Shown: positions 1-64,000 of the stretch, in pieces
Position numbering within the stretch: the first letter of the stretch is position 1
Layout: each line of letters opens with the position of its first letter
Assembly: GCF_016907915.1 (NCBI RefSeq)
Contig: NZ_JAFBCW010000007.1
Span: 42,044 to 106,043 of the forward strand
Reading direction: 5' to 3'
DNA length: 64,000 bases
From: Desulforadius tongensis
GTDB lineage: Bacteria > Bacillota > Desulfotomaculia > Desulfotomaculales > Desulfohalotomaculaceae
The notes under the pieces: model-generated
The model's database searches: none
What the model was told of the DNA's origin: nothing
The model's input: the letters and a program-made list of their open reading frames with translations, nothing else
Position numbers and translations under genes: made by a program

Positions 1-356
1 GTGAAATTACCCGGTCGGAAAGAGTTATTAGTAAAATAACCGGTAAAAAACCAACGCTGTTTGCTCCACCTTATGGAGAAAGGGGTAAATCGGTTTTAGC
101 TGCTGTAGAAGAACTGGGATACCAGTGTATTTTATGGAGTGTGGATACTATTGACTGGCAGCGGCCGGCACCGGAAACCATTGTTAACCGGGTAACCCAA
201 AAGGCCCATAACGGTGCCATTGTGTTAATGCATCCCACCGCACCAACTGTTAGAGCTTTACCGGAAATTATAACTGCCCTTAAAAATGATGGTTATGAAT
301 TTGTGACGGTATCTGAATTAATTAAAAATATCGATCCCCGGCAGACCGAGCGCTAA
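1..356 (+). CDS. Polysaccharide deacetylase, C-terminal part (YlxY/PdaB-like)
   Basis: The gene enters from the left edge; the frame is open from base 3 and about 117 residues are visible. It looks like the C-terminal half of a NodB-type (CE4) polysaccharide deacetylase: a proline/arginine motif (APPYGERG), a tryptophan-containing strand (ILWSVDTIDW) and the late catalytic-histidine motif (IVLMHPT) appear in the expected order. The metal-binding NodB motif 1 lies outside the window. In Bacillus subtilis, ylxY sits directly before mlpA, and the same neighbourhood is seen here, which supports YlxY identity. The likely role is trimming acetyl groups from cell-wall or spore-cortex glycans at the cell surface. 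The family is clear; the exact substrate is not. Confidence 0.8.
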   Translation, partial: EITRSERVISKITGKKPTLFAPPYGERGKSVLAAVEELGYQCILWSVDTIDWQRPAPETIVNRVTQKAHNGAIVLMHPTAPTVRALPEIITALKNDGYEFVTVSELIKNIDPRQTER

Positions 357-510
357 GTTCGGCCGGCGAAGGAATTTTAGCGAACGCTGCAAGAGGCACC
401 GGTTTTAGAACTGCAGTATTTTTCAAGGTAGGCTGGAATTAAGAAATAAAAAAACGGGAACCCTTTTAACCAGTCATAAAAAACGCAGCTGCATATGGAG
501 TGAAATAATC

Positions 511-1632
511 ATGAACAAAACAGGCAGTTTAGTTCCCGTAATCATTCTGGTCACAGGTTTATTTTTAAATGTTCATTTTGCCTGGGGGCAGGCGCCCGCC
601 ATAACGGCCCAAGCGGCCGTTTTAATGGATGCCGAAACCGGCCAGGTGCTGTATGATAAAAATATGCACCAGAGAAGACCCCAGGCCAGTACCACCAAAA
701 TCATGACCGCCATTTTGGCGCTGGAAAGCGGTAAATTAGATCAGGTGGTTGAGGTGACTCCTAAAGCTGCATCTGTAGGGGAGTCCAGCATTCACCTGCG
801 GCCCCATGAAAAACTGACATTGGAAGAACTGCTTTACGGGGCCATGCTGCGTTCGGGTAACGATGCCTGCGTGGCCATAGCAGAGCATATAGCGGGAACC
901 GAAGCTAATTTTGTTAACCTGATGAATTACCAGGCTAAACTGCTGGGGGGATACAATACAAATTTTTGCAATACCAATGGTTTACCCCATGACAATCATT
1001 ACTCATCGGCTTATGACCTGGCTTTGTTTACCCGCTATGCCATGAAAAACCCAAAGTTCCGTGAAATTGTAAAAACCCGCTATAAGCAAATTGACGGCCC
1101 GGGAAACTCAAAAAGACACCTGCATAATACCAACAAGTTATTGTGGGGCTGTACTTGGGCAGACGGGGTAAAAACAGGTACAACCAATGCTGCCGGGTGT
1201 TGTCTTGTGGCCTCCGCCAGCATGAACGGCAGGCATTTAATAAGTGTTGTTTTGCACAGCGACGACCGGTATGGTGATACCAAAAAATTATTTGCATACG
1301 GATTTAACAGCTTCGAAGAAATTGTAATTACCAGTAAGGGTGAGTATTTTACCACCGTCAGTGTGGAAGAGGGATATGCCCGGTATGCCCCGGTGATAGC
1401 CGAGGATAATTTGTACGTGCTGGTACCGAAAAGAAAGAGGGGGGTATTTGAACAAAGGGTTATCCTGAAGAGGACGCTGACAGCACCGGTGCGGGCCCAC
1501 AGTAAAGTGGGTAGAGTAACTGTATTAGTTAACAACCAGGAGGTGGGCAGTGTTAACTTAATAACCGGTTGTGCCGTTGACAGGCTGCCCCGGCATTTTC
1601 TTATCTACCGCAAGCTGCGTCAACATTTGTAG
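511..1632 (+). CDS. dacF: D-alanyl-D-alanine carboxypeptidase (DacF/PBP5 type)
   Basis: A 373-residue S11-family serine carboxypeptidase that removes the terminal D-Ala of peptidoglycan stem peptides. All three active-site motifs are visible: SxxK as STTK at residues 60-63, SGN at 115-117 and KTG at 221-223. A signal peptide occupies roughly residues 1-28, and the C-terminal beta-rich PBP5 domain follows to about residue 370. The start has TGGAGTG upstream. The sporulation-gene neighbourhood suggests the DacF/DacB-like sporulation class, but the sequence alone does not separate vegetative DacA from DacF. It stands between the ylxY-like and mlpA-like genes, where B. subtilis has no such gene. 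Confidence 0.88.
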   Translation: MNKTGSLVPVIILVTGLFLNVHFAWGQAPAITAQAAVLMDAETGQVLYDKNMHQRRPQASTTKIMTAILALESGKLDQVVEVTPKAASVGESSIHLRPHEKLTLEELLYGAMLRSGNDACVAIAEHIAGTEANFVNLMNYQAKLLGGYNTNFCNTNGLPHDNHYSSAYDLALFTRYAMKNPKFREIVKTRYKQIDGPGNSKRHLHNTNKLLWGCTWADGVKTGTTNAAGCCLVASASMNGRHLISVVLHSDDRYGDTKKLFAYGFNSFEEIVITSKGEYFTTVSVEEGYARYAPVIAEDNLYVLVPKRKRGVFEQRVILKRTLTAPVRAHSKVGRVTVLVNNQEVGSVNLITGCAVDRLPRHFLIYRKLRQHL

Positions 1633-1743
1633 AAATGTTTTAAAACTTGCAGGTATTTATGATTTTTTGTATAACGTCTAATAATACACTTTAATTTAAC
1701 TGTACAGACGCGTATTTTTCAACGGTATGGAGGAGGTTACCAG

Positions 1744-3012
1744 ATGTACCAAAAGACGACATTGGATAACGGTGTGCGCATTTTAACTGAAGAAATCCCG
1801 CATGTTCGGTCGGTTTCCATGGGTATTTGGGTTAACGTTGGTTCCCGGGATGAAACTGATGAAAACAGCGGTATATCACATTTTATTGAGCACATGATGT
1901 TCAAGGGAACTAAAAAGCGCACACCAAAGAATATAGCCGAAGAATTAGATGCGGTAGGTGGACAATTAAATGCCTTCACTACCAAAGAATATACCTGTTA
2001 TCATGCTAAAGTGCTGGATGAACATTTTCCTTTAGCGGTGGACATATTGTCGGACATGTTATTTAACTCTAATTTTTCCCAGAATGACATGGAGCGGGAA
2101 AGAAACGTTATCCTGGAAGAAATAAAAATGTACGAGGATACTCCGGATGAATTGGTTCACGATCTGTTTGCCGAAACAATATGGCACGGGCACCCGTTGG
2201 GGCGTCCTATTATCGGTACCGATGAAACTGTGAACGCCTTAACCAGGGAAGATTTGCTTAGTTTTTATCGCCAGCAGTATACACCCAGTAAAATTATCGT
2301 TTCACTGGCCGGTAACATAAAGCATGAACAGGCGGTCAAAACATTAACCCCGGTTTTTGGTGCCCTTAAAGCAGAAGAGAAAAGCAGGCAGGGCACTTCG
2401 CCGGTGGGGGTAAGTGATTTGACCTGTTACAATAAAGATACCGAGCAGGTGCATATGGTAATTGGTGCTCCCGGTTATCCAATGGGGCATGATGACATTT
2501 ATACCGCTCAAATAATTAATACTGTTTTAGGAGGCGGTTTATCATCCCGTTTATTTCAAGAAATCCGTGAAAAGCGTGGTTTGGTGTATTCGGTTTATTC
2601 ATACCACAGTTCATACAATGATGCCGGTATCTTCGCCATTTACGCCGGTTTATCCAAGCAAAATGTCAAACAGGCTATGGAGTTAATTTTTAAGGAAATC
2701 AAGGATATAGAAGAAAAGGGGATCACGGAAAGTGAACTGCAGCGCTCCAAAGACCAGTTAAAGGGAAACCTGCTGCTCTCTTTGGAGAATGTCAACAGCA
2801 GAATGAGCCGCCTGGGAAAATCAGAAATGTACCTGGGCAAGGTATTAAAACCAGAGGAAATTGTGGAAAAAGTATATAAAGTCAGCAATGAAGACATTCA
2901 ACGGGTGGCCAAAAGCATGTTCAAACCGCAAAAATTCTCTATGGCCACCATCGGTCCCTGGCAGGACAGCAGTGAAATAGAAACTGCTTTTAACAATTTT
3001 AAGCACTTATAA
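1744..3012 (+). CDS. mlpA: M16-family zinc peptidase (MlpA/YmxG)
   Basis: A 422-residue pitrilysin/insulinase-family metalloprotease. The inverted zinc motif HxxEH is present as HFIEH at residues 46-50, with the distal glutamate cluster (ILEEIKMYE) about 76 residues later, as expected for an active M16 subunit. The C-terminal inactive-like half contains the conserved segment GGGLSSRLFQEIREKRG. GGAGG precedes the ATG. B. subtilis mlpA (ymxG) occupies the same position and affects extracellular protease production; the function here is inferred from that synteny. It is cytoplasmic, with no signal peptide. Confidence 0.9.
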   Translation: MYQKTTLDNGVRILTEEIPHVRSVSMGIWVNVGSRDETDENSGISHFIEHMMFKGTKKRTPKNIAEELDAVGGQLNAFTTKEYTCYHAKVLDEHFPLAVDILSDMLFNSNFSQNDMERERNVILEEIKMYEDTPDELVHDLFAETIWHGHPLGRPIIGTDETVNALTREDLLSFYRQQYTPSKIIVSLAGNIKHEQAVKTLTPVFGALKAEEKSRQGTSPVGVSDLTCYNKDTEQVHMVIGAPGYPMGHDDIYTAQIINTVLGGGLSSRLFQEIREKRGLVYSVYSYHSSYNDAGIFAIYAGLSKQNVKQAMELIFKEIKDIEEKGITESELQRSKDQLKGNLLLSLENVNSRMSRLGKSEMYLGKVLKPEEIVEKVYKVSNEDIQRVAKSMFKPQKFSMATIGPWQDSSEIETAFNNFKHL

Positions 3013-3014
3013 AG

Positions 3015-3164
3015 GATGTTCGAAAAGTCCGCGCGAGATCCGCTTCGAATTTCTGCGTTGGCTCGGCTTTTGCGGTGCTCACGTGTTGTATATATACGCT
3101 CCGCTCCTCAAAGCTTTCGCCGCCCTGAACTTCTCGTGTCTCTTGCGCTTCTTTTCGAACACTC
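3015..3164. repeat. Long imperfect palindrome, dispersed-repeat type
   Basis: A roughly 150-bp imperfect inverted repeat in the gap after the M16 peptidase gene. The outer arms are GTTCGAAAAG and CTTTTCGAAC, the inner parts pair imperfectly, and the centre is the palindrome GTATATATAC at 3088-3097. Its base composition (rich in CG steps) differs from the surrounding genes. It resembles the non-coding palindromic repeats dispersed in many genomes. A 62-codon frame inside it has no ribosome site and is not believed. It may also act as a transcript 3' end. Confidence 0.6.
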
Positions 3165-3284
3165 ACTTATAGTTTTACCGCGCTGCGGGCTAATCCTCCC
3201 TTAACATGGGAGGATTTTGTCATTTATAGAAAGTGATGATAATAACTATATAATAATGTATTCAATATATGGCAAAGAAGGGTT

Positions 3285-4217
3285 ATGAGAATAATGGGTT
3301 GGTACAGGTACGGGTATAGAACATTTAAGTTATATATTATTCTGGCGGTGATAATTTTTCTTGTATTATCTATACCTGCCTACATCTTTTCTACCAGCAG
3401 TCTGCCGGATCTATATTTACCCCCAGGCAGTGATATGCCTGACGGCATTCATTTGGCTGTGGAAATTGATTCTCTCAACCTGCCCAAAGAAATGATGGTT
3501 TACAAATTTCTACAAGCTCCTATGTCCAAAGGGGATGTGGAAAAACTGGCTGAAAAATTAAATATAAATAACAGCGTTATTTATGATAAAAAACATCAAG
3601 AATGGTTGGTTTGCGCCGGTGGGAAAATGCTGCTGGTGGAACGGAATAGCGGTATTTGGACATTTCAAGACACAACGGCCCATTATAACAGCTTCTTTGT
3701 TAATTCATTTCCCATTTCTGATAACGACGTTATACAGCTGGCCAGGGATTACCTGAACGGCATCGGTATAGATACCGGTCAATTTTCTTCTGCTGCAGTG
3801 GGTACCACCACCGAAAATGGCCGTGTGATACAAAAAAGTGTTTATTTCTACCAGCAGCTGGACGGTTTTGAAGTGTTGGGAGCATCCCGGCTGGTGGTGG
3901 ATATCGGGTCCCAGCGGCAGATTAAAGGTATAATTAAACACTGTCAGAAATTTGAAACCTATAAAACCTGTAAGCTTAAAAGCCTGCAGCAGGCAGTGGC
4001 CGAGATAAACAGGGGTCAAGCACAATTTCATATACCGGAATTGCCGGCCGGGGAAGCTGCCGTTACTGAAATTCGTCTTGCTTATTACGGTGAAGCGCAG
4101 CATGCCTATTTGCAGCCTGTATATGTATTCAGCGGGGAAGTGGAAACCCGGGAAGGTCCCCAACCCTTTAGTGCAATTTTACCGGCGGTACGGGGGGTAA
4201 ATATAAAATGGGAATGA
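3285..4217 (+). CDS. Membrane-anchored protein, YycI/YycH-like architecture
   Basis: A 310-residue protein with one N-terminal membrane helix (residues about 15-35) and a large extracytoplasmic domain. The domain has two similar alpha/beta halves containing segments such as DVIQLARDYLNGIGI and VYFYQQLDGFEVLG, which recall the regulatory proteins YycI/YycH that sit outside the membrane and restrain the WalK kinase. The assignment is by fold resemblance only. There is no walRK operon here, so partner and role are unknown. The start ATG follows GAAGGG. The next two genes are small and may belong to the same transcript. Confidence 0.45.
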   Translation: MRIMGWYRYGYRTFKLYIILAVIIFLVLSIPAYIFSTSSLPDLYLPPGSDMPDGIHLAVEIDSLNLPKEMMVYKFLQAPMSKGDVEKLAEKLNINNSVIYDKKHQEWLVCAGGKMLLVERNSGIWTFQDTTAHYNSFFVNSFPISDNDVIQLARDYLNGIGIDTGQFSSAAVGTTTENGRVIQKSVYFYQQLDGFEVLGASRLVVDIGSQRQIKGIIKHCQKFETYKTCKLKSLQQAVAEINRGQAQFHIPELPAGEAAVTEIRLAYYGEAQHAYLQPVYVFSGEVETREGPQPFSAILPAVRGVNIKWE

Positions 4218-4283
4218 CGGCTTGTTTAAAAGGTGGAATATATGAGTTTCTGCTGCCATATTATTTATTGAGGTGGGACAAAG

Positions 4284-4601
4284 ATGAGTACACTTGTTTT
4301 AACGGTGGTGATAATAACCCTTATTTTTTTATCGCTGCGGGAACGGGTAGACAGAAAAAGGATGTCTAAGGACTGGGAAACAATAGGTGCAAGTAAATCA
4401 TCACCCTTTTCGTCAGCCCTGGCCGGTCTTGTGGGCACCGCCGGGGGGATTTATCTTTCTTTGGTTATGCTGTTTGCATTTTTGGAAATGGACATTCCGG
4501 CCAGGGTTCAAATAATGAACGTAGAGTTAGAGCCGGTGGCAGCGGCATCACTTCTATTGGCCATTATTCAGCCCTTTTTTATGCGTATTATCGGGCGATA
4601 A
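4284..4601 (+). CDS. Small membrane protein, unknown function
   Basis: A 105-residue protein with a short N-terminal hydrophobic helix (1-17), a basic stretch, and two further hydrophobic segments around 45-68 and 80-100. The ribosome site GAGGTGGG precedes the ATG. I do not recognise the family with confidence. It lies 66 bp after the YycI-like gene and 24 bp before the YlmC/YmxH gene, so it probably shares a transcript with a sporulation-associated neighbour. YtrH-like sporulation membrane proteins have a similar size and topology, but I cannot confirm that link from sequence. Confidence 0.6.
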   Translation: MSTLVLTVVIITLIFLSLRERVDRKRMSKDWETIGASKSSPFSSALAGLVGTAGGIYLSLVMLFAFLEMDIPARVQIMNVELEPVAAASLLLAIIQPFFMRIIGR

Positions 4602-4625
4602 ATTAATAAGAGGGGGTATGGCACC

Positions 4626-4895
4626 GTGAGATTGAGTGAATTGGTGGGAAAAGAAATAATAAATATTGTTAACGGTGCCCGGTTAGGGGTTATCGGGGAG
4701 TCGGACTTATCCGTTGATATTGATACCGGTCAAATACGGTACATTATTTTACCGAGGCGCACCAATTTGCTCAACTTTTGGGTTGACAGACAGCAGATGC
4801 AGATACCTTGGGATTTGGTGCGCAAAGTGGGGGATGAAGTGGTGATAGTGGAAATTGATCAAGGTAATTTAAATTTTCAAAGATATTCAGTTTAA
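4626..4895 (+). CDS. ymxH: YlmC/YmxH-family PRC-barrel sporulation protein
   Basis: An 89-residue PRC-barrel-like protein starting at a GTG. The N-terminal signature (LSELVGKEIINIVNGARLG) and the central strand IRYIILP match the YlmC/YmxH family, which is almost confined to spore-forming Firmicutes. B. subtilis ymxH lies at the same place between mlpA and spoVFA. The molecular role is unknown. A strong intrinsic terminator follows the stop codon, so the gene ends its transcription unit. Confidence 0.85.
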   Translation: MRLSELVGKEIINIVNGARLGVIGESDLSVDIDTGQIRYIILPRRTNLLNFWVDRQQMQIPWDLVRKVGDEVVIVEIDQGNLNFQRYSV

Positions 4896-4900
4896 TGAAT

Positions 4901-4923
4901 AACTCCCGGTGGGAGTTTTTTTA
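4901..4923 (+). terminator. Intrinsic terminator after ymxH
   Basis: Perfect hairpin AACTCCC / GGGAGTT with a 3-nt loop, followed by a run of T. It separates the upstream unit from dapB. Confidence 0.85.
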
Positions 4924-5038
4924 TTCTGGCTATACTAATTCTATGGACAAGGTTGACAAGTAGTGATGGTTTATAGAATAATTATGCACAAACTGTAAGG
5001 TAAAATCTAAGCTGATATTGAATAGGGTTGGAGGTATA

Positions 5039-5839
5039 ATGATGATTAAAGTGTTAATTTCAGGAGCGGCCGGGCGCATGGGACAGGAATCCTGTCGTGC
5101 CGTTTGGCGTGCCCAGGATATGATTTTGGCCGGTGCTGTGGATACTGCACGGGCCGGGGAAAATTTAGGTAAAGTTATTGCGGTTGAGGATGTGGATTTA
5201 ACGGTACAAAATAATTTAGAAACAGCGTTAAAAGAAATAAAACCGGATGTTATGGTTGACTTTACCAATCCGGAAGCGGTATTTAACAATGTGAAAATTG
5301 CACTGCAGAACAATGTGCGCCCGGTGGTAGGTACCACCGGTATGAATACAGAAGAAATTGCTTATTTAAAAGAATTGGCCCGGAAACAGGGGCTGGGCGG
5401 CTTAATTGCCCCTAATTTTGCTATCGGGGCTTTGTTAATGATTAAATTTGCCTCTATGGCAGTGAAGTATTTTCCCCATGTGGAAATTATTGAACTGCAT
5501 CACGATCAAAAGATGGATGCTCCCTCCGGGACAGCTTTAAAAACCGCTGAAGCAATGGCGGCGGTAAGGGGAAGCCTGCGTCAAGGCCTGCCCACGGAGT
5601 ATGAAAAAATTGACGGGGTGCGGGGCGGTGATTTTGAAGGTATGCGTATACACAGCGTTCGCTTACCCGGTCATGTGGCACACCAGGAAGTGATATTTGG
5701 CGGTACAGGCCAAACGCTGACCATCCGTCATGACTCAATATCCCGTGAATCCTTTATGCCGGGTTTGTTAATGGGCATTAGAAAAGTTATGGATATTGAC
5801 GAACTGGTGTATGGCTTGGAAAATTTAATTTTTGAATGA
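5039..5839 (+). CDS. dapB: 4-hydroxy-tetrahydrodipicolinate reductase
   Basis: DapB (266 residues) reduces the product of DapA to tetrahydrodipicolinate with NAD(P)H in lysine/diaminopimelate synthesis. The N-terminal nucleotide-binding loop is GAAGRMG; the catalytic histidine-lysine signature reads ELHHDQKMDAPSGTA. The start at 5039 follows GGAGG, and an upstream in-frame start has poorer spacing. It opens a run of aspartate-pathway genes (dapB, dpaA, dpaB, asd, dapG, dapA). Its product is also the substrate of LL-diaminopimelate aminotransferases, and a candidate for that enzyme lies at 33.6 kb. Confidence 0.95.
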   Translation: MMIKVLISGAAGRMGQESCRAVWRAQDMILAGAVDTARAGENLGKVIAVEDVDLTVQNNLETALKEIKPDVMVDFTNPEAVFNNVKIALQNNVRPVVGTTGMNTEEIAYLKELARKQGLGGLIAPNFAIGALLMIKFASMAVKYFPHVEIIELHHDQKMDAPSGTALKTAEAMAAVRGSLRQGLPTEYEKIDGVRGGDFEGMRIHSVRLPGHVAHQEVIFGGTGQTLTIRHDSISRESFMPGLLMGIRKVMDIDELVYGLENLIFE

Positions 5840-5943
5840 TAATGTTAAAATAAATAAAACAATTGCATATACAAGCACCTCCCCTAACGACAAAACATAT
5901 AGTGAACCATATCAAGTTATTGTCGAAAGGGGGTCTTCCAGGC

Positions 5944-6831
5944 ATGCATCCTGACCTGCAGGGAATTAAAGTGGCCGTATTGGGTGGGGATGCCCGGGAG
6001 ATTATTTTGGTGTCAGAACTGTCTCGTTTGGGGATTAAGCTGCAGGTGGTTGGGCTGCCGGTACAAAATACACCTAATGTGACCACATGCTGCAATATTG
6101 CCGATGCATTAAGGGGCGTTCAGGCGGTGATACTTCCGGTTCCCGGCATTAATAAAGACGGTACCGTTTACTCCATTTTCAATGATCAACCGCTGGAGTT
6201 AAATGAGAAACTGTTGGTTTCACTGCCTGCGGATACACCGGTGTTTGCGGGATTTGCCCGGGAGCTTTTGGTAAAAATGGTCAAACGCTGCAACCTGCGC
6301 CTGATAGAAGTGCTTAAGCAGGACCATGTGGCCATACTCAACTCCATTCCCTCGGCAGAGGGGGCGGTGCAGATGGCCATGGAAGCTACACCAATTACTA
6401 TCCACGGCAGCAATTCATTTGTACTGGGATATGGCAGGACCGGCGCCACTTTAGCCCGGTTGCTCCAAGGCATGGGAGCTAAGGTAACTGTGGTAGCCCG
6501 TAAAGAAGCGCACCTGGCCAGGGTTTATGAAATAGGGATGCGACCGCTAACATATGATGACCTGTTAAAACATGTTAGTGAGGCAGACATTATTTTCAAT
6601 ACTGTGCCGGCACTGGTGCTGACCAGCGGTGTATTGAGCAGAGCATCCAGTGAAGTGGTAATTATTGATTTGGCTTCCCCCCCAGGCGGTACTGATTTTG
6701 ATGCTGCTGAAAGACTGGGTATTAAAGCCCTGCTGGCACCTGGTTTGCCTGGTAAAGTGGCTCCTAAGACAGCGGGCCAGATACTGGCGCAGGTAATACC
6801 TCGCCTGCTGGCTGAAGAATTAGGTCTGTAG
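5944..6831 (+). CDS. dpaA: Dipicolinate synthase subunit A
   Basis: DpaA (SpoVFA), about 295 residues. With DpaB it converts dihydrodipicolinate to dipicolinic acid in the mother cell for spore-core loading. An N-terminal Rossmann-like segment (VAVLGGDARE) and a second nucleotide-binding loop (VLGYGRTGATLARLL) fit the family's two-domain dehydrogenase form. I chose the ATG at 5944 because AAAGGGGG lies just upstream; the frame is open further 5' but without a ribosome site. It precedes dpaB by about 30 bases, as in B. subtilis. Confidence 0.93.
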   Translation: MHPDLQGIKVAVLGGDAREIILVSELSRLGIKLQVVGLPVQNTPNVTTCCNIADALRGVQAVILPVPGINKDGTVYSIFNDQPLELNEKLLVSLPADTPVFAGFARELLVKMVKRCNLRLIEVLKQDHVAILNSIPSAEGAVQMAMEATPITIHGSNSFVLGYGRTGATLARLLQGMGAKVTVVARKEAHLARVYEIGMRPLTYDDLLKHVSEADIIFNTVPALVLTSGVLSRASSEVVIIDLASPPGGTDFDAAERLGIKALLAPGLPGKVAPKTAGQILAQVIPRLLAEELGL

Positions 6832-6860
6832 GATTTTGGGCAGCCACGGAGGTGTTTGGT

Positions 6861-7451
6861 ATGCGACTTAAAGGCGTAAGTGTGGGATTCGCATTAACCG
6901 GTTCCCACTGTACCATTAAAGAAACACTGCCCCAGGTTAAATTACTGGTTAAAGAGGGGGCGGATGTAATTCCAATTGTCAGTAATGCCCTTGAAAGTAC
7001 CGATACCAGATTCGGGCGGGCAGAGAATTGGATAAAAGAATTAAAAGCAGTAACGGGGAGAGAGCCCATTAATACCATTACCGGTGCCGAACCGGTGGGG
7101 CCGAAAAAGTTGGTAGATGTAATGGTAATAGCCCCTTGTACCGGCAATACTTTAGCAAAGTTGGCTGCGGGTATTACCGACGGGCCGGTTTTAATGGCCA
7201 CCAAGGCTCATTTGAGAAATTTGCGCCCCGTTGTCATTGCCATATCAACCAATGACGGCTTGGGGTTAAATGCTAAAAATTTGGGCCTGCTTTTAAATGC
7301 CAAAAATATTTATATGGTTCCCTTCGGCCAGGATAGTCCAGCGGGTAAACCGAACTCTTTAAAGGCAAACATGAATTTAATATTAGATACTATCGAGGCG
7401 GCTTTACAGGGAAGACAAATTCAACCGGTGATAATTTCTTTTTCCACTTAA
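6861..7451 (+). CDS. dpaB: Dipicolinate synthase subunit B (flavoprotein)
   Basis: DpaB (SpoVFB), 196 residues, belongs to the HFCD/flavoprotein family and partners DpaA in dipicolinate synthesis. Visible family marks are the N-terminal strand (VGFALTGSHCT), the central SNA segment (VSNALES) and VIAPCTGNTLAKLA, which resembles the flavin-contacting loop. The start ATG at 6861 follows GGAGG with 8-nt spacing; an upstream GTG overlaps that ribosome site. The gene places dipicolinate production, and so true endospore formation, in this organism's repertoire. Confidence 0.93.
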   Translation: MRLKGVSVGFALTGSHCTIKETLPQVKLLVKEGADVIPIVSNALESTDTRFGRAENWIKELKAVTGREPINTITGAEPVGPKKLVDVMVIAPCTGNTLAKLAAGITDGPVLMATKAHLRNLRPVVIAISTNDGLGLNAKNLGLLLNAKNIYMVPFGQDSPAGKPNSLKANMNLILDTIEAALQGRQIQPVIISFST

Positions 7452-7527
7452 AAAATTAAAATCCCACCGCCCAATTATTGGTCGAAGGTGATAAAATAAA
7501 GATATATTTTTTGGAGGGATTTGGGCG

Positions 7528-8550
7528 TTGAAAAAATATAATGTTGTAGTAGTTGGTGCCACAGGAGCGGTGGGTCAGGAAATACTGACCATTTTGAAAG
7601 AACGGGATTTTCCGGTGGGTGAACTGCGCTTGTGCGCAACGGCAAGATCGGCGGGAAAGAAAGTTGTTTTTAAAGAACAAAATTATACCGTGCAGGAAAC
7701 AACGGCGGATTCTTTTGATGGCATGGACATTGCTTTATTTGCCGGCGGAAAGGCCAGTTTGGAGTTTGCTTCTGCCGCGGTGGAACGGGGTTGTGTGGTA
7801 ATTGACAACAGCAGCAACTACCGCATGGATCCGGAGGTACCGCTGGTTGTTCCAGAAGTAAACCCCGATGATGTTAAGAAGCATAAAGGCATTATTGCCA
7901 ATCCTAACTGCTCAACTATTATTATGACGGTTCCTTTAAAACCTATTTACGATGCAGTGGGCATAAAGCGGGTTGTCGTGTCCACTTATCAGGCTGTGTC
8001 CGGTGCCGGTAAAGAGGGAATTGAAGATTTAACTAAACAAACAAAAGCTGTTCTTAACGGTGAGGAGTATACCGCCAAAAAATTTATGCATCAAATTGCG
8101 TTTAACCTTATTCCCCATATCGATGTGTGGCAGGATATGGATTATACCAAGGAAGAAATGAAAATGGTTAAAGAAACCCAAAAGATTTTCCATGCCCCGG
8201 ATATGAAAATTACTGCCACCACGGTGCGGGTACCTGTATACCGCAGCCACTCCGAGAGTATTAATATAGAAACGGAGAAAAAAATAACGGCTCCGGAGGT
8301 TAAAGAATTGCTGGCCAATGCACCGGGTATTGTGGTGCAGGATGACCCGGCCAACAATATTTATCCCATGCCGGTGCACACAGCACATAAAGATGAAGTT
8401 TTTGTCGGGCGTATCCGGGAGGATAATTCTCATCCCAGAGCTGTCAATTTATGGGTTGTTGGCGATCAGCTTAGAAAGGGAGCGGCAACCAATGCGGTGC
8501 AAATTGCTGAATTAGTTGTTAAAAACGGCTGCCTGCTGGAGAAGAGGTAA
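7528..8550 (+). CDS. asd: Aspartate-semialdehyde dehydrogenase
   Basis: Asd (340 residues) reduces aspartyl phosphate to aspartate semialdehyde. The NADP-binding loop GATGAVGQE lies near the N-terminus and the catalytic cysteine is in NPNCSTI at about residue 129. The start is a TTG with GGAGGG upstream. The stop codon is 1 base before the dapG start, so the two enzymes of sequential steps are probably translationally coupled. Confidence 0.95.
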   Translation: MKKYNVVVVGATGAVGQEILTILKERDFPVGELRLCATARSAGKKVVFKEQNYTVQETTADSFDGMDIALFAGGKASLEFASAAVERGCVVIDNSSNYRMDPEVPLVVPEVNPDDVKKHKGIIANPNCSTIIMTVPLKPIYDAVGIKRVVVSTYQAVSGAGKEGIEDLTKQTKAVLNGEEYTAKKFMHQIAFNLIPHIDVWQDMDYTKEEMKMVKETQKIFHAPDMKITATTVRVPVYRSHSESINIETEKKITAPEVKELLANAPGIVVQDDPANNIYPMPVHTAHKDEVFVGRIREDNSHPRAVNLWVVGDQLRKGAATNAVQIAELVVKNGCLLEKR

Positions 8551-8551
8551 C

Positions 8552-9787
8552 ATGCGATTTTTAATTCAAAAGTTTGGTGGAACATCATTAACCACCCCGG
8601 AGTTCAGAAAAGAAGTGGCGGCTAAAGTGGTGGCGGCCCAAAAACAGGGGTTCAGCCCGGTGGTTGTTGTGTCGGCCATTGGCAGGTATGGAGCGCCATA
8701 TGCCACGGACACATTAATTTCTGTTGCCAAACAGGTAAATCGTGATGTCCCCCCCCGGGAGCTTGACCTTCTAATGTCATGCGGGGAAGTGATCTCCGGA
8801 GTGGTGATGGTTAACACCCTTTTAGATATGGGGTGTCAGGCCGTTTTTTTAACCGGGGCTCAGGCGGGGATTATAACGGATGCAAACTTTAATGATGCCA
8901 GAATACTGAGGGTTGAGCCGCAAAAAATAATCGAGCAGGCTGAACAGGGTAAAGTGGTTGTGGTGGCCGGCTTTCAGGGCGTTACAGAAGAAGGTGAAAT
9001 TACCACCCTGGGTAGAGGGGGAAGTGACACCACCGCCGCCGCCCTGGGGGTTGCTTTGGATGCGGAATGTATCGATATTTACACAGATGTGGATGGAGTG
9101 ATGACGGCAGACCCGCGGATAGTGGATGAGGCCCAGATACTGGATAAAGTTACATACAATGAAATATGCCAGCTGGCCCATGAAGGGGCCAAGGTAATTC
9201 ATCCCCGGGCTGTGGAAATAGCGATGCAGAAAAACATTCCCATGCGGGTTAAAAGTACATTTAGCAATGCTCCCGGCACCCTGGTGACCAACCATGGTGA
9301 AGTATACGGGGGAACCATTGACATTATAATGGACCGTATCATTACAGGGATAACACATGTGACAAATATTACCCAAATAATTATTCCCTTAGAAAACGTG
9401 GATATTGCCAATCCCCATTTAAAGGTGTTCAAAGGAATGGCGCTGGCCGGAATCAGTGTTGATTTTTGGAATGTCAACCTGCAGTATATATCTTTCACGG
9501 TGAAGGATAACGTGGCAGATAAAGCGAAACAGGTATTAGAAAATATGGGGATTACCCCGCTGCTGCGTTCCGGCTGTGCCAAGGTAGCTGCTGTGGGGGC
9601 AGGTATGACCGGTGTTCCCGGTGTTATGGCCAGCGTTGTAGAGGCATTAACCCGTGAAAATGTGGAGATTTTGCAGTCTTCCGATTCCCACACCACCATT
9701 TGGGTGCTGGTAAAGGAAGAAGATATTCAAAAGGCCGTTGTTACTCTGCACAGACAGTTTATGTTGGGAAATAATCGAGATAGATAA
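8552..9787 (+). CDS. dapG: Aspartokinase I (DapG type)
   Basis: A 411-residue aspartate kinase. The N-terminal kinase motif KFGGTSL and the aspartate/ATP-binding block (GRGGSDTTAAALG) are present, with two ACT regulatory modules in the C-terminal third. The ATG at 8552 is chosen because it immediately follows asd with AAGAGG upstream; the longer in-frame reading overlaps asd. DapG in B. subtilis is the isozyme inhibited by meso-diaminopimelate and lies in the same asd-dapG-dapA order. The intact ACT region suggests allosteric control here too. Confidence 0.94.
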   Translation: MRFLIQKFGGTSLTTPEFRKEVAAKVVAAQKQGFSPVVVVSAIGRYGAPYATDTLISVAKQVNRDVPPRELDLLMSCGEVISGVVMVNTLLDMGCQAVFLTGAQAGIITDANFNDARILRVEPQKIIEQAEQGKVVVVAGFQGVTEEGEITTLGRGGSDTTAAALGVALDAECIDIYTDVDGVMTADPRIVDEAQILDKVTYNEICQLAHEGAKVIHPRAVEIAMQKNIPMRVKSTFSNAPGTLVTNHGEVYGGTIDIIMDRIITGITHVTNITQIIIPLENVDIANPHLKVFKGMALAGISVDFWNVNLQYISFTVKDNVADKAKQVLENMGITPLLRSGCAKVAAVGAGMTGVPGVMASVVEALTRENVEILQSSDSHTTIWVLVKEEDIQKAVVTLHRQFMLGNNRDR

Positions 9788-9882
9788 AACAGTTATATAT
9801 AAATTAAGAAAATATAGATATGATTTTTAATTGCACGGTACGGCTGCTGCAGGAAAGGAATAATTAAGGGAAGGTGAAAGCC

Positions 9883-10770
9883 GTGACTGTTGATTTTGGG
9901 CGTGTATTAACCGCCATGGTGACCCCTTTTGACAGTAATTTACAAGTGGATATTGAACAGGCCAAAAAGCTGGCCCGCTACCTGGTTAAAAATGGTTCCG
10001 ATGGTTTAGTTGTATGCGGAACCACCGGGGAATCTCCCACTCTTAGTAAAGATGAGAAGATAGCACTTTTTAAAGCCGTTGTGGAAGAAGTTGGCGGTGA
10101 AGCGGTGGTAATAGCCGGTACCGGCAGCTATAACACCGCTGAAAGTATTGCCCTGACCCAGGCGGCGGAAAAAACCGGTATTGACGGGGTAATGCTGGTG
10201 GCTCCCTATTATAACAAGCCCTCTCAAGAGGGATTGTACCAGCATTTTAAAGCCATTGCTGACAGTACTAAATTACCTGTAATGCTGTATAACGTTCCCG
10301 GGCGTACCAGTGTCAACATTCTACCGGTCACTGTGGCCCAGTTGGCTCGGGATACCGATAATATTGTGGCTGTCAAAGAAGCGGCGGGCATAATGGATCA
10401 AGTTAGTGAACTGCGCTCCCTGCTGCCTGACAGCTTTGCCATCTACAGCGGGGATGATTCATTGACATTACCCATTTTGGCCCTGGGAGGCAGGGGAATT
10501 GTAAGTGTTGCCTCCCACATTATCGGTGACCGTATTCAAGAAATGGTACAGGCTTACATTAAGGGTAACGTTTCAGCGGCCAGCCGGCTGCACATAGAGT
10601 TATTCCCCATATTCAAGGGAATGTTTATTACCACTAACCCGGTGGCAGTAAAAGCAGCTTTAAATTTAAAAGGGATAAAAGTTGGTGGAGTGAGGCTGCC
10701 GCTGCACAGTATTAGTGATGCCGACAGAGAAAAGCTGCGCAAACTGCTTTCGGACAATAATTTGTTGTAA
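9883..10770 (+). CDS. dapA: 4-hydroxy-tetrahydrodipicolinate synthase
   Basis: DapA condenses pyruvate and aspartate semialdehyde. The Schiff-base lysine lies in VAVKEAAG at about residue 164, and the tyrosine motif MLYNVPGRT precedes it. I prefer the GTG at 9883, which has AAGG upstream at good spacing; a GTG at 9874 is also possible. It is the last gene of the aspartate cluster and is followed by a terminator. Confidence 0.95.
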
Positions 10771-10806
10771 AATAACTATAGTTAATATTATTAAACTATC
10801 TTTATT

Positions 10807-10842
10807 TAAGGACGCGATTTTAGTCGTGTCCTTAGTTTTTTT
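10807..10842 (+). terminator. Intrinsic terminator after dapA
   Basis: Stem TAAGGAC...GTCCTTA with a small internal mismatch, followed by seven T. It closes the aspartate-pathway cluster. Confidence 0.85.
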
Positions 10843-10945
10843 AAAAAATATGAGTTTGGTTAATTTGTCTGGGTAATATATAATACGTAAAAAGCAAATA
10901 AATGATAAAGGATGGCGGCTGGATGACAGGTAGTGCGGATTGTGC

Positions 10946-10974
10946 TTGTTTACCATACTCAATTTGAGTATAAT
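10946..10974 (+). promoter_or_regulatory. RNase J promoter with palindromic operator candidate
   Basis: TTGTTT (10946-10951) and TATAAT (10969-10974) are separated by 17 bp. The spacer and -10 are occupied by the perfect palindrome ATACTCAATTTGAGTAT (10955-10971, two 8-bp arms around one base). The placement suits a dimeric repressor that blocks RNA polymerase; the regulator is unknown. Confidence 0.55.
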
Positions 10975-11132
10975 ATATCAGGCAGGAATTCAATAATTTG
11001 TTAACTTGGCTATTCTACCCAACGGCTGGTCTATTGGCAAATAATCCCCGTATTCTCCTGGTAGTACCGAACTGGAATTATAAGGGCAAAGGTTTGTACT
11101 ACAGGATAATTAAAAGTCTAGGGGGGGTAAGT

Positions 11133-12797
11133 TTGGCCAGAGAATCTAAAGTATCTATCATCCCCTTGGGGGGACTTGGTGAGATCGGTAAAAACATGAT
11201 GGTAATAAAGTACGGGGAAAATATTTTGCTGATAGACAGCGGTTTATCATTTCCAGAAGAGGAAATGTTGGGTATTGATATAGTAATCCCGGATATTACC
11301 TACTTATTGGAAAATAGAAATATTTTACGTGGTATTGTACTGACCCATGGTCACGAGGATCATATTGGTGCTTTACCTTACGTTTTAAGGCAGATTAATG
11401 CCCCGGTGTACGGAACAAAATTGACTTTAGGGCTGTTGGAGAATAAATTAAAAGAACACAATCTTATGGATCGTGTAAAGCTCAATATTGTAAAACCTCG
11501 TGATGCAATCCAGGTTGGACCGTTTAAGGTTGAGTTTATTAAGGTATCGCACAGCATACCTGATGCTGTGGGATTAGCCGTTCACACACCTGTGGGAACC
11601 ATTGTGCACACCGGTGATTTTAAAATTGACCAAACTCCCGTTGATGGTGAAGTTACGGACTTTTATAAACTGGCACAGCTGGGTGAAAAAGGCGTGCTGG
11701 TACTGATGTCAGACAGCACCAACGTAGAAAGAACAGGTTTTACACTGTCGGAAAAAGCGGTGGGGCAGACCTTTGAAGAAACTTTCGGGGCGGCCAAAGA
11801 AAGAATTATTGTGGCTACCTTTGCTTCAAATGTGCACAGGCTGCAGCAGGCTATTTTGGCGGCGCACAAGTATAATCGCAAGGTGGCAATAATCGGCCGC
11901 AGTATGCTCAATGTGGTAAATATTGCCTATGAACTGGGATACTTGCAAATACCGGATGGTACGCTGATAGATTTGGATGAGGCCAACCGGCTGCCCAAGC
12001 ATAGGGTGGTGCTGTTGTGTACCGGCAGTCAGGGTGAACCAATGTCTGCGCTGACGCGCATCTCCATGTCGGATCACAAACAGGTGGAGATACAGCCCGG
12101 GGATACCGTAATTATTTCTGCCACCCCCATTCCCGGCAATGAAAAACTGGTGGCTCGGATAGTGGATCTGCTCTTTAAAAGGGGTGCCAAAGTTATTTAT
12201 GAATCAGTATCCGGAATCCATGTATCCGGTCACCCCAGTCAGGAAGAATTAAAATTAATGCTCAATTTGATAAAGCCGAAGTTTTTTATACCGGTGCACG
12301 GGGAACATCGTATGCTGGTTAAGCATGCTGAATTGGCCCAGGAAATGGGTATTCCGGCTCAAAACACCTTTGTGGCAGAAAACGGTATGGTGCTGGAATT
12401 TACTAAACGATACGGGCGGGTGGCAGGCAGGGTTCCCGCCGGCCGTGTGCTGGTGGACGGTTTAGGTGTTGGTGATGTGGGAAATATTGTGCTGCGTGAC
12501 CGCAAACAGCTGTCTCAAGACGGTATATTAATTGTAGTGGTAACCATCAACCGGGAAAGCGGCGTGGTGGCTGCCGGCCCTGATATAGTATCACGCGGCT
12601 TTGTCTATGTCCGGGAATCTGAGGAACTGCTTGAAGAGGCAAAGGGAAAAGTAAAAAATGCACTGGAAAAGTGCATTGAAAGAAATATAACAGAATGGTC
12701 AACCATTAAATCTCAAGTAAGGGATGCTTTGGGAAAGTTTTTGTACGAAAAAACCAGGAGAAGACCAATGATATTGCCAATCATTATGGAAGTTTAA
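11133..12797 (+). CDS. rnjB: Ribonuclease J
   Basis: A 554-residue beta-CASP metallo-beta-lactamase ribonuclease combining endo- and 5'-exonuclease activity in mRNA and rRNA processing. The metal motif HxHxDH is present as HGHEDHIGALP at about residues 72-77, followed by the beta-CASP domain and a C-terminal domain. The TTG at 11133 is chosen because a run of seven G lies just upstream and the product then has the usual length and start (ESKVSIIPLGGLGEIGKNM); the open frame extends further 5' without homology. The position after dapA corresponds to rnjB (ymfA) of B. subtilis. Confidence 0.93.
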   Translation: MARESKVSIIPLGGLGEIGKNMMVIKYGENILLIDSGLSFPEEEMLGIDIVIPDITYLLENRNILRGIVLTHGHEDHIGALPYVLRQINAPVYGTKLTLGLLENKLKEHNLMDRVKLNIVKPRDAIQVGPFKVEFIKVSHSIPDAVGLAVHTPVGTIVHTGDFKIDQTPVDGEVTDFYKLAQLGEKGVLVLMSDSTNVERTGFTLSEKAVGQTFEETFGAAKERIIVATFASNVHRLQQAILAAHKYNRKVAIIGRSMLNVVNIAYELGYLQIPDGTLIDLDEANRLPKHRVVLLCTGSQGEPMSALTRISMSDHKQVEIQPGDTVIISATPIPGNEKLVARIVDLLFKRGAKVIYESVSGIHVSGHPSQEELKLMLNLIKPKFFIPVHGEHRMLVKHAELAQEMGIPAQNTFVAENGMVLEFTKRYGRVAGRVPAGRVLVDGLGVGDVGNIVLRDRKQLSQDGILIVVVTINRESGVVAAGPDIVSRGFVYVRESEELLEEAKGKVKNALEKCIERNITEWSTIKSQVRDALGKFLYEKTRRRPMILPIIMEV

Positions 12798-12814
12798 ATA
12801 TTTACCGATTTCAC

Positions 12815-12855
12815 AAACCGGAAAGCCTGGCTGTGTCAAGGCTTTCCGGTTTTTA
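12815..12855 (+). terminator. Intrinsic terminator after RNase J
   Basis: Stem AAACCGGAAAGCCT / AAGGCTTTCCGGTTT with a short loop and terminal T run. Confidence 0.88.
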
Positions 12856-12941
12856 ATATTTAAATAAAGTAGTTTGTGTATTTTTTTGGTTCTTGTGCCA
12901 TACTATAGACGATATTTTCAGCCTAAGGAGTGGATTAATAT

Positions 12942-13805
12942 ATGTATGACAGTAATCAGCAAAACCCCCAGAGAAGGCCGCCCAATTACACCCCCACCGT
13001 TGGCCCGATGCCCGCGCCAAACCCCAACACCCCGCCGCAGCCGGGTGTAATTCCGGGACAGATGCCCAATCCCATTCCGCCAACACCCGGGGCTGACCCC
13101 AGCAAAACCAGGCGGGTTACCGGCAAACCCAAGGGTACGCTGGAAGCCATTAGAGAATTGGGAACAACAGAACTGCCGGAGCCCAAAAGCAACATTCATT
13201 GTGTAACCATAGTTGGGCAGGTGGAAGGACATTTAAGCCTGCCGCCGCAAAATAAAACAACAAAATATGAACATATTATTCCTCAGCTTGTGGGGTTAGA
13301 GCAGAGTCAAGAGGTGGAAGGGATATTACTTATCCTCAACACGGTGGGTGGCGACGTGGAAGCGGGACTGGCCATTGCGGAAATGGTGGCCAGTATGAGT
13401 AAACCAACTGTGAGCATAGTACTGGGTGGAGGCCATTCCATCGGCGGCCCGATAGCTGTGTCCACAGACTATTCATTTATTGCGGAAACAGCCAGCATGA
13501 CCATCCATCCCATAAGATTGAACGGTCTTGTGGTGGGTGTGCCTCAAACCTATGAGTACCTGGATAAAATGCAGGACCGGGTGATACATTTTGTAACCCA
13601 GCATTCAAACATTTCGGAAGAAAAATTTAGAGAACTAATGTTTAGAACGGGAGAACTGGCCAGGGACATAGGTACGGTATTGATCGGCAGGGATGCAGTG
13701 GAAGTTGGACTGATCGATGAAGTTGGTGGGTTGGGACAAGCGGTTAACAAGTTAAAGCAATTAATAGAAGAGAATAAAAATAGAAGCGGGGTGCCGCTGC
13801 AGTGA
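12942..13805 (+). CDS. tepA: ClpP-family protein TepA (translocation-enhancing)
   Basis: A 287-residue ClpP/crotonase-fold protein. The first 60 residues are low-complexity and rich in Pro, Asn and Gly; the ClpP-like domain runs from about residue 85 to 270, with [18 protein letters not shown] and the putative nucleophile serine in [11 protein letters not shown]. Its position between rnjB and spoIIIE matches B. subtilis tepA (ymfB), reported to assist protein translocation and germination-related degradation of small spore proteins. The proline-rich head is variable in the family. The stop overlaps the start of the next gene by 4 bases, indicating coupling. Confidence 0.88.
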
Positions 13806-14014
13806 TTTTATACACCCCGATGCAATTGGAGTTGGTATTAGAGGGACTGGAAGAGCAGAGTAATGCAAACCAGCGAGAGATAAATGTGGGGAATGCCACG
13901 CTGGTGGTGGAGGACAAAGGGTTTGGCAGGGCCCAAGTGGTGAGGCTGATTTCCACCGACCCGCAGGATTATCTAAACCCGGACTTTGCACCGGGGACAG
14001 AGGTACAGTTGTAA
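13802..14014 (+). CDS. ylzJ: YlzJ-like small protein
   Basis: A 70-residue protein overlapping the tepA stop by 4 bases. It starts [15 protein letters not shown], the hallmark of the YlzJ-like family, whose members sit directly after tepA in spore formers. Function is unknown; the family is small and cytoplasmic. A terminator immediately follows, so tepA-ylzJ forms a two-gene unit. Confidence 0.85.
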
Positions 14015-14036
14015 GCGGCGATATGCGCCGCTTTTT
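14014..14036 (+). terminator. Intrinsic terminator after ylzJ
   Basis: Stem AGCGGCG / CGCCGCT with a 4-6 nt loop followed by TTTTT, starting inside the stop codon. Confidence 0.85.
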
Positions 14037-14124
14037 AAATGTCGATACCTGTATAACCTGGGGGAGGCTCACTGAGATAACATTTTTTAGGGTACTGAAT
14101 AAACTCCACCAGGAGATTTTTTCT

Positions 14125-14152
14125 TTGTAAATGCTGGTAATTATGTTATAAT
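14125..14152 (+). promoter_or_regulatory. Probable sigma-A promoter of uppP
   Basis: TTGTAA (14125-14130), 16-bp spacer and TATAAT (14147-14152), 42 bp before the uppP start codon. Confidence 0.6.
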
Positions 14153-14194
14153 ACCCTTGTTTGGTATGTATAAAACACATGAGGTGATGTACTG

Positions 14195-14980
14195 TTGACG
14201 GATTTTCAAGCATTTATTCTGGGTGTTGTCCAGGGCTTGGGCGAGTTTCTGCCTATATCCAGTTCGGCCCACCTGGTGCTTGTTCCGTGGCTTTTTGGCT
14301 GGCCCTATGCCGGGTTAACCTTTGACGTTGCCCTGCATATGGGCACTTTGGTGGCAGTAATAGCTTTTTTCTGGAGAGATTGGATAGTTCTGGCCAGCGA
14401 CGGGCTGCGCTTGAAAGGTACCCGGGAAGGAAAATTATTTTGGTATCTGGTAGCGGCCACCATTCCCGGGGCAGCCTTTGGGTATGCTGTGGAAGACTAC
14501 GCGGAAACAATTTTCCGCACCCCCATATTAATAGGCATTATGCTGATAGTTATGGGGGCCATCCTTTACGTGGTGGACCGGAGAGCGCCTAAAATAAAAG
14601 ATATGAATAAAATTGGTTTAAAAGAAAGTTTATTTGTGGGAGTACTGCAATCATTGGCGATCATTCCCGGTGTTTCCCGGGCCGGGATAACCATGACTGC
14701 CGGCCGGGCTGCGGGTATGACCAGGGAAACGGCGGCCAGGTTTTCATTTTTATTATCCACGCCGATTATTTTCGGTGCCGGTGTGATGCAGTTAAAGGAT
14801 ATTGATGTATCAGACTTGGACCGGGCATTTTTCACAGGTATCATTACATCAGCCATTGTAGGCTTTTTATCTATCAAGTTCTTACTTAAATATTTAACTG
14901 AAAAAAGTTTTAACGTTTTTGTTTGGTATCGTTTTGCTGCCGGAGCGTTGGTGATTGCCGTTGAATTATTGAGACGCTAG
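14195..14980 (+). CDS. uppP: Undecaprenyl-diphosphatase UppP (BacA)
   Basis: A 261-residue polytopic membrane enzyme that dephosphorylates undecaprenyl pyrophosphate to recycle the lipid carrier of wall synthesis. Both active-site signatures are present: GLGEFLPISSSAHL near the N-terminus and PGVSRAGITMTAGR in the middle. The TTG start follows GAGGTGAT. It has its own promoter and terminator, and convergent coat genes follow. Confidence 0.95.
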   Translation: MTDFQAFILGVVQGLGEFLPISSSAHLVLVPWLFGWPYAGLTFDVALHMGTLVAVIAFFWRDWIVLASDGLRLKGTREGKLFWYLVAATIPGAAFGYAVEDYAETIFRTPILIGIMLIVMGAILYVVDRRAPKIKDMNKIGLKESLFVGVLQSLAIIPGVSRAGITMTAGRAAGMTRETAARFSFLLSTPIIFGAGVMQLKDIDVSDLDRAFFTGIITSAIVGFLSIKFLLKYLTEKSFNVFVWYRFAAGALVIAVELLRR

Positions 14981-15030
14981 TTTCAAACAACCGGGTAAGG
15001 CAATTAAAAAATTCACTGCGATAAAGTTAA

Positions 15031-15055
15031 AACCACCGGATTTATTCCGGTGGTT
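15031..15055. terminator. Bidirectional terminator between uppP and coat genes
   Basis: Perfect stem AACCACCGGA / TCCGGTGGTT with T-rich sequence on the + side and an A-rich run on the other, so it can serve both converging units. Confidence 0.8.
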
Positions 15056-15064
15056 GTACTTCTT

Positions 15065-15451
15065 TTAATATGGCTGGTGCCCCTGCATACCGCCTTGATA
15101 ATATCCCGGTTGATAATTATACTGGGTGCCGCCGTAGTGCTGCTGCTGGTAATTAACGGCATTAATAGTTTGATTAATTTCGTTCTGCATGCTCATTATA
15201 TGGCTGGAAATTTGATTTATTTCATCGGGCTTGGCCATCATCGGTTTGTACCATCCCCGCTGGGACATCATATTATATAATTGCTTGTGCTCGTTAAAAG
15301 TTTCATGCAGTACATTTAAATAACTTTGACGCAGCTGCTCATTGGATGTCTCCAGTATTTTTTGGGTTATACATTCACAGGTTGATTTTAAATCATTTAA
15401 CATGGCAAAGGCCAAATCTTTATCACGAATTTGATCCATTAATTGAACCAT
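15065..15451 (-). CDS. Spore coat protein, CotF-like
   Basis: A 128-residue helical protein of the CotF spore-coat family: a long amphipathic four-helix region (residues 1-95) and a glutamine/tyrosine/glycine-rich tail from about 100 to the end, typical of coat proteins that become cross-linked. The start is preceded on the minus strand by AAGGGGG. It follows a second small CotF-like gene in the same direction with only a few bases between them, so the two form a probable mother-cell operon. Coat localisation is inferred from the family. Confidence 0.75.
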   Translation of the reverse strand: MVQLMDQIRDKDLAFAMLNDLKSTCECITQKILETSNEQLRQSYLNVLHETFNEHKQLYNMMSQRGWYKPMMAKPDEINQISSHIMSMQNEINQTINAVNYQQQHYGGTQYNYQPGYYQGGMQGHQPY

Positions 15452-15463
15452 TATAATCCCCCT

Positions 15464-15661
15464 TTACTGATAGCTGTTCCTGGCAATATGATTTGCCAGT
15501 AATTGGAATGCGTGCATGCGCCGGCGGGTCATTTCGGTGCAGAAGGATTTTAACTGCTGGTCTCGGCACTCCCGGGCATAATGGTTAAAGTTGACTATAT
15601 TGTTGCCTTCCAAATGCAAGTGTTCTTCCAGGTCAACCATTTCACGGATAGTGAAATTCAT
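15464..15661 (-). CDS. Small CotF-like coat-associated protein
   Basis: A 65-residue helical protein (MNFTIREMVDLEEHLHLEG at the start) resembling the N-terminal part of CotF-family proteins. The ATG at 15659-15661 is chosen because a textbook AAAGGAGG lies just upstream on the minus strand; the longer reading has no ribosome site. It leads a two-gene unit with the larger CotF-like gene. Paired short and long members of this family are common in clostridial spore formers. Confidence 0.7.
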   Translation of the reverse strand: MNFTIREMVDLEEHLHLEGNNIVNFNHYARECRDQQLKSFCTEMTRRRMHAFQLLANHIARNSYQ

Positions 15662-15803
15662 AATATACCTCCTTTTAAATTTTAACAGTACAATTTTAAT
15701 ATGCTCTGTTGGGCAGTTATTATACAATGTTTGCCCGGACTAATTTAAAAGGAAAATGGAAATTTTTGTGGTATATAGATAAATATATGAGGGGGTGCGT
15801 TGG

Positions 15804-18098
15804 TTGAATTTTCTAAAAATAATCAGAGAAGAACTTAAATATGAGATAATGGGAATTATTCTTTTAGCGCTGGCCCTCTTGGGATTAACCAGTTTTTATA
15901 ACTCCTCCTTGGGAGCGGTGGGTAATTTTATTGGACGGGTATTAAAGGGTGTATGTGGTGAAGGACGGGTTATTTTTCCAATACTATTGGGAGTGCTGGG
16001 CATCAGGCTCATTTTACAGCGCGGCCGTTCCCAAGTAACTTCCAAAGTTTACGGAGGCATTTTATTATTTATAATTATTTTAACGATACTGCACATACAG
16101 CTGCCTGTTGAACAGGCCTTTGCCCTTGGCTACAAGGGGGTGGGAGGCGGTTTAATAGGCGCGTTATTAAGCTATTTACTGCTGCTGGCCTTTGGGCGTA
16201 TCGGTGCGTATATAATTTTAACCGCTTTATCACTGGTAGCACTGCTGCTGTTAACCAATAAATCTTTAGCCGGCATTATTGGCGGGATATTAACCAGTGT
16301 TCAGAAAAGCCTGTATAATTTTAAAGAGCTTTTAGTTAACTTTTTATTTACAGAAGCCGGCGAAGATGACAGCGGTAAAAAACAAAAAAGTTTAGAATTT
16401 GAACAGGGAACCATTTCCCGGGATGATATTTTTATCAGCGAAGGCAGCCAACCGGAGGAGGATAACGAAAACGAGATATTACGTAATGCTGATATAAATC
16501 CACCTGCCGGTTCTCTACCGGTGATTGAAGTGACTCCGGAAAAAGAGGAAGAAATTTATCATGACAGTAATGAAGTTAAGGCAGTTGAAGAGTCCTGGAA
16601 CGAAAGCAAAAAAACAGTTAATTATACACCGCTTTCTATTGAAGACGTGCCCAGTTTTCAATTACCTCCCCTTACACTGCTGGCCCGCCCCAACCGGGGT
16701 AAGGGGAACAAAAACACTAAAGATGTCTCCGGGCAGGTAAAAATTCTGGAAGAAACCCTGGCCAGTTTTGGCATTAAGGCTAAAGTAACCCAGGTATCCC
16801 GGGGGCCGGCTATTACACGCTTTGAGGTGCAGCCTCCTATCGGGGTAAAGGTCAGCCGCATTCTTAGTTTGGCCGATGACATTGCCCTTTCCATGGCGGC
16901 CCAAGATGTGAGGATAGAGGCACCGGTACCGGGAAAATCAGTTATCGGCATTGAAGTGCCGAACAAAGAAGTATCAATGGTTCACTTCCGGGAACTGCTG
17001 GAAAGTAGAGAATTTGTACAATCTCCGTCCCGTTTAACCATTGCCCTGGGCAAAGATATTGCCGGTAATTCAATTGTGGCTGATTTAAGCAAGATGCCGC
17101 ACCTGTTGATAGCTGGTGCCACCGGGGCGGGAAAAAGTGTGTGTTTAAACACGCTGATAGCCAGCATATTATTTAAGGCCACCCCCGATGAAGTGAAATT
17201 ATTGATGATTGACCCTAAAATGGTAGAATTGGCTACTTACAATGGTATTCCTCACCTGGTGTCCCCGGTGGTTACCAATGCTAAAAAAGCTGCCACTTCG
17301 CTGCGCTGGGCAGTTAAGGAAATGGAAAAACGCTACAATTTATTTGCCGAAGCGGGAGTGCGGGATATCACCAGGTACAATAATATTGTAAAGACTCAAT
17401 CATCACCCGGTGGTGAGGAAAAGAAACTGCCGTATATAGTAGTAATCATTGACGAGCTGGCAGATTTAATGATGGTGGCTCCCTCCGATGTGGAGGATGC
17501 TGTTTGCCGCCTGGCTCAAATGGCCCGGGCGGCAGGTATACATTTGGTGATTGCTACCCAGCGGCCGTCGGTGGATGTTATCACCGGTTTAATCAAGGCC
17601 AATATTCCCTCCCGGATATCCTTTGCGGTGTCATCACAGGTGGATTCCCGTACTATTTTGGATATGGCCGGTGCCGAGAAACTGCTGGGTAAAGGTGATA
17701 TGCTGTTCTACCCGGTGGGGGCATCAAAACCCGTCCGGGTACAGGGAGCGTACCTGTCTGACAAAGAAGTGGACGAACTGGTTAAATTTCTTAAAAAGCA
17801 GGCCAAACCGGTTTATAATGAAAAAGTAACCAAAGAAGAGCCCAAAGAAAGTGAACAACCTGTCATGGAAGATGAACTGCTTCCTAAAGCAGCGTTAATT
17901 TTAATAGAACAGGGGCAGGCTTCCATTTCCATGCTGCAGCGCAGGCTGCACATTGGATATGCCCGGGCGGCACGATTAATTGATATAATGGAACAAAGGG
18001 GTATAGTAGGTGGCTACGAGGGCAGTAAACCCCGGGCTGTGCTGATGACAATGGAACAATATAACGAGGTATTTAAGAAGGAGGCACCCCGGGGTTAA
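15804..18098 (+). CDS. spoIIIE: DNA translocase FtsK/SpoIIIE
   Basis: A roughly 764-residue septal DNA pump that moves chromosomes across division and sporulation septa. The first 165 residues contain four to five membrane helices, followed by a charged linker (about 170-300). The motor domain carries Walker A GATGAGKS at about residue 440 and Walker B IIDELADLM near 548, and the winged-helix gamma domain that reads orienting DNA sequences occupies the last 70 residues (SISMLQRRLHIGYARAARLID). The TTG at 15804 fits GAGGGGGT; a GTG at 15795 overlaps that site. Synteny with B. subtilis favours the SpoIIIE name. Confidence 0.94.
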   Translation: MNFLKIIREELKYEIMGIILLALALLGLTSFYNSSLGAVGNFIGRVLKGVCGEGRVIFPILLGVLGIRLILQRGRSQVTSKVYGGILLFIIILTILHIQLPVEQAFALGYKGVGGGLIGALLSYLLLLAFGRIGAYIILTALSLVALLLLTNKSLAGIIGGILTSVQKSLYNFKELLVNFLFTEAGEDDSGKKQKSLEFEQGTISRDDIFISEGSQPEEDNENEILRNADINPPAGSLPVIEVTPEKEEEIYHDSNEVKAVEESWNESKKTVNYTPLSIEDVPSFQLPPLTLLARPNRGKGNKNTKDVSGQVKILEETLASFGIKAKVTQVSRGPAITRFEVQPPIGVKVSRILSLADDIALSMAAQDVRIEAPVPGKSVIGIEVPNKEVSMVHFRELLESREFVQSPSRLTIALGKDIAGNSIVADLSKMPHLLIAGATGAGKSVCLNTLIASILFKATPDEVKLLMIDPKMVELATYNGIPHLVSPVVTNAKKAATSLRWAVKEMEKRYNLFAEAGVRDITRYNNIVKTQSSPGGEEKKLPYIVVIIDELADLMMVAPSDVEDAVCRLAQMARAAGIHLVIATQRPSVDVITGLIKANIPSRISFAVSSQVDSRTILDMAGAEKLLGKGDMLFYPVGASKPVRVQGAYLSDKEVDELVKFLKKQAKPVYNEKVTKEEPKESEQPVMEDELLPKAALILIEQGQASISMLQRRLHIGYARAARLIDIMEQRGIVGGYEGSKPRAVLMTMEQYNEVFKKEAPRG

Positions 18099-18209
18099 CC
18101 GGTTTTAACTTGTTGTTTAAGCGTGATTTCAAAAAATTAAAGCAATAATTTTAGGACTGAAGAAGGATAGTTAATTGTAATATAGAATAGCTTTCAGGGA
18201 AGGATTAGT

Positions 18210-19268
18210 ATGTATAGAGATATTACCATTGATGAAGCAATGAGTACCAACAACGCCTGTTATATAGACCTGCGGTCAGAAAATGAATACGCCGAAGACA
18301 GAATACCGGGGGCGATAAATGTACCGTTATTTAATAACGAAGAACGGGCCCGAATAGGTACGGTATATAAGCAGGTGAGCGTGGAAGAAGCTAAAAAGTT
18401 GGGTTTGGAAATAGCAGGCTCTAAATTGAGCAAACTTTATCAACAAATAAAAGAATATTCTAAAGGCAAAATTCTAATTGTTTACTGCTGGCGTGGAGGT
18501 ATGCGCAGCCAATTTGTGGCCTCTGTTTTATCCAGCATGGGTTTGCCGGTCAGGCGGATTGTGGGAGGGTATAAAGCTTATCGCAAACAGGTTTATTCCT
18601 ATCTGTACAATGTGGAATTGCCCCACAATGCTGTGGTGCTCCATGGGTTAACTGGCGTGGGTAAGACGCACATACTGGAGCGGCTGGAAGCAATGGGTGC
18701 ACCGGTGCTGGACTTGGAAAACCTGGCAGCAAACAGGGGCTCTGTTTATGGGAAGATTAATATGCCCCCGTCACCGTCTCAAAAATTGTTTGAAACAAAA
18801 CTGGCGGAAAAATTGAAGTCTTTTGAAAAAGTGAACTATTTTTTTGTGGAATGTGAGAGCAGGCGCTTGGGAAGACTATATGTTCCACCGGCAGTGTATA
18901 AAAAAATAAACACCGGCTGCAGGGTGCTGCTGTATGCAAGCTTAAGTACCAGGGTGAAAAGAATAATAGCGGATTATACCGGTGGTGAAAACAAGAATAT
19001 AAGGGAACTGCAGGAATCTACCGCCAAATTAGCTAAATACTTGGGAAAAAATAAAGTGGAAGAACTAAATCAAATGCTGGAACAGCAGGAATTTGAAGCG
19101 GTATTTACATATCTGCTTACAAAATACTACGATCCTTTGTATAAATATCCGCAGCAGCCAGATAATAATTACGATTGTAATGTGGATTGTGAAAATTTGG
19201 ATCTGGCGGCGGAAAAGATTTTTCAGCACTTTAAGGCTAAATGGGGGTGTGATGTAAGTGGGAGGTGA
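18210..19268 (+). CDS. mnmH: tRNA 2-selenouridine synthase
   Basis: MnmH (SelU/YbbB), 352 residues, replaces sulfur with selenium in 2-thiouridine of certain tRNA anticodons using selenophosphate. The N-terminal rhodanese domain has the catalytic cysteine C93 in VYCWRGGMRS; the C-terminal domain has a P-loop GLTGVGKT at 146-153. Full-length and apparently intact. It is not a part of the B. subtilis gene order, and it implies that the cell makes selenophosphate. The next gene overlaps or abuts its 3' end. Confidence 0.92.
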   Translation: MYRDITIDEAMSTNNACYIDLRSENEYAEDRIPGAINVPLFNNEERARIGTVYKQVSVEEAKKLGLEIAGSKLSKLYQQIKEYSKGKILIVYCWRGGMRSQFVASVLSSMGLPVRRIVGGYKAYRKQVYSYLYNVELPHNAVVLHGLTGVGKTHILERLEAMGAPVLDLENLAANRGSVYGKINMPPSPSQKLFETKLAEKLKSFEKVNYFFVECESRRLGRLYVPPAVYKKINTGCRVLLYASLSTRVKRIIADYTGGENKNIRELQESTAKLAKYLGKNKVEELNQMLEQQEFEAVFTYLLTKYYDPLYKYPQQPDNNYDCNVDCENLDLAAEKIFQHFKAKWGCDVSGR

Positions 19269-19273
19269 ACTGG

Positions 19274-20026
19274 TTGGAAATTGGCAGTACCCTTAGAGAG
19301 GCCAGGTTATCCAAGGGTTATTCATTTCAGGATGTAGAAGAGGCTACAAAAATTCGGGCCAGGTATTTAGAGGCGCTGGAGGAAGAAAACTTTGACATAC
19401 TGCCGGGCCGGGTGTATGCCATAGCTTTTTTAAGAAGCTATGCTAAGTTTCTCGGTCTTAACGATGAAGAACTGGTTGTTCAATATAAAGAACAGTACAG
19501 GGAACAGCAGAACGGTAATAAAGCGGAGAAGGAATTGACGGCAGATAATGATGCCGGCGAAAGGGAGGCAGGAAAACCCCGTTACATCACCTATTTAGTA
19601 CTGGCTCTGTTGATAATAGGGGTGGTTTTTGCGGCAGTAACGGCGTTAAATAATACGAAACCCGATCAAACCGGCGAGCCGGAGATTGTAAATAATGATA
19701 ACCGGCGGCAGGAAATATCGGCCAGACCGGAAAAACCGCAAAGGGTGGAAACTCCGGCCCCCGGTGTAATTGAAAATAATAATGTGGAGTTAGTGCTTAA
19801 TGTGGTTGATGATCGGTGCTGGATGAAAATTGACGTGGATGGTAAAACGGAATTTATGGGTATTGTTCAAGCCGGTGAGAGAAAAGAGTTTACCGGTCAG
19901 GAGAGCATTTATGTTGTATTGGGAAATGCCGGCGTGGTAGAAGTGCTGTATAATGGTGAGAACTTGGGTGCGCTGGGAAAAAAAGGGCAGACGCTGAGAA
20001 GGGAATTTACTACTAAACAAAGCTGA
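19274..20026 (+). CDS. rodZ: RodZ-like membrane protein (YmfM type)
   Basis: A roughly 250-residue RodZ-family protein. The N-terminal helix-turn-helix (residues 1-70: LREARLSKGYSFQDVEEAT) binds MreB in the family, a single membrane helix follows at about 100-120, then a low-complexity linker, then a beta-rich extracytoplasmic domain from about 175 to the end. The TTG at 19274 fits GGGAGGTG; a GTG at 19265 is the alternative. Position ahead of pgsA and cinA matches ymfM of B. subtilis. Role: rod shape and septum placement, by family. Confidence 0.88.
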   Translation: MEIGSTLREARLSKGYSFQDVEEATKIRARYLEALEEENFDILPGRVYAIAFLRSYAKFLGLNDEELVVQYKEQYREQQNGNKAEKELTADNDAGEREAGKPRYITYLVLALLIIGVVFAAVTALNNTKPDQTGEPEIVNNDNRRQEISARPEKPQRVETPAPGVIENNNVELVLNVVDDRCWMKIDVDGKTEFMGIVQAGERKEFTGQESIYVVLGNAGVVEVLYNGENLGALGKKGQTLRREFTTKQS

Positions 20027-20060
20027 TAAAAAATTTGCCTGGCTGATTTTGTGCGGAAAT

Positions 20061-20118
20061 AACGGCCATAATTAAGAGCAACCTCGGATAGGTTACTTTT
20101 AATTATTGGCCGTTTTTA
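20061..20118. terminator. Bidirectional terminator between rodZ and zinc-ribbon gene
   Basis: Long imperfect stem (AACGGCC... / ...GGCCGTT) with a T run on the right and an A-containing run on the left; the genes converge here. Confidence 0.8.
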
Positions 20119-20448
20119 GTCAGCTTTTAAACTTGTTCCGCAGTGAGGACAGTGAGAAGGGTTTCCGCTGTAAAAATTACCGCAGTTGGGACAGGCCAGG
20201 GATATTTCATCGGTAATATCTATGGGATTATTTTGCTGATACCGCTGCTGTTCGTATCCTTGCCGGAAGCCGCTGTTTGTTTTCATTTTCGGGCGTGTTA
20301 ACAAGTGCAACGGGAAGAAAATGATGAACAACAGTGTGACGCCCAATCCCCAGAATACGGCGGAAAGAAAGGAACGCCCGCGGCGAAGGGAATCCCACAG
20401 GGTGTATAATCCGGCCGATATTACCAGCAGCATGCTTAAATAATGCAC
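20116..20448 (-). CDS. Membrane protein with C-terminal zinc ribbon
   Basis: A 110-residue protein with two hydrophobic helices in its first 60 residues and a C-terminal zinc ribbon made of two CxxC knuckles (CPNCG and CPHCG). It starts at a GTG with GGAGTGG upstream. Such short membrane zinc-ribbon proteins are common in clostridia and have no known function. It runs against both neighbours and shares a bidirectional terminator with rodZ. Confidence 0.75.
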   Translation of the reverse strand: MHYLSMLLVISAGLYTLWDSLRRGRSFLSAVFWGLGVTLLFIIFFPLHLLTRPKMKTNSGFRQGYEQQRYQQNNPIDITDEISLACPNCGNFYSGNPSHCPHCGTSLKAD

Positions 20449-20530
20449 TTACTACCACTCCCAAATCTTTTCTTAAGCACTATTATGCCATAAAAGAACA
20501 GCAGGCAACAGATGTAAAAATCAGTTTGTT

Positions 20531-20559
20531 TTGACAGCATACGGACACTGCAGTATACT
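20531..20559 (+). promoter_or_regulatory. Sigma-A promoter of rimO
   Basis: Consensus -35 TTGACA (20531-20536), a 17-bp spacer and -10 TATACT (20554-20559), 46 bp before the rimO start codon. Confidence 0.8.
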
Positions 20560-20604
20560 TTATATGCGATTGTACATGCGGATGGTTTAAGCGGAGGGTT
20601 TAAG

Positions 20605-21939
20605 ATGACGACAAAGAAAAAAATTAGTGTAGTTAGTTTAGGCTGCTCTAAAAACCTGGTAGATACGGAAAACATGATGGGTCTGTTAAATGAGCATGGT
20701 TTTGAGATAACCGCCGATGAACGGGAAGCGGATGTGCTGCTGGTAAATACCTGCGGTTTTATCGAATCAGCTAAAGAAGAATCGATTCAAACAATACTGC
20801 AGCTGGCTAAAAATAAAGAAAACAGGGATTGCAAACTGGTGGTAGCAGGTTGTTTAGCCCAGCGGTACAAGGATGAATTAATGAAAGAGATGCCGGAAAT
20901 AGATGCTCTTATCGGTACCGGTGAAATTACCAGGATAGTAGAGGTGGTACAGCAGGCGCTGTCCGGTAAGCGGGTTAATTCAGTAGGTCGGCCGGAATGG
21001 GAAGTAAAAGAACATCTGCCCCGTATAATTTCTAATCCCGGAGAAAGTGTATATGTTAAAATTGCCGATGGATGCAATAATCGCTGTTCCTACTGTGCAA
21101 TACCCTATATCAGAGGGTCTTACCGCAGCAAACCAATGGAAATAATTGAGCAGGAGGTTCAAAAATTGGTACGGGAAGGGGCCAAAGAAGTGGTTCTGGT
21201 GGCCCAGGATACAACCCGTTATGGCTATGATTTATATGGAGAGTATTTACTGGCAAAACTATTACGGAGGTTAACTAAAATACCGGCTCTGAAGTGGCTG
21301 CGTGTTATGTACTGTTATCCTGTTTATTTCACTGATGAATTAATTAACACCATGGCCCGGGAGTCTAAAATATGCAAGTATGTAGATTTGCCGTTACAGC
21401 ATGCGGCAGATAAAATATTAAAGAAAATGCATCGCCGGGGCAGCGTTTTGGAAATTAAAAATTTGATTGCCAAATTAAGGGCTGCCATTCCCAATATTAC
21501 TTTGAGGACATCCTTTATAGTGGGGTTTCCCGGTGAAACGGAGGAAGATTTTCAGCAGTTATTGAATTTTATGGAAGAAATTAAATTTGACCGGGTGGGA
21601 ATTTTTAAATATTCCGCAGAAGAAGGAACACCGGCTGCCGGTATGGAAGATCAAATTGATGAAGCAATAAAAGAGGAGCGCTATCACCGGGCGATGAAAT
21701 TACAGCAGCGGATATCATTGGAAAAGAATGAACAAAAAATTGGACAAATAATAGAAGTTTTAACTGAGGGAGAGCTGGCTGAAGAGCCGGGAACTTATGT
21801 CGGGCGCAGTCAGGCTGATGCGCCTGAAGTTGATGGTTTAATTTATTTTAAAGCAGGAAAATTAGTCCATCCTGGCGAAATAGTGGAAGTGAAAGTAACG
21901 AAGGCATCTGAATATGATTTGATGGGAGTCCTGAAGTGA
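20605..21939 (+). CDS. rimO: Ribosomal protein S12 methylthiotransferase
   Basis: RimO (444 residues) is a radical-SAM enzyme that methylthiolates Asp of ribosomal protein S12. The N-terminal UPF0004 domain holds its iron-sulfur cysteines C14, C50 and C83; the radical-SAM cluster motif CxxxCxxC is C157/C161/C164 (GCNNRCSYCAIP); a TRAM domain ends the protein. The start SVVSLGCSKNLVDTE is typical of RimO rather than MiaB. Its stop overlaps the pgsA start by 4 bases. Confidence 0.95.
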   Translation: MTTKKKISVVSLGCSKNLVDTENMMGLLNEHGFEITADEREADVLLVNTCGFIESAKEESIQTILQLAKNKENRDCKLVVAGCLAQRYKDELMKEMPEIDALIGTGEITRIVEVVQQALSGKRVNSVGRPEWEVKEHLPRIISNPGESVYVKIADGCNNRCSYCAIPYIRGSYRSKPMEIIEQEVQKLVREGAKEVVLVAQDTTRYGYDLYGEYLLAKLLRRLTKIPALKWLRVMYCYPVYFTDELINTMARESKICKYVDLPLQHAADKILKKMHRRGSVLEIKNLIAKLRAAIPNITLRTSFIVGFPGETEEDFQQLLNFMEEIKFDRVGIFKYSAEEGTPAAGMEDQIDEAIKEERYHRAMKLQQRISLEKNEQKIGQIIEVLTEGELAEEPGTYVGRSQADAPEVDGLIYFKAGKLVHPGEIVEVKVTKASEYDLMGVLK

Positions 21940-22475
21940 TGAATTTACCAAATAGGTTAACTTTGGCCAGAATATTTTTAGTGCCGGTATTTTTACTAAT
22001 TGCATCAATTAAAATGCCATATGGTGATTTTTTAGCTGCTTTAGTATTTATTTTGGCTGCCAGTACCGACGGTCTTGACGGTTATATTGCCAGAAAGAAT
22101 AAAATGGTCACCCGTTTTGGTAAAATAATGGATCCCTTGGCCGATAAACTTTTGGTAACGGCAGCATTAATCAGCTTGGTAGAGCTGCAGCGCCTGGCCG
22201 CGTGGGTGGCTGTAATTATAATCGGCCGGGAGTTTGCCGTTACGGGGCTGAGGGCTATGGCAGCGTCAGAGGGGAATATAATCGCGGCCAGTAAGCTGGG
22301 GAAATATAAGACGATGAGTCAGATCGTGGCCATAGTAATCATGTTTCTACCGCGGCTGCCCTATTATTCTTACCTGGGACAGGCAGCGATGGCAGTGGCA
22401 GTAATATTTACCATTTGGTCCGGGGTGGATTATTTTGCTAAGAACTGGCATGCAGTTAAAAAGGGCGGCATTTAA
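21936..22475 (+). CDS. pgsA: CDP-diacylglycerol-glycerol-3-phosphate 3-phosphatidyltransferase
   Basis: PgsA (179 residues) makes phosphatidylglycerol phosphate in the membrane. The CDP-alcohol phosphotransferase signature D-x2-DG-x2-AR-x8-G-x3-D-x3-D is present as DGLDGYIARK followed by GKIMDPLADK. Several hydrophobic helices follow. It overlaps rimO and is followed by a terminator. Confidence 0.94.
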   Translation: MMNLPNRLTLARIFLVPVFLLIASIKMPYGDFLAALVFILAASTDGLDGYIARKNKMVTRFGKIMDPLADKLLVTAALISLVELQRLAAWVAVIIIGREFAVTGLRAMAASEGNIIAASKLGKYKTMSQIVAIVIMFLPRLPYYSYLGQAAMAVAVIFTIWSGVDYFAKNWHAVKKGGI

Positions 22476-22493
22476 GATTTAAAATAGTATCCA

Positions 22494-22533
22494 GGGGCGT
22501 GTTGGCCGTGTTTTGCGGTTGGCACGCCTTTTT
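22494..22533 (+). terminator. Intrinsic terminator after pgsA
   Basis: Stem GGCGTGTTGGCC paired with GGTTGGCACGCC, then TTTTTG. Confidence 0.8.
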
Positions 22534-22678
22534 GTTAATTTTATGAACATTTATGCTCCATGGCGGTAAAAAGAATCTTTGGCAGCTGTTTCATAATGAT
22601 ATTTTGAGATTATACTGGTATAATTATTGCGGCTAACTTTTTAATTAACTGCTGATTAAATTAGAAAGGTGGATGCCC

Positions 22679-23257
22679 ATGGAATGGCACGGCCTGCGGG
22701 TTAAAATAATTATAGCAGCATTTATCGGCGGCCTGGTTCTCTTTTTTGGCGGGCATTTTTTATATCATAAATATAATGTGGAACAACCCCTTAAAGATGA
22801 TATAGTGAAAAATAATAGTGCGGTGCAGGATTTAGTAATTGAGAAGGATGCCGGGGTTGTGCACATAACGGTTGATGTAAAGAAGGGTAATTTTGATATT
22901 ATGGCCCTTTATAAGAATATATCTCAGAAAGCGAAAATGGTTTTGGATGGGCAGCCTTTTGTAATCGAGTTTAAAGATAATCCTGATGCTCACTTGGAAG
23001 ATATTTGGCGTCAAAGCCAGTATGTTGTGCATCAAGCCATAATGCAGGGTAATTTTCCGGAAATGGTTGCCGTGATAGAAAGGATTGCCGGTCAGCATAA
23101 AGTGAAGGCTAAAGTTTACGTGGATCATGATAATGTTTATATTCAACTGGTAAAAGAAGACGGGCATAATCTTTTAAAAGTTGTCTCCCGGCAAAACTTT
23201 ATGGTAACGGGAAAAATTGCCCGGGCTGGAGGTGATGCCGGTGTTAAAGGAAATTAG
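22679..23257 (+). CDS. Single-pass membrane protein paired with FtsH-like protease
   Basis: A 192-residue protein with one N-terminal membrane helix (about residues 7-27) and an outward-facing domain of about 160 residues of mixed alpha/beta character. I do not recognise the family. The ATG at 22679 fits AAAGGTGG better than the one at 22673. Its 3' end overlaps the next gene, which encodes an FtsH-like protease with almost no extracytoplasmic part. The pair may therefore be functional partners, this protein supplying the outer domain. Confidence 0.65.
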   Translation: MEWHGLRVKIIIAAFIGGLVLFFGGHFLYHKYNVEQPLKDDIVKNNSAVQDLVIEKDAGVVHITVDVKKGNFDIMALYKNISQKAKMVLDGQPFVIEFKDNPDAHLEDIWRQSQYVVHQAIMQGNFPEMVAVIERIAGQHKVKAKVYVDHDNVYIQLVKEDGHNLLKVVSRQNFMVTGKIARAGGDAGVKGN

Positions 23258-24719
23258 TTTAGGTTTAGCGACAGCTTTAATGATTTTTGCTTTTGTGGCC
23301 GGTTATGATATTTTACCCCTCGTTGTGCTGGGTTTGGCCGGTGGAGCATTATATTTTATTGCTGATACGAAGGGGTTATTAAAAAATTTTGATATCGGAA
23401 CAAGTAATTCTTCGGCTGCCAAAATTACTTTTGAGGATATAGGCGGCCAGGATACGGCAGTAAAAGAGCTGCGTGAGTGTTTAGATTTTATCAATTACGA
23501 AGACCGGGTAAAAAAACTGGGAATCAGGCCTTTGAAAGGAATTTTGCTTACCGGTCCCCCCGGAACCGGCAAAACGCTGCTGGCTAAAGCGGCGGCTAGT
23601 TATACAGATAGTGTGTTTCTGGCCTGTTCCGGATCTGAGTTTGTGCAGATTTATGCCGGTGCCGGGGCCCAGCGGGTTAGAAAACTGTTTAGTTCGGCCA
23701 GAGAAAAAGCAAAGAAGAAAAACAAATCCAGTGCGATAATTTTTGTGGACGAGGTGGAAGTGCTGGGGGCAAGGCGCGGGCAAAACAGCAATCACATGGA
23801 GTACGACCAGACATTAAATGAGCTTCTGGTGCAGATGGATGGTTTAAAAGTTGATGACTCGGTACGAATTCTGGTTATTGCGGCCACCAACCGTGCGGAT
23901 ATGCTCGACCCGGCATTAATGCGCCCGGGGCGTTTTGACCGCCAGGTTAAAGTAGATCTGCCGGATCGCCAGGGCCGTTATGAAATCCTTAAGATACATG
24001 CCAGAAATAAACCGCTGGCCGGTGAAGTGGATTTAAATGTTATTGCCAAAGAGACCTTTGGATTTTCCGGTGCGCACCTGGAGAGTTTAACCAATGAGGC
24101 TGCCATTTTGGCGATGCGTGAGAACTGTGACCAAATTTATTATCGTCATTTGCATGAAGCAATAGATAAAGTAATAATGGGAGAAAAAATGGAGAAACGA
24201 CCGGGCAAAGAAGAGCTGTACCGGGTGGCGGTACACGAAACGGGGCATGCGCTGGCCAGTGAAATGGTGCGCCCCGGATCGGTGTCAGCGTTAACAGTGA
24301 CTCCCAGGGGCGGGGCGCTGGGATATATGCGCCAGCACCACGAGGAAGACCATTATCTATACACCAGGGAACATCTTGAAAATCAAATTGCCGTTATGCT
24401 GGCCGGGGCGGTGGCAGAGGAAATGGTGATGGGTAATCGCAGTACCGGTGCAGCCAACGACTTTGAAAAAGCATTTCAAACGGCAGAAAAAATTATTAGA
24501 TCCGGTCTTAGTGATTTGGGGATTGTATCTTGGGACAGTTTATCTCAAGAACAAAAATACAATGAAATTAAAAACATTCTTGACAACCAGGAAAAGAAAG
24601 CAGCTGAGCATCTTAACAAAATGCGTTTAGTTATTGACGACACAGTAAATAAATTATTGGAACAAGAAAAAGTAACCGGTGAAGAATTTAGAATGATTAT
24701 TAAAAAAAATATAGCATAA
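23241..24719 (+). CDS. FtsH-like membrane AAA+ metalloprotease (paralog)
   Basis: A roughly 492-residue FtsH-type protein. Two hydrophobic helices occupy residues 5-40 with virtually no loop, unlike housekeeping FtsH, whose N-terminal region contains an extracytoplasmic domain. The AAA+ domain has Walker A GPPGTGKT (about 105), Walker B IIFVDEVEVLG and the second region of homology (ATNRADMLDPALMRPGRFDR). The protease domain has the zinc motif HETGH (about 331) and a late aspartate in GAANDFEKA. The GTG at 23241 follows GGAGGTGAT. It is shorter than FtsH (about 600-650). Substrate unknown; overlap with the preceding membrane gene suggests a complex. Confidence 0.85.
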   Translation: MLKEISLGLATALMIFAFVAGYDILPLVVLGLAGGALYFIADTKGLLKNFDIGTSNSSAAKITFEDIGGQDTAVKELRECLDFINYEDRVKKLGIRPLKGILLTGPPGTGKTLLAKAAASYTDSVFLACSGSEFVQIYAGAGAQRVRKLFSSAREKAKKKNKSSAIIFVDEVEVLGARRGQNSNHMEYDQTLNELLVQMDGLKVDDSVRILVIAATNRADMLDPALMRPGRFDRQVKVDLPDRQGRYEILKIHARNKPLAGEVDLNVIAKETFGFSGAHLESLTNEAAILAMRENCDQIYYRHLHEAIDKVIMGEKMEKRPGKEELYRVAVHETGHALASEMVRPGSVSALTVTPRGGALGYMRQHHEEDHYLYTREHLENQIAVMLAGAVAEEMVMGNRSTGAANDFEKAFQTAEKIIRSGLSDLGIVSWDSLSQEQKYNEIKNILDNQEKKAAEHLNKMRLVIDDTVNKLLEQEKVTGEEFRMIIKKNIA

Positions 24720-24747
24720 ATTTTTATAACATGTTACCATATAAAGG

Positions 24748-24775
24748 CTGATAATTCTTCTGTATCAGTTTTTTT
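24748..24775 (+). terminator. Intrinsic terminator after FtsH-like gene
   Basis: Short hairpin CTGATA / TATCAG followed by seven T. The rest of the gap to cinA (to 24947) is AT-rich with no recognised site. Confidence 0.75.
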
Positions 24776-24947
24776 GTATAAAGCTAATAACAAAGCGGGG
24801 ATGAGAAATTTTTTATCCGCCGGCAGCAAGTAATATTTTTCACATGCTTGCAGGAATATAACGGCAAACGGAGAAATAATAAACTGGATATAGAAAGTTT
24901 TAAACTTTTAAAATAATTTTAAAATAATAGAAAAAATGGTGATTTTT

Positions 24948-26186
24948 ATGAAAGCAGAAATGATTTTTACCGGAACCGAGCTTTTATTGGGTCAAACATT
25001 AAATACCCATGCCCAGTATTTGGGACGCAATTTATCAAATTTAGGTATTGATGTTACTCTTCATACCACTGTAGGTGATGATTGGGATAGAATGGCGCTG
25101 ATTTTCCGCCAGGCGCTGGAGCGCTCCGACATTATTATTACCACCGGCGGCTTAGGTCCCACCTCTGATGACCTGACCAAGGAAACCGTAGCAGAGGTTT
25201 TGGGCCTGCCAATGGTTCTGCATGAAGAGTCCCTGGCTTCAATAAAACAGTACTTCTTGGTACGCAATAATAAAATGCCTGACAGTAATATTAAACAGGC
25301 TTACTTCCCCCGGGGGGCAGAAGTTTTACCAAATCCCTGCGGAACTGCACCGGGAGCGATTATTAAAACGGAAAACAATAAAATAGTAATCATTTTACCC
25401 GGTCCGCCATGGGAATTGGAAGCAATATATGAAAACTCGGTGGCGCCATACCTGGCATCATTACCGGTGCGTGGAGATGTAACCCGCTTTACAATCTTTA
25501 AATTGACCGGGATTCGGGAGGATAATGTACAGGATTTACTCAGTGATCTTGACGGGGTAAGCAACCCGGAAATAGCCTATATTGCCCGTCCCGGCGAGGT
25601 GCACGTGCGCGTTAGTGCCCATGCCAAAACAAGTGCGGAAGCGGATAAACTGGTCAAACCTTTGGCCGAAGAAATTAAAAAACGTCTAAGTCCCTATATT
25701 TTTGCCACCGATGATGAAAAAATAGAACTTGTGGTGGGGGACTTGTTAAAGAAAAAAGGAATGACCATTGCGGTGGCGGAATCCTGCACCGCCGGTTTGG
25801 TTGAGTCCCGGCTTTGTGATATAGCTGGGTGTTCAAATTATTTAAAGGGCGGTGTGGTTTGCTACAGCAGGATGGCCAAAGAAAAAATACTGGGCATTGA
25901 TCACCAGGGGTTGGAAAAATATGGTGCTGTAAGTGAGTGGGCAGCAGTGGCAATGGCGGAAAGCGTTCGCAAACTGCTCGATGCAGACCTCGGTTTAGCG
26001 GTTACCGGTGTGGCAGGCCCGGCCAGCAGTGAAAATAAGCCCATAGGGTTGGTATATATAGCTTTAGCCACCCCGGAGGGAACCCAGTGCAGGAAATATA
26101 AAATGCCTGGGCGGCGTACTGCTATACGCCAAGGGGGGGTAAATGCTTCATTAAAAATGGTTCGCCATTATTTGCAGGGTAAGTAA
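24948..26186 (+). CDS. cinA: Competence/damage-inducible protein CinA
   Basis: CinA (412 residues) combines an N-terminal MoaB/MogA-like domain (TGTELLLGQTLNTHAQYLG; TTGGLGPTSDDLT) with a C-terminal PncC-type nicotinamide-nucleotide amidase domain (VAESCTAGLVESRL). The family recycles NMN and repairs pyridine-nucleotide damage, and it is co-located with recA in many Firmicutes, as here. The ATG at 24948 matches homologous starts (KAEMIFTG); an ATG 12 bases earlier is possible. A terminator separates it from recA. Confidence 0.93.
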   Translation: MKAEMIFTGTELLLGQTLNTHAQYLGRNLSNLGIDVTLHTTVGDDWDRMALIFRQALERSDIIITTGGLGPTSDDLTKETVAEVLGLPMVLHEESLASIKQYFLVRNNKMPDSNIKQAYFPRGAEVLPNPCGTAPGAIIKTENNKIVIILPGPPWELEAIYENSVAPYLASLPVRGDVTRFTIFKLTGIREDNVQDLLSDLDGVSNPEIAYIARPGEVHVRVSAHAKTSAEADKLVKPLAEEIKKRLSPYIFATDDEKIELVVGDLLKKKGMTIAVAESCTAGLVESRLCDIAGCSNYLKGGVVCYSRMAKEKILGIDHQGLEKYGAVSEWAAVAMAESVRKLLDADLGLAVTGVAGPASSENKPIGLVYIALATPEGTQCRKYKMPGRRTAIRQGGVNASLKMVRHYLQGK

Positions 26187-26192
26187 AAAGCC

Positions 26193-26236
26193 AGGACGCG
26201 TAACTTCGCACAATGCGATTAGCGCGTCCTTTATAA
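26193..26236 (+). terminator. Intrinsic terminator after cinA
   Basis: Outer stem AGGACGCG / CGCGTCCT enclosing an inner TCGCA / TGCGA hairpin, followed by TTTAT. Confidence 0.8.
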
Positions 26237-26255
26237 TTAAAATTATATTTTTTAA

Positions 26256-26285
26256 TTGACAAGCAGCGGAAATTAAAGCTATAAT
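26256..26285 (+). promoter_or_regulatory. recA promoter
   Basis: TTGACA (26256-26261), an 18-bp spacer and TATAAT (26280-26285), followed 12 bp later by a LexA-type box. Confidence 0.85.
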
Positions 26286-26297
26286 TTCAATAAGTCC

Positions 26298-26311
26298 CGA
26301 ACATGCGTTTT
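26298..26311. promoter_or_regulatory. LexA (DinR) box of recA
   Basis: CGAACATGCGTTTT matches the Gram-positive SOS operator CGAAC-N4-GTTCG in its left arm fully and in three of five right-arm bases. Its place just downstream of the -10 fits repression of recA until DNA damage. Confidence 0.75.
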
Positions 26312-26385
26312 CTTATGGTGTCCGGATCAATTGCCGGCGTAGTGGTGATTATAAAAGTAATTATTTCTGGAAAGGAGGGGCTTTT

Positions 26386-27429
26386 TTGTCTGACAAACAA
26401 AAAGCCTTAGAAGCCGCTCTAAGTAATATAGAGCGGCAGTTTGGTAAGGGTTCGGTGATGAGGTTAGGTGAAGCTAATGCGAAGATGGAAGTGGCCACCA
26501 TTCCCACCGGATGTTTGGCCCTGGACATAGCCCTTGGTGTAGGTGGAGTACCCCGGGGTAGAGTGGTGGAAATATTTGGTGCAGAATCCTCCGGGAAAAC
26601 CACAATTGCCTTACATATAGTGGCTCAAGCACAAAAAGCGGGGGGGATAGCGGCAATCATTGATGCCGAGCATGCCTTGGATCCTAATTACGCCAAGGCC
26701 CTGGGGGTAGATATAGATAATTTATTAATTTCACAGCCGGATACAGGGGAGCAGGCCCTGGAAATTTGCGAAGCCCTGGTGAGAAGCGGTGCTGTGGATG
26801 TTGTAGTGGTTGACTCGGTTGCCGCGCTGGTGCCCAGGGCGGAAATAGAAGGAGAGATGGGGGATGCGCATGTGGGCCTGCAGGCCCGCCTGATGTCTCA
26901 AGCGCTGCGAAAACTTACCGGCGTAATCAGCAAATCCAGGACCACGGCTATCTTTATTAACCAGTTAAGAGAAAAGGTTGGTGTAATGTTTGGCAACCCG
27001 GAAACCACCCCCGGCGGGCGGGCCTTGAAATTTTATTCTTCCATACGCATGGAAGTTCGCAAATCCGAGCAGCTAAAGCAGGGTGCGGATGTAATAGGAA
27101 ACCGGACTAAAGTAAAAATTGTTAAAAACAAAGTTGCCCCACCCTTTAAGCAGGTGGAATTCGATATCATGTATGGTGAAGGTATTTCCCGGGAGGGAAG
27201 CGTTTTAGATGTGGCTGTTCAGCACGGCATTATTCAAAAAAGCGGTGCATGGTACTCTTATAATCAAGAACGACTGGGTCAGGGTCGTGAAAATGTTAAA
27301 GAATTTTTAAAGCAGCACCCGGATCTGACGGCGGAAATTGAACAAAAGGTATATGAGAAAGTCAACCTGCGGGCTAAAAACAATACTGAAAAGGCAGGTA
27401 ACGATAACGAACAGCCGGAAGCGGAGTAA
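26386..27429 (+). CDS. recA: Recombinase RecA
   Basis: RecA (347 residues) forms the strand-exchange filament and triggers LexA self-cleavage. The Walker A loop GAESSGKTT is at about residues 65-73, the L1/L2 region includes [18 protein letters not shown] and [21 protein letters not shown]. The TTG start follows AAAGGAGGGG. Promoter, LexA box and terminator are all recognisable, so it is a single-gene SOS unit with recX just downstream. Confidence 0.98.
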
Positions 27430-27436
27430 ACATACA

Positions 27437-27466
27437 GCCGGGGACCGTACAGCGGCCCCGGTTTTT
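27437..27466 (+). terminator. Intrinsic terminator after recA
   Basis: Hairpin CCGGGG / CCCCGG (with inner CCGT-ACAG-CGG pairing) followed by TTTTT. Some read-through to recX is likely, as no clear recX promoter is seen. Confidence 0.8.
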
Positions 27467-27563
27467 CAAATGCACCCGGAAAGTAAGTTGTTTACCGCTG
27501 GAGGAGACAAGGAGTGATAACATCAACGATAAAAAAGATTATAACCGGGCTAAAAACTACGCC

Positions 27564-27977
27564 ATGCGCCTGCTGACTTTTCGCCGGCGCAGCGAGAAAG
27601 AAATTAAAGATAAATTACTTCAAAAGGGCTACCGGGATGATATTATTGATAAAGTGCTGGATTTTCTGAAAGAGTATCAATTAATCGATGACTATGTCTT
27701 TGCCCGTCAATGGGTGGAGCACCGGCTGGCCGCACGTCCCATGGGAGTGGTGGGGCTAAAATACGAGTTAAAGAAATATGGCATAGATAAACAAAAGGCT
27801 GAAGCAGTGTTGGCAGAAATAGATGCAGAAATGGAATTAGAATTGGCCCAAAAACTGATTCAAAAAAAAATAAACAATAGCAGTAAACCCCTTACAAAGC
27901 AAAGGGCAGCAGGGCTTTTACAGCGCCGGGGTTTTTCCTATGATACTATATTTAAAGTTTTATCTGAATGGGATTAG
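27564..27977 (+). CDS. recX: Regulatory protein RecX
   Basis: A 137-residue RecX, the modulator that binds inside RecA filaments. It begins in the first helical repeat (RLLTFRRRSEKEIKDKLLQKGY) and contains the usual three repeats. The ATG at 27564 has no ribosome site, and homology-like sequence (DYNRAKNYAM) continues upstream in frame to a strong AAGGAG at 27509-27514. The only codon at proper spacing there is ATC at 27522, so translation may begin at that non-standard codon; a GTG at 27514 is out of frame. Confidence 0.88.
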   Translation: MRLLTFRRRSEKEIKDKLLQKGYRDDIIDKVLDFLKEYQLIDDYVFARQWVEHRLAARPMGVVGLKYELKKYGIDKQKAEAVLAEIDAEMELELAQKLIQKKINNSSKPLTKQRAAGLLQRRGFSYDTIFKVLSEWD

Positions 27978-27993
27978 GTTATGACTGGTTTTC

Positions 27994-28022
27994 TTGACAC
28001 CTATCAAGAAAAATTGTAAAAT
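27994..28022 (+). promoter_or_regulatory. rny promoter with 9-bp inverted repeat
   Basis: TTGACA (27994-27999), 17-bp spacer, TAAAAT (28017-28022). A perfect inverted repeat TTTTCTTGA / TCAAGAAAA (27989-27997 and 28004-28012) overlaps the -35, resembling an operator. Confidence 0.55.
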
Positions 28023-28253
28023 GAAGAATGGCAGAATTTAGGATCTGATAATAACGATATAGAGGTTTAAATATATATTTTAATTTATTAAATATGTTTA
28101 AATATATACAAGTAAATACTTAAATCTTATCATACAGTATAATTTGCAGTACAGCCGGTTTTATTCATATACTGTATGCATAAGAATAGGTATGTCTATA
28201 TCGTTAGGATCAAGTTACTATTTTCTGCCGGGAATTGTCTCGGTTTTTTTATT
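28023..28253 (+). ncRNA. Structured leader RNA ending in an attenuator, upstream of rny
   Basis: The roughly 280-base gap before rny is AT-rich but structured. It contains a perfect 10-bp inverted repeat (CATACAGTAT at 28131-28140 and ATACTGTATG at 28169-28178) and ends in a hairpin CCGGGA / TCTCGG (28228-28243) followed by seven T, which is an intrinsic terminator placed 50 bp before the rny start. This is either an attenuated leader or a separate small RNA. No known riboswitch class was recognised. Confidence 0.45.
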
Positions 28254-28305
28254 TGGAAACAACCAGATAACACATTAATTTGATAGATAGGAGGTGAAAT
28301 GAGCA

Positions 28306-29844
28306 ATGGATCCGCAGGTGATTTTATTTGTAATCATATCAGTTATATTGGGCTTAGTAGTGGGCTATTTAATACGCAAGCACCTGGCAGAGGCTAAAAT
28401 AGCCACTGCTGAAGCTGAAGCAGATAAAATTTTAGAAGAAGCAAGGAAACAGGCTGAATCTAAAAAGAGAGAAGCGATACTGGAAGCGAAAGAAGAAGTT
28501 CTTAAGTTTCGCAATGAAGTAGAGAGGGAATATAAAGAAAGGCGCAGCGAGCTGCAGCGCCTGGAGCGGCGCTTGATGCAAAAAGAAGAATCCTTAGATC
28601 GTAAAATTGAAGCTAATGAAAAGAAAGAAGAAATCCTGCAGCAGAAAGAAATAGAAATAGAAAATACCAAAGTAAAAATAGAAGAAGTGTTAAAGCGGCA
28701 ATTGGCTGAGCTGGAGCGTGTTTCCGGCTTAACCTCTGAAGAAGCCAGGCAGATACTGATGGCTGATATAGAAAAAGAAATAGAACATGATGTTGCAGTG
28801 ATGATAAAGGAAAGGGAACAAAGCGCCAGAGAAGAAGCGGAAAAAAGGGCCAGGGATATTATTTCCCAGGCTATACAGCGCTGTGCCGCTGACCATGTTG
28901 CCGAAGCAACGGTATCAGTGGTACCACTGCCTAATGACGAAATGAAAGGCCGCATTATTGGACGCGAAGGACGTAATATTAGAGCCTTCGAAACACTAAC
29001 CGGTATAGACTTAATAATTGATGATACGCCGGAGGCGGTGATTTTATCCGGTTTTGATCCCATTCGTCGTGAAGTTGCCCGCATTGCTTTAGAACGACTT
29101 ATTTCCGATGGCCGTATTCACCCGGCCAGAATAGAAGAAATGGTGGAAAAGGCTCAAAAGGAAGTGGAAGTACAAATTCGCGAAGCCGGTGAACAAGCTA
29201 CCTTTGAAACGGGTGTGCACGGTTTGCATCCGGAACTGGTTAAGCTGTTGGGTAGGTTGAAGTTTCGTACCAGTTACGGGCAGAACGTACTGAAGCACTC
29301 CATTGAGGTCTGCCACCTGGCCGGTTTGATGGCTGCGGAGCTGGGTATTGACGTAAAAATAGCTAAGCGTGCGGGTTTGCTGCATGACATTGGTAAAGCG
29401 GTAGACCACGAGGTGGAAGGTCCTCACGTGGCCATTGGGGTTAACCTTTGTCAGAAATACAAAGAAAACCCGGAGGTTATTCACGCCGTGGCTGCTCACC
29501 ATGGTGATGAAGAACCGAAAACCATTGAAGCAGTGCTGGTACAGGCCGCTGATGCGGTTTCTGCTGCCAGACCGGGGGCCCGGAGAGAGACGCTGGAATC
29601 TTATATTAAGAGATTGCAAAAGCTGGAGGAAATAGCTAACTCCTTTGATGGTGTAGAAAAGTCTTATGCCATTCAGGCAGGGCGGGAAATCCGCATTATG
29701 GTTAAGCCGGAAAAAGTTGATGACCTGGCTGCTGTGAGAATGGCCAGGGAAATCACGAAAAAAATTGAAAACGAACTGGATTACCCGGGACAAATTAAAG
29801 CGACAATAATTAGGGAAACCAGAGTGGTTGAATACGCAAAGTAA
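28306..29844 (+). CDS. rny: Ribonuclease Y
   Basis: RNase Y (512 residues) is the membrane-anchored endoribonuclease that starts mRNA decay in many Firmicutes. One N-terminal membrane helix (about 3-24), a long coiled coil (about 28-200), a KH RNA-binding domain ([19 protein letters not shown], about 205-225) and an HD domain with [12 protein letters not shown] (about 364) are all present. GGAGGTGA lies upstream. It precedes ymdB and spoVS as in B. subtilis. Confidence 0.96.
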
Positions 29845-29860
29845 TTGCTTTGGAAAAAGA

Positions 29861-29890
29861 GCGACCCCGCAATGGGGTCGTTTTCTGCTT
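29861..29890 (+). terminator. Intrinsic terminator after rny
   Basis: Stem CGACCCC / GGGGTCG with a 5-nt loop and TTTTCTGCTTTT tail. Confidence 0.85.
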
Positions 29891-30018
29891 TTATTTAAAA
29901 ATATCTGGAATATTTTTTATATAACAACTAACTCGAAATTAGCAGGAAATTAATGATAAAAACAAGAATACCTTAAAAATTACACTTATTTATGAAATGA
30001 TTGCAGGTGGTGACATCA

Positions 30019-30537
30019 TTGAGTTCAGTTTACAAAAGCAGCGAAGATGTGACTGAAACGGTAAATTTACTTACCTCTATTTTGGTAAGATACCCGGAGA
30101 TTTCCACTATCAATTTTAATCCCGAAAAGAAAACTTTAAAATTAAACTTTATATTTGCTGATGTATTAGAAGAATCGGAGTTAAAAAGCTTACAGGAATT
30201 TATCCGGGATAGTATTGAAGCATACAACATGCTGGAAAGAAAAAAGGCCAATATACTTAAAATTAGCAGTCAAATTATAGAGAGCCTAACTATAATACAA
30301 ATAGAGAGGGATATAGATACACTGGTACAAGGAGAAATAGCACTAATAATACAAAGTTTGCATCAAGCAGGGAAAACAAATATAATAACAGAAAATCCCG
30401 AGACTTTTTATGAAGATGATTTAAAATTTCAGGAAGAGATGATAGAAGCCATGTTAGAAAATGTAAAGAGCTGTAATAAAGGTAAGCCGTTATTTGCCTT
30501 TCGTGCAGATGGACGGGTACTGGTATTCAACAAATAA
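30019..30537 (+). CDS. Hypothetical protein
   Basis: A roughly 172-residue protein that I do not recognise. It is acidic, with a beta-alpha N-terminal part (residues 10-75) and a helical C-terminal part; there is no signal peptide or membrane helix. The TTG at 30019 fits GGTGGTGA; an upstream TTG at 30001 in the same frame is the alternative. It lies 15 bp before ymdB, suggesting co-transcription between rny and ymdB, where B. subtilis has no gene. Confidence 0.65.
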   Translation: MSSVYKSSEDVTETVNLLTSILVRYPEISTINFNPEKKTLKLNFIFADVLEESELKSLQEFIRDSIEAYNMLERKKANILKISSQIIESLTIIQIERDIDTLVQGEIALIIQSLHQAGKTNIITENPETFYEDDLKFQEEMIEAMLENVKSCNKGKPLFAFRADGRVLVFNK

Positions 30538-30552
30538 CTAGGGGGATCAATA

Positions 30553-31329
30553 TTGCGGGTTTTAATGATTGGTGACATTGTAGGGAAGGCCGGTCGCCGT
30601 GCTGTTAAAGAATGTTTACCCAGTCTTAAAGGTGATTTGGGCCTTGATTTTGTTATCGCTAACGGTGAAAATGCAGCAGGGGGAAAGGGAATAACAAAAG
30701 CTATTGCCAAAGAGCTTTTTTCATTTGGTGTAGACATGCTTACCATGGGCAACCACGTGTGGAATCAAAAAGAAATATTTGCTTACCTGCCCAAGGAGCC
30801 CCGGATAATTAGACCGGCTAATTATCCACCCGGTACTCCCGGGAACGGTTACAATATATATGGGGTTAATGATCTTAAAATTGCGGTGATAAATCTTGCG
30901 GGAAGGGTATATATGCCCGAGGTTGATTGTCCCTTTCGTAAAGTTGATGAGTTAATTAAGGAAATTGAACACCGGGCGGATATAATATTAGTAGATTTTC
31001 ACGCCGAAGCAACATCAGAAAAGGTGGCCATGGGGTGGCACTTGGACGGGCGGGTTACTGCCGTTGTTGGTACCCATACCCATGTGCAGACCGCTGACGA
31101 AAGAATACTGCCGGAGGGTACCGCATATATTACTGACCTGGGCATGAGCGGCCCCCGTAATTCTGTAATTGGTGTGAAAACAGATGTTATTTTACGTAAG
31201 TTTAAAACCGGCCTGCCCCAGAAATTTGAAGTTGCCAATACAGATTACCAGTTTAATGCCGTGGTGATAAGTATTGACGAAACCACCGGAAAGGCCGTTG
31301 AAATACAGCGTATTTTTAACCTGGAATAA
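30553..31329 (+). CDS. ymdB: YmdB-family metallophosphoesterase
   Basis: A 258-residue calcineurin-like phosphodiesterase of the YmdB family, which hydrolyses 2',3'- and 3',5'-cyclic nucleotides and influences biofilm and motility gene expression in B. subtilis. Metal-binding motifs are GDIVGKAGR, NGENAAGGKG, GNHVWN, DFHAEATSEK and GTHTHVQTAD, in the expected order. It starts at TTG with GGGGG upstream. Linked to rny as in B. subtilis. Confidence 0.92.
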   Translation: MRVLMIGDIVGKAGRRAVKECLPSLKGDLGLDFVIANGENAAGGKGITKAIAKELFSFGVDMLTMGNHVWNQKEIFAYLPKEPRIIRPANYPPGTPGNGYNIYGVNDLKIAVINLAGRVYMPEVDCPFRKVDELIKEIEHRADIILVDFHAEATSEKVAMGWHLDGRVTAVVGTHTHVQTADERILPEGTAYITDLGMSGPRNSVIGVKTDVILRKFKTGLPQKFEVANTDYQFNAVVISIDETTGKAVEIQRIFNLE

Positions 31330-31365
31330 ATTACATATAGATGTGTTAATTTTATTCGCATAAGA

Positions 31366-31391
31366 AGGAATTTTTTAAATATACATAGAAT
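31366..31391 (+). promoter_or_regulatory. Sigma-H-like promoter of spoVS
   Basis: AGGAATT (31366-31372) and ATAGAAT (31385-31391) with a 12-bp spacer match the sigma-H pattern (AGGAWWT and RnnGAAT). B. subtilis spoVS is sigma-H dependent, so the site is where it should be. Confidence 0.6.
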
Positions 31392-31458
31392 ACATATTCT
31401 TATTAAATAAGTCGTGGGAGAGGCAAATTATCAGTATCCTTAGAGGAGGTTTACAAGA

Positions 31459-31719
31459 ATGGAAGTATTAAAAGTTTCAGCAAAGTCCAACCCAAACTCT
31501 GTAGCGGGAGCCCTGGCCGGTGTGTTGAGAGAAAATGGTTGCGCGGAACTTCAGGCTATTGGTGCCGGGGCACTAAACCAGGCAGTAAAGGCGGTAGCAA
31601 TTGCTCGAGGGTTTGTTGCTCCCAGTGGGATAGACCTGATTTGCATCCCTGCTTTTACTGATATTTTAATTGATGGTGAAGAAAGAACTGCTATTAAGTT
31701 GATTGTTGAACCCCGTTAG
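31459..31719 (+). CDS. spoVS: Stage V sporulation protein S
   Basis: SpoVS (86 residues) is a highly conserved Alba-like small protein needed for normal spore coat assembly and core dehydration timing. The start MEVLKVSAKSNPNSVAGALAG and the C-terminal block AFTDILIDGEERTAIKLIVEP are near-invariant family sequence. GAGGAGG precedes the ATG. It has its own sigma-H-like promoter and terminator. Confidence 0.97.
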   Translation: MEVLKVSAKSNPNSVAGALAGVLRENGCAELQAIGAGALNQAVKAVAIARGFVAPSGIDLICIPAFTDILIDGEERTAIKLIVEPR

Positions 31720-31745
31720 TTTGATAACTAGTTTGTGAAAATATT

Positions 31746-31790
31746 AACCTGTTCATGTACAGATGCACATGGACAGGTTATTTTCTTAGA
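31746..31790 (+). terminator. Intrinsic terminator after spoVS
   Basis: Stem AACCTGTTCATGT / ACATGGACAGGTT followed by ATTTTCTT. It overlaps an apparent upstream start of the next frame and so argues against that start. Confidence 0.85.
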
Positions 31791-31802
31791 GGGAGGTATG
31801 GT

Positions 31803-32756
31803 ATGCTGCCGCAGGGACTGGTGGTTGATGCCCACTGCGATACTTTAACCAAGTTAAAGGAAGAAAATAGAACTTTGGGTGAAAAATCAGAATCAGGTCA
31901 CGTTGATCTGCCGCGGTTAAAGGTTGGCGGTGTTAATGTTCAATTTTTTGCCGTATTTATTCACCCCAGTTACGGTGAAGTAAAAGGTATCGAAAGGGCC
32001 ATGGAAATAATAGATACATTTTATAAACAGTGTGATCAATATAAAGATCAAATGTGCCTGGCTGCCTGTCAAAGGGATATTGTAGAAACAGTTCAATCCG
32101 GCAGGGTGGCAGCGGTGCTGGCCATTGAAGGAGGAGAAGCGCTGGGAGGCAGGTTATATATGCTGCCCGTATATCACCGTTTAGGGGTACGTTGTATGAC
32201 CCTGACCTGGAATGGCCGCAACAGTATTGCTGACGGTGTAGGGGAAGGACGGACAAGGGGTGGTTTGACAAATTTCGGAGTGGAAGTGGTACGAGAGATG
32301 AATAAACTGGGCATGCTGATTGATGTTTCTCATCTTTCGGAAGCCGGTTTTTGGGACGTACTTGATATTTCCAGTCAACCGGTGATAGCAACGCATTCCA
32401 ATTGTGCAGCTCTTTGTCCCCACCCGCGCAATTTAACTGACCGGCAGATTAAAGCCCTTGCCCAGGTGGGAGGGGTAATAGGGTTAACCCTGGTGCCGGA
32501 TTTTATCTCGGAAAAATATGCCAATCTGGAAAGGTATCTGGATCATGTTGATCATATAGCTGATTTGGTGGGAACCGACCATATTGGCATAGGAACAGAT
32601 TTTGACGGTGTAGAAAGAACCATTGATGAAGTCAGTGATTGTACCATGCTGCCCCGGGTTGCTGAAGGTTTGATAAAAAGAGGGTATAATAAAAATGAAA
32701 TTAATAATATCTTGGGAGGTAATTTCCTGCGCATCTTGAGCAAAGTAGTAGGGTAG
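31803..32756 (+). CDS. Membrane dipeptidase (M19 family)
   Basis: A 317-residue renal-dipeptidase-family zinc enzyme. The metal motif DAHCDTL is near the N-terminus; AIEGGEAL, a His in ATHSNC and the late aspartate in GIGTDFDG complete the family signature. The ATG at 31803 follows GAGGGAGG; an earlier in-frame ATG lies inside the spoVS terminator. Bacterial members hydrolyse dipeptides, some with D-residues, so wall recycling is possible, but the substrate cannot be told. Cytoplasmic by lack of a signal peptide. Confidence 0.9.
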   Translation: MLPQGLVVDAHCDTLTKLKEENRTLGEKSESGHVDLPRLKVGGVNVQFFAVFIHPSYGEVKGIERAMEIIDTFYKQCDQYKDQMCLAACQRDIVETVQSGRVAAVLAIEGGEALGGRLYMLPVYHRLGVRCMTLTWNGRNSIADGVGEGRTRGGLTNFGVEVVREMNKLGMLIDVSHLSEAGFWDVLDISSQPVIATHSNCAALCPHPRNLTDRQIKALAQVGGVIGLTLVPDFISEKYANLERYLDHVDHIADLVGTDHIGIGTDFDGVERTIDEVSDCTMLPRVAEGLIKRGYNKNEINNILGGNFLRILSKVVG

Positions 32757-32808
32757 TGCGGCACCGGCATATAAATACTTTATTTTTAGATAAGATAGGG
32801 GTGGTTTA

Positions 32809-33624
32809 ATGCCCGCTGATTTACATATTCACACCACCGTATCAGATGGTACCGATACTCCGGCTCAAGTGGTTGAGCGTGCGCTGTCGCTGGCACTGCA
32901 GGCCATTGCCATTACCGATCACGATACCATTGATGGAGTGGCTGCTGCCCGGCAGGCGGCCGAGGGGAAAAGTATTGACGTTTTGGCCGGTGTGGAAATA
33001 AGCTGTTATTATAATAATAGCGAAGTTCATATCCTCGGTTATTTTAAAGAACCGAACCACCCGCAGCTGGTATCAGCCTTACAAGAAATGAGAGATTACC
33101 GCTTGATTAGAGCCCAAAAAATGGTTGATAAGCTTAATGCCATGGGCTGCGATATAAAATGGAGTAGGGTGCAGGAAATTGCCGGCGAGGGTACTGTGGG
33201 ACGTCCTCATATTGCTGATGCACTGGTGGAAAGAAATATAGTTCCCAATCGTGAAGCGGCTTTTAAAGAGTATATTGGCCGGGGCTGTCCCGCTTATGTA
33301 CCGCGGAAAAAAATTGCGCCCACCGAAGCAATAAAGTTAATATCCCAATCAGGAGGCATACCCGTACTGGCCCACCCGGGAACTGTCACCAGTATTGATA
33401 TGCTGCCCTGGTTAATAAACTGCGGTTTGAAGGGCATTGAAGTGTGGCATCCCCATCATTCCCCCTTACAGTGCCAGTATTATTTAAAGCAGGCAGAAAA
33501 ATGGAATTTGATACCTACCGGTGGTTCTGATTATCACGGGAAAAAACACGATTTATGCAACCGTTTGGGTGCCGTCACCGCACCAATGGAGTCTTTTAAG
33601 CGGATAAGAGATTTACTTAAATGA
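32809..33624 (+). CDS. PHP-domain phosphoesterase (TrpH/YciV-like)
   Basis: A 271-residue PHP-family metallophosphoesterase with N-terminal metal ligands DLHIHTTVSDG and ITDHDTIDG, and the later GGSDYHG motif. Homologues include RNase AM/TrpH, which act on 3',5'-bisphosphonucleotides or RNA 5' ends. It lies between the dipeptidase and an aminotransferase with short gaps, so may be co-transcribed, though no metabolic link is obvious. Confidence 0.9.
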   Translation: MPADLHIHTTVSDGTDTPAQVVERALSLALQAIAITDHDTIDGVAAARQAAEGKSIDVLAGVEISCYYNNSEVHILGYFKEPNHPQLVSALQEMRDYRLIRAQKMVDKLNAMGCDIKWSRVQEIAGEGTVGRPHIADALVERNIVPNREAAFKEYIGRGCPAYVPRKKIAPTEAIKLISQSGGIPVLAHPGTVTSIDMLPWLINCGLKGIEVWHPHHSPLQCQYYLKQAEKWNLIPTGGSDYHGKKHDLCNRLGAVTAPMESFKRIRDLLK

Positions 33625-33643
33625 CTGGAGACTGGAGGTAGCT

Positions 33644-34810
33644 ATGCAAAAATCTCAACGGATGAAGGAATTAAGCTCTGCCATTTTTAGTGAAATGAAT
33701 GTAAGAAAACAACAGGTAGAGGCAAGGAACATTAAAGTAATAAACTTGGGTATTGGCAGTCCCGACCGCAGCCCTGCTCCGCATATCATAGAGGCCATGC
33801 ACAGAGCCCTTGATAAAGCCGGCAATTATACATATCCTATTACCGGAAAACCTGAACTGCATCAAGCGCTGGCGGATTGGTATTTAAAAAGATTCGGGGT
33901 GTACTTAGATCCCCGAAACGAAGTGCTGGTGCTGATGGGTTCCCAAGACGGCCTGGGGCATATCGCGCTGGCATATATTGATCCCGGTGATATTGCCCTG
34001 GTTCCTGATCCGGGATATCCCATTTACTCGGCCAGCATCCTGTTGGCCCAGGGTAAAGTATACCCCATGCCGCTGCTGGCGGAAAATAAGTTTCTGCCCG
34101 ATTTAAGCGCTATTCCTGCTGATGTGGCCCAGAGGGCTAAATTAATGTGGTTAAACTATCCCAACAACCCGGTGGCTGCAGTGGCAGACCGTTCTTTTTT
34201 TGAACAGGTGGTTGATTTTGCTAAGAAAAACAATATATTGGTTTGTCATGATGTTGCTTATTCGGAATTGGCGTATGATGGGTACAAGCCCATCAGCTTT
34301 TTGGAGGTACCGGGAGCCAAAGAGGTGGGAATCGAGTTTTATTCAGTATCTAAAACATATAGCATGGCCGGGTGTCGCTGTGGTTTTGCCGTTGGTAATG
34401 CGGAGGTATTAAGCAGCCTGGCCACAATTAAGTCCAATATTGATTACGGTGTGTTCAGCGTGGTACAGGAGGGCGCTGTGGCCGCACTAACGGGCTCTCA
34501 GGATTGTGTAGTGGAAAACGCCCGTATTTATCAGCAGCGCAGGGATGTTTTGGTTGATGGTTTGGCATCCCTTGGTTGGAAGATGCCCAAACCCCGGGCC
34601 TCAATGTTCGTGTGGGCTCCCATACCCAAGGGATACACGTCTTCTTATCAATTTGCCATTGAATTATTGGAGAAAACCGGCGTGCTGGTAATTCCCGGCG
34701 TAGCCTTTGGTGAACAGGGTGAGGGATATGTTCGCATAGCGTTGGTGCAGCCGGAGGAACAGTTGAAAGAGGCTTTGGAACGCATTAAAAATAATTTTGT
34801 TTTTAACTAA
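33644..34810 (+). CDS. PLP aminotransferase, DapL-like class I/II
   Basis: A 388-residue fold-type I aminotransferase. The PLP lysine lies in SVSKTYSMAG at about residue 236; the motif INLGIGSPDRSPAPHIIEA and the arginine in EGYVRIALV are those of the class I/II group that includes LL-diaminopimelate aminotransferase. DapL would convert tetrahydrodipicolinate (DapB product) directly to LL-diaminopimelate. The length fits DapL, but related clades act on other amino acids, so the specificity is not settled. It starts 20 bp after the PHP gene. Confidence 0.85.
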   Translation: MQKSQRMKELSSAIFSEMNVRKQQVEARNIKVINLGIGSPDRSPAPHIIEAMHRALDKAGNYTYPITGKPELHQALADWYLKRFGVYLDPRNEVLVLMGSQDGLGHIALAYIDPGDIALVPDPGYPIYSASILLAQGKVYPMPLLAENKFLPDLSAIPADVAQRAKLMWLNYPNNPVAAVADRSFFEQVVDFAKKNNILVCHDVAYSELAYDGYKPISFLEVPGAKEVGIEFYSVSKTYSMAGCRCGFAVGNAEVLSSLATIKSNIDYGVFSVVQEGAVAALTGSQDCVVENARIYQQRRDVLVDGLASLGWKMPKPRASMFVWAPIPKGYTSSYQFAIELLEKTGVLVIPGVAFGEQGEGYVRIALVQPEEQLKEALERIKNNFVFN

Positions 34811-34891
34811 ATGAATACTAGTCAGCTAATGTCTATTTCGCCCCTTTTCAGCATATACTATGGCTAGATGCTGGTTAAAGGCGGTGATTCA

Positions 34892-35164
34892 TTGAGCGAC
34901 AAAGAATATGTACGTTATCTTCAAAGCAGGGTGCAGGAATTAGAAGATAAAGTTGAACAGCTGAGATTAAGTCGTCGTGTTTTAATGAATTTAATAGAAA
35001 AAATAGAAAGAGAAAAAAATGAGATATTGTCAAAACTGGAAAGGGAAAATAAAAAATTACACAAAAATAATTATAGATATGCCAAGTGGTTGATAAATAA
35101 AAACAAAATAATTGTTGAGCTGGAATCTAAACTTACAAATGAATCTTCATTAAAAAATACTTAA
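34892..35164 (+). CDS. Small coiled-coil protein, unknown function
   Basis: A 90-residue, highly charged helical protein predicted to be one long coiled coil (residues 3-60), with a Lys/Asn-rich tail. The TTG at 34892 is chosen because AAAGGCGGTGA precedes it; the ATG at 34868 lacks a ribosome site. Not recognised. It is followed by a bidirectional terminator shared with the HD-domain gene. Confidence 0.6.
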   Translation: MSDKEYVRYLQSRVQELEDKVEQLRLSRRVLMNLIEKIEREKNEILSKLERENKKLHKNNYRYAKWLINKNKIIVELESKLTNESSLKNT

Positions 35165-35220
35165 TATTAACAGTTTTATACACAATAAGTAAAAAACTGT
35201 TAATATTAAGAAAATATGAC

Positions 35221-35255
35221 AAAACCTGCGGTGACAATCACCGGAGGTTTTATTT
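35221..35255. terminator. Bidirectional terminator
   Basis: Stem AAAACCTGCGGTG / CACCGGAGGTTTT with T run on the right and A run on the left, between converging genes. Confidence 0.85.
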
Positions 35256-35781
35256 AATTTGCGTTGTCTGACATTTGCAGCAGTTTCAATTCTATGGAAT
35301 CGTTTTCATATTTATCATGGTGATGGCGGATTAAAGAGATTACCTCCGGGTCTAACCGGGCCCTTTGAGCAAACACGCATCCCCTTTGAGCATGAATTGA
35401 ATGAATATAAAAGGCCCTGGCCAGCGAGCCGCTTTTTTTATATTTCCCCCGGCGCTGCAGGTACCTAGCGGCGGGGGGAAACAAAAAATAAGTTAAAACA
35501 ATTGCCACCCGGTGCCAGGTTGCCACCTCACCCGCTTTTTTACCGCAGTCATGTAATAAGGCTGCCTTTATTAATGTGTTTTTATTTGCCCCGGGATAAT
35601 TTTTTAACAGCTCAAGACAGGTGTAGGCAACATTTAAACAATGCCTTTGGGTGGGAATATCCATCTGCTCAAAAAGTTTTTGCTCCTTACAATTAAGATG
35701 TTCCTTTATGAAATGATGATCTTTTACCGATAACCTGCTGGTAACGGCAGAAAAAAGCTGCTTAAATCTTACTAAGGCCAT
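35254..35781 (-). CDS. HD-domain phosphohydrolase
   Basis: A 175-residue HD-superfamily protein. Metal ligands are visible in order: RHCLNVA, LLHDCGK and HSIHAQRG, with RHHHDKYE near the C-terminus. This pattern belongs to small HD hydrolases acting on nucleotides or related phosphoesters. The substrate is not identifiable. It is transcribed alone, against its neighbours, and shares a terminator with the small coiled-coil gene. Confidence 0.82.
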   Translation of the reverse strand: MALVRFKQLFSAVTSRLSVKDHHFIKEHLNCKEQKLFEQMDIPTQRHCLNVAYTCLELLKNYPGANKNTLIKAALLHDCGKKAGEVATWHRVAIVLTYFLFPPAARYLQRRGKYKKSGSLARAFYIHSIHAQRGCVFAQRARLDPEVISLIRHHHDKYENDSIELKLLQMSDNAN

Positions 35782-35932
35782 GTCTTCACCCGTCCTTTTG
35801 TTAATTATAACTTATTAATCATGAACATAAAAATTTAATTCTTACTTAAAAAGCAGGATTTTGTTATTTAATTATTGAAGTAGCTTTTCCTAGGGAATGT
35901 GGGGGGGAGGATTATTTAGGAAGGTGGAGATT

Positions 35933-36511
35933 ATGGACAAAGGGAAGTTAATATTGGTTCTCGGTGGTGCCAAAAGCGGTAAAAGCCGTTTTGCAGAGAA
36001 GTTGGCAGTGAATATCAGCAGTGATGTTACCTATGTAGCCACCGCCGCAGTTTTGGATGATGAAATGGCCAGAAAAGTTGCCCTGCATCGTGCGTCCCGT
36101 CCCCAGCACTGGCAAACCATAGAAGAAACCACCAATCTGGTTGATGTTATAAAAGAACATGGCAGCAGAACAGATGTTATTTTAATAGATTGTTTAACAT
36201 TATGGTTGTCAAACCTGCTGCTGGATGCTAACAACACTGCTTCAGGCATTTCCTGGGCGGATAAGGAAAGTTTTATTCTTAGCGAAGTGAAAAAATTAGC
36301 TTCTGCAACCGTTGAAACCAGGGCGGCAATAATTGTGGTGGCCAATGAGGTAAGCCTGGGATTAATACCCGACAATCGTTTGGGAAGAGCTTTTCGGGAA
36401 GTAGCGGGTCTTGCCAATCAGGTGATTGCCGACTATGCGGATGAAGTTTATCTCATTGTGGCCGGGATTCCTATGGAGATTAAATCACTGGCATTCCAAA
36501 ATTTAAGCTGA
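35933..36511 (+). CDS. cobU: Adenosylcobinamide kinase/guanylyltransferase
   Basis: CobU (192 residues) phosphorylates adenosylcobinamide and then transfers GMP in cobalamin nucleotide-loop assembly. The P-loop GGAKSGKSRFAE lies near the N-terminus, with the TYVATA and HRASRPQHWQT segments that contact the nucleotide and carry the GMP-accepting histidine. The ATG at 35933 follows AAGGTGGA. It is followed 19 bp later by a CobC-like gene of the same pathway. Confidence 0.93.
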   Translation: MDKGKLILVLGGAKSGKSRFAEKLAVNISSDVTYVATAAVLDDEMARKVALHRASRPQHWQTIEETTNLVDVIKEHGSRTDVILIDCLTLWLSNLLLDANNTASGISWADKESFILSEVKKLASATVETRAAIIVVANEVSLGLIPDNRLGRAFREVAGLANQVIADYADEVYLIVAGIPMEIKSLAFQNLS

Positions 36512-36530
36512 AATACAGGAGGACTGTAGA

Positions 36531-37139
36531 TTGGGTACCAGACTTTATTTTGTCCGGCATGGGGAAACCCAGTGGAATGCTGTAAAAAAGTTTCAAGGGC
36601 ACAGCGATATAACATTGTCCCCGGTGGGCAGGGAACAGGCGGAACGGTTGGCTCAATACATGCAAAAATTTGATATTAATGCCGCCTATGCCAGTGACCT
36701 CAGCAGAGCAAAAGAAACCGCGGAAATTATCGCCGGGAAATTTAATATTCCGGTTATTTGCAAACAGCAGCTAAGAGAGATTAATTTTGGTAACTGGGAA
36801 GGGTTAACCATAGAAGAAATAACGGACCGGTATAAAGAAACGGTTGAACAATGGTGGAAGAATCCTTCCGCTACCCCGATACCCGGCGGAGAAGTGCTTT
36901 CTGATTTGGTAAAACGAGTAATGGCTGCCATAAGCGATATTATTGCCGAACATCCGGGCCAAAATGTTTTAGTGGTTTCTCACGGGGGGGTAATTCGTTC
37001 CATTATTTGCCATATCATGGGTATTGATTTAAACGAATACTGGCGGCTGCAAATGAATAATTGTTCACTGAGCATTCTTTACTTTCCCGATGGAGAAATA
37101 AAAAAAGGAATTTTGGAATTATTTAATTTCAGTTATTGA
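36531..37139 (+). CDS. cobC: Alpha-ribazole phosphatase / histidine phosphatase
   Basis: A 202-residue histidine-phosphatase protein with the phospho-histidine motif RHGETQWN at the start and the second histidine in VSHGGVIR. The TTG start has AGGAGG upstream. Phosphoglycerate-mutase-type enzymes are hard to separate by sequence; the assignment as alpha-ribazole-phosphate phosphatase rests on its tight linkage to cobU. Confidence 0.8.
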   Translation: MGTRLYFVRHGETQWNAVKKFQGHSDITLSPVGREQAERLAQYMQKFDINAAYASDLSRAKETAEIIAGKFNIPVICKQQLREINFGNWEGLTIEEITDRYKETVEQWWKNPSATPIPGGEVLSDLVKRVMAAISDIIAEHPGQNVLVVSHGGVIRSIICHIMGIDLNEYWRLQMNNCSLSILYFPDGEIKKGILELFNFSY

Positions 37140-37209
37140 GAAGAAGTGAATATTTATTTTGCCGGTGAATTTAGCTGCTGCTGAAGTGGTAAGAGAGTTA
37201 AAAAAATGG

Positions 37210-37215
37210 TATAAT
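37210..37215 (+). promoter_or_regulatory. -10 element of the riboswitch transcript
   Basis: A consensus TATAAT with only a weak -35, about 30 bp upstream of the riboswitch core. Confidence 0.45.
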
Positions 37216-37244
37216 TAAATATATGTGTATATAAGTATTTCCTC

Positions 37245-37378
37245 TAAAATCGCTGAGTTCTTTTTGACAAGAAGCGGGGGAACCAAATTTTTGGGGTGAA
37301 TCCCATTTAACATTTAATGGGTAGGGTACTTTCAACCCGAATCCGTCAGCTAACTTCGCAAGCGTTGAAAGAGGGGGG
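37245..37378 (+). ncRNA. c-di-AMP riboswitch (ydaO/yuaA class)
   Basis: The conserved ydaO/yuaA core is readable in order: ATCGCT, GGGGGAACCAAATTTTTGG with GGTGAATC, a variable hairpin, GGGTA, CAACCCGAATCCGTCAGC and TAACTTCGCAAGCG, ending GAAAGAGG. This class binds c-di-AMP and usually turns expression off through a downstream terminator, which is present at 37425-37453. The controlled gene is the aminomutase at 37513. c-di-AMP reports turgor and potassium status, so osmotic control is implied. Confidence 0.92.
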
Positions 37379-37424
37379 AAAGCAGTATTCTTAACTAGGA
37401 TACGCGTAGTTGAGTATTCCTGTA

Positions 37425-37453
37425 AGCCCCATGCTTAAATGGGGTTTTTATTT
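37425..37453 (+). terminator. Riboswitch expression-platform terminator
   Basis: Hairpin CCCCAT / ATGGGG (37427-37444) followed by TTTTTATTT, 60 bp before the aminomutase start. Fits a ligand-induced OFF switch. Confidence 0.88.
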
Positions 37454-37512
37454 GTCAAAAACACAAAAAATATAGCACAGAATATGATAAAAACGTAGAA
37501 GGAGGGAATATA

Positions 37513-38757
37513 ATGGCCGATAAAAAGTTAACAAGTGAAGAAAAACGCCGAATAGCCCTTGACAGGGCTGCGGAACTGCGCAGCAGAATTGATGATTATT
37601 TAAAAGTGAAAGATAAAATATACACAGGTTTTGACCTGCAGGAACAAATCCGGCAGCGTAAAAAGCGCATACTTGAGGTTTTGGGAGGCACCGAAGAAAA
37701 CTGGAACGATTGGAAATGGCAGATAGCCAACCGCATTAAAGATACAAAAACCCTAAGGAAGATTTTTGACTTCAGCGATGAACAGGCTAAAGTAATTGAT
37801 CAGGTTGGAGAAAAGTTCCGCTGGGCCATTTCACCTTATTATGCCAGCTTAATGGAGCCCGCTGAAAATGACCCCATTTGGCTGCAGTCCATACCCAGCG
37901 GTGCAGAACTGACGGATACATGTGGTGTGGATGACCCCATGGGAGAAGAATTCACCTCTCCGGCCCCAGCTATTACCCGGCGTTACCCGGACAGGTTAAT
38001 TATTAACGTTACCAATCAATGTGCCATGTACTGCCGTCACTGCCAGCGCCGTCGTAATATTGGGGAAGTAGACACCCATAAACCCAAGCAGGTGCTGGAA
38101 GAAGCATTGGATTACATTCGGGCCAATCCGGAAATCAGAGACGTGCTGGTTACCGGCGGTGATGCCCTGATGCTTTCAGATAAACTGCTGGATTGGCTGT
38201 TGGGTGAGCTGAATAAAATAGAACATGTAGAAATAAAGCGTTTAGGAACCAGAACTCTGGTGACACTGCCCCAGCGCATTACACCGGAATTATGTGCGGT
38301 GATAGAAAAATATCCTCCCATCTATATCAATACTCAATTTAATCATCCGAGGGAGGTTACACCTGAGGTTGCCAAAGCATGTGATATGCTGATTAAAGCC
38401 GGTGCGGTATTGGGCAACCAGGCAGTGCTTCTGAAGAATGTCAATAATGATCCCCACGTGATGAAAAAGCTGAATCACGAGCTGTTAAAGGTCAGAATAA
38501 GGCCCTATTATATTTTCCATGCCAAACAAGTAACTGGTACAAGTCATTTTATTACATCGGTAGATGAAGGTATGGAGATTATGGAAAAATTACGCGGCTA
38601 CACCTCCGGGCTGGCAATACCGACTTATATAATCAATGCTCCCAACGGTTACGGCAAAACACCGGTTTTGCCCCAGTATATACTGGAAAACAAAGGTAAC
38701 GAGGTAAAAATGCGTACCTGGGAAAAGCGGGTAATGGATTATAAAGTTAAGCATTAA
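37513..38757 (+). CDS. eam: Glutamate 2,3-aminomutase (radical SAM)
   Basis: A 414-residue KamA-family enzyme that moves an amino group from C2 to C3. The radical-SAM cluster motif is C170-x3-C174-x2-C177. The PLP lysine is K382 in NGYGKTP. The two aspartates that hold the side-chain amino group of lysine in lysine 2,3-aminomutase are replaced by K338 (FHAK) and N375 (INAP), 37 residues apart as in the known enzymes. Lys and Asn at these places mark glutamate 2,3-aminomutase of Clostridioides difficile. The predicted product is beta-glutamate, a compatible solute. GGAGGG precedes the ATG. A c-di-AMP riboswitch controls it. Confidence 0.85.
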   Translation: MADKKLTSEEKRRIALDRAAELRSRIDDYLKVKDKIYTGFDLQEQIRQRKKRILEVLGGTEENWNDWKWQIANRIKDTKTLRKIFDFSDEQAKVIDQVGEKFRWAISPYYASLMEPAENDPIWLQSIPSGAELTDTCGVDDPMGEEFTSPAPAITRRYPDRLIINVTNQCAMYCRHCQRRRNIGEVDTHKPKQVLEEALDYIRANPEIRDVLVTGGDALMLSDKLLDWLLGELNKIEHVEIKRLGTRTLVTLPQRITPELCAVIEKYPPIYINTQFNHPREVTPEVAKACDMLIKAGAVLGNQAVLLKNVNNDPHVMKKLNHELLKVRIRPYYIFHAKQVTGTSHFITSVDEGMEIMEKLRGYTSGLAIPTYIINAPNGYGKTPVLPQYILENKGNEVKMRTWEKRVMDYKVKH

Positions 38758-38787
38758 AGTCGAGAGAATAATCTCTCGACTTTTTTC
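38758..38787 (+). terminator. Intrinsic terminator after the aminomutase
   Basis: Perfect stem GTCGAGAG / CTCTCGAC followed by TTTTTT. Confidence 0.9.
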
Positions 38788-38886
38788 TGTGTTTGCCCGG
38801 CATGGGTGCTGTTTCTGAAGTTAAAGAAATGGAGCGGTAATTTTAGGCTGCCGGGGGAACAGCAGGGGGGCAAGCGCTTTTATGAA

Positions 38887-40161
38887 TCACGGTACCTGCT
38901 GGATTTTCATAATATATACTTCTGTACCACTGCTGCGGGTTTTATTCCATTTTAGCAGATCAGCCCACCAACCGGTAACGATATAACCGCCATCGCCGGC
39001 CTGCTGGATAGAAAACTGCCTGTCAAACCGGGTTCCTTTTAAAGTTTTCTCCCATATTTTTTTACCGTTGGGATCTGTTTTTATTAAGTAGAAGTTAAAT
39101 CCACCACTGTCTTTGGAGACAGTCCACCCTGCTGCCATGCAGCCCCGGTCATCGGTCTGCCGTACCGTTCTGCCAACTGCCCAGCCCTTACCGTTAAATG
39201 TTTTCTCCCATAATTTGCTGCCTTTACTGTCAGTTTTTATCAGCCAGGCACTGGAACCACCCGGGCTGCCGGTGGATGTTTCGCCGGTCAAAATATAGCC
39301 GCCGTCTTTTGTTTGTGTTACTGAATGTAATGCATCCCATCCCCTGCCGCCGAAGGTTTTTTCCCATTCCTTTTCTCCCCGGGCATTAGTTTTAATCATG
39401 TATCCATCGAAGTTTCCCGCACCGAAGGAATAGGTTTGACCAACCACGATATAGCCGCCGTCATTTGTCTGCTCAACATAGTTGGCCAGGTCAGCCTTAT
39501 GGCCACCAAAGGTTTTTTCCCACTCCAGGCGGCCTGAGGAACTGGTTTTGATAAGGTAGACATCTGTATCACCGGTCTTGGAGGCGGTTGTTTTACCGGC
39601 AATAATATACCCCCCGTCGCCGGTTTGCTGTACACATGAACCATAATCATCGCCGCTGTTTCCATAGGTTTTATGCCACTGTTTCCAACCGGAAGTGTTG
39701 GTTTTAACCAGGTATACGTCCTTGTTAGTGCTGCCGTAATCGGAATAGGATTCTGTTATTCCGGCAATGATGTACCCGCCGTCTTTTGTCTGCCGGATGT
39801 GTACACCGTAATCATCTCGAATGCCGCCGCAGCTTCGCTTCCACTGCAAAAGCCCCGATTTGTCAATTTTAATCAGGTAGACATCACGGCCCCCGGAGCC
39901 GTGTTGATAGCCGGAGACAGTTTCTCCCACTATGATATAACCGCCGTCATCAACTGGGCAGGCAGACAGGCCTCGGTCATCATTTTCACTGCCAAAAGTT
40001 TTTTCAAACTCCACGTCAATACCCGCTGCCTGGGCCCGGTTAATACCCAGATAACCTGAACATAAGAATACCAGTGCTGCTGCTGTTAGAGTCAGCAGCT
40101 TTAACAGACTGCCCGTCAATAACCGGCCGCTGACCGACCCGTGTGCAATTCTAAAAAACAC
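38887..40161 (-). CDS. Secreted seven-repeat beta-propeller-like protein
   Basis: A 424-residue exported protein: a signal peptide (about residues 20-46, ending AQA) and then seven repeats of about 50 residues. Each has the consensus QTxDGGYIIxGxT - DVYLIKT - G - WEKTFGG, fitting a seven-bladed propeller that fills the mature protein. The GTG start follows AAAGGGTA. Repeat proteins of this style are found at the surface of clostridia and archaea and are thought to bind other molecules; no enzyme motif is seen. It is divergent from, and just outside, the pilus island. Confidence 0.8.
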   Translation of the reverse strand: MFFRIAHGSVSGRLLTGSLLKLLTLTAAALVFLCSGYLGINRAQAAGIDVEFEKTFGSENDDRGLSACPVDDGGYIIVGETVSGYQHGSGGRDVYLIKIDKSGLLQWKRSCGGIRDDYGVHIRQTKDGGYIIAGITESYSDYGSTNKDVYLVKTNTSGWKQWHKTYGNSGDDYGSCVQQTGDGGYIIAGKTTASKTGDTDVYLIKTSSSGRLEWEKTFGGHKADLANYVEQTNDGGYIVVGQTYSFGAGNFDGYMIKTNARGEKEWEKTFGGRGWDALHSVTQTKDGGYILTGETSTGSPGGSSAWLIKTDSKGSKLWEKTFNGKGWAVGRTVRQTDDRGCMAAGWTVSKDSGGFNFYLIKTDPNGKKIWEKTLKGTRFDRQFSIQQAGDGGYIVTGWWADLLKWNKTRSSGTEVYIMKIQQVP

Positions 40162-40249
40162 TACCCTTTACACTCCCTTCCAATGGATTATTTATATGCT
40201 TAATTATACAAGAAATACTTCCATCAGCATCGGGCTGATTAATATTTTA

Positions 40250-40385
40250 ACATTTTTTTACCGGCACCAATTGTTTAACAGGAAATGAAAACAGGCTGTA
40301 GAAAATAATAAATTAAGGATACTTTAGTAAGGTGCCGCTTTCCAGGGTAAAACAGTGGTGCTGCAGATAATAAAAAAATCAGCAT
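40250..40385 (+). repeat. Direct repeat, left copy, flanking the GC-rich pilus island
   Basis: The first 66 bases (40250-40315) match 52649-52714 at 63 of 66 positions, and similarity continues with an 11-base indel and more mismatches through CTGCAGATA to about 40385. Most differences are transitions. In the right copy this sequence lies directly before pilD. Confidence 0.85.
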
Positions 40386-40473
40386 ATTAGCGGTTTGTTT
40401 GACATCGTTTGCCTTCTAATTAGTATATACAAATAATTTTTTAATTTTTTGTGGTAAAAACTTACCAATACAC

Positions 40474-40503
40474 TTGACAATGATAATTATTTTCAATTAG
40501 AAT
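40474..40503 (+). promoter_or_regulatory. Promoter with Fur-like box, start of GC-rich pilus cluster
   Basis: TTGACA (40474-40479), an 18-bp spacer and TAGAAT (40498-40503). The spacer contains TGATAATTATTTTCA (40481-40495), one mismatch from the 7-1-7 Fur consensus TGATAATnATTATCA. Occupancy would block the promoter, so transcription of the pilus cluster should rise when iron is scarce. Confidence 0.65.
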
Positions 40504-40620
40504 AATGACAAAGAATTTTTATGAATGCGGGGGCGTTTCCTATGACAGAAGCGTCTTCGGCCTGGGGGGGATGGATCGTTTTGGGAAAATCTGCCGGCGG
40601 GTGCTGGGGAGGGGGCGGGT

Positions 40621-40827
40621 ATGACACAAGACAATGAGAAAGTATTGATGAAAATCCGTCAATTATACGAATCTCTCTTCAGCCATAACGGTTACGGCGA
40701 AATGAAAATTGAGATGAGGATTCTAAAAAAGGGCCAGAAGGAGGTCATTATCCACTGCGGTAAGCAGTACCGCTACGTGGTGGACTTCTACCGGCGTCCG
40801 GAAAAGGATGCCAAGGGCGTCGGCTAG
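40621..40827 (+). CDS. Small hypothetical protein, first gene of pilus island
   Basis: A 68-residue basic protein, alpha then beta (KVLMKIRQLYESLF, then IEMRILKKGQKEVIIHCG and KQYRYVVDFYR). No family recognised. GGGAGGGGGCGG precedes the ATG. It is the first credible gene after the Fur-box promoter and is separated from the prepilin gene by a roughly 250-base GC-rich stretch capable of several hairpins. One Cys and three His are present but do not form a known metal motif. Confidence 0.65.
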   Translation: MTQDNEKVLMKIRQLYESLFSHNGYGEMKIEMRILKKGQKEVIIHCGKQYRYVVDFYRRPEKDAKGVG

Positions 40828-41077
40828 GCTTGATAGGCGTGGGGCATTTAAGATAGCTGAAATGTCCCGGGAGGTTTCCCCGGGGTGGGGGAATCTGGGA
40901 GAAAAGGGGGTGGTGCGGCAAAAGAAGGCAAATGCTGCCCGGGCGGTTTTACCCGGCCGAAGGAAGGCGGGCGCGGGGTCCGTAAGAAGGTATTTTAATT
41001 AACTAACTGAAGAAGGTGGTTCTGTGGGTGAACCCTTCTGAGAAAAGATATTTTCTTGGAAAGGGGTTTTTATTTTT
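40828..41077 (+). other. GC-rich hairpin-forming leader before prepilin gene
   Basis: A 250-base gap without a credible gene. It can form GGGGCATTT / AAATGTCCC, then CCCGGG-based and CCGGG / CCCGG hairpins, and then loses GC content near 40995 before the prepilin ribosome site (AAAGGGG). No known riboswitch consensus was found; c-di-GMP (GEMM) cores were looked for specifically. Confidence 0.35.
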
Positions 41078-42058
41078 ATGGGACAAAAATTTAAGAACAA
41101 GATTAAAAGTCGGTTGAAAGGCCAGAACGGTTTCACCCTGATCGAGCTGATCATCGTCGTCGCCATTATGGGCTTTCTGGTAGCCATGCTTGCTCCCCGC
41201 CTGGCCAATGTGGCCACCGGAGCGTCGGACACCATATGCGATACAAACCAGCAGCGGCTGCGTCAGGTTTTGGGTGCTTATACCGAAAATTACGGACAGC
41301 TGCCCAACAAACTGACGAACCTGGTTATCAACACAGGTGCCGACCCTTATACTGCTGCTGATTATGCTGATACAGATGCCGCTGGGTATATCGATGACAA
41401 TAAAAAAGATTATAAAGAAGTATTATCCAGAGATATGGACGCTATGGTGCACTTGAAGCGGCACGTACTGAATGCGGCAGAGGCGCAGGAGCTTATAGAT
41501 TTGGGGATTAGCCAAGTGTATAACCTCAACCCTTCTTCAACGGTTGACGAAAAATATAGCAGTACTTATCCTCAAGCAGCTCACCCCTATATGGAACTTG
41601 TAGATGTCAAAGAAGGTCTTTCGGTGCTGATGGTGGGTGCCGGCTGCCCGGATGCAGCCACTGACAACTTTAGCGATATTACTGATTCTACAGATCCGGA
41701 TTGGGGCAATCCTGATCTGATTTACCGCATCATTCTTGGCGTTGGTCCGGACAGCGACTTGGTTACAGAGGGCCAGATCCAGGATGCCGCCCTTTGCCCG
41801 AACGGTATGCGGCGGGGTGATCACTTCATTTACAACAACTACAACGTTATTGTTCCTAGGCTGCAGGCCACGGTTGATAGAATTGCCACAGGCGATGCCG
41901 AGAAAGTTGATGTAGAGTATCCAAGCGGAGAGGTTAAGACTTTCGATTTGACAGAAGCCCAGGAAGTTTGGCAGTTTACCACATTTTGCCCTGAAGGTTG
42001 CCAGTTGATGGGCGTCGGCGAGCCGGAGCTTAAAATTACCGTAACTACCAAGTCGTAA
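41078..42058 (+). CDS. Type IV prepilin-like protein
   Basis: A 326-residue prepilin with an 18-residue basic leader (GQNG before the cleavage site), cleaved G18/F19, Glu at +5 (FTLIEL) and a hydrophobic helix to about residue 42. The globular part is unusually large and acidic, with Cys pairs near the middle and end that may form disulfides. It is the best candidate for the main subunit of the island's pilus or pseudopilus, processed by the PilD at 52.8 kb. Length is about twice that of common major pilins. Confidence 0.85.
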   Translation: MGQKFKNKIKSRLKGQNGFTLIELIIVVAIMGFLVAMLAPRLANVATGASDTICDTNQQRLRQVLGAYTENYGQLPNKLTNLVINTGADPYTAADYADTDAAGYIDDNKKDYKEVLSRDMDAMVHLKRHVLNAAEAQELIDLGISQVYNLNPSSTVDEKYSSTYPQAAHPYMELVDVKEGLSVLMVGAGCPDAATDNFSDITDSTDPDWGNPDLIYRIILGVGPDSDLVTEGQIQDAALCPNGMRRGDHFIYNNYNVIVPRLQATVDRIATGDAEKVDVEYPSGEVKTFDLTEAQEVWQFTTFCPEGCQLMGVGEPELKITVTTKS

Positions 42059-42202
42059 TTAACAAGAGCTAACTATTAACAATCTGACCGAATTGTTTGA
42101 AACAGGGGTGTGGGCGGCAGCGCCCGCCCTTGTTTCAGCTCGGGAAGCCCTCCGCCGGATGGCGGCGGGCTGAGGATTTTGTATGTAAACGGAGGTGCCG
42201 CC

Positions 42203-43597
42203 TTGGCTGCAGATGTAAGAACCCGGCTTGGCAAGTGGCGACAGGCCGATGCAAAATACCGGCTTCTTTTTTTGATGACGGCCCTATACCCCCTGCTGGT
42301 GGTGCCCGGCCAGTGGAAATTATCCTTTTGGGGAAATTACCAGTGGGATTACTTTTACGCCCCGCGTTATCTGGTTCTGGCGGCTGTATCCCTGTGGGCC
42401 CTGGCTGTCCTGTTTAAGGAAAGGGCCAGGTTCAGCCATCGCGCCTTCATCCCCCTGGGGGTGTTTCTCTTTTGCGCTCTGGTGGCCGTCTCCCTGGCGG
42501 CCTACCCCCTGACCGCCTGGGTGGGCGCGCCCCTGCGCTACACCGGCCTGTGCACTTATCTTTTTTGTATCATCCTGTTCATTCTCGCTTCCTGCACAGC
42601 CGATGGCACCAGGCTTCTGCCGTACATGGCCGCCAGTGCCGCCGTGGTTTCCTTTTTGGCGGTGCTCCAGGCCTGCGGATTTAACCCGGTGCCCCATGAG
42701 GCCTTCCGCGAAGGTTTGACTGCCTACGGCACTTTGGGCAACCCCGACTATTTGGGCACCTATGCTGCCTTTGTCCTGCCTGCCGCCCTGCAGATTTACC
42801 TGGGCCGCCGCCGGCCGGTTTGGCTGGCTGCCGCCGCCGTCATTTACGCTGGGCTGCTGGTGAGCTTTAACTGGGGCGCTTGGCTGGGTGCATTTTGGGG
42901 GCTGGCCGTTATCGTCCGCTACAACTTTTCCAGCGGGAGTAAAAAGGCCTGGCTGGCGCCGGCCGGGGCGCTGCTGGCCGTGACCTTGGTTTTTGCGGCC
43001 GGAGTGGTATTTTGGGGACTGGCGGGTAAGGTGGGGGTGGTCAGCCTCAGGGAGCAGGCGGCGGTTTGGGAGAACACCCTGCAGCTGCTGTCCGGCTGCT
43101 GGGCCTTTGGCCTGGGGCCCGACCACCTGGTGCATGTCGTCCGGATGCTGCCCTTTGCTTTTCTGCTGGATAAAACCCCCAGCCTTTATATTGAAACGGC
43201 CGTTGCCATGGGTGCTTTTGCCTTGCTGGCCTATCTGACGTTTTTCGGGTTCGTTTTAAGGGAAATGGGACGCCAGCTGCCGGCCCGCTGCGAATTATTG
43301 GCCATGATTGTGGTTTACCTGGTCCAGGGGCTTTTCCACTTTGAGACTATCCTGGTTATGCCTCTGTTCTGGATCGTGTTGGGGTTGGTTATGGCCGGCG
43401 CCGACGGGGCGCTGCCGGGAGAAGCGGCGGCAAAAGAAGGTGCTTTAACCACGGAGAACGCGCGAGGGGGGAGTAAAAATGGGCCGGCGGTTTCGGCGGG
43501 CGGGCGGCTTTACCCTGCTGGAAGTGATTATCATAGTGGCCGTCCTGGGCTTTTTGGCCGCCATGGTGATGCCTTTCATCGGCCACCTGGACAATAA
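42203..43597 (+). CDS. O-antigen ligase/Wzy-like polytopic membrane protein
   Basis: A 464-residue protein with 10-12 membrane helices. The segment GTLGNPDYLGTYAAFVLP and a late loop (GLGPDHLVH ... LDKTPSLYIETAVAMGAFALLAYL region) fit the Wzy_C/O-antigen-ligase family, which includes pilin O-oligosaccharyltransferases. The usual His-Asn in the late loop (PHN) reads TPS, so a key residue may be missing. The TTG at 42203 follows GGAGGTG. Its 3' end overlaps the next gene by 119 bases in another frame, which is long for an operon overlap. Pilin glycosylation is inferred from context. Confidence 0.7.
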   Translation: MAADVRTRLGKWRQADAKYRLLFLMTALYPLLVVPGQWKLSFWGNYQWDYFYAPRYLVLAAVSLWALAVLFKERARFSHRAFIPLGVFLFCALVAVSLAAYPLTAWVGAPLRYTGLCTYLFCIILFILASCTADGTRLLPYMAASAAVVSFLAVLQACGFNPVPHEAFREGLTAYGTLGNPDYLGTYAAFVLPAALQIYLGRRRPVWLAAAAVIYAGLLVSFNWGAWLGAFWGLAVIVRYNFSSGSKKAWLAPAGALLAVTLVFAAGVVFWGLAGKVGVVSLREQAAVWENTLQLLSGCWAFGLGPDHLVHVVRMLPFAFLLDKTPSLYIETAVAMGAFALLAYLTFFGFVLREMGRQLPARCELLAMIVVYLVQGLFHFETILVMPLFWIVLGLVMAGADGALPGEAAAKEGALTTENARGGSKNGPAVSAGGRLYPAGSDYHSGRPGLFGRHGDAFHRPPGQ

Positions 43598-45137
43598 GCA
43601 GCGGATCAAGGCCACCCGGGAGCGGCTGGAAGCCGTCCGCACCGCCCTGGTCGGCCCGCAGAACACTTACGACGAGCGGGGGCTGCGGGTGGTTCGGGGT
43701 TATGCCGGGGACATGGATGCTCTGCCTAAACTGTATAGGTTTAACTGGGATGATGTGAATAACCGCTGGAATGCGGTGGCTGAGGAAGTTTATCACGGCG
43801 GCGACCCGGAAGCCGCTCCTCCATATATCGGCCAACCCTGCGGCCTGTGGGAAAAACAGCCCGCCGCAGGGGAAGATCTGGGAGCCAACTGGAAGGGACC
43901 TTACCTGAACTACCCTGAGGCTGTTTTCGCCAACCAGGATAAAAAAGACGTCGTTCCTCTGCGCAGGACCGAAGGGATCCTGGCCGACGCTTGGGGCCGG
44001 GCGCTGTTTTTTATCAAGGAGCAGGGTGATCCCGGCGATCCCAACAGCATCTACCTGCTGGTGGTAAGCGCCGGCCCGGACGGCAGGGTGGAACTGCCGT
44101 CGGAAAACGACACGTGGCCGGGAGTGAGCCCGCCGGCGCCGTTGATGAGGAATTCCTATCAAAACGCAGCTGATCCGGACAACAAAAACAATGACAATAT
44201 TGTCCTGGAAATCACCCCGGAAGAGTGGTTTAAGCCCAACGAGAGCGTCCAGAGAAAACAAACCGTCCGTATCTTGGAGGAAATCCGCGCCGCTCTGCTG
44301 GGCCCGGCGGATGCCTTCGACCCTTCGGGCCGGTGCATCGTGGGGGGGTATATCGGAGATATGGGCCAGTGGCCCACGCTGTGGCAGTGGGATGCTGATC
44401 ATTGGGATCCTGGCTGGTATGAAGGCCAGCCCCGGGGATTGTGGACCTGGGACACCGCTGAGGGTTACAGCGATCATGATCAAGGCGGCGCATCCGACCC
44501 CACGGGGTTTTGCTGGCGGGGACCTTATCTGCAAAAGCCCTGGGGGGTCGGAGAAGACGAGGTCTTGAGGGACACCTGGGGTACCCCGTTGCGGTTTAGA
44601 TTGAGCGAAGACGAAACAACGCTTAGAATTACCAGCGCCGGTGGGGATAAAAATTTTGATACTGCAGATGACATCTGGGAAGGCAACGAGGATAAAATCA
44701 AGGATGACCTGCAAGTTGTCATCAGGGATACAGAATGGAAAGCAGTGGGTATGACCGTGGAAGGAAAGATAGTCAACAACACTCAGAAAAAGTATGTCCG
44801 AGTCTATGAGTATGATGAGCAGGGTAATATTATCGGGTACCACGATGAGGAAGCGCCGCCGGCCCAGCAGCCGGATCCGGCCGAAGTGGAGATTACCTTT
44901 CACCATCAACCTGAAAAATCTCTAACGGAAACATTTACTGTCGATCCCGGCCAAACTATATTGTTTCAGCTGTGCGGGGGCGATGTTTTTGGAGGGGTGC
45001 GGCGGCTTGATATAGCCGCAGGCCCGGGACAGTTAAAGAGCCCCGAAAACGTTAAGGTATTCGTGGGTGCCGGTGGGACACAGTCGCCGGTGGTGGAAAA
45101 GCTGGTAATTATTGTTGAAAGCCCGTCAGGCCCGTAA
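43479..45137 (+). CDS. Large pseudopilin with duplicated globular domain
   Basis: A 552-residue protein with a prepilin leader cleaved at G10/F11 (FTLLEV, Glu at +5) and a membrane helix to about residue 35. Two similar globular units follow: about 38-215 and about 258-425. Each has xxLEAVRTALxGP, a GGYxGDM/GYAGDM motif, a GLW segment, GPYL and a DxWGxxLxF segment. A beta-rich C-terminal domain (430-552) completes it. The size and duplication suggest a tip or minor pilin with a binding role. GAGGGGGG precedes the ATG. Confidence 0.82.
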   Translation: MGRRFRRAGGFTLLEVIIIVAVLGFLAAMVMPFIGHLDNKQRIKATRERLEAVRTALVGPQNTYDERGLRVVRGYAGDMDALPKLYRFNWDDVNNRWNAVAEEVYHGGDPEAAPPYIGQPCGLWEKQPAAGEDLGANWKGPYLNYPEAVFANQDKKDVVPLRRTEGILADAWGRALFFIKEQGDPGDPNSIYLLVVSAGPDGRVELPSENDTWPGVSPPAPLMRNSYQNAADPDNKNNDNIVLEITPEEWFKPNESVQRKQTVRILEEIRAALLGPADAFDPSGRCIVGGYIGDMGQWPTLWQWDADHWDPGWYEGQPRGLWTWDTAEGYSDHDQGGASDPTGFCWRGPYLQKPWGVGEDEVLRDTWGTPLRFRLSEDETTLRITSAGGDKNFDTADDIWEGNEDKIKDDLQVVIRDTEWKAVGMTVEGKIVNNTQKKYVRVYEYDEQGNIIGYHDEEAPPAQQPDPAEVEITFHHQPEKSLTETFTVDPGQTILFQLCGGDVFGGVRRLDIAAGPGQLKSPENVKVFVGAGGTQSPVVEKLVIIVESPSGP

Positions 45138-45243
45138 GCTGGCGCGCCGGGCGAACAGAAGCTCGTGAACCGTATTTTCCAGGGGAACGCTGGTGGTGGA
45201 AAAAATTATTGTGTCTAAATATAACATAGGCGGGTGCTGACAT

Positions 45244-46932
45244 ATGCCGGAGATTACAGATTGCAAATGCCCCGTGTGTGACGGCCGGAACCCGGCGGGC
45301 CGGGAAACGTGCCTGTATTGCGGGCAGCCGCTGCACGATGATTTGCAGCCCGCGGCACCAGTTTATGCCCGGCGGGCCGGGAGAAAGACCGCCGGGGCCA
45401 GATCTCCCCTGTCTGTTCTGGTGCTGGAAACAGACGGGAAGGAGCTGCGGGCGGCGGTAGTGCGGCGGGGGCTGCGGGGTTTTTCACTGGAACACTGCCT
45501 GAAGTTGGAACGCCTTGCGGAAGACGGCCCGGTCACCGGGGAGGAGCTGGAAGCGGTGGCATCCCGCATTACCCGGTGCCCCAAAAACGTGGTGCTGGTC
45601 ACTCCTTTGGTATCTATGGTGGAACTTTCCCTGGAAGCCGGGCTGGTAAAAAAAGTGCGCTCCTACCAGTTGAAGGAGATGCTGCGCTGGGAGGCCGAGC
45701 CTTACATGACCATTCCCGCCGGCGAAAGCCTGGTGGGCTACCAGCTGGGCCTCGAGTCCGGGGACGGACAGGTGGAAGTGTGGGTGACCATGCTGCCCGC
45801 CGAAGACTTTGCTGCCATAAAAAAAACCTTTGCCGATACCGGCTTCCGGCTGAAAAGGGTATACCCTCCGGATTTGTGCTTCCCGGTGGGCGCTCTGCTG
45901 GCGGAAAAGGAGAAGAAGAAGGAAAACGTGGCGGTGGTGGACCTGGGGTTTCAGACGATGAAGGTGGCTCTGGTGGAGGAACGCGAAATAAGCAGTCTCC
46001 GAACCATGCCGACGGGTCTGGCGGCGGCGGAGGTTGGGCTGGCCGATCTGCCCGCGTCGGAGTTGGAATCGGACCTGGCAAGGGTTTTTGAAGACCCCAC
46101 GGTGTTGAGCTGCAGGATGCTGCTGACGGGGCCGGGAGCCCTGGATGAAAAAATACTGGAATTTTTTCAAAGGGAGACGCAGGGGCGGGCTTCGGCTCTG
46201 TCCATTCGCTCCGGCGGTTTCTCTCCGGAGTATGCCGCGGTGTTCGGTGCCGGCCTGCGGGAGCTGTTTTTTCGGGGCGGCTGGAAAACCGCCGGCATCG
46301 ACGACAGCGTGGACCCGGTCAGGCGGTTCCGGGAGCGGGTGCACGTGTTTCCCATCCTGGCGGTGACCGTCATCGCTGTGTTTTTTATGGCCCACTACCT
46401 GGTTTTGAATTTCCAGATGAAGCGGGCCGAGGTGCAGCTGGCGGTGCTGACGCAGCAGCGGGACGAGCTGAAGGGGAAAGCGGGGCGGTACGACAGCCTG
46501 AAAAAAGAGGCAGAGGAGCTGGAGCAAAAGCGGCTGCTGACTGCTGAGAAAATCAGGTTTCTGGAGGCGGGGGCGGTCAACCAGGAGGTGGAAAAAGTCC
46601 TGGCGGCCCTGTTGCGGCACGGGCCGCCGGATCTGCTTTTCGCTCAAATGGTGCCGGCCGGGGCGGATCGCTGGCTGGTGAGGGGCATCAGCCGCAGCGC
46701 CGTCTCTCCCAGCACCCTGGCCCTGAAAATGCAGGGCGAGGAGTGGTGCGAATACGCCAGAGTAATGGAGGTCACCTGGAAAGAGAAAGCCATTAAGCAA
46801 ACAACGCTGTCCGTGGATGGCTTGGAAGAGTCTGAGGTTGTAGAGGAAGCTGACGGGTACGGGTTTACTATGGAAATCGCGAAAAAGATTGAGCAGATTG
46901 CCGGGCCGGGAGAAGGGGATGCGGTGTATTGA
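45244..46932 (+). CDS. PilM-PilN fusion with N-terminal zinc ribbon
   Basis: A 562-residue protein with three parts: a zinc ribbon (C9-x2-C12 and C23-x2-C26), an actin-like PilM domain (about 55-335, with VLVLETDGKELRAAVV, MLRWEAEPYM and VAVVDLGFQTMKVALV), and a PilN-like part made of a membrane helix (about 367-387), a coiled coil and a ferredoxin-like C-terminal domain. In usual systems PilM and PilN are separate and PilM grips the cytoplasmic tail of PilN; here they are one chain. The next gene encodes PilO, and the order PilM-N-O is kept. The reading frame is continuous with no sign of error. Confidence 0.85.
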   Translation: MPEITDCKCPVCDGRNPAGRETCLYCGQPLHDDLQPAAPVYARRAGRKTAGARSPLSVLVLETDGKELRAAVVRRGLRGFSLEHCLKLERLAEDGPVTGEELEAVASRITRCPKNVVLVTPLVSMVELSLEAGLVKKVRSYQLKEMLRWEAEPYMTIPAGESLVGYQLGLESGDGQVEVWVTMLPAEDFAAIKKTFADTGFRLKRVYPPDLCFPVGALLAEKEKKKENVAVVDLGFQTMKVALVEEREISSLRTMPTGLAAAEVGLADLPASELESDLARVFEDPTVLSCRMLLTGPGALDEKILEFFQRETQGRASALSIRSGGFSPEYAAVFGAGLRELFFRGGWKTAGIDDSVDPVRRFRERVHVFPILAVTVIAVFFMAHYLVLNFQMKRAEVQLAVLTQQRDELKGKAGRYDSLKKEAEELEQKRLLTAEKIRFLEAGAVNQEVEKVLAALLRHGPPDLLFAQMVPAGADRWLVRGISRSAVSPSTLALKMQGEEWCEYARVMEVTWKEKAIKQTTLSVDGLEESEVVEEADGYGFTMEIAKKIEQIAGPGEGDAVY

Positions 46933-47600
46933 AGCGCAAGCTGACTAAAATGGAAAAGTTCCTGCTGGCGGCGGTGGTCCTGGCGGGATGTTTTTACCTC
47001 TACCTGAACAAGGTGTATGACCCCAAGATGGAGTTGTATAAAAGCACCCTGGATAAAATCCAGGGGGTGCAGCAGGAAATAGCCGGTATCGGCGAGATCG
47101 CCGACCTGGGGAAAATGACCGAAAAGGTGGCGGAGGAAAAGAAACAGCTTCGGGAATTGGAAGCCCGGGCGGCGGAACTCGACTCCAGGAAGGTCCGGGC
47201 CGCGGCGGAGGGCAGCGCGGTGGTAAAGAAAATCAAGGAATTGGCGCTGCGGAACGGCCTGAAGATCATGAAGCTGAAAATCGTCCTGCCGGGTGAAGAG
47301 GAAGAAAAGGCCGAAGCCCGGAAAAAATCCGCCGCCAAGAAAAAAACACCCACTGTCAATGATCAGGCGGGCGGTGGAGAGGATGGTGTAACCAAGGGGA
47401 ATGTGCCGCTTCCCGAGGCGGTGACCATGATGGAGTGGACGGAGTACACCCTGTCCCTGGAGGGCGACCACCGCGGTCTGGTGGGTTACGTCCATGATTT
47501 GGATGAAAAAATGACCAGCTGCGTGGTGATCAAGAGCATCGGTGTGCTGATGGACGAAAATACGGGGCGGCTGAAGATAGCCATGACCCTGCTGATTTAG
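46929..47600 (+). CDS. PilO-like inner-membrane alignment protein
   Basis: A 223-residue protein with one membrane helix (about 9-26), a coiled coil (about 30-90) and a C-terminal alpha/beta domain, the PilO/GspM plan. The TTG start overlaps the stop of the PilM-PilN fusion by 4 bases, so the two are coupled. A Lys/Ala-rich insertion lies near residues 118-140. Sequence similarity to PilO is low but topology and position agree. Confidence 0.78.
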   Translation: MKRKLTKMEKFLLAAVVLAGCFYLYLNKVYDPKMELYKSTLDKIQGVQQEIAGIGEIADLGKMTEKVAEEKKQLRELEARAAELDSRKVRAAAEGSAVVKKIKELALRNGLKIMKLKIVLPGEEEEKAEARKKSAAKKKTPTVNDQAGGGEDGVTKGNVPLPEAVTMMEWTEYTLSLEGDHRGLVGYVHDLDEKMTSCVVIKSIGVLMDENTGRLKIAMTLLI

Positions 47601-47631
47601 CGGCGCGCCAAAAAATGAAAGGAGGATTCGC

Positions 47632-48732
47632 ATGAGCGAGTCAGCCGTGCTGTTTAAGAACAGGGCTGCCTCCAGCATGGAGGAACTGCTGGAGGAAACA
47701 AAGCGCCACGAGGGATCGGACCTGCACATTACGGCCAACATGCCCCCGGTGCTCCGGGTGTCGGGGGAACTGGTGCCACTGGAAAAATATGATCCCCTGT
47801 CGCCTGAGGATATTAAAAGATTGTTGTACAGCATTCTCACCCCCCGGCAGGTGGAGATTCTGGAAAAGCACTTTGCCGTGGACCTGGCCATTGGCCTAGG
47901 CGGCATCGGTCGTTTCCGCCTCAACGCTTATTTCCAGCGGGGGTGCATCACCTGTGCTTTCCGCCGGCTGGCGGACGAAATCCCCCAGCTGGAGACCCTG
48001 GGACTGCCCCGGTCTGTATACGGCCTACCGGATTTGGTGAACGGGCTGGTGCTGGTGACCGGGCCCACCGGCAGCGGTAAGTCCACCACCCTGGCCGCCA
48101 TCATCGACCGGATCAACAGCCTCTACCGGCGCAACATCATCACCGTGGAGGACCCGGTGGAATACGTCCACCTGCACCGGAACTGCATCATCAACCAGCG
48201 GGAGCTGTACGCCGACGTGGAGTCCTTTGCCGATGCCCTGCGCTCGGCCCTGCGGGCGGACCCCGACGTGATCATGGTGGGGGAGATGCGGGACCTGGAG
48301 ACAATCCGCACGGCTTTGAGGGCGGCGGAAACTGGGCACCTGGTGTTTTCCACCCTGCACTCCCGGGACGCTGTTTCATCCATCAACCGGGTTATCGGTG
48401 TATTCCCCGCCGAGGAGCAGGGCCAGATCCGGCAGCAGCTGTCCACTACTTTGAAAGCGGTGGTCTCCCAGCAGCTCCTGCCCCGGGCAGGCGGCCGGGG
48501 GCGGGTGCTGGCCTCGGAGGTGATGATGGTGACGCCGGCCATCGGCAACCTGATCCGCCTGGGCAAACTGGAACATATTTACCTGGCCATCGAGACCGGG
48601 ATGAAACTGGGTATGCAGACCATGGAACAGTCCCTGGAAGCCCTGGCTAGGGCCGGGCAGATTGACCGGGAAACAGCGGTGAAGAAGGCCCGGGTTCCCA
48701 GGCGGATGAGGGAGAAGTTGGGCCTTAAATAA
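47632..48732 (+). CDS. pilT: Pilus retraction ATPase PilT
   Basis: A 366-residue hexameric ATPase of the PilT family. Motifs are the N-terminal SDLHITANMPPVLRV, Walker A GPTGSGKST (about 143-151), the Asp box, Walker B PDVIMVGEMRDLETI and the His box ending in GHLVFSTLHSRDA. GAAAGGAGG precedes the ATG. It is the only PilT in the window, so the native-looking second pilus set may depend on it for retraction. Confidence 0.93.
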   Translation: MSESAVLFKNRAASSMEELLEETKRHEGSDLHITANMPPVLRVSGELVPLEKYDPLSPEDIKRLLYSILTPRQVEILEKHFAVDLAIGLGGIGRFRLNAYFQRGCITCAFRRLADEIPQLETLGLPRSVYGLPDLVNGLVLVTGPTGSGKSTTLAAIIDRINSLYRRNIITVEDPVEYVHLHRNCIINQRELYADVESFADALRSALRADPDVIMVGEMRDLETIRTALRAAETGHLVFSTLHSRDAVSSINRVIGVFPAEEQGQIRQQLSTTLKAVVSQQLLPRAGGRGRVLASEVMMVTPAIGNLIRLGKLEHIYLAIETGMKLGMQTMEQSLEALARAGQIDRETAVKKARVPRRMREKLGLK

Positions 48733-48746
48733 ACTAAGAAGACGGA

Positions 48747-50387
48747 GTGGCAATGGCAAAACAGAGGTTGGGAGAATTTCTTATAAGCAGGGGCATCCTC
48801 AGCCAGGAGAAACTGGCCGAGGCGTTAAGGCTCCACCGGGTGCTGAAAAAACGGCTGGGCGAGGTTCTGGTGGATCAGGGGTACCTGCGGGAAGAGCAGT
48901 TGACCGCGCTTTTGGGTGAATTTTTCGGCATGGAGGTCTTTTCGGAGAAAGATGTAGAGTTAACCCCGGAACTGGCAGCCCTGGTGCCCGGGCCGGTGGC
49001 CCGGCGGAATAACATCGTCCCCGTGGCCCAGCGGGGCAATGAGCTGCTGGTGGCCTGCGCCGAACCGGTGCCCAGAGCCGTCCTGGAAAACCTGGGCCGG
49101 ATCAGCGGCAGACAGGTGCGCCCCGTCCTCATGGGCTTTTCGGCACTGGCGGCGCTGCTGTACCGGGCCTACGGCCAGGGAAATGAACAGCTCTCCGCAG
49201 CGGCGAGGGACGTTGTGCCGGAGTCCCCGGACTACGCTGTCAAGATTTTAGAGAGAATCATTGTAACAGCTGTGGCTCAGCGGGCTTCGGACCTACACCT
49301 GGAGCCGGACAGCGGCGGCCTGCGGGTGCGCATGCGGGTGGACGGCAAACTGCGAACGCTGGAAGTATTGCCCGCTGCGGTGATGCCCCTGGTGATATCC
49401 CGGATTAAAATCCTGGGCAACATGAACATAGCCGAAAAGCGGGCTCCCCAGGACGGGGGTTTTTTGTTCAAGCAGGAAGACGGCCCCGGCACCAATATCA
49501 GGATTTCCACCATGCCCTGTGCTGGTGGGGAGAAGGCGGTGCTGCGGCTCTTTTCCCCCTATGACCGATCCTTGGAGCTGGAGAACCTGGGCATGGAAAA
49601 GGACCTGCTGGCACAATTCAAGAAAACCATCCAGCTGCCCCATGGGCTGATCCTGGTTACCGGACCCACCGGCAGCGGCAAAACCTTCACCCTTTATTCG
49701 GCATTAAAGAGCCTGCGCAGCGACAGTGTGAATATCATCACCATCGAGGATCCCATCGAATTTCAGATGGACGGCATTACCCAGGTGCAGGTGGACGAAA
49801 CATCCAAGAAAATGACTTTCAGCAGCGCCCTGCGGTCGGTATTGCGGCAGGATCCCGATGTGATCATGGTGGGGGAGATGCGGGATGGCGAAACGGCTAG
49901 GCTGGCCCTGCAGGCCGCCTTGACCGGCCATATCGTCCTTTCCACCCTGCACACCAATGATGCGGTGAGTGCTGTGGATCGTCTCATCGACATGGGTTGC
50001 GAGCCCTACTTGGTCAGTTCGGCTTTGAGGGGGGTCCTGGCCCAGCGGTTGGTTCGGGTGATCTGCCCCAGGTGCCGGGTGGAGTACGTTCCTTCTCCGG
50101 CAGAGCTGGAGCTTTTGGGGCTCCCCCCCCACCGGAAAGAGGTCTTTTACACCGGCCGGGGATGCAGCTACTGCCGGGATGAAGGGTACCGGGGCCGGAC
50201 GGGGATATACGAATTTCTGGAGATTAATCGTGATATTCAGAAGCTCATCGCCAAGGGCAGGGACTCCACCGCCATCCGGGAAAGTGTTAGGGGCACCATG
50301 CGCACCCTGCGGGAAGACGGGATCATCAAGCTGCGCCGGGGCGTGGCCGGGATCACCGATATTTACAGGGTCACCATGGAAATATAA
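48747..50387 (+). CDS. pilB: Pilus assembly ATPase PilB/GspE (island copy)
   Basis: A 546-residue extension ATPase with an N-terminal MshEN/GspE-N domain (1-150), Walker A GPTGSGKT (about 306), Walker B PDVIMVGEMRDGETA, and a tetracysteine zinc knuckle (CPRC near 441 and CSYC near 474). It drives pilin addition at the inner membrane with PilC. It starts 14 bp after pilT. A second, only moderately similar PilB is at 53.6 kb. Confidence 0.93.
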   Translation: MAMAKQRLGEFLISRGILSQEKLAEALRLHRVLKKRLGEVLVDQGYLREEQLTALLGEFFGMEVFSEKDVELTPELAALVPGPVARRNNIVPVAQRGNELLVACAEPVPRAVLENLGRISGRQVRPVLMGFSALAALLYRAYGQGNEQLSAAARDVVPESPDYAVKILERIIVTAVAQRASDLHLEPDSGGLRVRMRVDGKLRTLEVLPAAVMPLVISRIKILGNMNIAEKRAPQDGGFLFKQEDGPGTNIRISTMPCAGGEKAVLRLFSPYDRSLELENLGMEKDLLAQFKKTIQLPHGLILVTGPTGSGKTFTLYSALKSLRSDSVNIITIEDPIEFQMDGITQVQVDETSKKMTFSSALRSVLRQDPDVIMVGEMRDGETARLALQAALTGHIVLSTLHTNDAVSAVDRLIDMGCEPYLVSSALRGVLAQRLVRVICPRCRVEYVPSPAELELLGLPPHRKEVFYTGRGCSYCRDEGYRGRTGIYEFLEINRDIQKLIAKGRDSTAIRESVRGTMRTLREDGIIKLRRGVAGITDIYRVTMEI

Positions 50388-50409
50388 GCTTTTGAAAGGA
50401 GCGTGTGCG

Positions 50410-51234
50410 GTGAAGCGCGGGGATTGGCATATATTTATAACAGGGTATATAGCGGTTTTTGGGGTCATGGTGGCGTTCTTGACGGTGTTTTTGCTGCCGG
50501 CCCCGGCGGGTGCCCACTCGGCACCGGAAAAGCCGGTGGATTTACCGCCGCTGTTCTTTTATGAAGGAGAACGAATGGTACGGGTAAGTTTCAAGGATGT
50601 GCAGGAGCACTACCGGCACGAGACGGGACATCCGGAAGAGTTTGATATGGTCTTTTCTTACCGGGGTTTTCTGGAAGCTAAAAAAGAAATCTGGGGCGGC
50701 GAAATACCCAGGCGGGAAGATATCCAGGTAATCAGCCGGCTTCCCTCTCCTTCGTCGGTTCTGGCGCTGCGATTCATCACCGGCGGCGAGGAGCCGGCCG
50801 GGGACGGTTTCCGGCTGGTACTGCCCAACGGCACGCTGGTGCAGGATTTTTCATACCCCAACCTGCATAAGCTGGCGGGGTCGATCACAACGGAGAACTA
50901 CGCCTTTACCGTTATCCGCAGGTCCACGGGAGAGTCCGTTACGATGAAGGTGAAGGAGGGAGTTTTAACGGAAGAGTACTTCAACCTGCGGTCAATGGTG
51001 CACACCTATAACCCCAGGAAAGCCACTGAGGAGGAAGTGAATAAATATGTGTCTGTATTGGGTTCCCTGAAGCAATTTTTTATTGATTCCCAGCCTTGGC
51101 AGCTATTCGAGGGCGTCAAAAGGCCATTTCCCTTCCTGCAGGTGCTCTTTGCCGCTATTGGTATCATTTTACTTATTGGTGTAGTAGACGTCTGGAGGGA
51201 GATCACCGGGAAGAAAAACAGGCAGGTGGCCTAA
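50410..51234 (+). CDS. Membrane-anchored FmdE-like domain protein
   Basis: A 274-residue protein with a cleavable or anchoring N-terminal helix (8-30), an extracytoplasmic domain (about 35-240) and a C-terminal membrane helix (about 240-262). The domain contains blocks resembling FmdE (formylmethanofuran dehydrogenase subunit E-like): HETGHPEEFDMVFSYRGF in the place of the His/Cys motif, EDIQVIS, and NYAFTVIRRSTGESVTM. The usual cysteine is missing. The GTG at 50410 follows AAAGGAG. The role in a pilus operon is unknown; a sensor or binding domain is possible. The family call is from motif resemblance only. Confidence 0.55.
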   Translation: MKRGDWHIFITGYIAVFGVMVAFLTVFLLPAPAGAHSAPEKPVDLPPLFFYEGERMVRVSFKDVQEHYRHETGHPEEFDMVFSYRGFLEAKKEIWGGEIPRREDIQVISRLPSPSSVLALRFITGGEEPAGDGFRLVLPNGTLVQDFSYPNLHKLAGSITTENYAFTVIRRSTGESVTMKVKEGVLTEEYFNLRSMVHTYNPRKATEEEVNKYVSVLGSLKQFFIDSQPWQLFEGVKRPFPFLQVLFAAIGIILLIGVVDVWREITGKKNRQVA

Positions 51235-51260
51235 ATAAGGAAAGGAAGGTGTGAAGGTTT

Positions 51261-52499
51261 GTGCCTGAGTATGTATACGAGGGGATCAACACCAGCGGGA
51301 AAAGGCTTAGGGGCCGGGTGTCCGGCGTCAGTCTGTCCGAGGTCGGCAGCAGCCTGAGGCGCCAGGGGCTGAGGATTACCAGTTTGCGGGAAGTAGATGA
51401 AGACCCCGTTCAGAAGGAGGACGCCCTGGATCTGAACAGTGTTTTAACCAGGGTGAGCCGAGTCAAAAGCTACGATGTGGTGTTGCTGCTCAGGCAGCTG
51501 GGGGCTCTGATTAAGGCCGGAGTTTCCATCGTACTCTCCCTATCCATCCTGGAAAACCAGTCCACCAACCGGAAAATAAAGCAAATCCTGGCCGATGTGC
51601 GCCGGAAAGTAGAGGCCGGAAACTCTTTGAGCGAGGCCATGCAGCAGTTCCCGCGGGTCTTTTCCCCCACGATCACCTATATCATTAAAACAGGGGAAAC
51701 CAGCGGTTTGCTGGACACGGCTATCCTGCAGGTCACCGACTACTGGGAGGAAAAGCTGGCCTTAAGGCAGCAGATCGTCACCAGTATGATCTATCCGGTG
51801 ATCGTCCTGCTGATCTCCATTGGGGTGGTGGGTTTTATCATCGGTTACGTTATTCCCAGAATGATGGTTTTTCTTGAGATGATGGGCGGTGATCTTCCCT
51901 GGACCACCCAGTTGCTGGTTGACATCGGGGGAAACATATCTACCAAGCTGCCCCAAATCGGCATGGGCCTAGGGGCTGCGGTGTTGGCCGGAGTGCTGTT
52001 TTACCTCTGGCCGCCGGGCAAATTTTTTGTTGACCGTCATATCTTCAAAGTACCTATCATCGGCGTGATTTTTCAATACTCCAGTATTATTTTCTTTGCC
52101 CGGACCCTGGCCATGCTGATCGGCAGCGGCATTTCCATTGTGGATGGGCTGAGGGCCACTCGGGATTCCATAAGCAACAGGGCGGTAAAAAAAGTCGTCC
52201 ACGGGATGGAAGAAAAAGTTCTGGCCGGAGGGAACCTTTCCGACCCGCTGTTAAAAGGGGTGAAGATATTTCCTCCCATGGTGGGCAACATGGTCAAGGT
52301 GGGGGAAGAAACCGGAGGGATGGACACGTCCCTGGCTCTGGTGGCGGAAATTTATACCCAGCTCCTGGAATTCAGGATCAGGAAGATGATCAGCCTTATC
52401 GAGCCCGTCATGCTCGTAGTGCTGGGAGGTATTGTTGGCTTCATCGCCGTCGCGCTGGTCGGTGCCATTCTGGCCGGTTACGGCAATGTTACCGGGTAA
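51261..52499 (+). CDS. pilC: Pilus platform protein PilC/GspF (island copy)
   Basis: A 412-residue GspF-type membrane platform with two similar halves, each ending in membrane helices (about 175-200, 225-250 and 380-405). Signature segments are LLRQLGALIKAGVSI and GEETGGMDTSLALVAEIY. The start is a GTG with AGGAAAGGAAGG upstream. It works with PilB to add and remove subunits. It is the last gene of the GC-rich set. The remaining gap to 52648 is AT-rich and shows no gene. Confidence 0.92.
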   Translation: MPEYVYEGINTSGKRLRGRVSGVSLSEVGSSLRRQGLRITSLREVDEDPVQKEDALDLNSVLTRVSRVKSYDVVLLLRQLGALIKAGVSIVLSLSILENQSTNRKIKQILADVRRKVEAGNSLSEAMQQFPRVFSPTITYIIKTGETSGLLDTAILQVTDYWEEKLALRQQIVTSMIYPVIVLLISIGVVGFIIGYVIPRMMVFLEMMGGDLPWTTQLLVDIGGNISTKLPQIGMGLGAAVLAGVLFYLWPPGKFFVDRHIFKVPIIGVIFQYSSIIFFARTLAMLIGSGISIVDGLRATRDSISNRAVKKVVHGMEEKVLAGGNLSDPLLKGVKIFPPMVGNMVKVGEETGGMDTSLALVAEIYTQLLEFRIRKMISLIEPVMLVVLGGIVGFIAVALVGAILAGYGNVTG

Positions 52500-52648
52500 A
52501 AAAACATATATCTTCAAAAAGGAAAACACGCTGTTACTTTTAAATTCTTATGTACTTGTATTTTTTTGTTTGTAACTATTGCCGGATATTGGTTGCGGTA
52601 AACGTGCAGCGGATTAGTCTGCCCTTTTTAGGGGTGCTGAATAGTTAC

Positions 52649-52771
52649 ACATTTTTTTACCGGCACTAATTGTTTGACAGGAAATGAAAACAGACTGTAG
52701 AAAATAATAAATTAGTAAAGTACCATTTTCCAAGATAGAACAGATGTGCTGCAGATATGATGAAAAGCAGC
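52649..52771 (+). repeat. Direct repeat, right copy, upstream of pilD
   Basis: Partner of the repeat at 40250-40385. It ends about 18 bp before the pilD start codon. It contains TTGACA (52674-52679) and a weak -10 TAGAAA (52698-52703), 18-bp spacing, so it may be the promoter of the pilD operon; in the left copy the -35 reads TTAACA and is weaker. Confidence 0.85.
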
Positions 52772-52788
52772 TGAGCCGGGAGGTAATA

Positions 52789-53541
52789 ATGTTTGATGAG
52801 TTAATTGCTGCCATACTGGGTGCCTGTATCGGTAGTTTTCTCAATGTTTGTATTTGCCGTATACCAAAGAAGCAATCGGTAATATACACCCCATCCCACT
52901 GTCCATGCTGCGGCCGTAAGCTGGGGGCGGCAGATTTGGTGCCTGTTTTTAGTTATCTGCTGCTGAAGGGCCGCTGTCGGTACTGTAAAGCTAAAATATC
53001 TCCCCGGTACCCGCTGGTGGAACTGCTTACGGCAGTACTTTTTCTTGCTGCCTACTCCTTTTGGGGGTGGCACTGGCAGACCGTTTCCATGGTGGTGTTT
53101 TTTTCTCTGCTTGTATCGGTGTCTGTAATTGATATTTATTATCAGATTATTCCCGACAGAATACTGCTGGCCGGTTCAATTATTGGATTGCCCTTTATCA
53201 TGCTTTCTTCTTTTGATAAGTTGATAAACGGTGCAGTTGGTTTTTTTGCCGCCGGGCTGCTGATGCTGGCCATTGCCCTGGCATCCAAGGGAGGCATGGG
53301 TGGCGGTGATATCAAGTTAAGTGCGGTAATGGGCCTGTTTTTGGGCTGGCAGAATGTTTTGGTAGCCCTGTTCATTGCTTTTTTAACCGGTGGTTTGAGC
53401 GGTGCTTTTCTGCTGGCTGCCGGGCTAAAGGAAAGAAGGGATGCTGTACCTTTTGGCCCTTACCTGGCTCTGGGCGGTTTAATTGCCGCTTTTGGAGGCA
53501 GTGAAATAATTAACTGGTATGTAAGTGTTTGCGGCTTGTAA
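52789..53541 (+). CDS. pilD: Prepilin peptidase PilD
   Basis: A 250-residue bifunctional prepilin leader peptidase/N-methyltransferase. The cytoplasmic zinc knuckle has C38/C41 and C63/C66; the two catalytic aspartates lie in VIDIYYQIIPD (about 114) and GGGD (about 174). Seven to eight membrane helices. The ATG at 52789 follows GGGAGG; the frame is open upstream only into the repeat. It is the only prepilin peptidase in the window and can serve both pilus sets. Confidence 0.94.
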   Translation: MFDELIAAILGACIGSFLNVCICRIPKKQSVIYTPSHCPCCGRKLGAADLVPVFSYLLLKGRCRYCKAKISPRYPLVELLTAVLFLAAYSFWGWHWQTVSMVVFFSLLVSVSVIDIYYQIIPDRILLAGSIIGLPFIMLSSFDKLINGAVGFFAAGLLMLAIALASKGGMGGGDIKLSAVMGLFLGWQNVLVALFIAFLTGGLSGAFLLAAGLKERRDAVPFGPYLALGGLIAAFGGSEIINWYVSVCGL

Positions 53542-53558
53542 TGAAGGGGTTAAGGTAA

Positions 53559-55229
53559 ATGTTTAATACCGGTTATATAAAGAAGCTGGGTCAGCTGCTG
53601 GTGGAAAATAAGTTTATTACTGCCGCACAATTAAACCGGGCTCTGCAGGAACAAAAACGAACCGGGGAAAGGCTGGACATTGTACTGGAAAAGTGGGGGT
53701 TGGTGTCGGAACAGGATATTGTTAATCTGCTGGAAAAGCAGCTGAATATACCCCGGGTGGTCATTCCCAACAAGGTGTCTGCTGCGGTGCTGCGGCTGAT
53801 ACCAGAAATGGTCATACGCCGTTATAAAGTGTTTCCTGTTAAAAAGGACGATGTTTTTCTAACGGTGGCCATGGCAGACCCACTGAACGCGCTGGTGATT
53901 GATGAGCTGCAGCAGATAACCAAATTTAAAATTACACCTGCTTTGGCTGCCCGGCAGCAGATTGACGCCGCCATTGCCCGTCACTTTGAATTGGTGCAGT
54001 TGGAACAGGAGTTAAAATTTCATGAAGATGAAATTGATTACAGCCGCTTGGCTGCGTACGGCAGTGAAGGGAACGAGTCTGCCGTTGTACGACTGGTCAA
54101 CTCAATAATAGATCAGGGCATAGCGGATGGGGCCAGTGATATTCATGTAGAACCACAGGAAGACTGTGTGCTGGTGCGGGAAAGGGTAGACGGTATATTA
54201 AGAGAAATGATGACCCTGCCCTACAGTGCCCGGCATTCCGTTGTTTCCCGCATTAAAATTCTGGCCCAACTGGATATTGCGGAAAAAAGATTACCCCAGG
54301 ATGGCCGGTTAATATATAAGAGCAGCATAGATCTTAGGATATCCACCATGCCCACTGTGTTCGGCGAAAAGGTGGTTATACGCATACTGCCGAGAAACCG
54401 TGAGCTGATGGACATTAATAAATTAGGCTTTAGTGATGGTAACCTGAAGACTTTTCGCAAATTAATTATCAGCAGCCATGGGATGATATTAATCACCGGG
54501 CCCACAGGCAGTGGGAAAACAACTACTTTGTACGCGGTGCTGAATGAGTTGAACTCACCGGAAAAAAATATAATTACTATCGAAGATCCGGTTGAATACA
54601 CCATAAAAGGGGTTAATCAAATCCCGGTTAATACCAAAACCGGGTTGAACTTTGCCACCGGTCTAAGGTCAATTCTTAGGCAGGACCCGGATGTGATTAT
54701 GGTGGGTGAAATCCGGGATCCGGAAACGGCAGAAATTGCAGTACGGGCTGCCACTACCGGTCATTTGGTTTTGTGTACCATGCATACCGGTGATGCCGCG
54801 GATGCCATTACCAGATTAACAGACATGGGCGTGCCTTCTTATTTGGTTGCCTCCACTGTAATTGGGGTGGTGGCCCAGAGACTGGTGCGAAAAATCTGCC
54901 CCAACTGCCGGGAAGTTTATTACCCTGAGCCCAATGATCCGGAACTGGTTTATGCCGGCATAGATAACCACCGTGCCCTGTACCGGGCCAAAGGGTGTGT
55001 GCACTGTGCCTATACGGGCTATTCCGGGCGTCTGGGTATTCATGAGATACTGGTGGCCAATAAGAGGGTTAAGGAATTGATAAATCAAAAAGCACCGGCG
55101 GGGGAGATAAAAAAGGTAAGTCTGGAAAGCGGCATGATTTCTATAAAACAGGATGGTGTTCAAAAGGCGCTGAATGCTTTAACCACACTGCAAGAAGTAA
55201 TGAGAGTAACCTATTCGGTGGTGGATTAA
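53559..55229 (+). CDS. pilB: Pilus assembly ATPase PilB/GspE (second set)
   Basis: A 556-residue extension ATPase with GspE-N domain (1-150), Walker A GPTGSGKT (about 314), Walker B PDVIMVGEIRDPETA and zinc knuckle CPNC/CVHC (about 447 and 480). It starts 17 bp after pilD. Base composition and codon use match the surrounding chromosome, unlike the copy at 48.7 kb. A terminator follows, so pilD-pilB is a unit separate from the pilC operon. Confidence 0.94.
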   Translation: MFNTGYIKKLGQLLVENKFITAAQLNRALQEQKRTGERLDIVLEKWGLVSEQDIVNLLEKQLNIPRVVIPNKVSAAVLRLIPEMVIRRYKVFPVKKDDVFLTVAMADPLNALVIDELQQITKFKITPALAARQQIDAAIARHFELVQLEQELKFHEDEIDYSRLAAYGSEGNESAVVRLVNSIIDQGIADGASDIHVEPQEDCVLVRERVDGILREMMTLPYSARHSVVSRIKILAQLDIAEKRLPQDGRLIYKSSIDLRISTMPTVFGEKVVIRILPRNRELMDINKLGFSDGNLKTFRKLIISSHGMILITGPTGSGKTTTLYAVLNELNSPEKNIITIEDPVEYTIKGVNQIPVNTKTGLNFATGLRSILRQDPDVIMVGEIRDPETAEIAVRAATTGHLVLCTMHTGDAADAITRLTDMGVPSYLVASTVIGVVAQRLVRKICPNCREVYYPEPNDPELVYAGIDNHRALYRAKGCVHCAYTGYSGRLGIHEILVANKRVKELINQKAPAGEIKKVSLESGMISIKQDGVQKALNALTTLQEVMRVTYSVVD

Positions 55230-55272
55230 CCCGTCGTTATTCTGTTTGAGGAATAACGGCGGGTTTGTTTAT
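55228..55272 (+). terminator. Intrinsic terminator after second pilB
   Basis: Stem AACCCGTCGTTATT / GAATAACGGCGGGTT followed by TGTTTATTT. Confidence 0.85.
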
Positions 55273-55399
55273 TTACCGCTTAGATTAAGATACCATTTTT
55301 CGGAGCAGTGCTAAAATTTTGTACATTTTTTACCAGAAATAGAAGGATTTTAGTTATATTTATAGAATATTAGCAAAATTACTAATTATCTGCAAAGCG

Positions 55400-56641
55400 G
55401 TGTTGACTGTGCTCCAGGAATTTTTATATCGGGCCAGGGATGTCAATGGTCAAGAAGTGACGGGAATAATTAGGGCGGAAGAAATAATGGCCGCTGCCAA
55501 TCGGCTGCGAAAGCAAAATTTATATATAACAAAATTGGAACCGGCATGGGGTGATACAAAAAACAAATACAACAACAGCGGCTTCTTTGACCGGTTTAAT
55601 GCTAAAGTGAGGGTTAAAGAACTGGCAGTATTCTGCCGCCAGCTGTCCACACTGCTTGCTGCTGGTGTGCCGGTATTAAGTGCATTAAATGTTTTAGCTG
55701 GGCAAACCGGCAACAAGTATTTCCAAAAAGCGTTGGCCGAAGTAATCAATAAGTTGCAGTCGGGACATGACATGGCTGAAGCATTAAAATCCTTTCCCAG
55801 TGTATTTCCGGCCATCTTTATCAGCATGGTAGAAGTGGGGGAAATGAACGGTGAGATGGACAGAACTTTTGCCCTGCTGGCCGGTTATTTTGAAAAAGAG
55901 GATGCAGTAAAGGAAAGCATAAAAACGGCACTAATTTACCCCGTAATAATTTTGTTTTTTTCCGTAGTTATGATAGTTACTTTAATGCTTTTTATACTAC
56001 CCATATTTGTGGAGATATTAAAAGAATTTAACATGGAATTACCGGCTGTAACGAAAATGGTGATATCTTTCAGCAGGTACATCGTTCACTATTGGTACCT
56101 GTTTCTGCTGGTACCGGTGGGTATAATTTGGGGCTGGTCGGTATTAATAAAAAATTATCATTTTAAAAAGATGGTAGACGGGTTAGTACTGCGCCTGCCG
56201 ATACTGGGCCCGCTGTTAATCAGAATAATTATTGCCCGCTTCAGTCGTTCTCTGGCAGATTTAATCCGTACCGGGGTGCCGCTGCTGCAGGCCCTTGATG
56301 TATCCCGGAAGATAATTAGCAATACTGTTATTAGCAGAGTGATAGAAAATGTCCGAAACAATGTCCGGCAGGGCGGTACTATGGCAGAGGAGCTGAAAAA
56401 AAGTACAGTTTTTCCACTTATGGTGACGCAGATGATAGTAATAGGAGAAAAAAGTGGGGCGGTTTACCAAATGCTTGATAAAATTGCAGATTTTTATGAA
56501 CGGGAATTGGATGTAAGTTTAGCCCGGTTACCTGCCATATTAGAACCGGTTCTAATAACTGTAACCGGGGGTATAGTCAGTTTAATTGTTTTGGCAATGG
56601 TGCTGCCTATGTTTAATATGCTGGGATCAGTTAACTATTAA
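55400..56641 (+). CDS. pilC: Pilus platform protein PilC/GspF (second set)
   Basis: A 413-residue GspF-type platform protein with the same two-half plan as the island copy (FCRQLSTLLAAGVPVLSAL and GEKSGAVYQMLDKIADFYE). Membrane helices near 180-205, 230-250 and 380-405. The start may be the GTG at 55400 or 55409; no strong ribosome site separates them. It begins an operon of pilC, five pilin-like genes and pilM-N-O. Confidence 0.93.
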   Translation: MLTVLQEFLYRARDVNGQEVTGIIRAEEIMAAANRLRKQNLYITKLEPAWGDTKNKYNNSGFFDRFNAKVRVKELAVFCRQLSTLLAAGVPVLSALNVLAGQTGNKYFQKALAEVINKLQSGHDMAEALKSFPSVFPAIFISMVEVGEMNGEMDRTFALLAGYFEKEDAVKESIKTALIYPVIILFFSVVMIVTLMLFILPIFVEILKEFNMELPAVTKMVISFSRYIVHYWYLFLLVPVGIIWGWSVLIKNYHFKKMVDGLVLRLPILGPLLIRIIIARFSRSLADLIRTGVPLLQALDVSRKIISNTVISRVIENVRNNVRQGGTMAEELKKSTVFPLMVTQMIVIGEKSGAVYQMLDKIADFYERELDVSLARLPAILEPVLITVTGGIVSLIVLAMVLPMFNMLGSVNY

Positions 56642-56668
56642 CTAATTTTTGGGGAAGGTGTACCTTCT

Positions 56669-57154
56669 ATGTTAAGTAGTATCTTTAAACCGCTGTCATC
56701 CCGTAGAGGTTTTACCATGTTAGAGCTGATGGTGGTGGTGCTGATCATTTGCTTATTGGCGGGCATGGCTATCCCCAGTTTTTCTCAACAGTATCAAAAG
56801 GCTAAAATAAGCAGGGCAACGGCAGAGTTAAAAACCATCAAAAATCTGGTGGAGCTTTACAAAATAGAAAATGAAAAATACCCTTCAACCGATAAGTTTG
56901 AAGAAATAGTTAAAGAAAACGGTTTTACTCACTGGGGAAACGATATGACAGATCCCTGGGACGGGTGCTATTGTTATCAAGTAAATAACCAAAAAAATAA
57001 ATTTGTATTATGGTCTGCCGGTCCCAGCGGGGAAAGCGGCGATGACATCATTTTTACCGAGGAAGATGATAAACCGGTCAAAAAGGATTTAACCCAGTGG
57101 GATAATATGGATAAGTCCGTGTCTAAAAAGGTGAATGACGGTGAAAATTCATAA
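56669..57154 (+). CDS. Major-pilin-like protein (GspG/PilA type)
   Basis: A 161-residue prepilin cleaved at G14/F15 (FTMLEL, Glu at +5). The C-terminal part ends with the DPWDGCYCY and SAGPSGE segments typical of GspG-type pseudopilins, in which a calcium site sits near the end. It is the best major-subunit candidate of the second set. GGGGAAGG precedes the ATG. Its 3' end overlaps the next pseudopilin gene by 20 bases. Confidence 0.88.
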   Translation: MLSSIFKPLSSRRGFTMLELMVVVLIICLLAGMAIPSFSQQYQKAKISRATAELKTIKNLVELYKIENEKYPSTDKFEEIVKENGFTHWGNDMTDPWDGCYCYQVNNQKNKFVLWSAGPSGESGDDIIFTEEDDKPVKKDLTQWDNMDKSVSKKVNDGENS

Positions 57155-57638
57155 ATTATTAAAAAACAGCCGTGGTTTTACATTGATTGAATTAATAATG
57201 GTCACTGTTATTTTAGGTATTGTTATTTCCGTAACAGTGCCCAATTTTTATGGCTATCTTAACGAACGCCGTTTGGAAACTGCTGCGCTGCAAATGGCCA
57301 GTGACATTCGTTATCTGCAGCAGCGGGCCTTGGCCGAAGAATCCGCTTCTTACGGCATTGCCTTTTATCCCCGGCAGGGAAAATATAACCTATATAAAAG
57401 TATCAAGATACTTAAATCAGTAAAACTGCCCCCCGGGGTTGATGTGGATAGAACCAGTTTTCGTGAAAACAGGCTGCAGATTAACGTAAAGGGGCTGCCC
57501 AGGGGCTGTGTTGGAGGCAGTGTATGTCTGGTCAGTAAAAACATACCTAAGGTTAAGTATGTGGTGGTGGCCAGCATCACCGGGAGAGTGCGTACCAGTG
57601 ATATAAAACCGGAGCGCACAGGGGGATGCGTGCAATGA
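57135..57638 (+). CDS. Pseudopilin, GspH/FimT type
   Basis: A 167-residue prepilin with cleavage at G14/F15 (FTLIEL) and the GspH-like run LETAALQMASDIRYLQQRALAEE after the membrane helix. Minor pilins of this type help start the pilus. It overlaps both neighbours slightly, which points to translational coupling through the pseudopilin block. Confidence 0.88.
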   Translation: MTVKIHKLLKNSRGFTLIELIMVTVILGIVISVTVPNFYGYLNERRLETAALQMASDIRYLQQRALAEESASYGIAFYPRQGKYNLYKSIKILKSVKLPPGVDVDRTSFRENRLQINVKGLPRGCVGGSVCLVSKNIPKVKYVVVASITGRVRTSDIKPERTGGCVQ

Positions 57639-58012
57639 AAATATTAATTAACCCAAAGGGTTTTACTTTGCTGGAAGTGATGACTGCACTGGCAATTATT
57701 ACACTGGTTGTGGTGCCTTTAAGCGAAATGTTTTTGCACAGCAAACGGGGTGCTGTTTCCAACTGGCGGACCATCCAAGCCATAAACATGGCTCAAGGTA
57801 TATTAGAAACTGTCAAAGCTAAAGATTACAGCCGGGTAAATTCCACCGTTTGGCAGGATATTGCCAACGCTCCTTCCGCTGAAAATTGGAGTTATCGTTT
57901 AGAAGTGACAAACGAAAGCTATAATTTAAAAAAGGTCACAGTGATACTGCGCTACCCTGAAAATGGAAAGCAAAAAGAGCTTTCCTTGACGATGCTTAAA
58001 GGGCTGAGGTGA
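57626..58012 (+). CDS. Minor pseudopilin, GspI/PilV type
   Basis: A 128-residue prepilin cleaved at G12/F13 (FTLLEV). The ATG at 57635 is better placed relative to GGGGG than the one at 57626. The AINMAQGILETVKAKDY segment and the short length fit GspI/PilV. It overlaps its neighbours by a few bases. Confidence 0.85.
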   Translation: MRAMKILINPKGFTLLEVMTALAIITLVVVPLSEMFLHSKRGAVSNWRTIQAINMAQGILETVKAKDYSRVNSTVWQDIANAPSAENWSYRLEVTNESYNLKKVTVILRYPENGKQKELSLTMLKGLR

Positions 58013-58656
58013 TTATTAGTGGGGATAAAAACCGGCGGGGATTTACTTTAATAGAACTGATGCTGGCTTTGATGCTCACCGGATTGATTGTAACTGCGGC
58101 GTTATTCTTTATGCTGCATAGTCATAATATTTGGCGGCAGGGGCAAAAAGAAATTGAACTGCAGGAAAACGTGCAAATTGCTATGGACAAAATGTGCCGG
58201 GATGTTAGAACCTGCAGTCAATTGATGTTTGAAAGTCAGAACGGTTTTCAACTTCATAGTGACAGCAAAGTGCTGAACTTTAAGAATGGTCACAAGCGTG
58301 TACGGTATTATGTGGATGATGAAAACGAGTTAACCAGAGAATTTAGCGGCATGGGACTGCCTGTATCCAGTCACATTAAAAAATTACGGTTGGAGTATTA
58401 CCGGCCCGATGGCAGCACCATTGCCGCCGGGGAGCCTGCCGGTGAGGTGGCAGTGGTGAAGATAATTCTAACCGGAGGCATGCCGGGGCTTAAAGACATC
58501 ACATTAATCACTTCCGTGGCCATTCGCACGTTTCAGGGCAGTTCCGTGCTGCAAACGACACTACCAAATGAGAAAAAGCCCCGGCAGCCATCTGCAGCAG
58601 CGAACATTTTCAGTGAGCAGCTGCCGGGCTTAGAAAGATACCATTTTGCAAATTAG
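58009..58656 (+). CDS. Minor pseudopilin, GspJ/PilW type
   Basis: A 215-residue prepilin cleaved at G11/F12 (FTLIEL) with the ELQENVQIAMDKMCRDVR helix typical of GspJ/PilW. The GTG start overlaps the previous stop by 4 bases. With GspH, I and the following GspK/PilX-like gene it completes a minor-pilin tip complex. Confidence 0.85.
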   Translation: MIISGDKNRRGFTLIELMLALMLTGLIVTAALFFMLHSHNIWRQGQKEIELQENVQIAMDKMCRDVRTCSQLMFESQNGFQLHSDSKVLNFKNGHKRVRYYVDDENELTREFSGMGLPVSSHIKKLRLEYYRPDGSTIAAGEPAGEVAVVKIILTGGMPGLKDITLITSVAIRTFQGSSVLQTTLPNEKKPRQPSAAANIFSEQLPGLERYHFAN

Positions 58657-58675
58657 AACCGGGGTGGGTGAATTA

Positions 58676-59119
58676 ATGCAGTTAAATAACCGGCATGGCC
58701 ATGTGATGCTGCTGGTAATGGTTGTATTAGCTGTGGTGCTGATGCTGGGCAGCAATTTTCTTTTGTTAACTAACCGCACAAAGGCCAGAACTATTTTAAA
58801 TCACCACCAGGTTCAGGTTTACTACATTGCTGATGCCGGTGTGGAAATGGTTCTGGCCAGGTTGAAAGAAAATTTTGACTGGCAGGCATGGGCTCAGGAA
58901 TTTAACACCCCGGTAGATTTTAACGGCGGCAGGATAAAAATTAAAGTACAAACGGTATCAAAAACCAAAGACCAAGTAAATGTAAAAATTACTTCGGAGG
59001 GGTATTACAAACAGGGCAAAAAAACACTGGTGGTTAAAGCACAGCTGCAAAAATTACCGCCAAGTGATAGTGTAACTATTACCATTCTCAGTTGGAAGGA
59101 AAAATACGGAGTATTCTAA
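58676..59119 (+). CDS. PilX/GspK-like minor pilin
   Basis: A 147-residue protein with a short leader, a hydrophobic helix (about 9-30) and a YYIADAGVEMVLARLK segment, the PilX_N/GspK hallmark. The classical G/F-T-L-x-E site is lacking (G8/H9), which is common in PilX-like members. The ATG at 58676 follows GGGGTGGG; the frame is open 30 bases upstream without a ribosome site. Confidence 0.8.
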   Translation: MQLNNRHGHVMLLVMVVLAVVLMLGSNFLLLTNRTKARTILNHHQVQVYYIADAGVEMVLARLKENFDWQAWAQEFNTPVDFNGGRIKIKVQTVSKTKDQVNVKITSEGYYKQGKKTLVVKAQLQKLPPSDSVTITILSWKEKYGVF

Positions 59120-59128
59120 ACTAAGGTT

Positions 59129-60055
59129 GTGACTGTTTTGAAGTTACCCAGGATATTAAAAAAGGACGCATTTGTCGGGGTGGATGTGGGGTATAAAACA
59201 GTAAAAATAGCCCAGGTAAAAATACAAAATAATAAACCGGTCATTACCGGGCTGGGCTGCAGCGCCTTAGAGAATAATATAAACAATTTGGGAACGGAAG
59301 AATTTGCTGGTGTCTTAAAGCACCTGCTTAACCAGATAAACTACCGGGAAGAAGCTGTTTTCACCGTCATGCCCTGCGACCAAATGCTGCTTAAAACAAC
59401 CGTTGTGCCCAATATGAAAGCGGAAGAAATGGAAACAGCAATGTATTTCGAGATCCGAAGCTTACTGCCGCCGGAGGCCCAGGATTGGGTGACCAGGCAT
59501 GTGCCCCTGAAACCGGGTGATGGTGAATTGGGTGAAGTGCCGGTTTTACTAGCTGCTGCCCCACGCCAGCGGGCGGTTCTGTTTTACGAGGCGTTCAAAC
59601 TGGCCGGTGCCCGTTTAAATGCCATTGATATACAGCCCTTTGCCCTGTGGCGCTTATCAAATCACTGGTGTGCTGATAGTAAAACCAGCTGTGCGATAAT
59701 GAATGTGGATGCCAATAATACACAAATGATAATAGTAAGAAACGGGTATATTCAGTACACACGGGTACTGGCAGCCGGCAGTGACCATACGGCAGAGAAC
59801 CATAACCCATTGATTGATGAAACCGCCAGGTCGCTGGAACTGTACAGCTTTCAATTTCCGCACCCGGTACAGCAAATAATTGTTACGGGTGAGGTGTCAA
59901 AAATGAAAGATTTTCCCCTCTGCCTTGCTGAAAAGCTGGATCTGCCGGTTGAAGTGGGAACTGCCCAGTTGGAAGTAACCAACCGGTTAAAACAGCAAAA
60001 TACCGCTTGTTATACAGTGGCAGTGGGATTGGCACTGGGAGGAGTATGGGGTTGA
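59129..60055 (+). CDS. pilM: Pilus assembly protein PilM
   Basis: A 308-residue actin-like cytoplasmic ATPase. The motifs FVGVDVGYKTVKIAQV and MYFEIRSLLPPEAQDWV (PilN-tail groove) and IVTGEVSKM are those of PilM. It is a stand-alone protein here, in contrast to the island's fusion. The stop overlaps the pilN start by 2 bases. Confidence 0.92.
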   Translation: MTVLKLPRILKKDAFVGVDVGYKTVKIAQVKIQNNKPVITGLGCSALENNINNLGTEEFAGVLKHLLNQINYREEAVFTVMPCDQMLLKTTVVPNMKAEEMETAMYFEIRSLLPPEAQDWVTRHVPLKPGDGELGEVPVLLAAAPRQRAVLFYEAFKLAGARLNAIDIQPFALWRLSNHWCADSKTSCAIMNVDANNTQMIIVRNGYIQYTRVLAAGSDHTAENHNPLIDETARSLELYSFQFPHPVQQIIVTGEVSKMKDFPLCLAEKLDLPVEVGTAQLEVTNRLKQQNTACYTVAVGLALGGVWG

Positions 60056-60741
60056 GATATAAAATTAACCTGCTGCCCAAAGAGCTGCAGCCCAAACCGT
60101 TAATCGATTTTGCTAAGCTGGCCCCTTTGATTTGTACGGCCCTGCTTATTTGTGCAATTACCGGCGGTTATTTAACCTTCATATTTAAGCTGCAGGCCAA
60201 GAAAGAAACATTAAATGCACTGCAGGCGGAACTGGCATCAGCGGCTCCGGTGGTTAACATGCTCAATGATACAAGAAGCCAAAAAGCAAAAAATAAACAA
60301 AAGATCGATCAGCTGCAGGATCTGCTGCAGGAAAATATTAATTGGTATACCCTGCTGGAGGATATTAACTATAATATTCCCCAAGACACCTGGTTAAATC
60401 AAATTAAATATACTGAAATAGAGATAGAAACTAAGAAAAAAAACAAAGTACCTCTGCAGGAACAGCAGGACCTAAACATAGAAGAACTAATAGAATACCA
60501 ATCAGACCCGGAAAAGAACAGGCCGGGCGAGCACGATAAAACAGTTATGTGTAAAAAAGCACTGATTATAAAGGGCAGCAGTGCTTCACTGTCTTCCACC
60601 GGGATGTTCATTTATAAACTGCAGCAGCTGCCCTATTTTGAAGATGTGATTTTGAAAAATGCTTGGAAAGTAAAAAAAGAGCAGCCTGTAATTTCTTTTA
60701 CCATCAATGCCATTTTTCCTGAAGGTGAAGGTAATGAGTAA
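60052..60741 (+). CDS. pilN: Pilus assembly protein PilN
   Basis: A 229-residue bitopic protein. The N-terminal tail KINLLPKELQP is the PilM-binding motif of PilN. A membrane helix (about 18-42), a coiled coil (45-95) and a ferredoxin-like domain follow. The TTG at 60052 has GGGAGGAG upstream and overlaps the pilM stop; the longer reading lies inside pilM. Confidence 0.9.
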   Translation: MRYKINLLPKELQPKPLIDFAKLAPLICTALLICAITGGYLTFIFKLQAKKETLNALQAELASAAPVVNMLNDTRSQKAKNKQKIDQLQDLLQENINWYTLLEDINYNIPQDTWLNQIKYTEIEIETKKKNKVPLQEQQDLNIEELIEYQSDPEKNRPGEHDKTVMCKKALIIKGSSASLSSTGMFIYKLQQLPYFEDVILKNAWKVKKEQPVISFTINAIFPEGEGNE

Positions 60742-61396
60742 ACTTACCATTAGGGAACGGGTACTGCTGCTGATACTGCTCGGCTTAGTTATAAGCTGCC
60801 TAATATATATCTGCCTGCTGGGGCCGCAAATAAGAGAATATTTAGCCTTGAGCCAAGAGATAAAAGATACTGCTCAAAAGCTGGAGCAGGCCAAAACCGC
60901 ATCGGGAAAACTGGTATTGGAAAAGAAGGCGGTGGGTATTACAAAAATAAGTTTAGAAGAAATGAAAAAAATGTTTACCCGGGAAATAAGAGACGGTAAG
61001 TTATTTATCAAATTAGATACCGAAGCAAAAAACAGAAATGTGGTGATAACAGAAATAATTACCGGTGAAATGACAGAACGGCAGTATTACCTGGAACAGC
61101 CGCTGGATATTACTGTTCTGGGGGATTACCGGAATGTGCTGTCATATATTCAATGGCTGGAGAACACCGCCCAGTGGGCCAATTACAGTGAGATAAAGCA
61201 GTTTATCATAGAACCGGATCAGGATGATACCGGTGAAAAAAACGTAATTGTAAAAAGTAATCTAACCCTGGTATTTTATTCTGATCCATCGCCCCGGGGA
61301 AAACTTCAGGTGCAGCACGCACCTGAAGATTCCATAGGCAGAAGAAATGTTTTTTTAGTTCCTGCACAGTACCATTTTTTGCATAATAATGATTAA
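60734..61396 (+). CDS. pilO: Pilus assembly protein PilO
   Basis: A 220-residue bitopic protein with a membrane helix (about 12-30), a coiled coil (35-65) and a C-terminal domain (LDITVLGDYRNVLSYIQWLE), the PilO plan. The ATG at 60734 follows GAAGGTGAAGG and overlaps pilN by 8 bases. It ends the second pilus operon. Confidence 0.9.
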   Translation: MSKLTIRERVLLLILLGLVISCLIYICLLGPQIREYLALSQEIKDTAQKLEQAKTASGKLVLEKKAVGITKISLEEMKKMFTREIRDGKLFIKLDTEAKNRNVVITEIITGEMTERQYYLEQPLDITVLGDYRNVLSYIQWLENTAQWANYSEIKQFIIEPDQDDTGEKNVIVKSNLTLVFYSDPSPRGKLQVQHAPEDSIGRRNVFLVPAQYHFLHNND

Positions 61397-61471
61397 AACG
61401 ATGGACAATAAACTAGCGCCGGTCTAATATATTAAATATACAGGATTTGGAATAGGTAGGGGTGTTAATAT

Positions 61472-62932
61472 ATGGATAAAAAATTACTGCAAGAGGTATT
61501 GGAAACAGCTTTGGCACAGGGCGGTGATTTCGCCGATATATTTGTGGAGCGCAAAAAGGTCACCGGTATCGGTATGGAAGCCGGCCGTATTGAAAGGGTA
61601 CAGTCCGGTTATGAGGCCGGAGCCGGTATCCGGGTGCTGTGCGGTGAGAGCACCGCATATGGTTATACCAATGATTTAAGCAAAAAGGGATTAATGGAAG
61701 CGGCCAAACTGGTAAGTCATGCCGCCCGGGGTGGCAGAAAAGAATATAGCTTAGACTTAACAAAGCTGACCCCGGTGGTGGATTTTGAGTTTAAAAAACG
61801 CCCGGAAGATGTGGCCACCGGTGATAAGGTAGAAGTGGTAAAAAAAGCCGAAAAAGCGGCCCGCTCGGTGGATAATCAAAAGATAAAACAGGTTATAACC
61901 GGGTATGGAGACAGTGTCCAGCAGGTAATCATAGCTAACAGTAACGGGGATTACGTAGAAGATGAGCGGGTGAGAACCAGATTGATGGTAAATGCGGTGG
62001 CGGCTGACGGCGGCACCATTCAAACCGGTTATGATGCGGTGGGCGGCATGTGCGGTTTTGAGTTGTTCGACCGGGTGGATCCTGAAGAGTTTGCTAAAAA
62101 TGCCGCCGGGCGGGCGGTAAAGATGCTGGATGCCAAGCCGGCTCCCACAGGAAATATGCCCTGTGTAATGGCCGGGGAAGCAGGTGGAACCATGGTGCAC
62201 GAAGCATGCGGCCATGGTTTAGAGGCTGACCTGGTGCAGCGGGAGCTGTCCGTTTATGCCGGCAAAAAGGGAGAACAGGTAGCTTCAGAACTGGTGACGG
62301 TGATAGATGATGCCACCATGCCGGACAAGTATGGTTCCTACCGTTTTGATGACGAGGGAGTAAGTTCCCGTCCAGTGGAACTGATTAAGAATGGGGTACT
62401 AAATGACTTTTTATACGATCGGCTCACTGCCGCCAAGGAAGGCCGGAAACCAAATGGTCACGGCCGCAGGCAGTCTTACCAAGAAAAGCCCATCCCCAGA
62501 ATGGCTAACACGTATATAGCCCCCGGCAAAACCGACCCGGAGAAAATTATAAAAGAAACAAAGAAAGGGCTGCTGGTAAAAAAAATGGGCGGCGGCCAGG
62601 TAAATACCACCACCGGCGACTTTGTATTTGACGTGGCGGAAGGATATTTGATCCAGGATGGAGAAATTGGTCCGCTGGTGCGGGGAGCAACCTTAACCGG
62701 CAACGGGCCGGAAGTATTAAAGATAGTAGACATGGTGGGCAGCGACCTGGGTTTTGCCATTGGAACCTGCGGAAAAGACGGCCAAGGAGTACCGGTATCT
62801 GATGCCCAGCCAACCATGTCAATAAGACAACTCCTTGTTGGTGGTACATCTGAACCTATTGCACCGAATGGGAAAATTAAAAGATACACATCAGATAAGC
62901 CAATCAGTAAAAATAAAATTAGGAGATTGTGA
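61472..62932 (+). CDS. tldD: Metalloprotease TldD
   Basis: A 486-residue TldD-family zinc protease, which with TldE cleaves unfolded peptides. The metal motif HEACGHGLEAD is near residue 243, and the C-terminal block GNGPEVLKIVDMVGSDL is conserved. The last roughly 27 residues after LLVGGT are Lys/Arg-rich and unlike the usual family end, and the stop codon coincides with the right end of a TnpB element. The native C-terminus may have been replaced. No TldE partner is seen in the window. Confidence 0.92.
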   Translation: MDKKLLQEVLETALAQGGDFADIFVERKKVTGIGMEAGRIERVQSGYEAGAGIRVLCGESTAYGYTNDLSKKGLMEAAKLVSHAARGGRKEYSLDLTKLTPVVDFEFKKRPEDVATGDKVEVVKKAEKAARSVDNQKIKQVITGYGDSVQQVIIANSNGDYVEDERVRTRLMVNAVAADGGTIQTGYDAVGGMCGFELFDRVDPEEFAKNAAGRAVKMLDAKPAPTGNMPCVMAGEAGGTMVHEACGHGLEADLVQRELSVYAGKKGEQVASELVTVIDDATMPDKYGSYRFDDEGVSSRPVELIKNGVLNDFLYDRLTAAKEGRKPNGHGRRQSYQEKPIPRMANTYIAPGKTDPEKIIKETKKGLLVKKMGGGQVNTTTGDFVFDVAEGYLIQDGEIGPLVRGATLTGNGPEVLKIVDMVGSDLGFAIGTCGKDGQGVPVSDAQPTMSIRQLLVGGTSEPIAPNGKIKRYTSDKPISKNKIRRL

Positions 62933-63130
62933 ACTACCTCGGGCACAAGGCCCGAGGCTTCCGGTGGTAACTCCAAGCCTTCTGCATACAGCAGTGGCTT
63001 CTCATCGTTCCCCGGTTAACCGCCGGCGAGTTTACGCCTGACGGCAGCCTTTTACGGCTGGGCTGGATTCACTGCAGCCCGCATGTTAGCCGGCTGCAGC
63101 AATATTCATACTGGCATTGAAATCTGCGTT
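62931..63130 (-). ncRNA. Right-end/omega-RNA (reRNA) region of a TnpB element
   Basis: Downstream of the tnpB remnant, on its strand, lies the hairpin CCTCGGGC / GCCCGAGG (62937-62957) followed by TAGTTCA, a typical right-end terminus of IS200/IS605-group elements. In TnpB systems the RNA from the 3' end of tnpB to this point is the scaffold, and the bases beyond it (on the minus strand, CAATCTCCTAATTTTA) act as guide. Whether it is still transcribed is unknown. Confidence 0.45.
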
Positions 63131-63715
63131 TGCCTGGTAGCCGCAGGCTTTGCATTGAAAGATGGCCGGTTGCCTTTTTCAGTATGGCCGCATATATGGC
63201 AGCGCTGCGATGTATACTTCGGGCTCACCTGTACCACTTTCAGTCCTTCGGCAAGGGCTTTGTATTCTATGAAGGAACGCAGCTGGCGGAAATTCCAGTT
63301 ATGCAGCTTACGGTTCATTTGACGTGAAAGCTTAACCCGTTCTCTTATGTAAGACAAATCTTCCAGCTGAATAACTGCATTATACCGCTTAGCAATATTA
63401 ACAATCTGCCTGCTGATTTTGTGGTTTACGTCCCTCATGTACCGCTGTTCTTGATTACCGATGGCTTTAATCTTTTTCAGCAGTTTTTTCCTGCCCAGTT
63501 TACGCCGCAGTTCTGTATAGTGGCGGCGTTTTTGGCTGCAGCGTTTGCCGCTAAAAAATTTGATTACCTGTCTAGGCACGGCGAGGACAGCGAGATTATT
63601 AATGCCCAGGTCAATACCCATGACGGCCGATGCAGCCCGTTCCGGCACTTCATATTTGTAACTGATATTTAAGATATGGCAGTTTAAGCGATAATTAAAA
63701 CCGCAGCGAACGATT
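63086..63715 (-). pseudogene. Broken TnpB (IS200/IS605 group)
   Basis: The remnant holds the RuvC-like core of TnpB: VMGIDLGINNLAV (first Asp), IQLEDLSYI (Glu) and the first zinc-finger pair RCHICG. A one-base deletion in an A run at 63158-63160 (plus strand) shifts the frame; restoring it gives FQCKACGYQANADFNAS, the second zinc pair and last catalytic Asp, with a stop at 63086. The 5' end is also missing: homology stops near 63715 at the junction with an IS66 fragment. The 180-codon frame at 63106-63648 is the uninterrupted part. Inactive. Confidence 0.85.
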
Positions 63716-63716
63716 T

Positions 63717-63932
63717 ATTAAACTGTTTGTTATTGGTCGTAAAAACTGGGTGTTCACAAACACTCCACGTGGTGCCCAAGCCAGTGCCATTATTTATAGC
63801 ATAGTTGAAACGGCCAAGGAAAATGGGCTAAATCCCTTTGCTTATCTAAATCACCTCTTTGAAATGCTTCCCAACATAAATATTAAGGATCAGGGCGCTG
63901 TAGATTGTATTTGGCAAGTAGAAATTGCATGA
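63717..63932 (+). pseudogene. IS66-family transposase, 3' fragment
   Basis: About 70 codons of the TnpC C-terminus of an IS66-type element: FVIGRKNWVF, NTPRGAQASAIIYSIVETAKENG and LNPFAYLNHLFE are family hallmarks. The 5' part is missing, with the break at the tnpB remnant. The rest of the window to 64000 is AT-rich with no gene; the right IS end may lie there but no terminal repeat could be matched. Confidence 0.85.
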
Positions 63933-64000
63933 AATGGCAGTAAAAAATGTAGTTATTTGCCAACATCCCTCATTTTTTAAATTTTCATTAATGATTCTTT

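Follow-up and report, generated by a model that had tools for sequence, protein, structure and literature searches.

A GC-rich type IV pilus operon beside a resident pilus locus of Desulforadius tongensis, read as a horizontally spread, iron-starvation pilus

Next to a resident type IV pilus locus, the genome of Desulforadius tongensis carries another set of pilus genes, which lies between two direct repeats and is richer in G+C than the genes on both sides. How did this set come to lie there, and when would it be expressed? In the window, the whole stretch of 64,000 nucleotides that was analysed, the region between the repeats (40.5-52.5 kb) holds a nearly complete type IV pilus operon. On balance, we consider it probable that this GC-rich operon was imported into the gap between a propeller gene (prop) and pilD, and that it is under predicted Fur control and released at low iron.

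Genes of the island and its neighbours

The features of the region are as follows (window positions; the repeats and the 58-base element carry no strand).

38887-40161, minus strand: prop, left neighbour, propeller-repeat-type protein (sub-cut-off NCBIfam matches to SBBP propeller and delta_60_rpt)
40231-40383: left direct repeat (core 40250-40315)
40474-40503, plus strand: predicted sigma-A promoter, TTGACA-18-TAGAAT (11 of 12 consensus matches)
40481-40495, plus strand: predicted Fur box in the promoter spacer, between -35 and -10 (13 of 14)
40621-40827, plus strand: conserved leader gene, 68 aa (298 homologues)
41078-42058, plus strand: pilA1, prepilin with N-methylation motif (PF07963 above cut-off)
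42110-43597, plus strand: 495-aa protein, by eye membrane-type and O-antigen-polymerase-like
43479-45137, plus strand: 552-aa pilin-like protein, the cassette marker gene (PF07963 just at cut-off)
45244-46932, plus strand: PilM-PilN fusion with an N-terminal zinc-ribbon-like motif (profile, Pfam PilN and model matches)
46929-47600, plus strand: PilO-like protein, by position only
47632-48732, plus strand: PilT retraction ATPase (TIGR01420, 447 bits against a cut-off of 319; Walker A present)
48747-50387, plus strand: PilB extension ATPase with MshEN domain (PF00437, 409 bits; PF05157)
50410-51234, plus strand: 274-aa protein, no Pfam family
51261-52499, plus strand: PilC platform protein (PF00482)
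52592-52649: 58-base element
52630-52771: right direct repeat (core 52649-52714), upstream of pilD
52789-53541, plus strand: PilD prepilin peptidase, right neighbour (PF06750, PF01478)
53559-61396, plus strand: resident pilus operon, pilB-pilC-pilins-pilM-pilN-pilO

With PilB and PilC, PilT, prepilins (PF07963 in two proteins, in one just at the cut-off) and an adjacent PilD, which is encoded outside the island, the set has the makeup of a type IVa system. The PilM and PilN domains are backed by matches, PilO by position only. A single-sequence search assigned no Pfam family to the PilM-PilN fusion; its profile matched the solved PilM structure 2ych (E 3e-6), Pfam PilN was matched in three of eight aligned homologues, and the structural model matched PilM 5eoy (E 3.5e-18). 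PilB carries a Walker A motif and the c-di-GMP motif NF053729 above cut-off. No Pfam family was found for prop, no Pfam or NCBIfam family for the 495-aa protein and no family match for the PilO-like protein. The 274-aa protein had one relative by protein search and tblastn relatives in G038, G022, G089 and G066. The 68-aa leader protein was modelled as a helix and three strands (pLDDT 83), with no PDB match at E 0.001. Its gene heads the related cassettes of Desulfofarcimen acetoxidans (G029), G038, G022, G089, G077 and Syntrophaceticus and precedes pilA1 in G066, and the 495-aa protein is kept in G038, G022, G089 and G077 and was not found in G029. Clostridium aceticum, too, encodes the leader gene together with the marker gene, as judged by matches on contigs of equal length.

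The island resembles the type IVa operons of Gram-positive bacteria (Clostridia) in having PilB, PilC, PilT, PilM/N, a PilO-like protein, prepilins and a nearby PilD, and differs from them in the fused PilM-PilN, the 552-aa second pilin-like protein, the 68-aa leader and a predicted iron-type operator. The resident operon is syntenic up to tldD in G001, G002 and G003, and in G004 too except for pilB. A role of the island pilT as the sole retraction motor of the host was ruled out by a further pilB-pilT-pilC set on contig C3.

Composition, distribution and the empty site

The first-pass annotation had described the genes between the repeats as richer in G+C, with breakpoints expected near 40.5 and 52.5 kb. 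The enrichment was borne out (58.2% inside, 44.6% outside) and so was the right edge, with the best two-breakpoint fit at 42.1 and 52.5 kb. On the left, the first 1.6 kb is mixed in composition (GC3 0.65 for the leader gene, 0.53 for pilA1), which shifts that edge inward by 1.6 kb from its predicted place. Six of the ten scored island genes, namely the 42110 ORF and those for PilM-PilN, PilO-like, PilT, PilB and PilC, have a higher GC3 than every one of the 151 background ORFs; the leader and the 552-aa gene exceed 150 of them, the 274-aa gene (scored in a 324-aa reading) 146, and pilA1, which has native composition, 105. Codon usage, the other check proposed, gave weaker evidence than GC3, with likelihood z values of -0.2 to -2.3 for island genes. 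Overall, the island has the atypical composition of a genomic island, and the resident pilB and pilC have native GC3. Elsewhere the cassette exceeds nearby host ORFs in GC3 by 0.20 in G029, 0.13 in G022, 0.07 in G038, 0.14 in G066 (seven host ORFs) and 0.08 in G089 (ten host ORFs); in G077 it is not richer than the scored host ORFs, of which there are only three.

The marker gene was found in 8 of 113 genomes of the order, in eight families, and in none of the six other genomes of the host family, which include incomplete drafts (G005, 85%). In the PilT tree the 11 cassette rows form one clade (100/100), within which the island copy is sister to that of G066, which belongs to a different family (100/99), and stands well apart from the other PilT of the host.

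Homologues of prop (E 1e-40) occur in 21 of the 113 genomes and in none of the six family members. Fourteen prop neighbourhoods in 13 genomes were surveyed. In G054, G016 and G068, prop and pilD are divergent neighbours with 0.15-0.28 kb between the aligned parts, an arrangement that would be expected of the empty site. The claim that prop adjoins pilD in relatives thus holds in these three, which belong to two other families and are not sister strains, and the gene content to their left is unlike that of the host. G034 has a tandem prop-pilD pair 0.8 kb apart, pilT adjoins prop in six genomes (G040, G072, G069, G034, G048 and G068), pilD lies two genes from prop in G073, and the remaining loci have neither pilD nor pilT there.

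The flanking repeats and the arrival of the operon

The repeats agree closely with their earlier description. The 66-base cores differ at exactly 3 positions, and the weaker similarity beyond them extends to 152 bases of homology (40231-40383 and 52630-52771) with 78% identity and one 11-base indel. The right copy ends 17 bases before the pilD ATG (52789), immediately upstream of the gene as had been stated. Occurrence of the repeat at many unrelated loci had been named as evidence against insertion; BLAST against the whole draft genome located it at these two places only (E ~3e-30), and a common genomic repeat was thereby ruled out for the host. Among the candidates scored for the genomes of the order, 7 per genome in many rows, there were only short, chance-level matches. 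When the core was compared with the pilD upstream regions of other genomes at ten loci, nine scored within the range of shuffled sequences and one (L043) a single point over the shuffled maximum.

The existence of relatives that carry both pilus sets but lack the repeats had also been named as counter-evidence. In part such relatives exist: G038 has the cassette together with another pilus set, and for the cassettes of G038, G029 and G089, which are located elsewhere, a search of up to 1.5 kb found no flanking repeats. Flanking repeats as a general property of the cassette were ruled out by these three. The Ammonifex cassette (L120) has TnpB/IS607-like copies at both sides (88.5%), and that of L122 is flanked by a terminator-like repeat of 65 bases that occurs a third time close by. 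For the G077 cassette, the repeats are three short pieces of the ATPase gene next to it, at the end of a contig, and may be an artefact of assembly. Rfam gave no credible match at the 58-base element, which shares 88% identity with an isolated copy in G021 and looks like a mobile-element end.

Import into the prop-pilD gap, with duplication of the gap, is well supported. A nearly complete GC-rich operon would have entered the gap from another bacterium, and such an insertion would account for a copy of the gap on each side. The repeats would be the scar left when the incoming and resident pilD upstream regions recombined, after which each native neighbour would keep its own copy of the control region. 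The island is comparable to integrase-free genomic islands in its foreign composition, patchy occurrence and direct repeats at the edges, and differs from them in that the repeats are the intergenic region of its neighbours and that no integrase or transfer gene was recognised. Where the first-pass annotation had held that no integrase is needed, a Pfam search of the ten island proteins found neither integrase nor transposase, and an NCBIfam search of nine of them added no integrase.

As to the route, Campbell-type integration as proposed in the first-pass annotation, in which a circle with the operon and pilD-upstream homology underwent one crossover with the chromosome, is the leading alternative, though we think it rather unlikely. 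It fits the direct orientation, the two copies only, the position of the right copy at pilD and the empty-site arrangement elsewhere. In addition, the G029 cassette is directly followed by pilD, so an upstream region of pilD could have come along from a donor. However, no plasmid or phage gene was recognised in the island, the copies are 22% divergent, and a transformed linear fragment with one homologous end would give the same picture. The mismatches are also unevenly spread (3/66 in the core, 21/79 in the arms; Fisher p 0.0003). Arms only about 73% alike imply that the event is old or that the two copies come from different lineages, and the better conserved core looks retained for regulation rather than merely left over. 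The latter favours a reading that we regard as unlikely by itself, namely that the repeats are a control region common to both pilus operons, whose duplication served regulation and did not arise as a by-product of insertion. Each copy does lie upstream of a pilus operon; yet 90 bases downstream of the left repeat a promoter and a Fur-type site are predicted that belong to the island itself, and the repeat was not found in cassette-bearing relatives among the candidates scored (7 per genome in many rows of one search, 13 in another) or at the cassette flanks compared. Such a region is compatible with insertion, and both could hold. The most improbable reading is that the operon was already present in the ancestor of the order and disappeared from most lineages, with a GC richness that is intrinsic to the genes. 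In its favour, the cassette clade spans eight families with deep branches, and in six of seven genomes, even in the GC-rich Ammonifex, the cassette has a higher GC3 than the scored host ORFs. It is opposed by the native GC3 of the resident pilB and pilC, the absence of the marker from the family, the grouping of the host copy with a different family, and neighbours that differ among the listed flanks (mostly by eye). The operon offers a clean case of pilus sets swapped at a fixed slot beside a resident pilus operon, likely through horizontal transfer.

Predicted iron control

Fur is an iron-sensing repressor. Neither the conserved leader gene nor the Fur-box-like site had been noted in the first-pass annotation. 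As the predicted box lies inside the predicted promoter of the island, the pilus would be made at low iron. Because operators were scored against consensus sequences, with three motif types per leader, the p values of the leader sites are uncorrected. In 678 kb of host DNA there were only four Fur-type sites with at least 13/14 matches, and among 478 regions upstream of ORFs of at least 150 aa a single one contained such a site; the leader gene, being shorter, lies outside the 478. As a positive control, the consensus identified 13/14 and 12/14 sites before the host feoA-feoB. The host encodes two Fur-family proteins (best match the NCBIfam Fur model, below cut-off, with the matched domains translated).

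Iron-repressor-type sites precede six of the eight operons headed by the leader gene. Against 1000 Markov sequences, the best site had p 0.001 in the host, G029 and G066 and 0.006 in G089 (Fur type), 0.001 in G077 (DtxR type), and 0.012 in G022 (IdeR type), which would not survive correction. By consensus scoring no site was present before the G038 and Syntrophaceticus cassettes or the lone G025 leader gene, and in the divergent cassettes L122 and L123 neither a site nor a leader gene was found. In G029 the cassette lies among NRPS and siderophore-type genes on the same strand, with genes for a thiazolinyl imide reductase (TIGR01761, 326 bits against a cut-off of 189), a thioesterase, an NRPS and a phosphopantetheinyl transferase upstream and for a methyltransferase and an ABC transporter downstream.

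The iron link could be accidental, the Fur-like sequence being just an AT-rich promoter spacer. We hold this to be improbable. AT-rich spacers can look like Fur boxes, and two of the eight leader-bearing cassettes, as well as L122 and L123, are without a site, but five leaders have sites at uncorrected p of at most 0.006 in two operator types, feoAB behaved as a positive control, and the G029 neighbourhood is of siderophore type.

Judged from sequence, we read the operon as encoding a type IV pilus for iron starvation that has spread horizontally. Iron-loaded Fur would bind 40481-40495 and block the promoter, and iron starvation would release it. The pilins would then be processed by the adjacent PilD, and the fibre extended by PilB and retracted by PilT. 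The least certain step is the use of the fibre: when iron is short, it may serve to reach iron sources or cells or to stay attached to them. The usual associations of type IV pili are with motility, adhesion and the uptake of DNA. More tentatively, the operon may be a module of the iron-acquisition regulon that moves from one family of anaerobic Firmicutes to another, adopts the repressor of its host (Fur or DtxR type), sometimes travels inside siderophore clusters and helps the cell to gain iron.

Among titles and abstract openings, subscription papers excepted, none described this operon, or any type IV pilus operon with a Fur box, in the group. Word searches of the accessible text found no mention of iron or siderophores in a survey of Gram-positive pili (PMC3244431) and nothing on pili in PMC4137172. 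The accessible part of PMC6311696 links the pil genes of a clostridium, Clostridioides difficile, to Fur: they are down in a fur mutant, and its authors, noting no Fur box upstream, suggested an indirect effect. Unlike in C. difficile, the box-like site inside the island promoter predicts repression by Fur. In Legionella, according to the accessible part of PMC13170364, the type IV pilin PilA2 is tied to low-iron growth independently of piliation, a similar link between a type IV pilin and iron, although at a different locus and in a Gram-negative species. If iron-repressor control of the island is true, pilus-assisted iron acquisition in Gram-positive anaerobes becomes a direct, testable question.

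No riboswitch was found before the pilus genes at gathering threshold within 35000-64000; the sole riboswitch in this range is a c-di-AMP riboswitch before kamA.

Composition and distribution of the pilus island

The GC-rich type IV pilus island, or cassette, of D. tongensis (40.5-52.5 kb) encodes a 68-aa leader protein, a prepilin, a 495-aa protein, a 552-aa pilin-like protein, a PilM-PilN fusion, a PilO-like protein, PilT, PilB, a 274-aa protein, and PilC. None of these ten genes encodes PilD, but one pilD adjoins the island. The features are positioned as follows:

38887-40161, propeller gene on the left flank
40250-40315, left repeat core
40474-40503, predicted island promoter (TTGACA-18-TAGAAT)
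40621-40827, 68-aa leader gene
43479-45137, 552-aa pilin-like gene, used as marker
52592-52649, 58-base element
52649-52714, right repeat core
52789, start of pilD

Pfam did not recognize PilM in the island from the single sequence. The PilM part of the fusion matched a solved PilM by profile and gave a fold match (model pLDDT 75), and the PilN part was found in three of eight aligned homologues, which supports the prediction that the fusion carries both proteins. The PilO label was assigned only by position and by eye, as was the O-antigen-polymerase label.

The first-pass annotation had described the genes between the repeats as G+C-rich, and this was borne out by GC3. Against a background of 151 host ORFs (mean 0.49, SD 0.07), six of the ten scored island genes lay above every background ORF, with values of 0.80 for pilT, 0.75 for pilB, and 0.74 for the fusion gene. 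The GC3 of pilA1 was ordinary, like that of the flanking pilD and of pilB and pilC of the resident pilus operon downstream of pilD. Composition breakpoints had been expected near 40.5 and 52.5 kb; the fit placed the right one at 52.5 kb as expected, but the left one at 42.1 kb.

Eight of the order's 113 genomes, counting the host, carried the marker, and each belongs to a different genus and family; in G018 it sits on a 3.8-kb contig that shows nothing else. It was absent from the six other genomes of the host family, a set that includes some incomplete drafts. The cassette gene order was kept in Desulfofarcimen acetoxidans DSM 771 (G029, without the 495-aa and 274-aa genes), G038, Ammonifex thiophilus (G022), MAG HOT.MB2.58 (G089), UBA911 (G077, without the 274-aa gene), and, spanning contig breaks, MAG.313 (G066). 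G038 is presumably Desulforamulus ruminis, a species listed among the marker holders. More distant cassettes were found in Syntrophaceticus schinkii, Formimonas warabiya, and others. Seven cassette-bearing genomes, the host among them, were compared, and in six the mean GC3 was higher in the cassette than in the scored host ORFs, with differences of 0.07 to 0.20; the exception was G077, where only three host ORFs were scored (seven in G066 and ten in G089). All 11 cassette rows of the PilT tree grouped in a single clade (support 100/100) with several inner forks open, and the host cassette copy was sister to that of G066 (100/99), apart from the host's other PilT.

In the A. thiophilus locus L120, TnpB/IS607-like copies (744-2232 and 17915-19403; 88.5% alike, direct orientation) bracket the cassette. 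In L122, from a Clostridiales MAG, a terminator-like 65-base direct repeat surrounds a divergent cassette (7650-7714 and 19015-19080); a third copy nearby (21830-21925) suggests a common terminator.

Direct repeats and probable insertion site

The two 66-base cores differ at three positions, the same count as in the first-pass annotation. The homology extends over 152 columns with 78% identity and one 11-base indel. The mismatches are unevenly spread (3/66 in the core versus 21/79 in the arms; Fisher p 0.0003), and therefore the core seems to have been kept by selection. A repeat common across the genome would have spoken against the proposed integration, but a BLAST search of the complete host draft with the left copy hit two places only, and among the matches listed for the 113 genomes, host included, only short chance-level ones were found besides. 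The 58-base element stops where the right core starts; with 88% identity to a lone sequence (G021:C25:5327-5385), it resembles the terminus of an insertion sequence that has since been lost.

Synteny of the resident operon (pilB-pilC-pilins-pilMNO-tldD) extends to the sister genomes G001 and G002 and largely to G003 and G004. Upstream of this operon (loci L038, L053, L071, and L078 of the two sisters), G001 carries pilD-pilT-pilA-pilB-pilC and G002 a pilB-pilT-pilC set followed by pilD. Thus, three species of one genus have three different pilus sets in this slot. Host pilD groups with that of G002, not with those of G001, G003, and G004. The predicted empty site, with the propeller gene beside pilD, was seen in G054, G016, and G068, where the two genes adjoin divergently across a short gap, but these belong to other families and none is a sister strain. 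By subtraction, with the right copy alone and pilD starting at 52789, the host gap without the island would be 228 bases. In several families the propeller gene has pilD or pilT as a neighbor, and it may therefore encode a pilus-linked surface protein.

We infer that the island was imported and that the intergenic region was duplicated in the recombination. A homologous single crossover would fit, and so would a linear fragment that was taken up and joined through homology at one of its ends. In Streptococcus pneumoniae, repeat-bordered duplications are described as arising through transformation (PMC3784515).

Putative iron-type operators

The spacer of the predicted promoter contains a Fur-box-like sequence (13/14 matches to a consensus). 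Only four sites as good occurred in 678 kb of host DNA: this one, one within the coding sequence of pilD, one at a gene labeled by eye as cobalamin-synthase-like, and one ahead of feoA that is followed by a 12/14 site. The survey covered nine leaders that precede the 68-aa gene (uncorrected Markov p values); eight of these head a pilus cassette. Fur-type sites were found in the host, G029, and G066 (p 0.001 each) and in G089 (p 0.006), a DtxR-type site in G077 (p 0.001), and an IdeR-type site in G022 (p 0.012). No Fur-, DtxR-, or IdeR-type site was found upstream of the leader gene in G038 or Syntrophaceticus. Likewise, no iron-type site was found in G025, the ninth leader, or in two divergent cassettes, neither of which showed a leader gene. 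In G025 (L135, 7682-11857), the cassette is absent and the leader gene lies 0.4 kb ahead of a transposase gene; ExbB-like and DUF2149 genes come next. The leader protein is widespread and has an invariant CGKQYR motif.

In G029, genes for an NRPS, an AMP-ligase with a chorismate-binding domain, a phosphopantetheinyl transferase, a thioesterase, and a thiazolinyl imide reductase lie upstream of the cassette, and those for a methyltransferase, a Trep_Strep protein, and an ABC transporter downstream, every listed ORF being on one strand. From the gene families alone, we read this neighborhood as siderophore-type.

Fur is predicted to repress the operon in iron-rich cells. Type IV pili are known in clostridia (PMC3244431), and our literature search turned up no description of a type IV pilus operon controlled by an iron repressor in the host's bacterial group. 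In C. difficile, pil genes fall in a fur mutant although, according to the authors, no Fur box lies upstream (PMC6311696), a fur effect opposite in sign to that predicted for the island. A Legionella pilin is described as helping low-iron growth (PMC13170364). What the pilus is used for is the least certain part of the proposal.

Elsewhere in the window, a c-di-AMP riboswitch (37241-37380) precedes a lysine 2,3-aminomutase-like gene, and a TnpB-like fragment (63106-63648) close to the contig end is followed by a sequence that, by eye, resembles an IS66 transposase.
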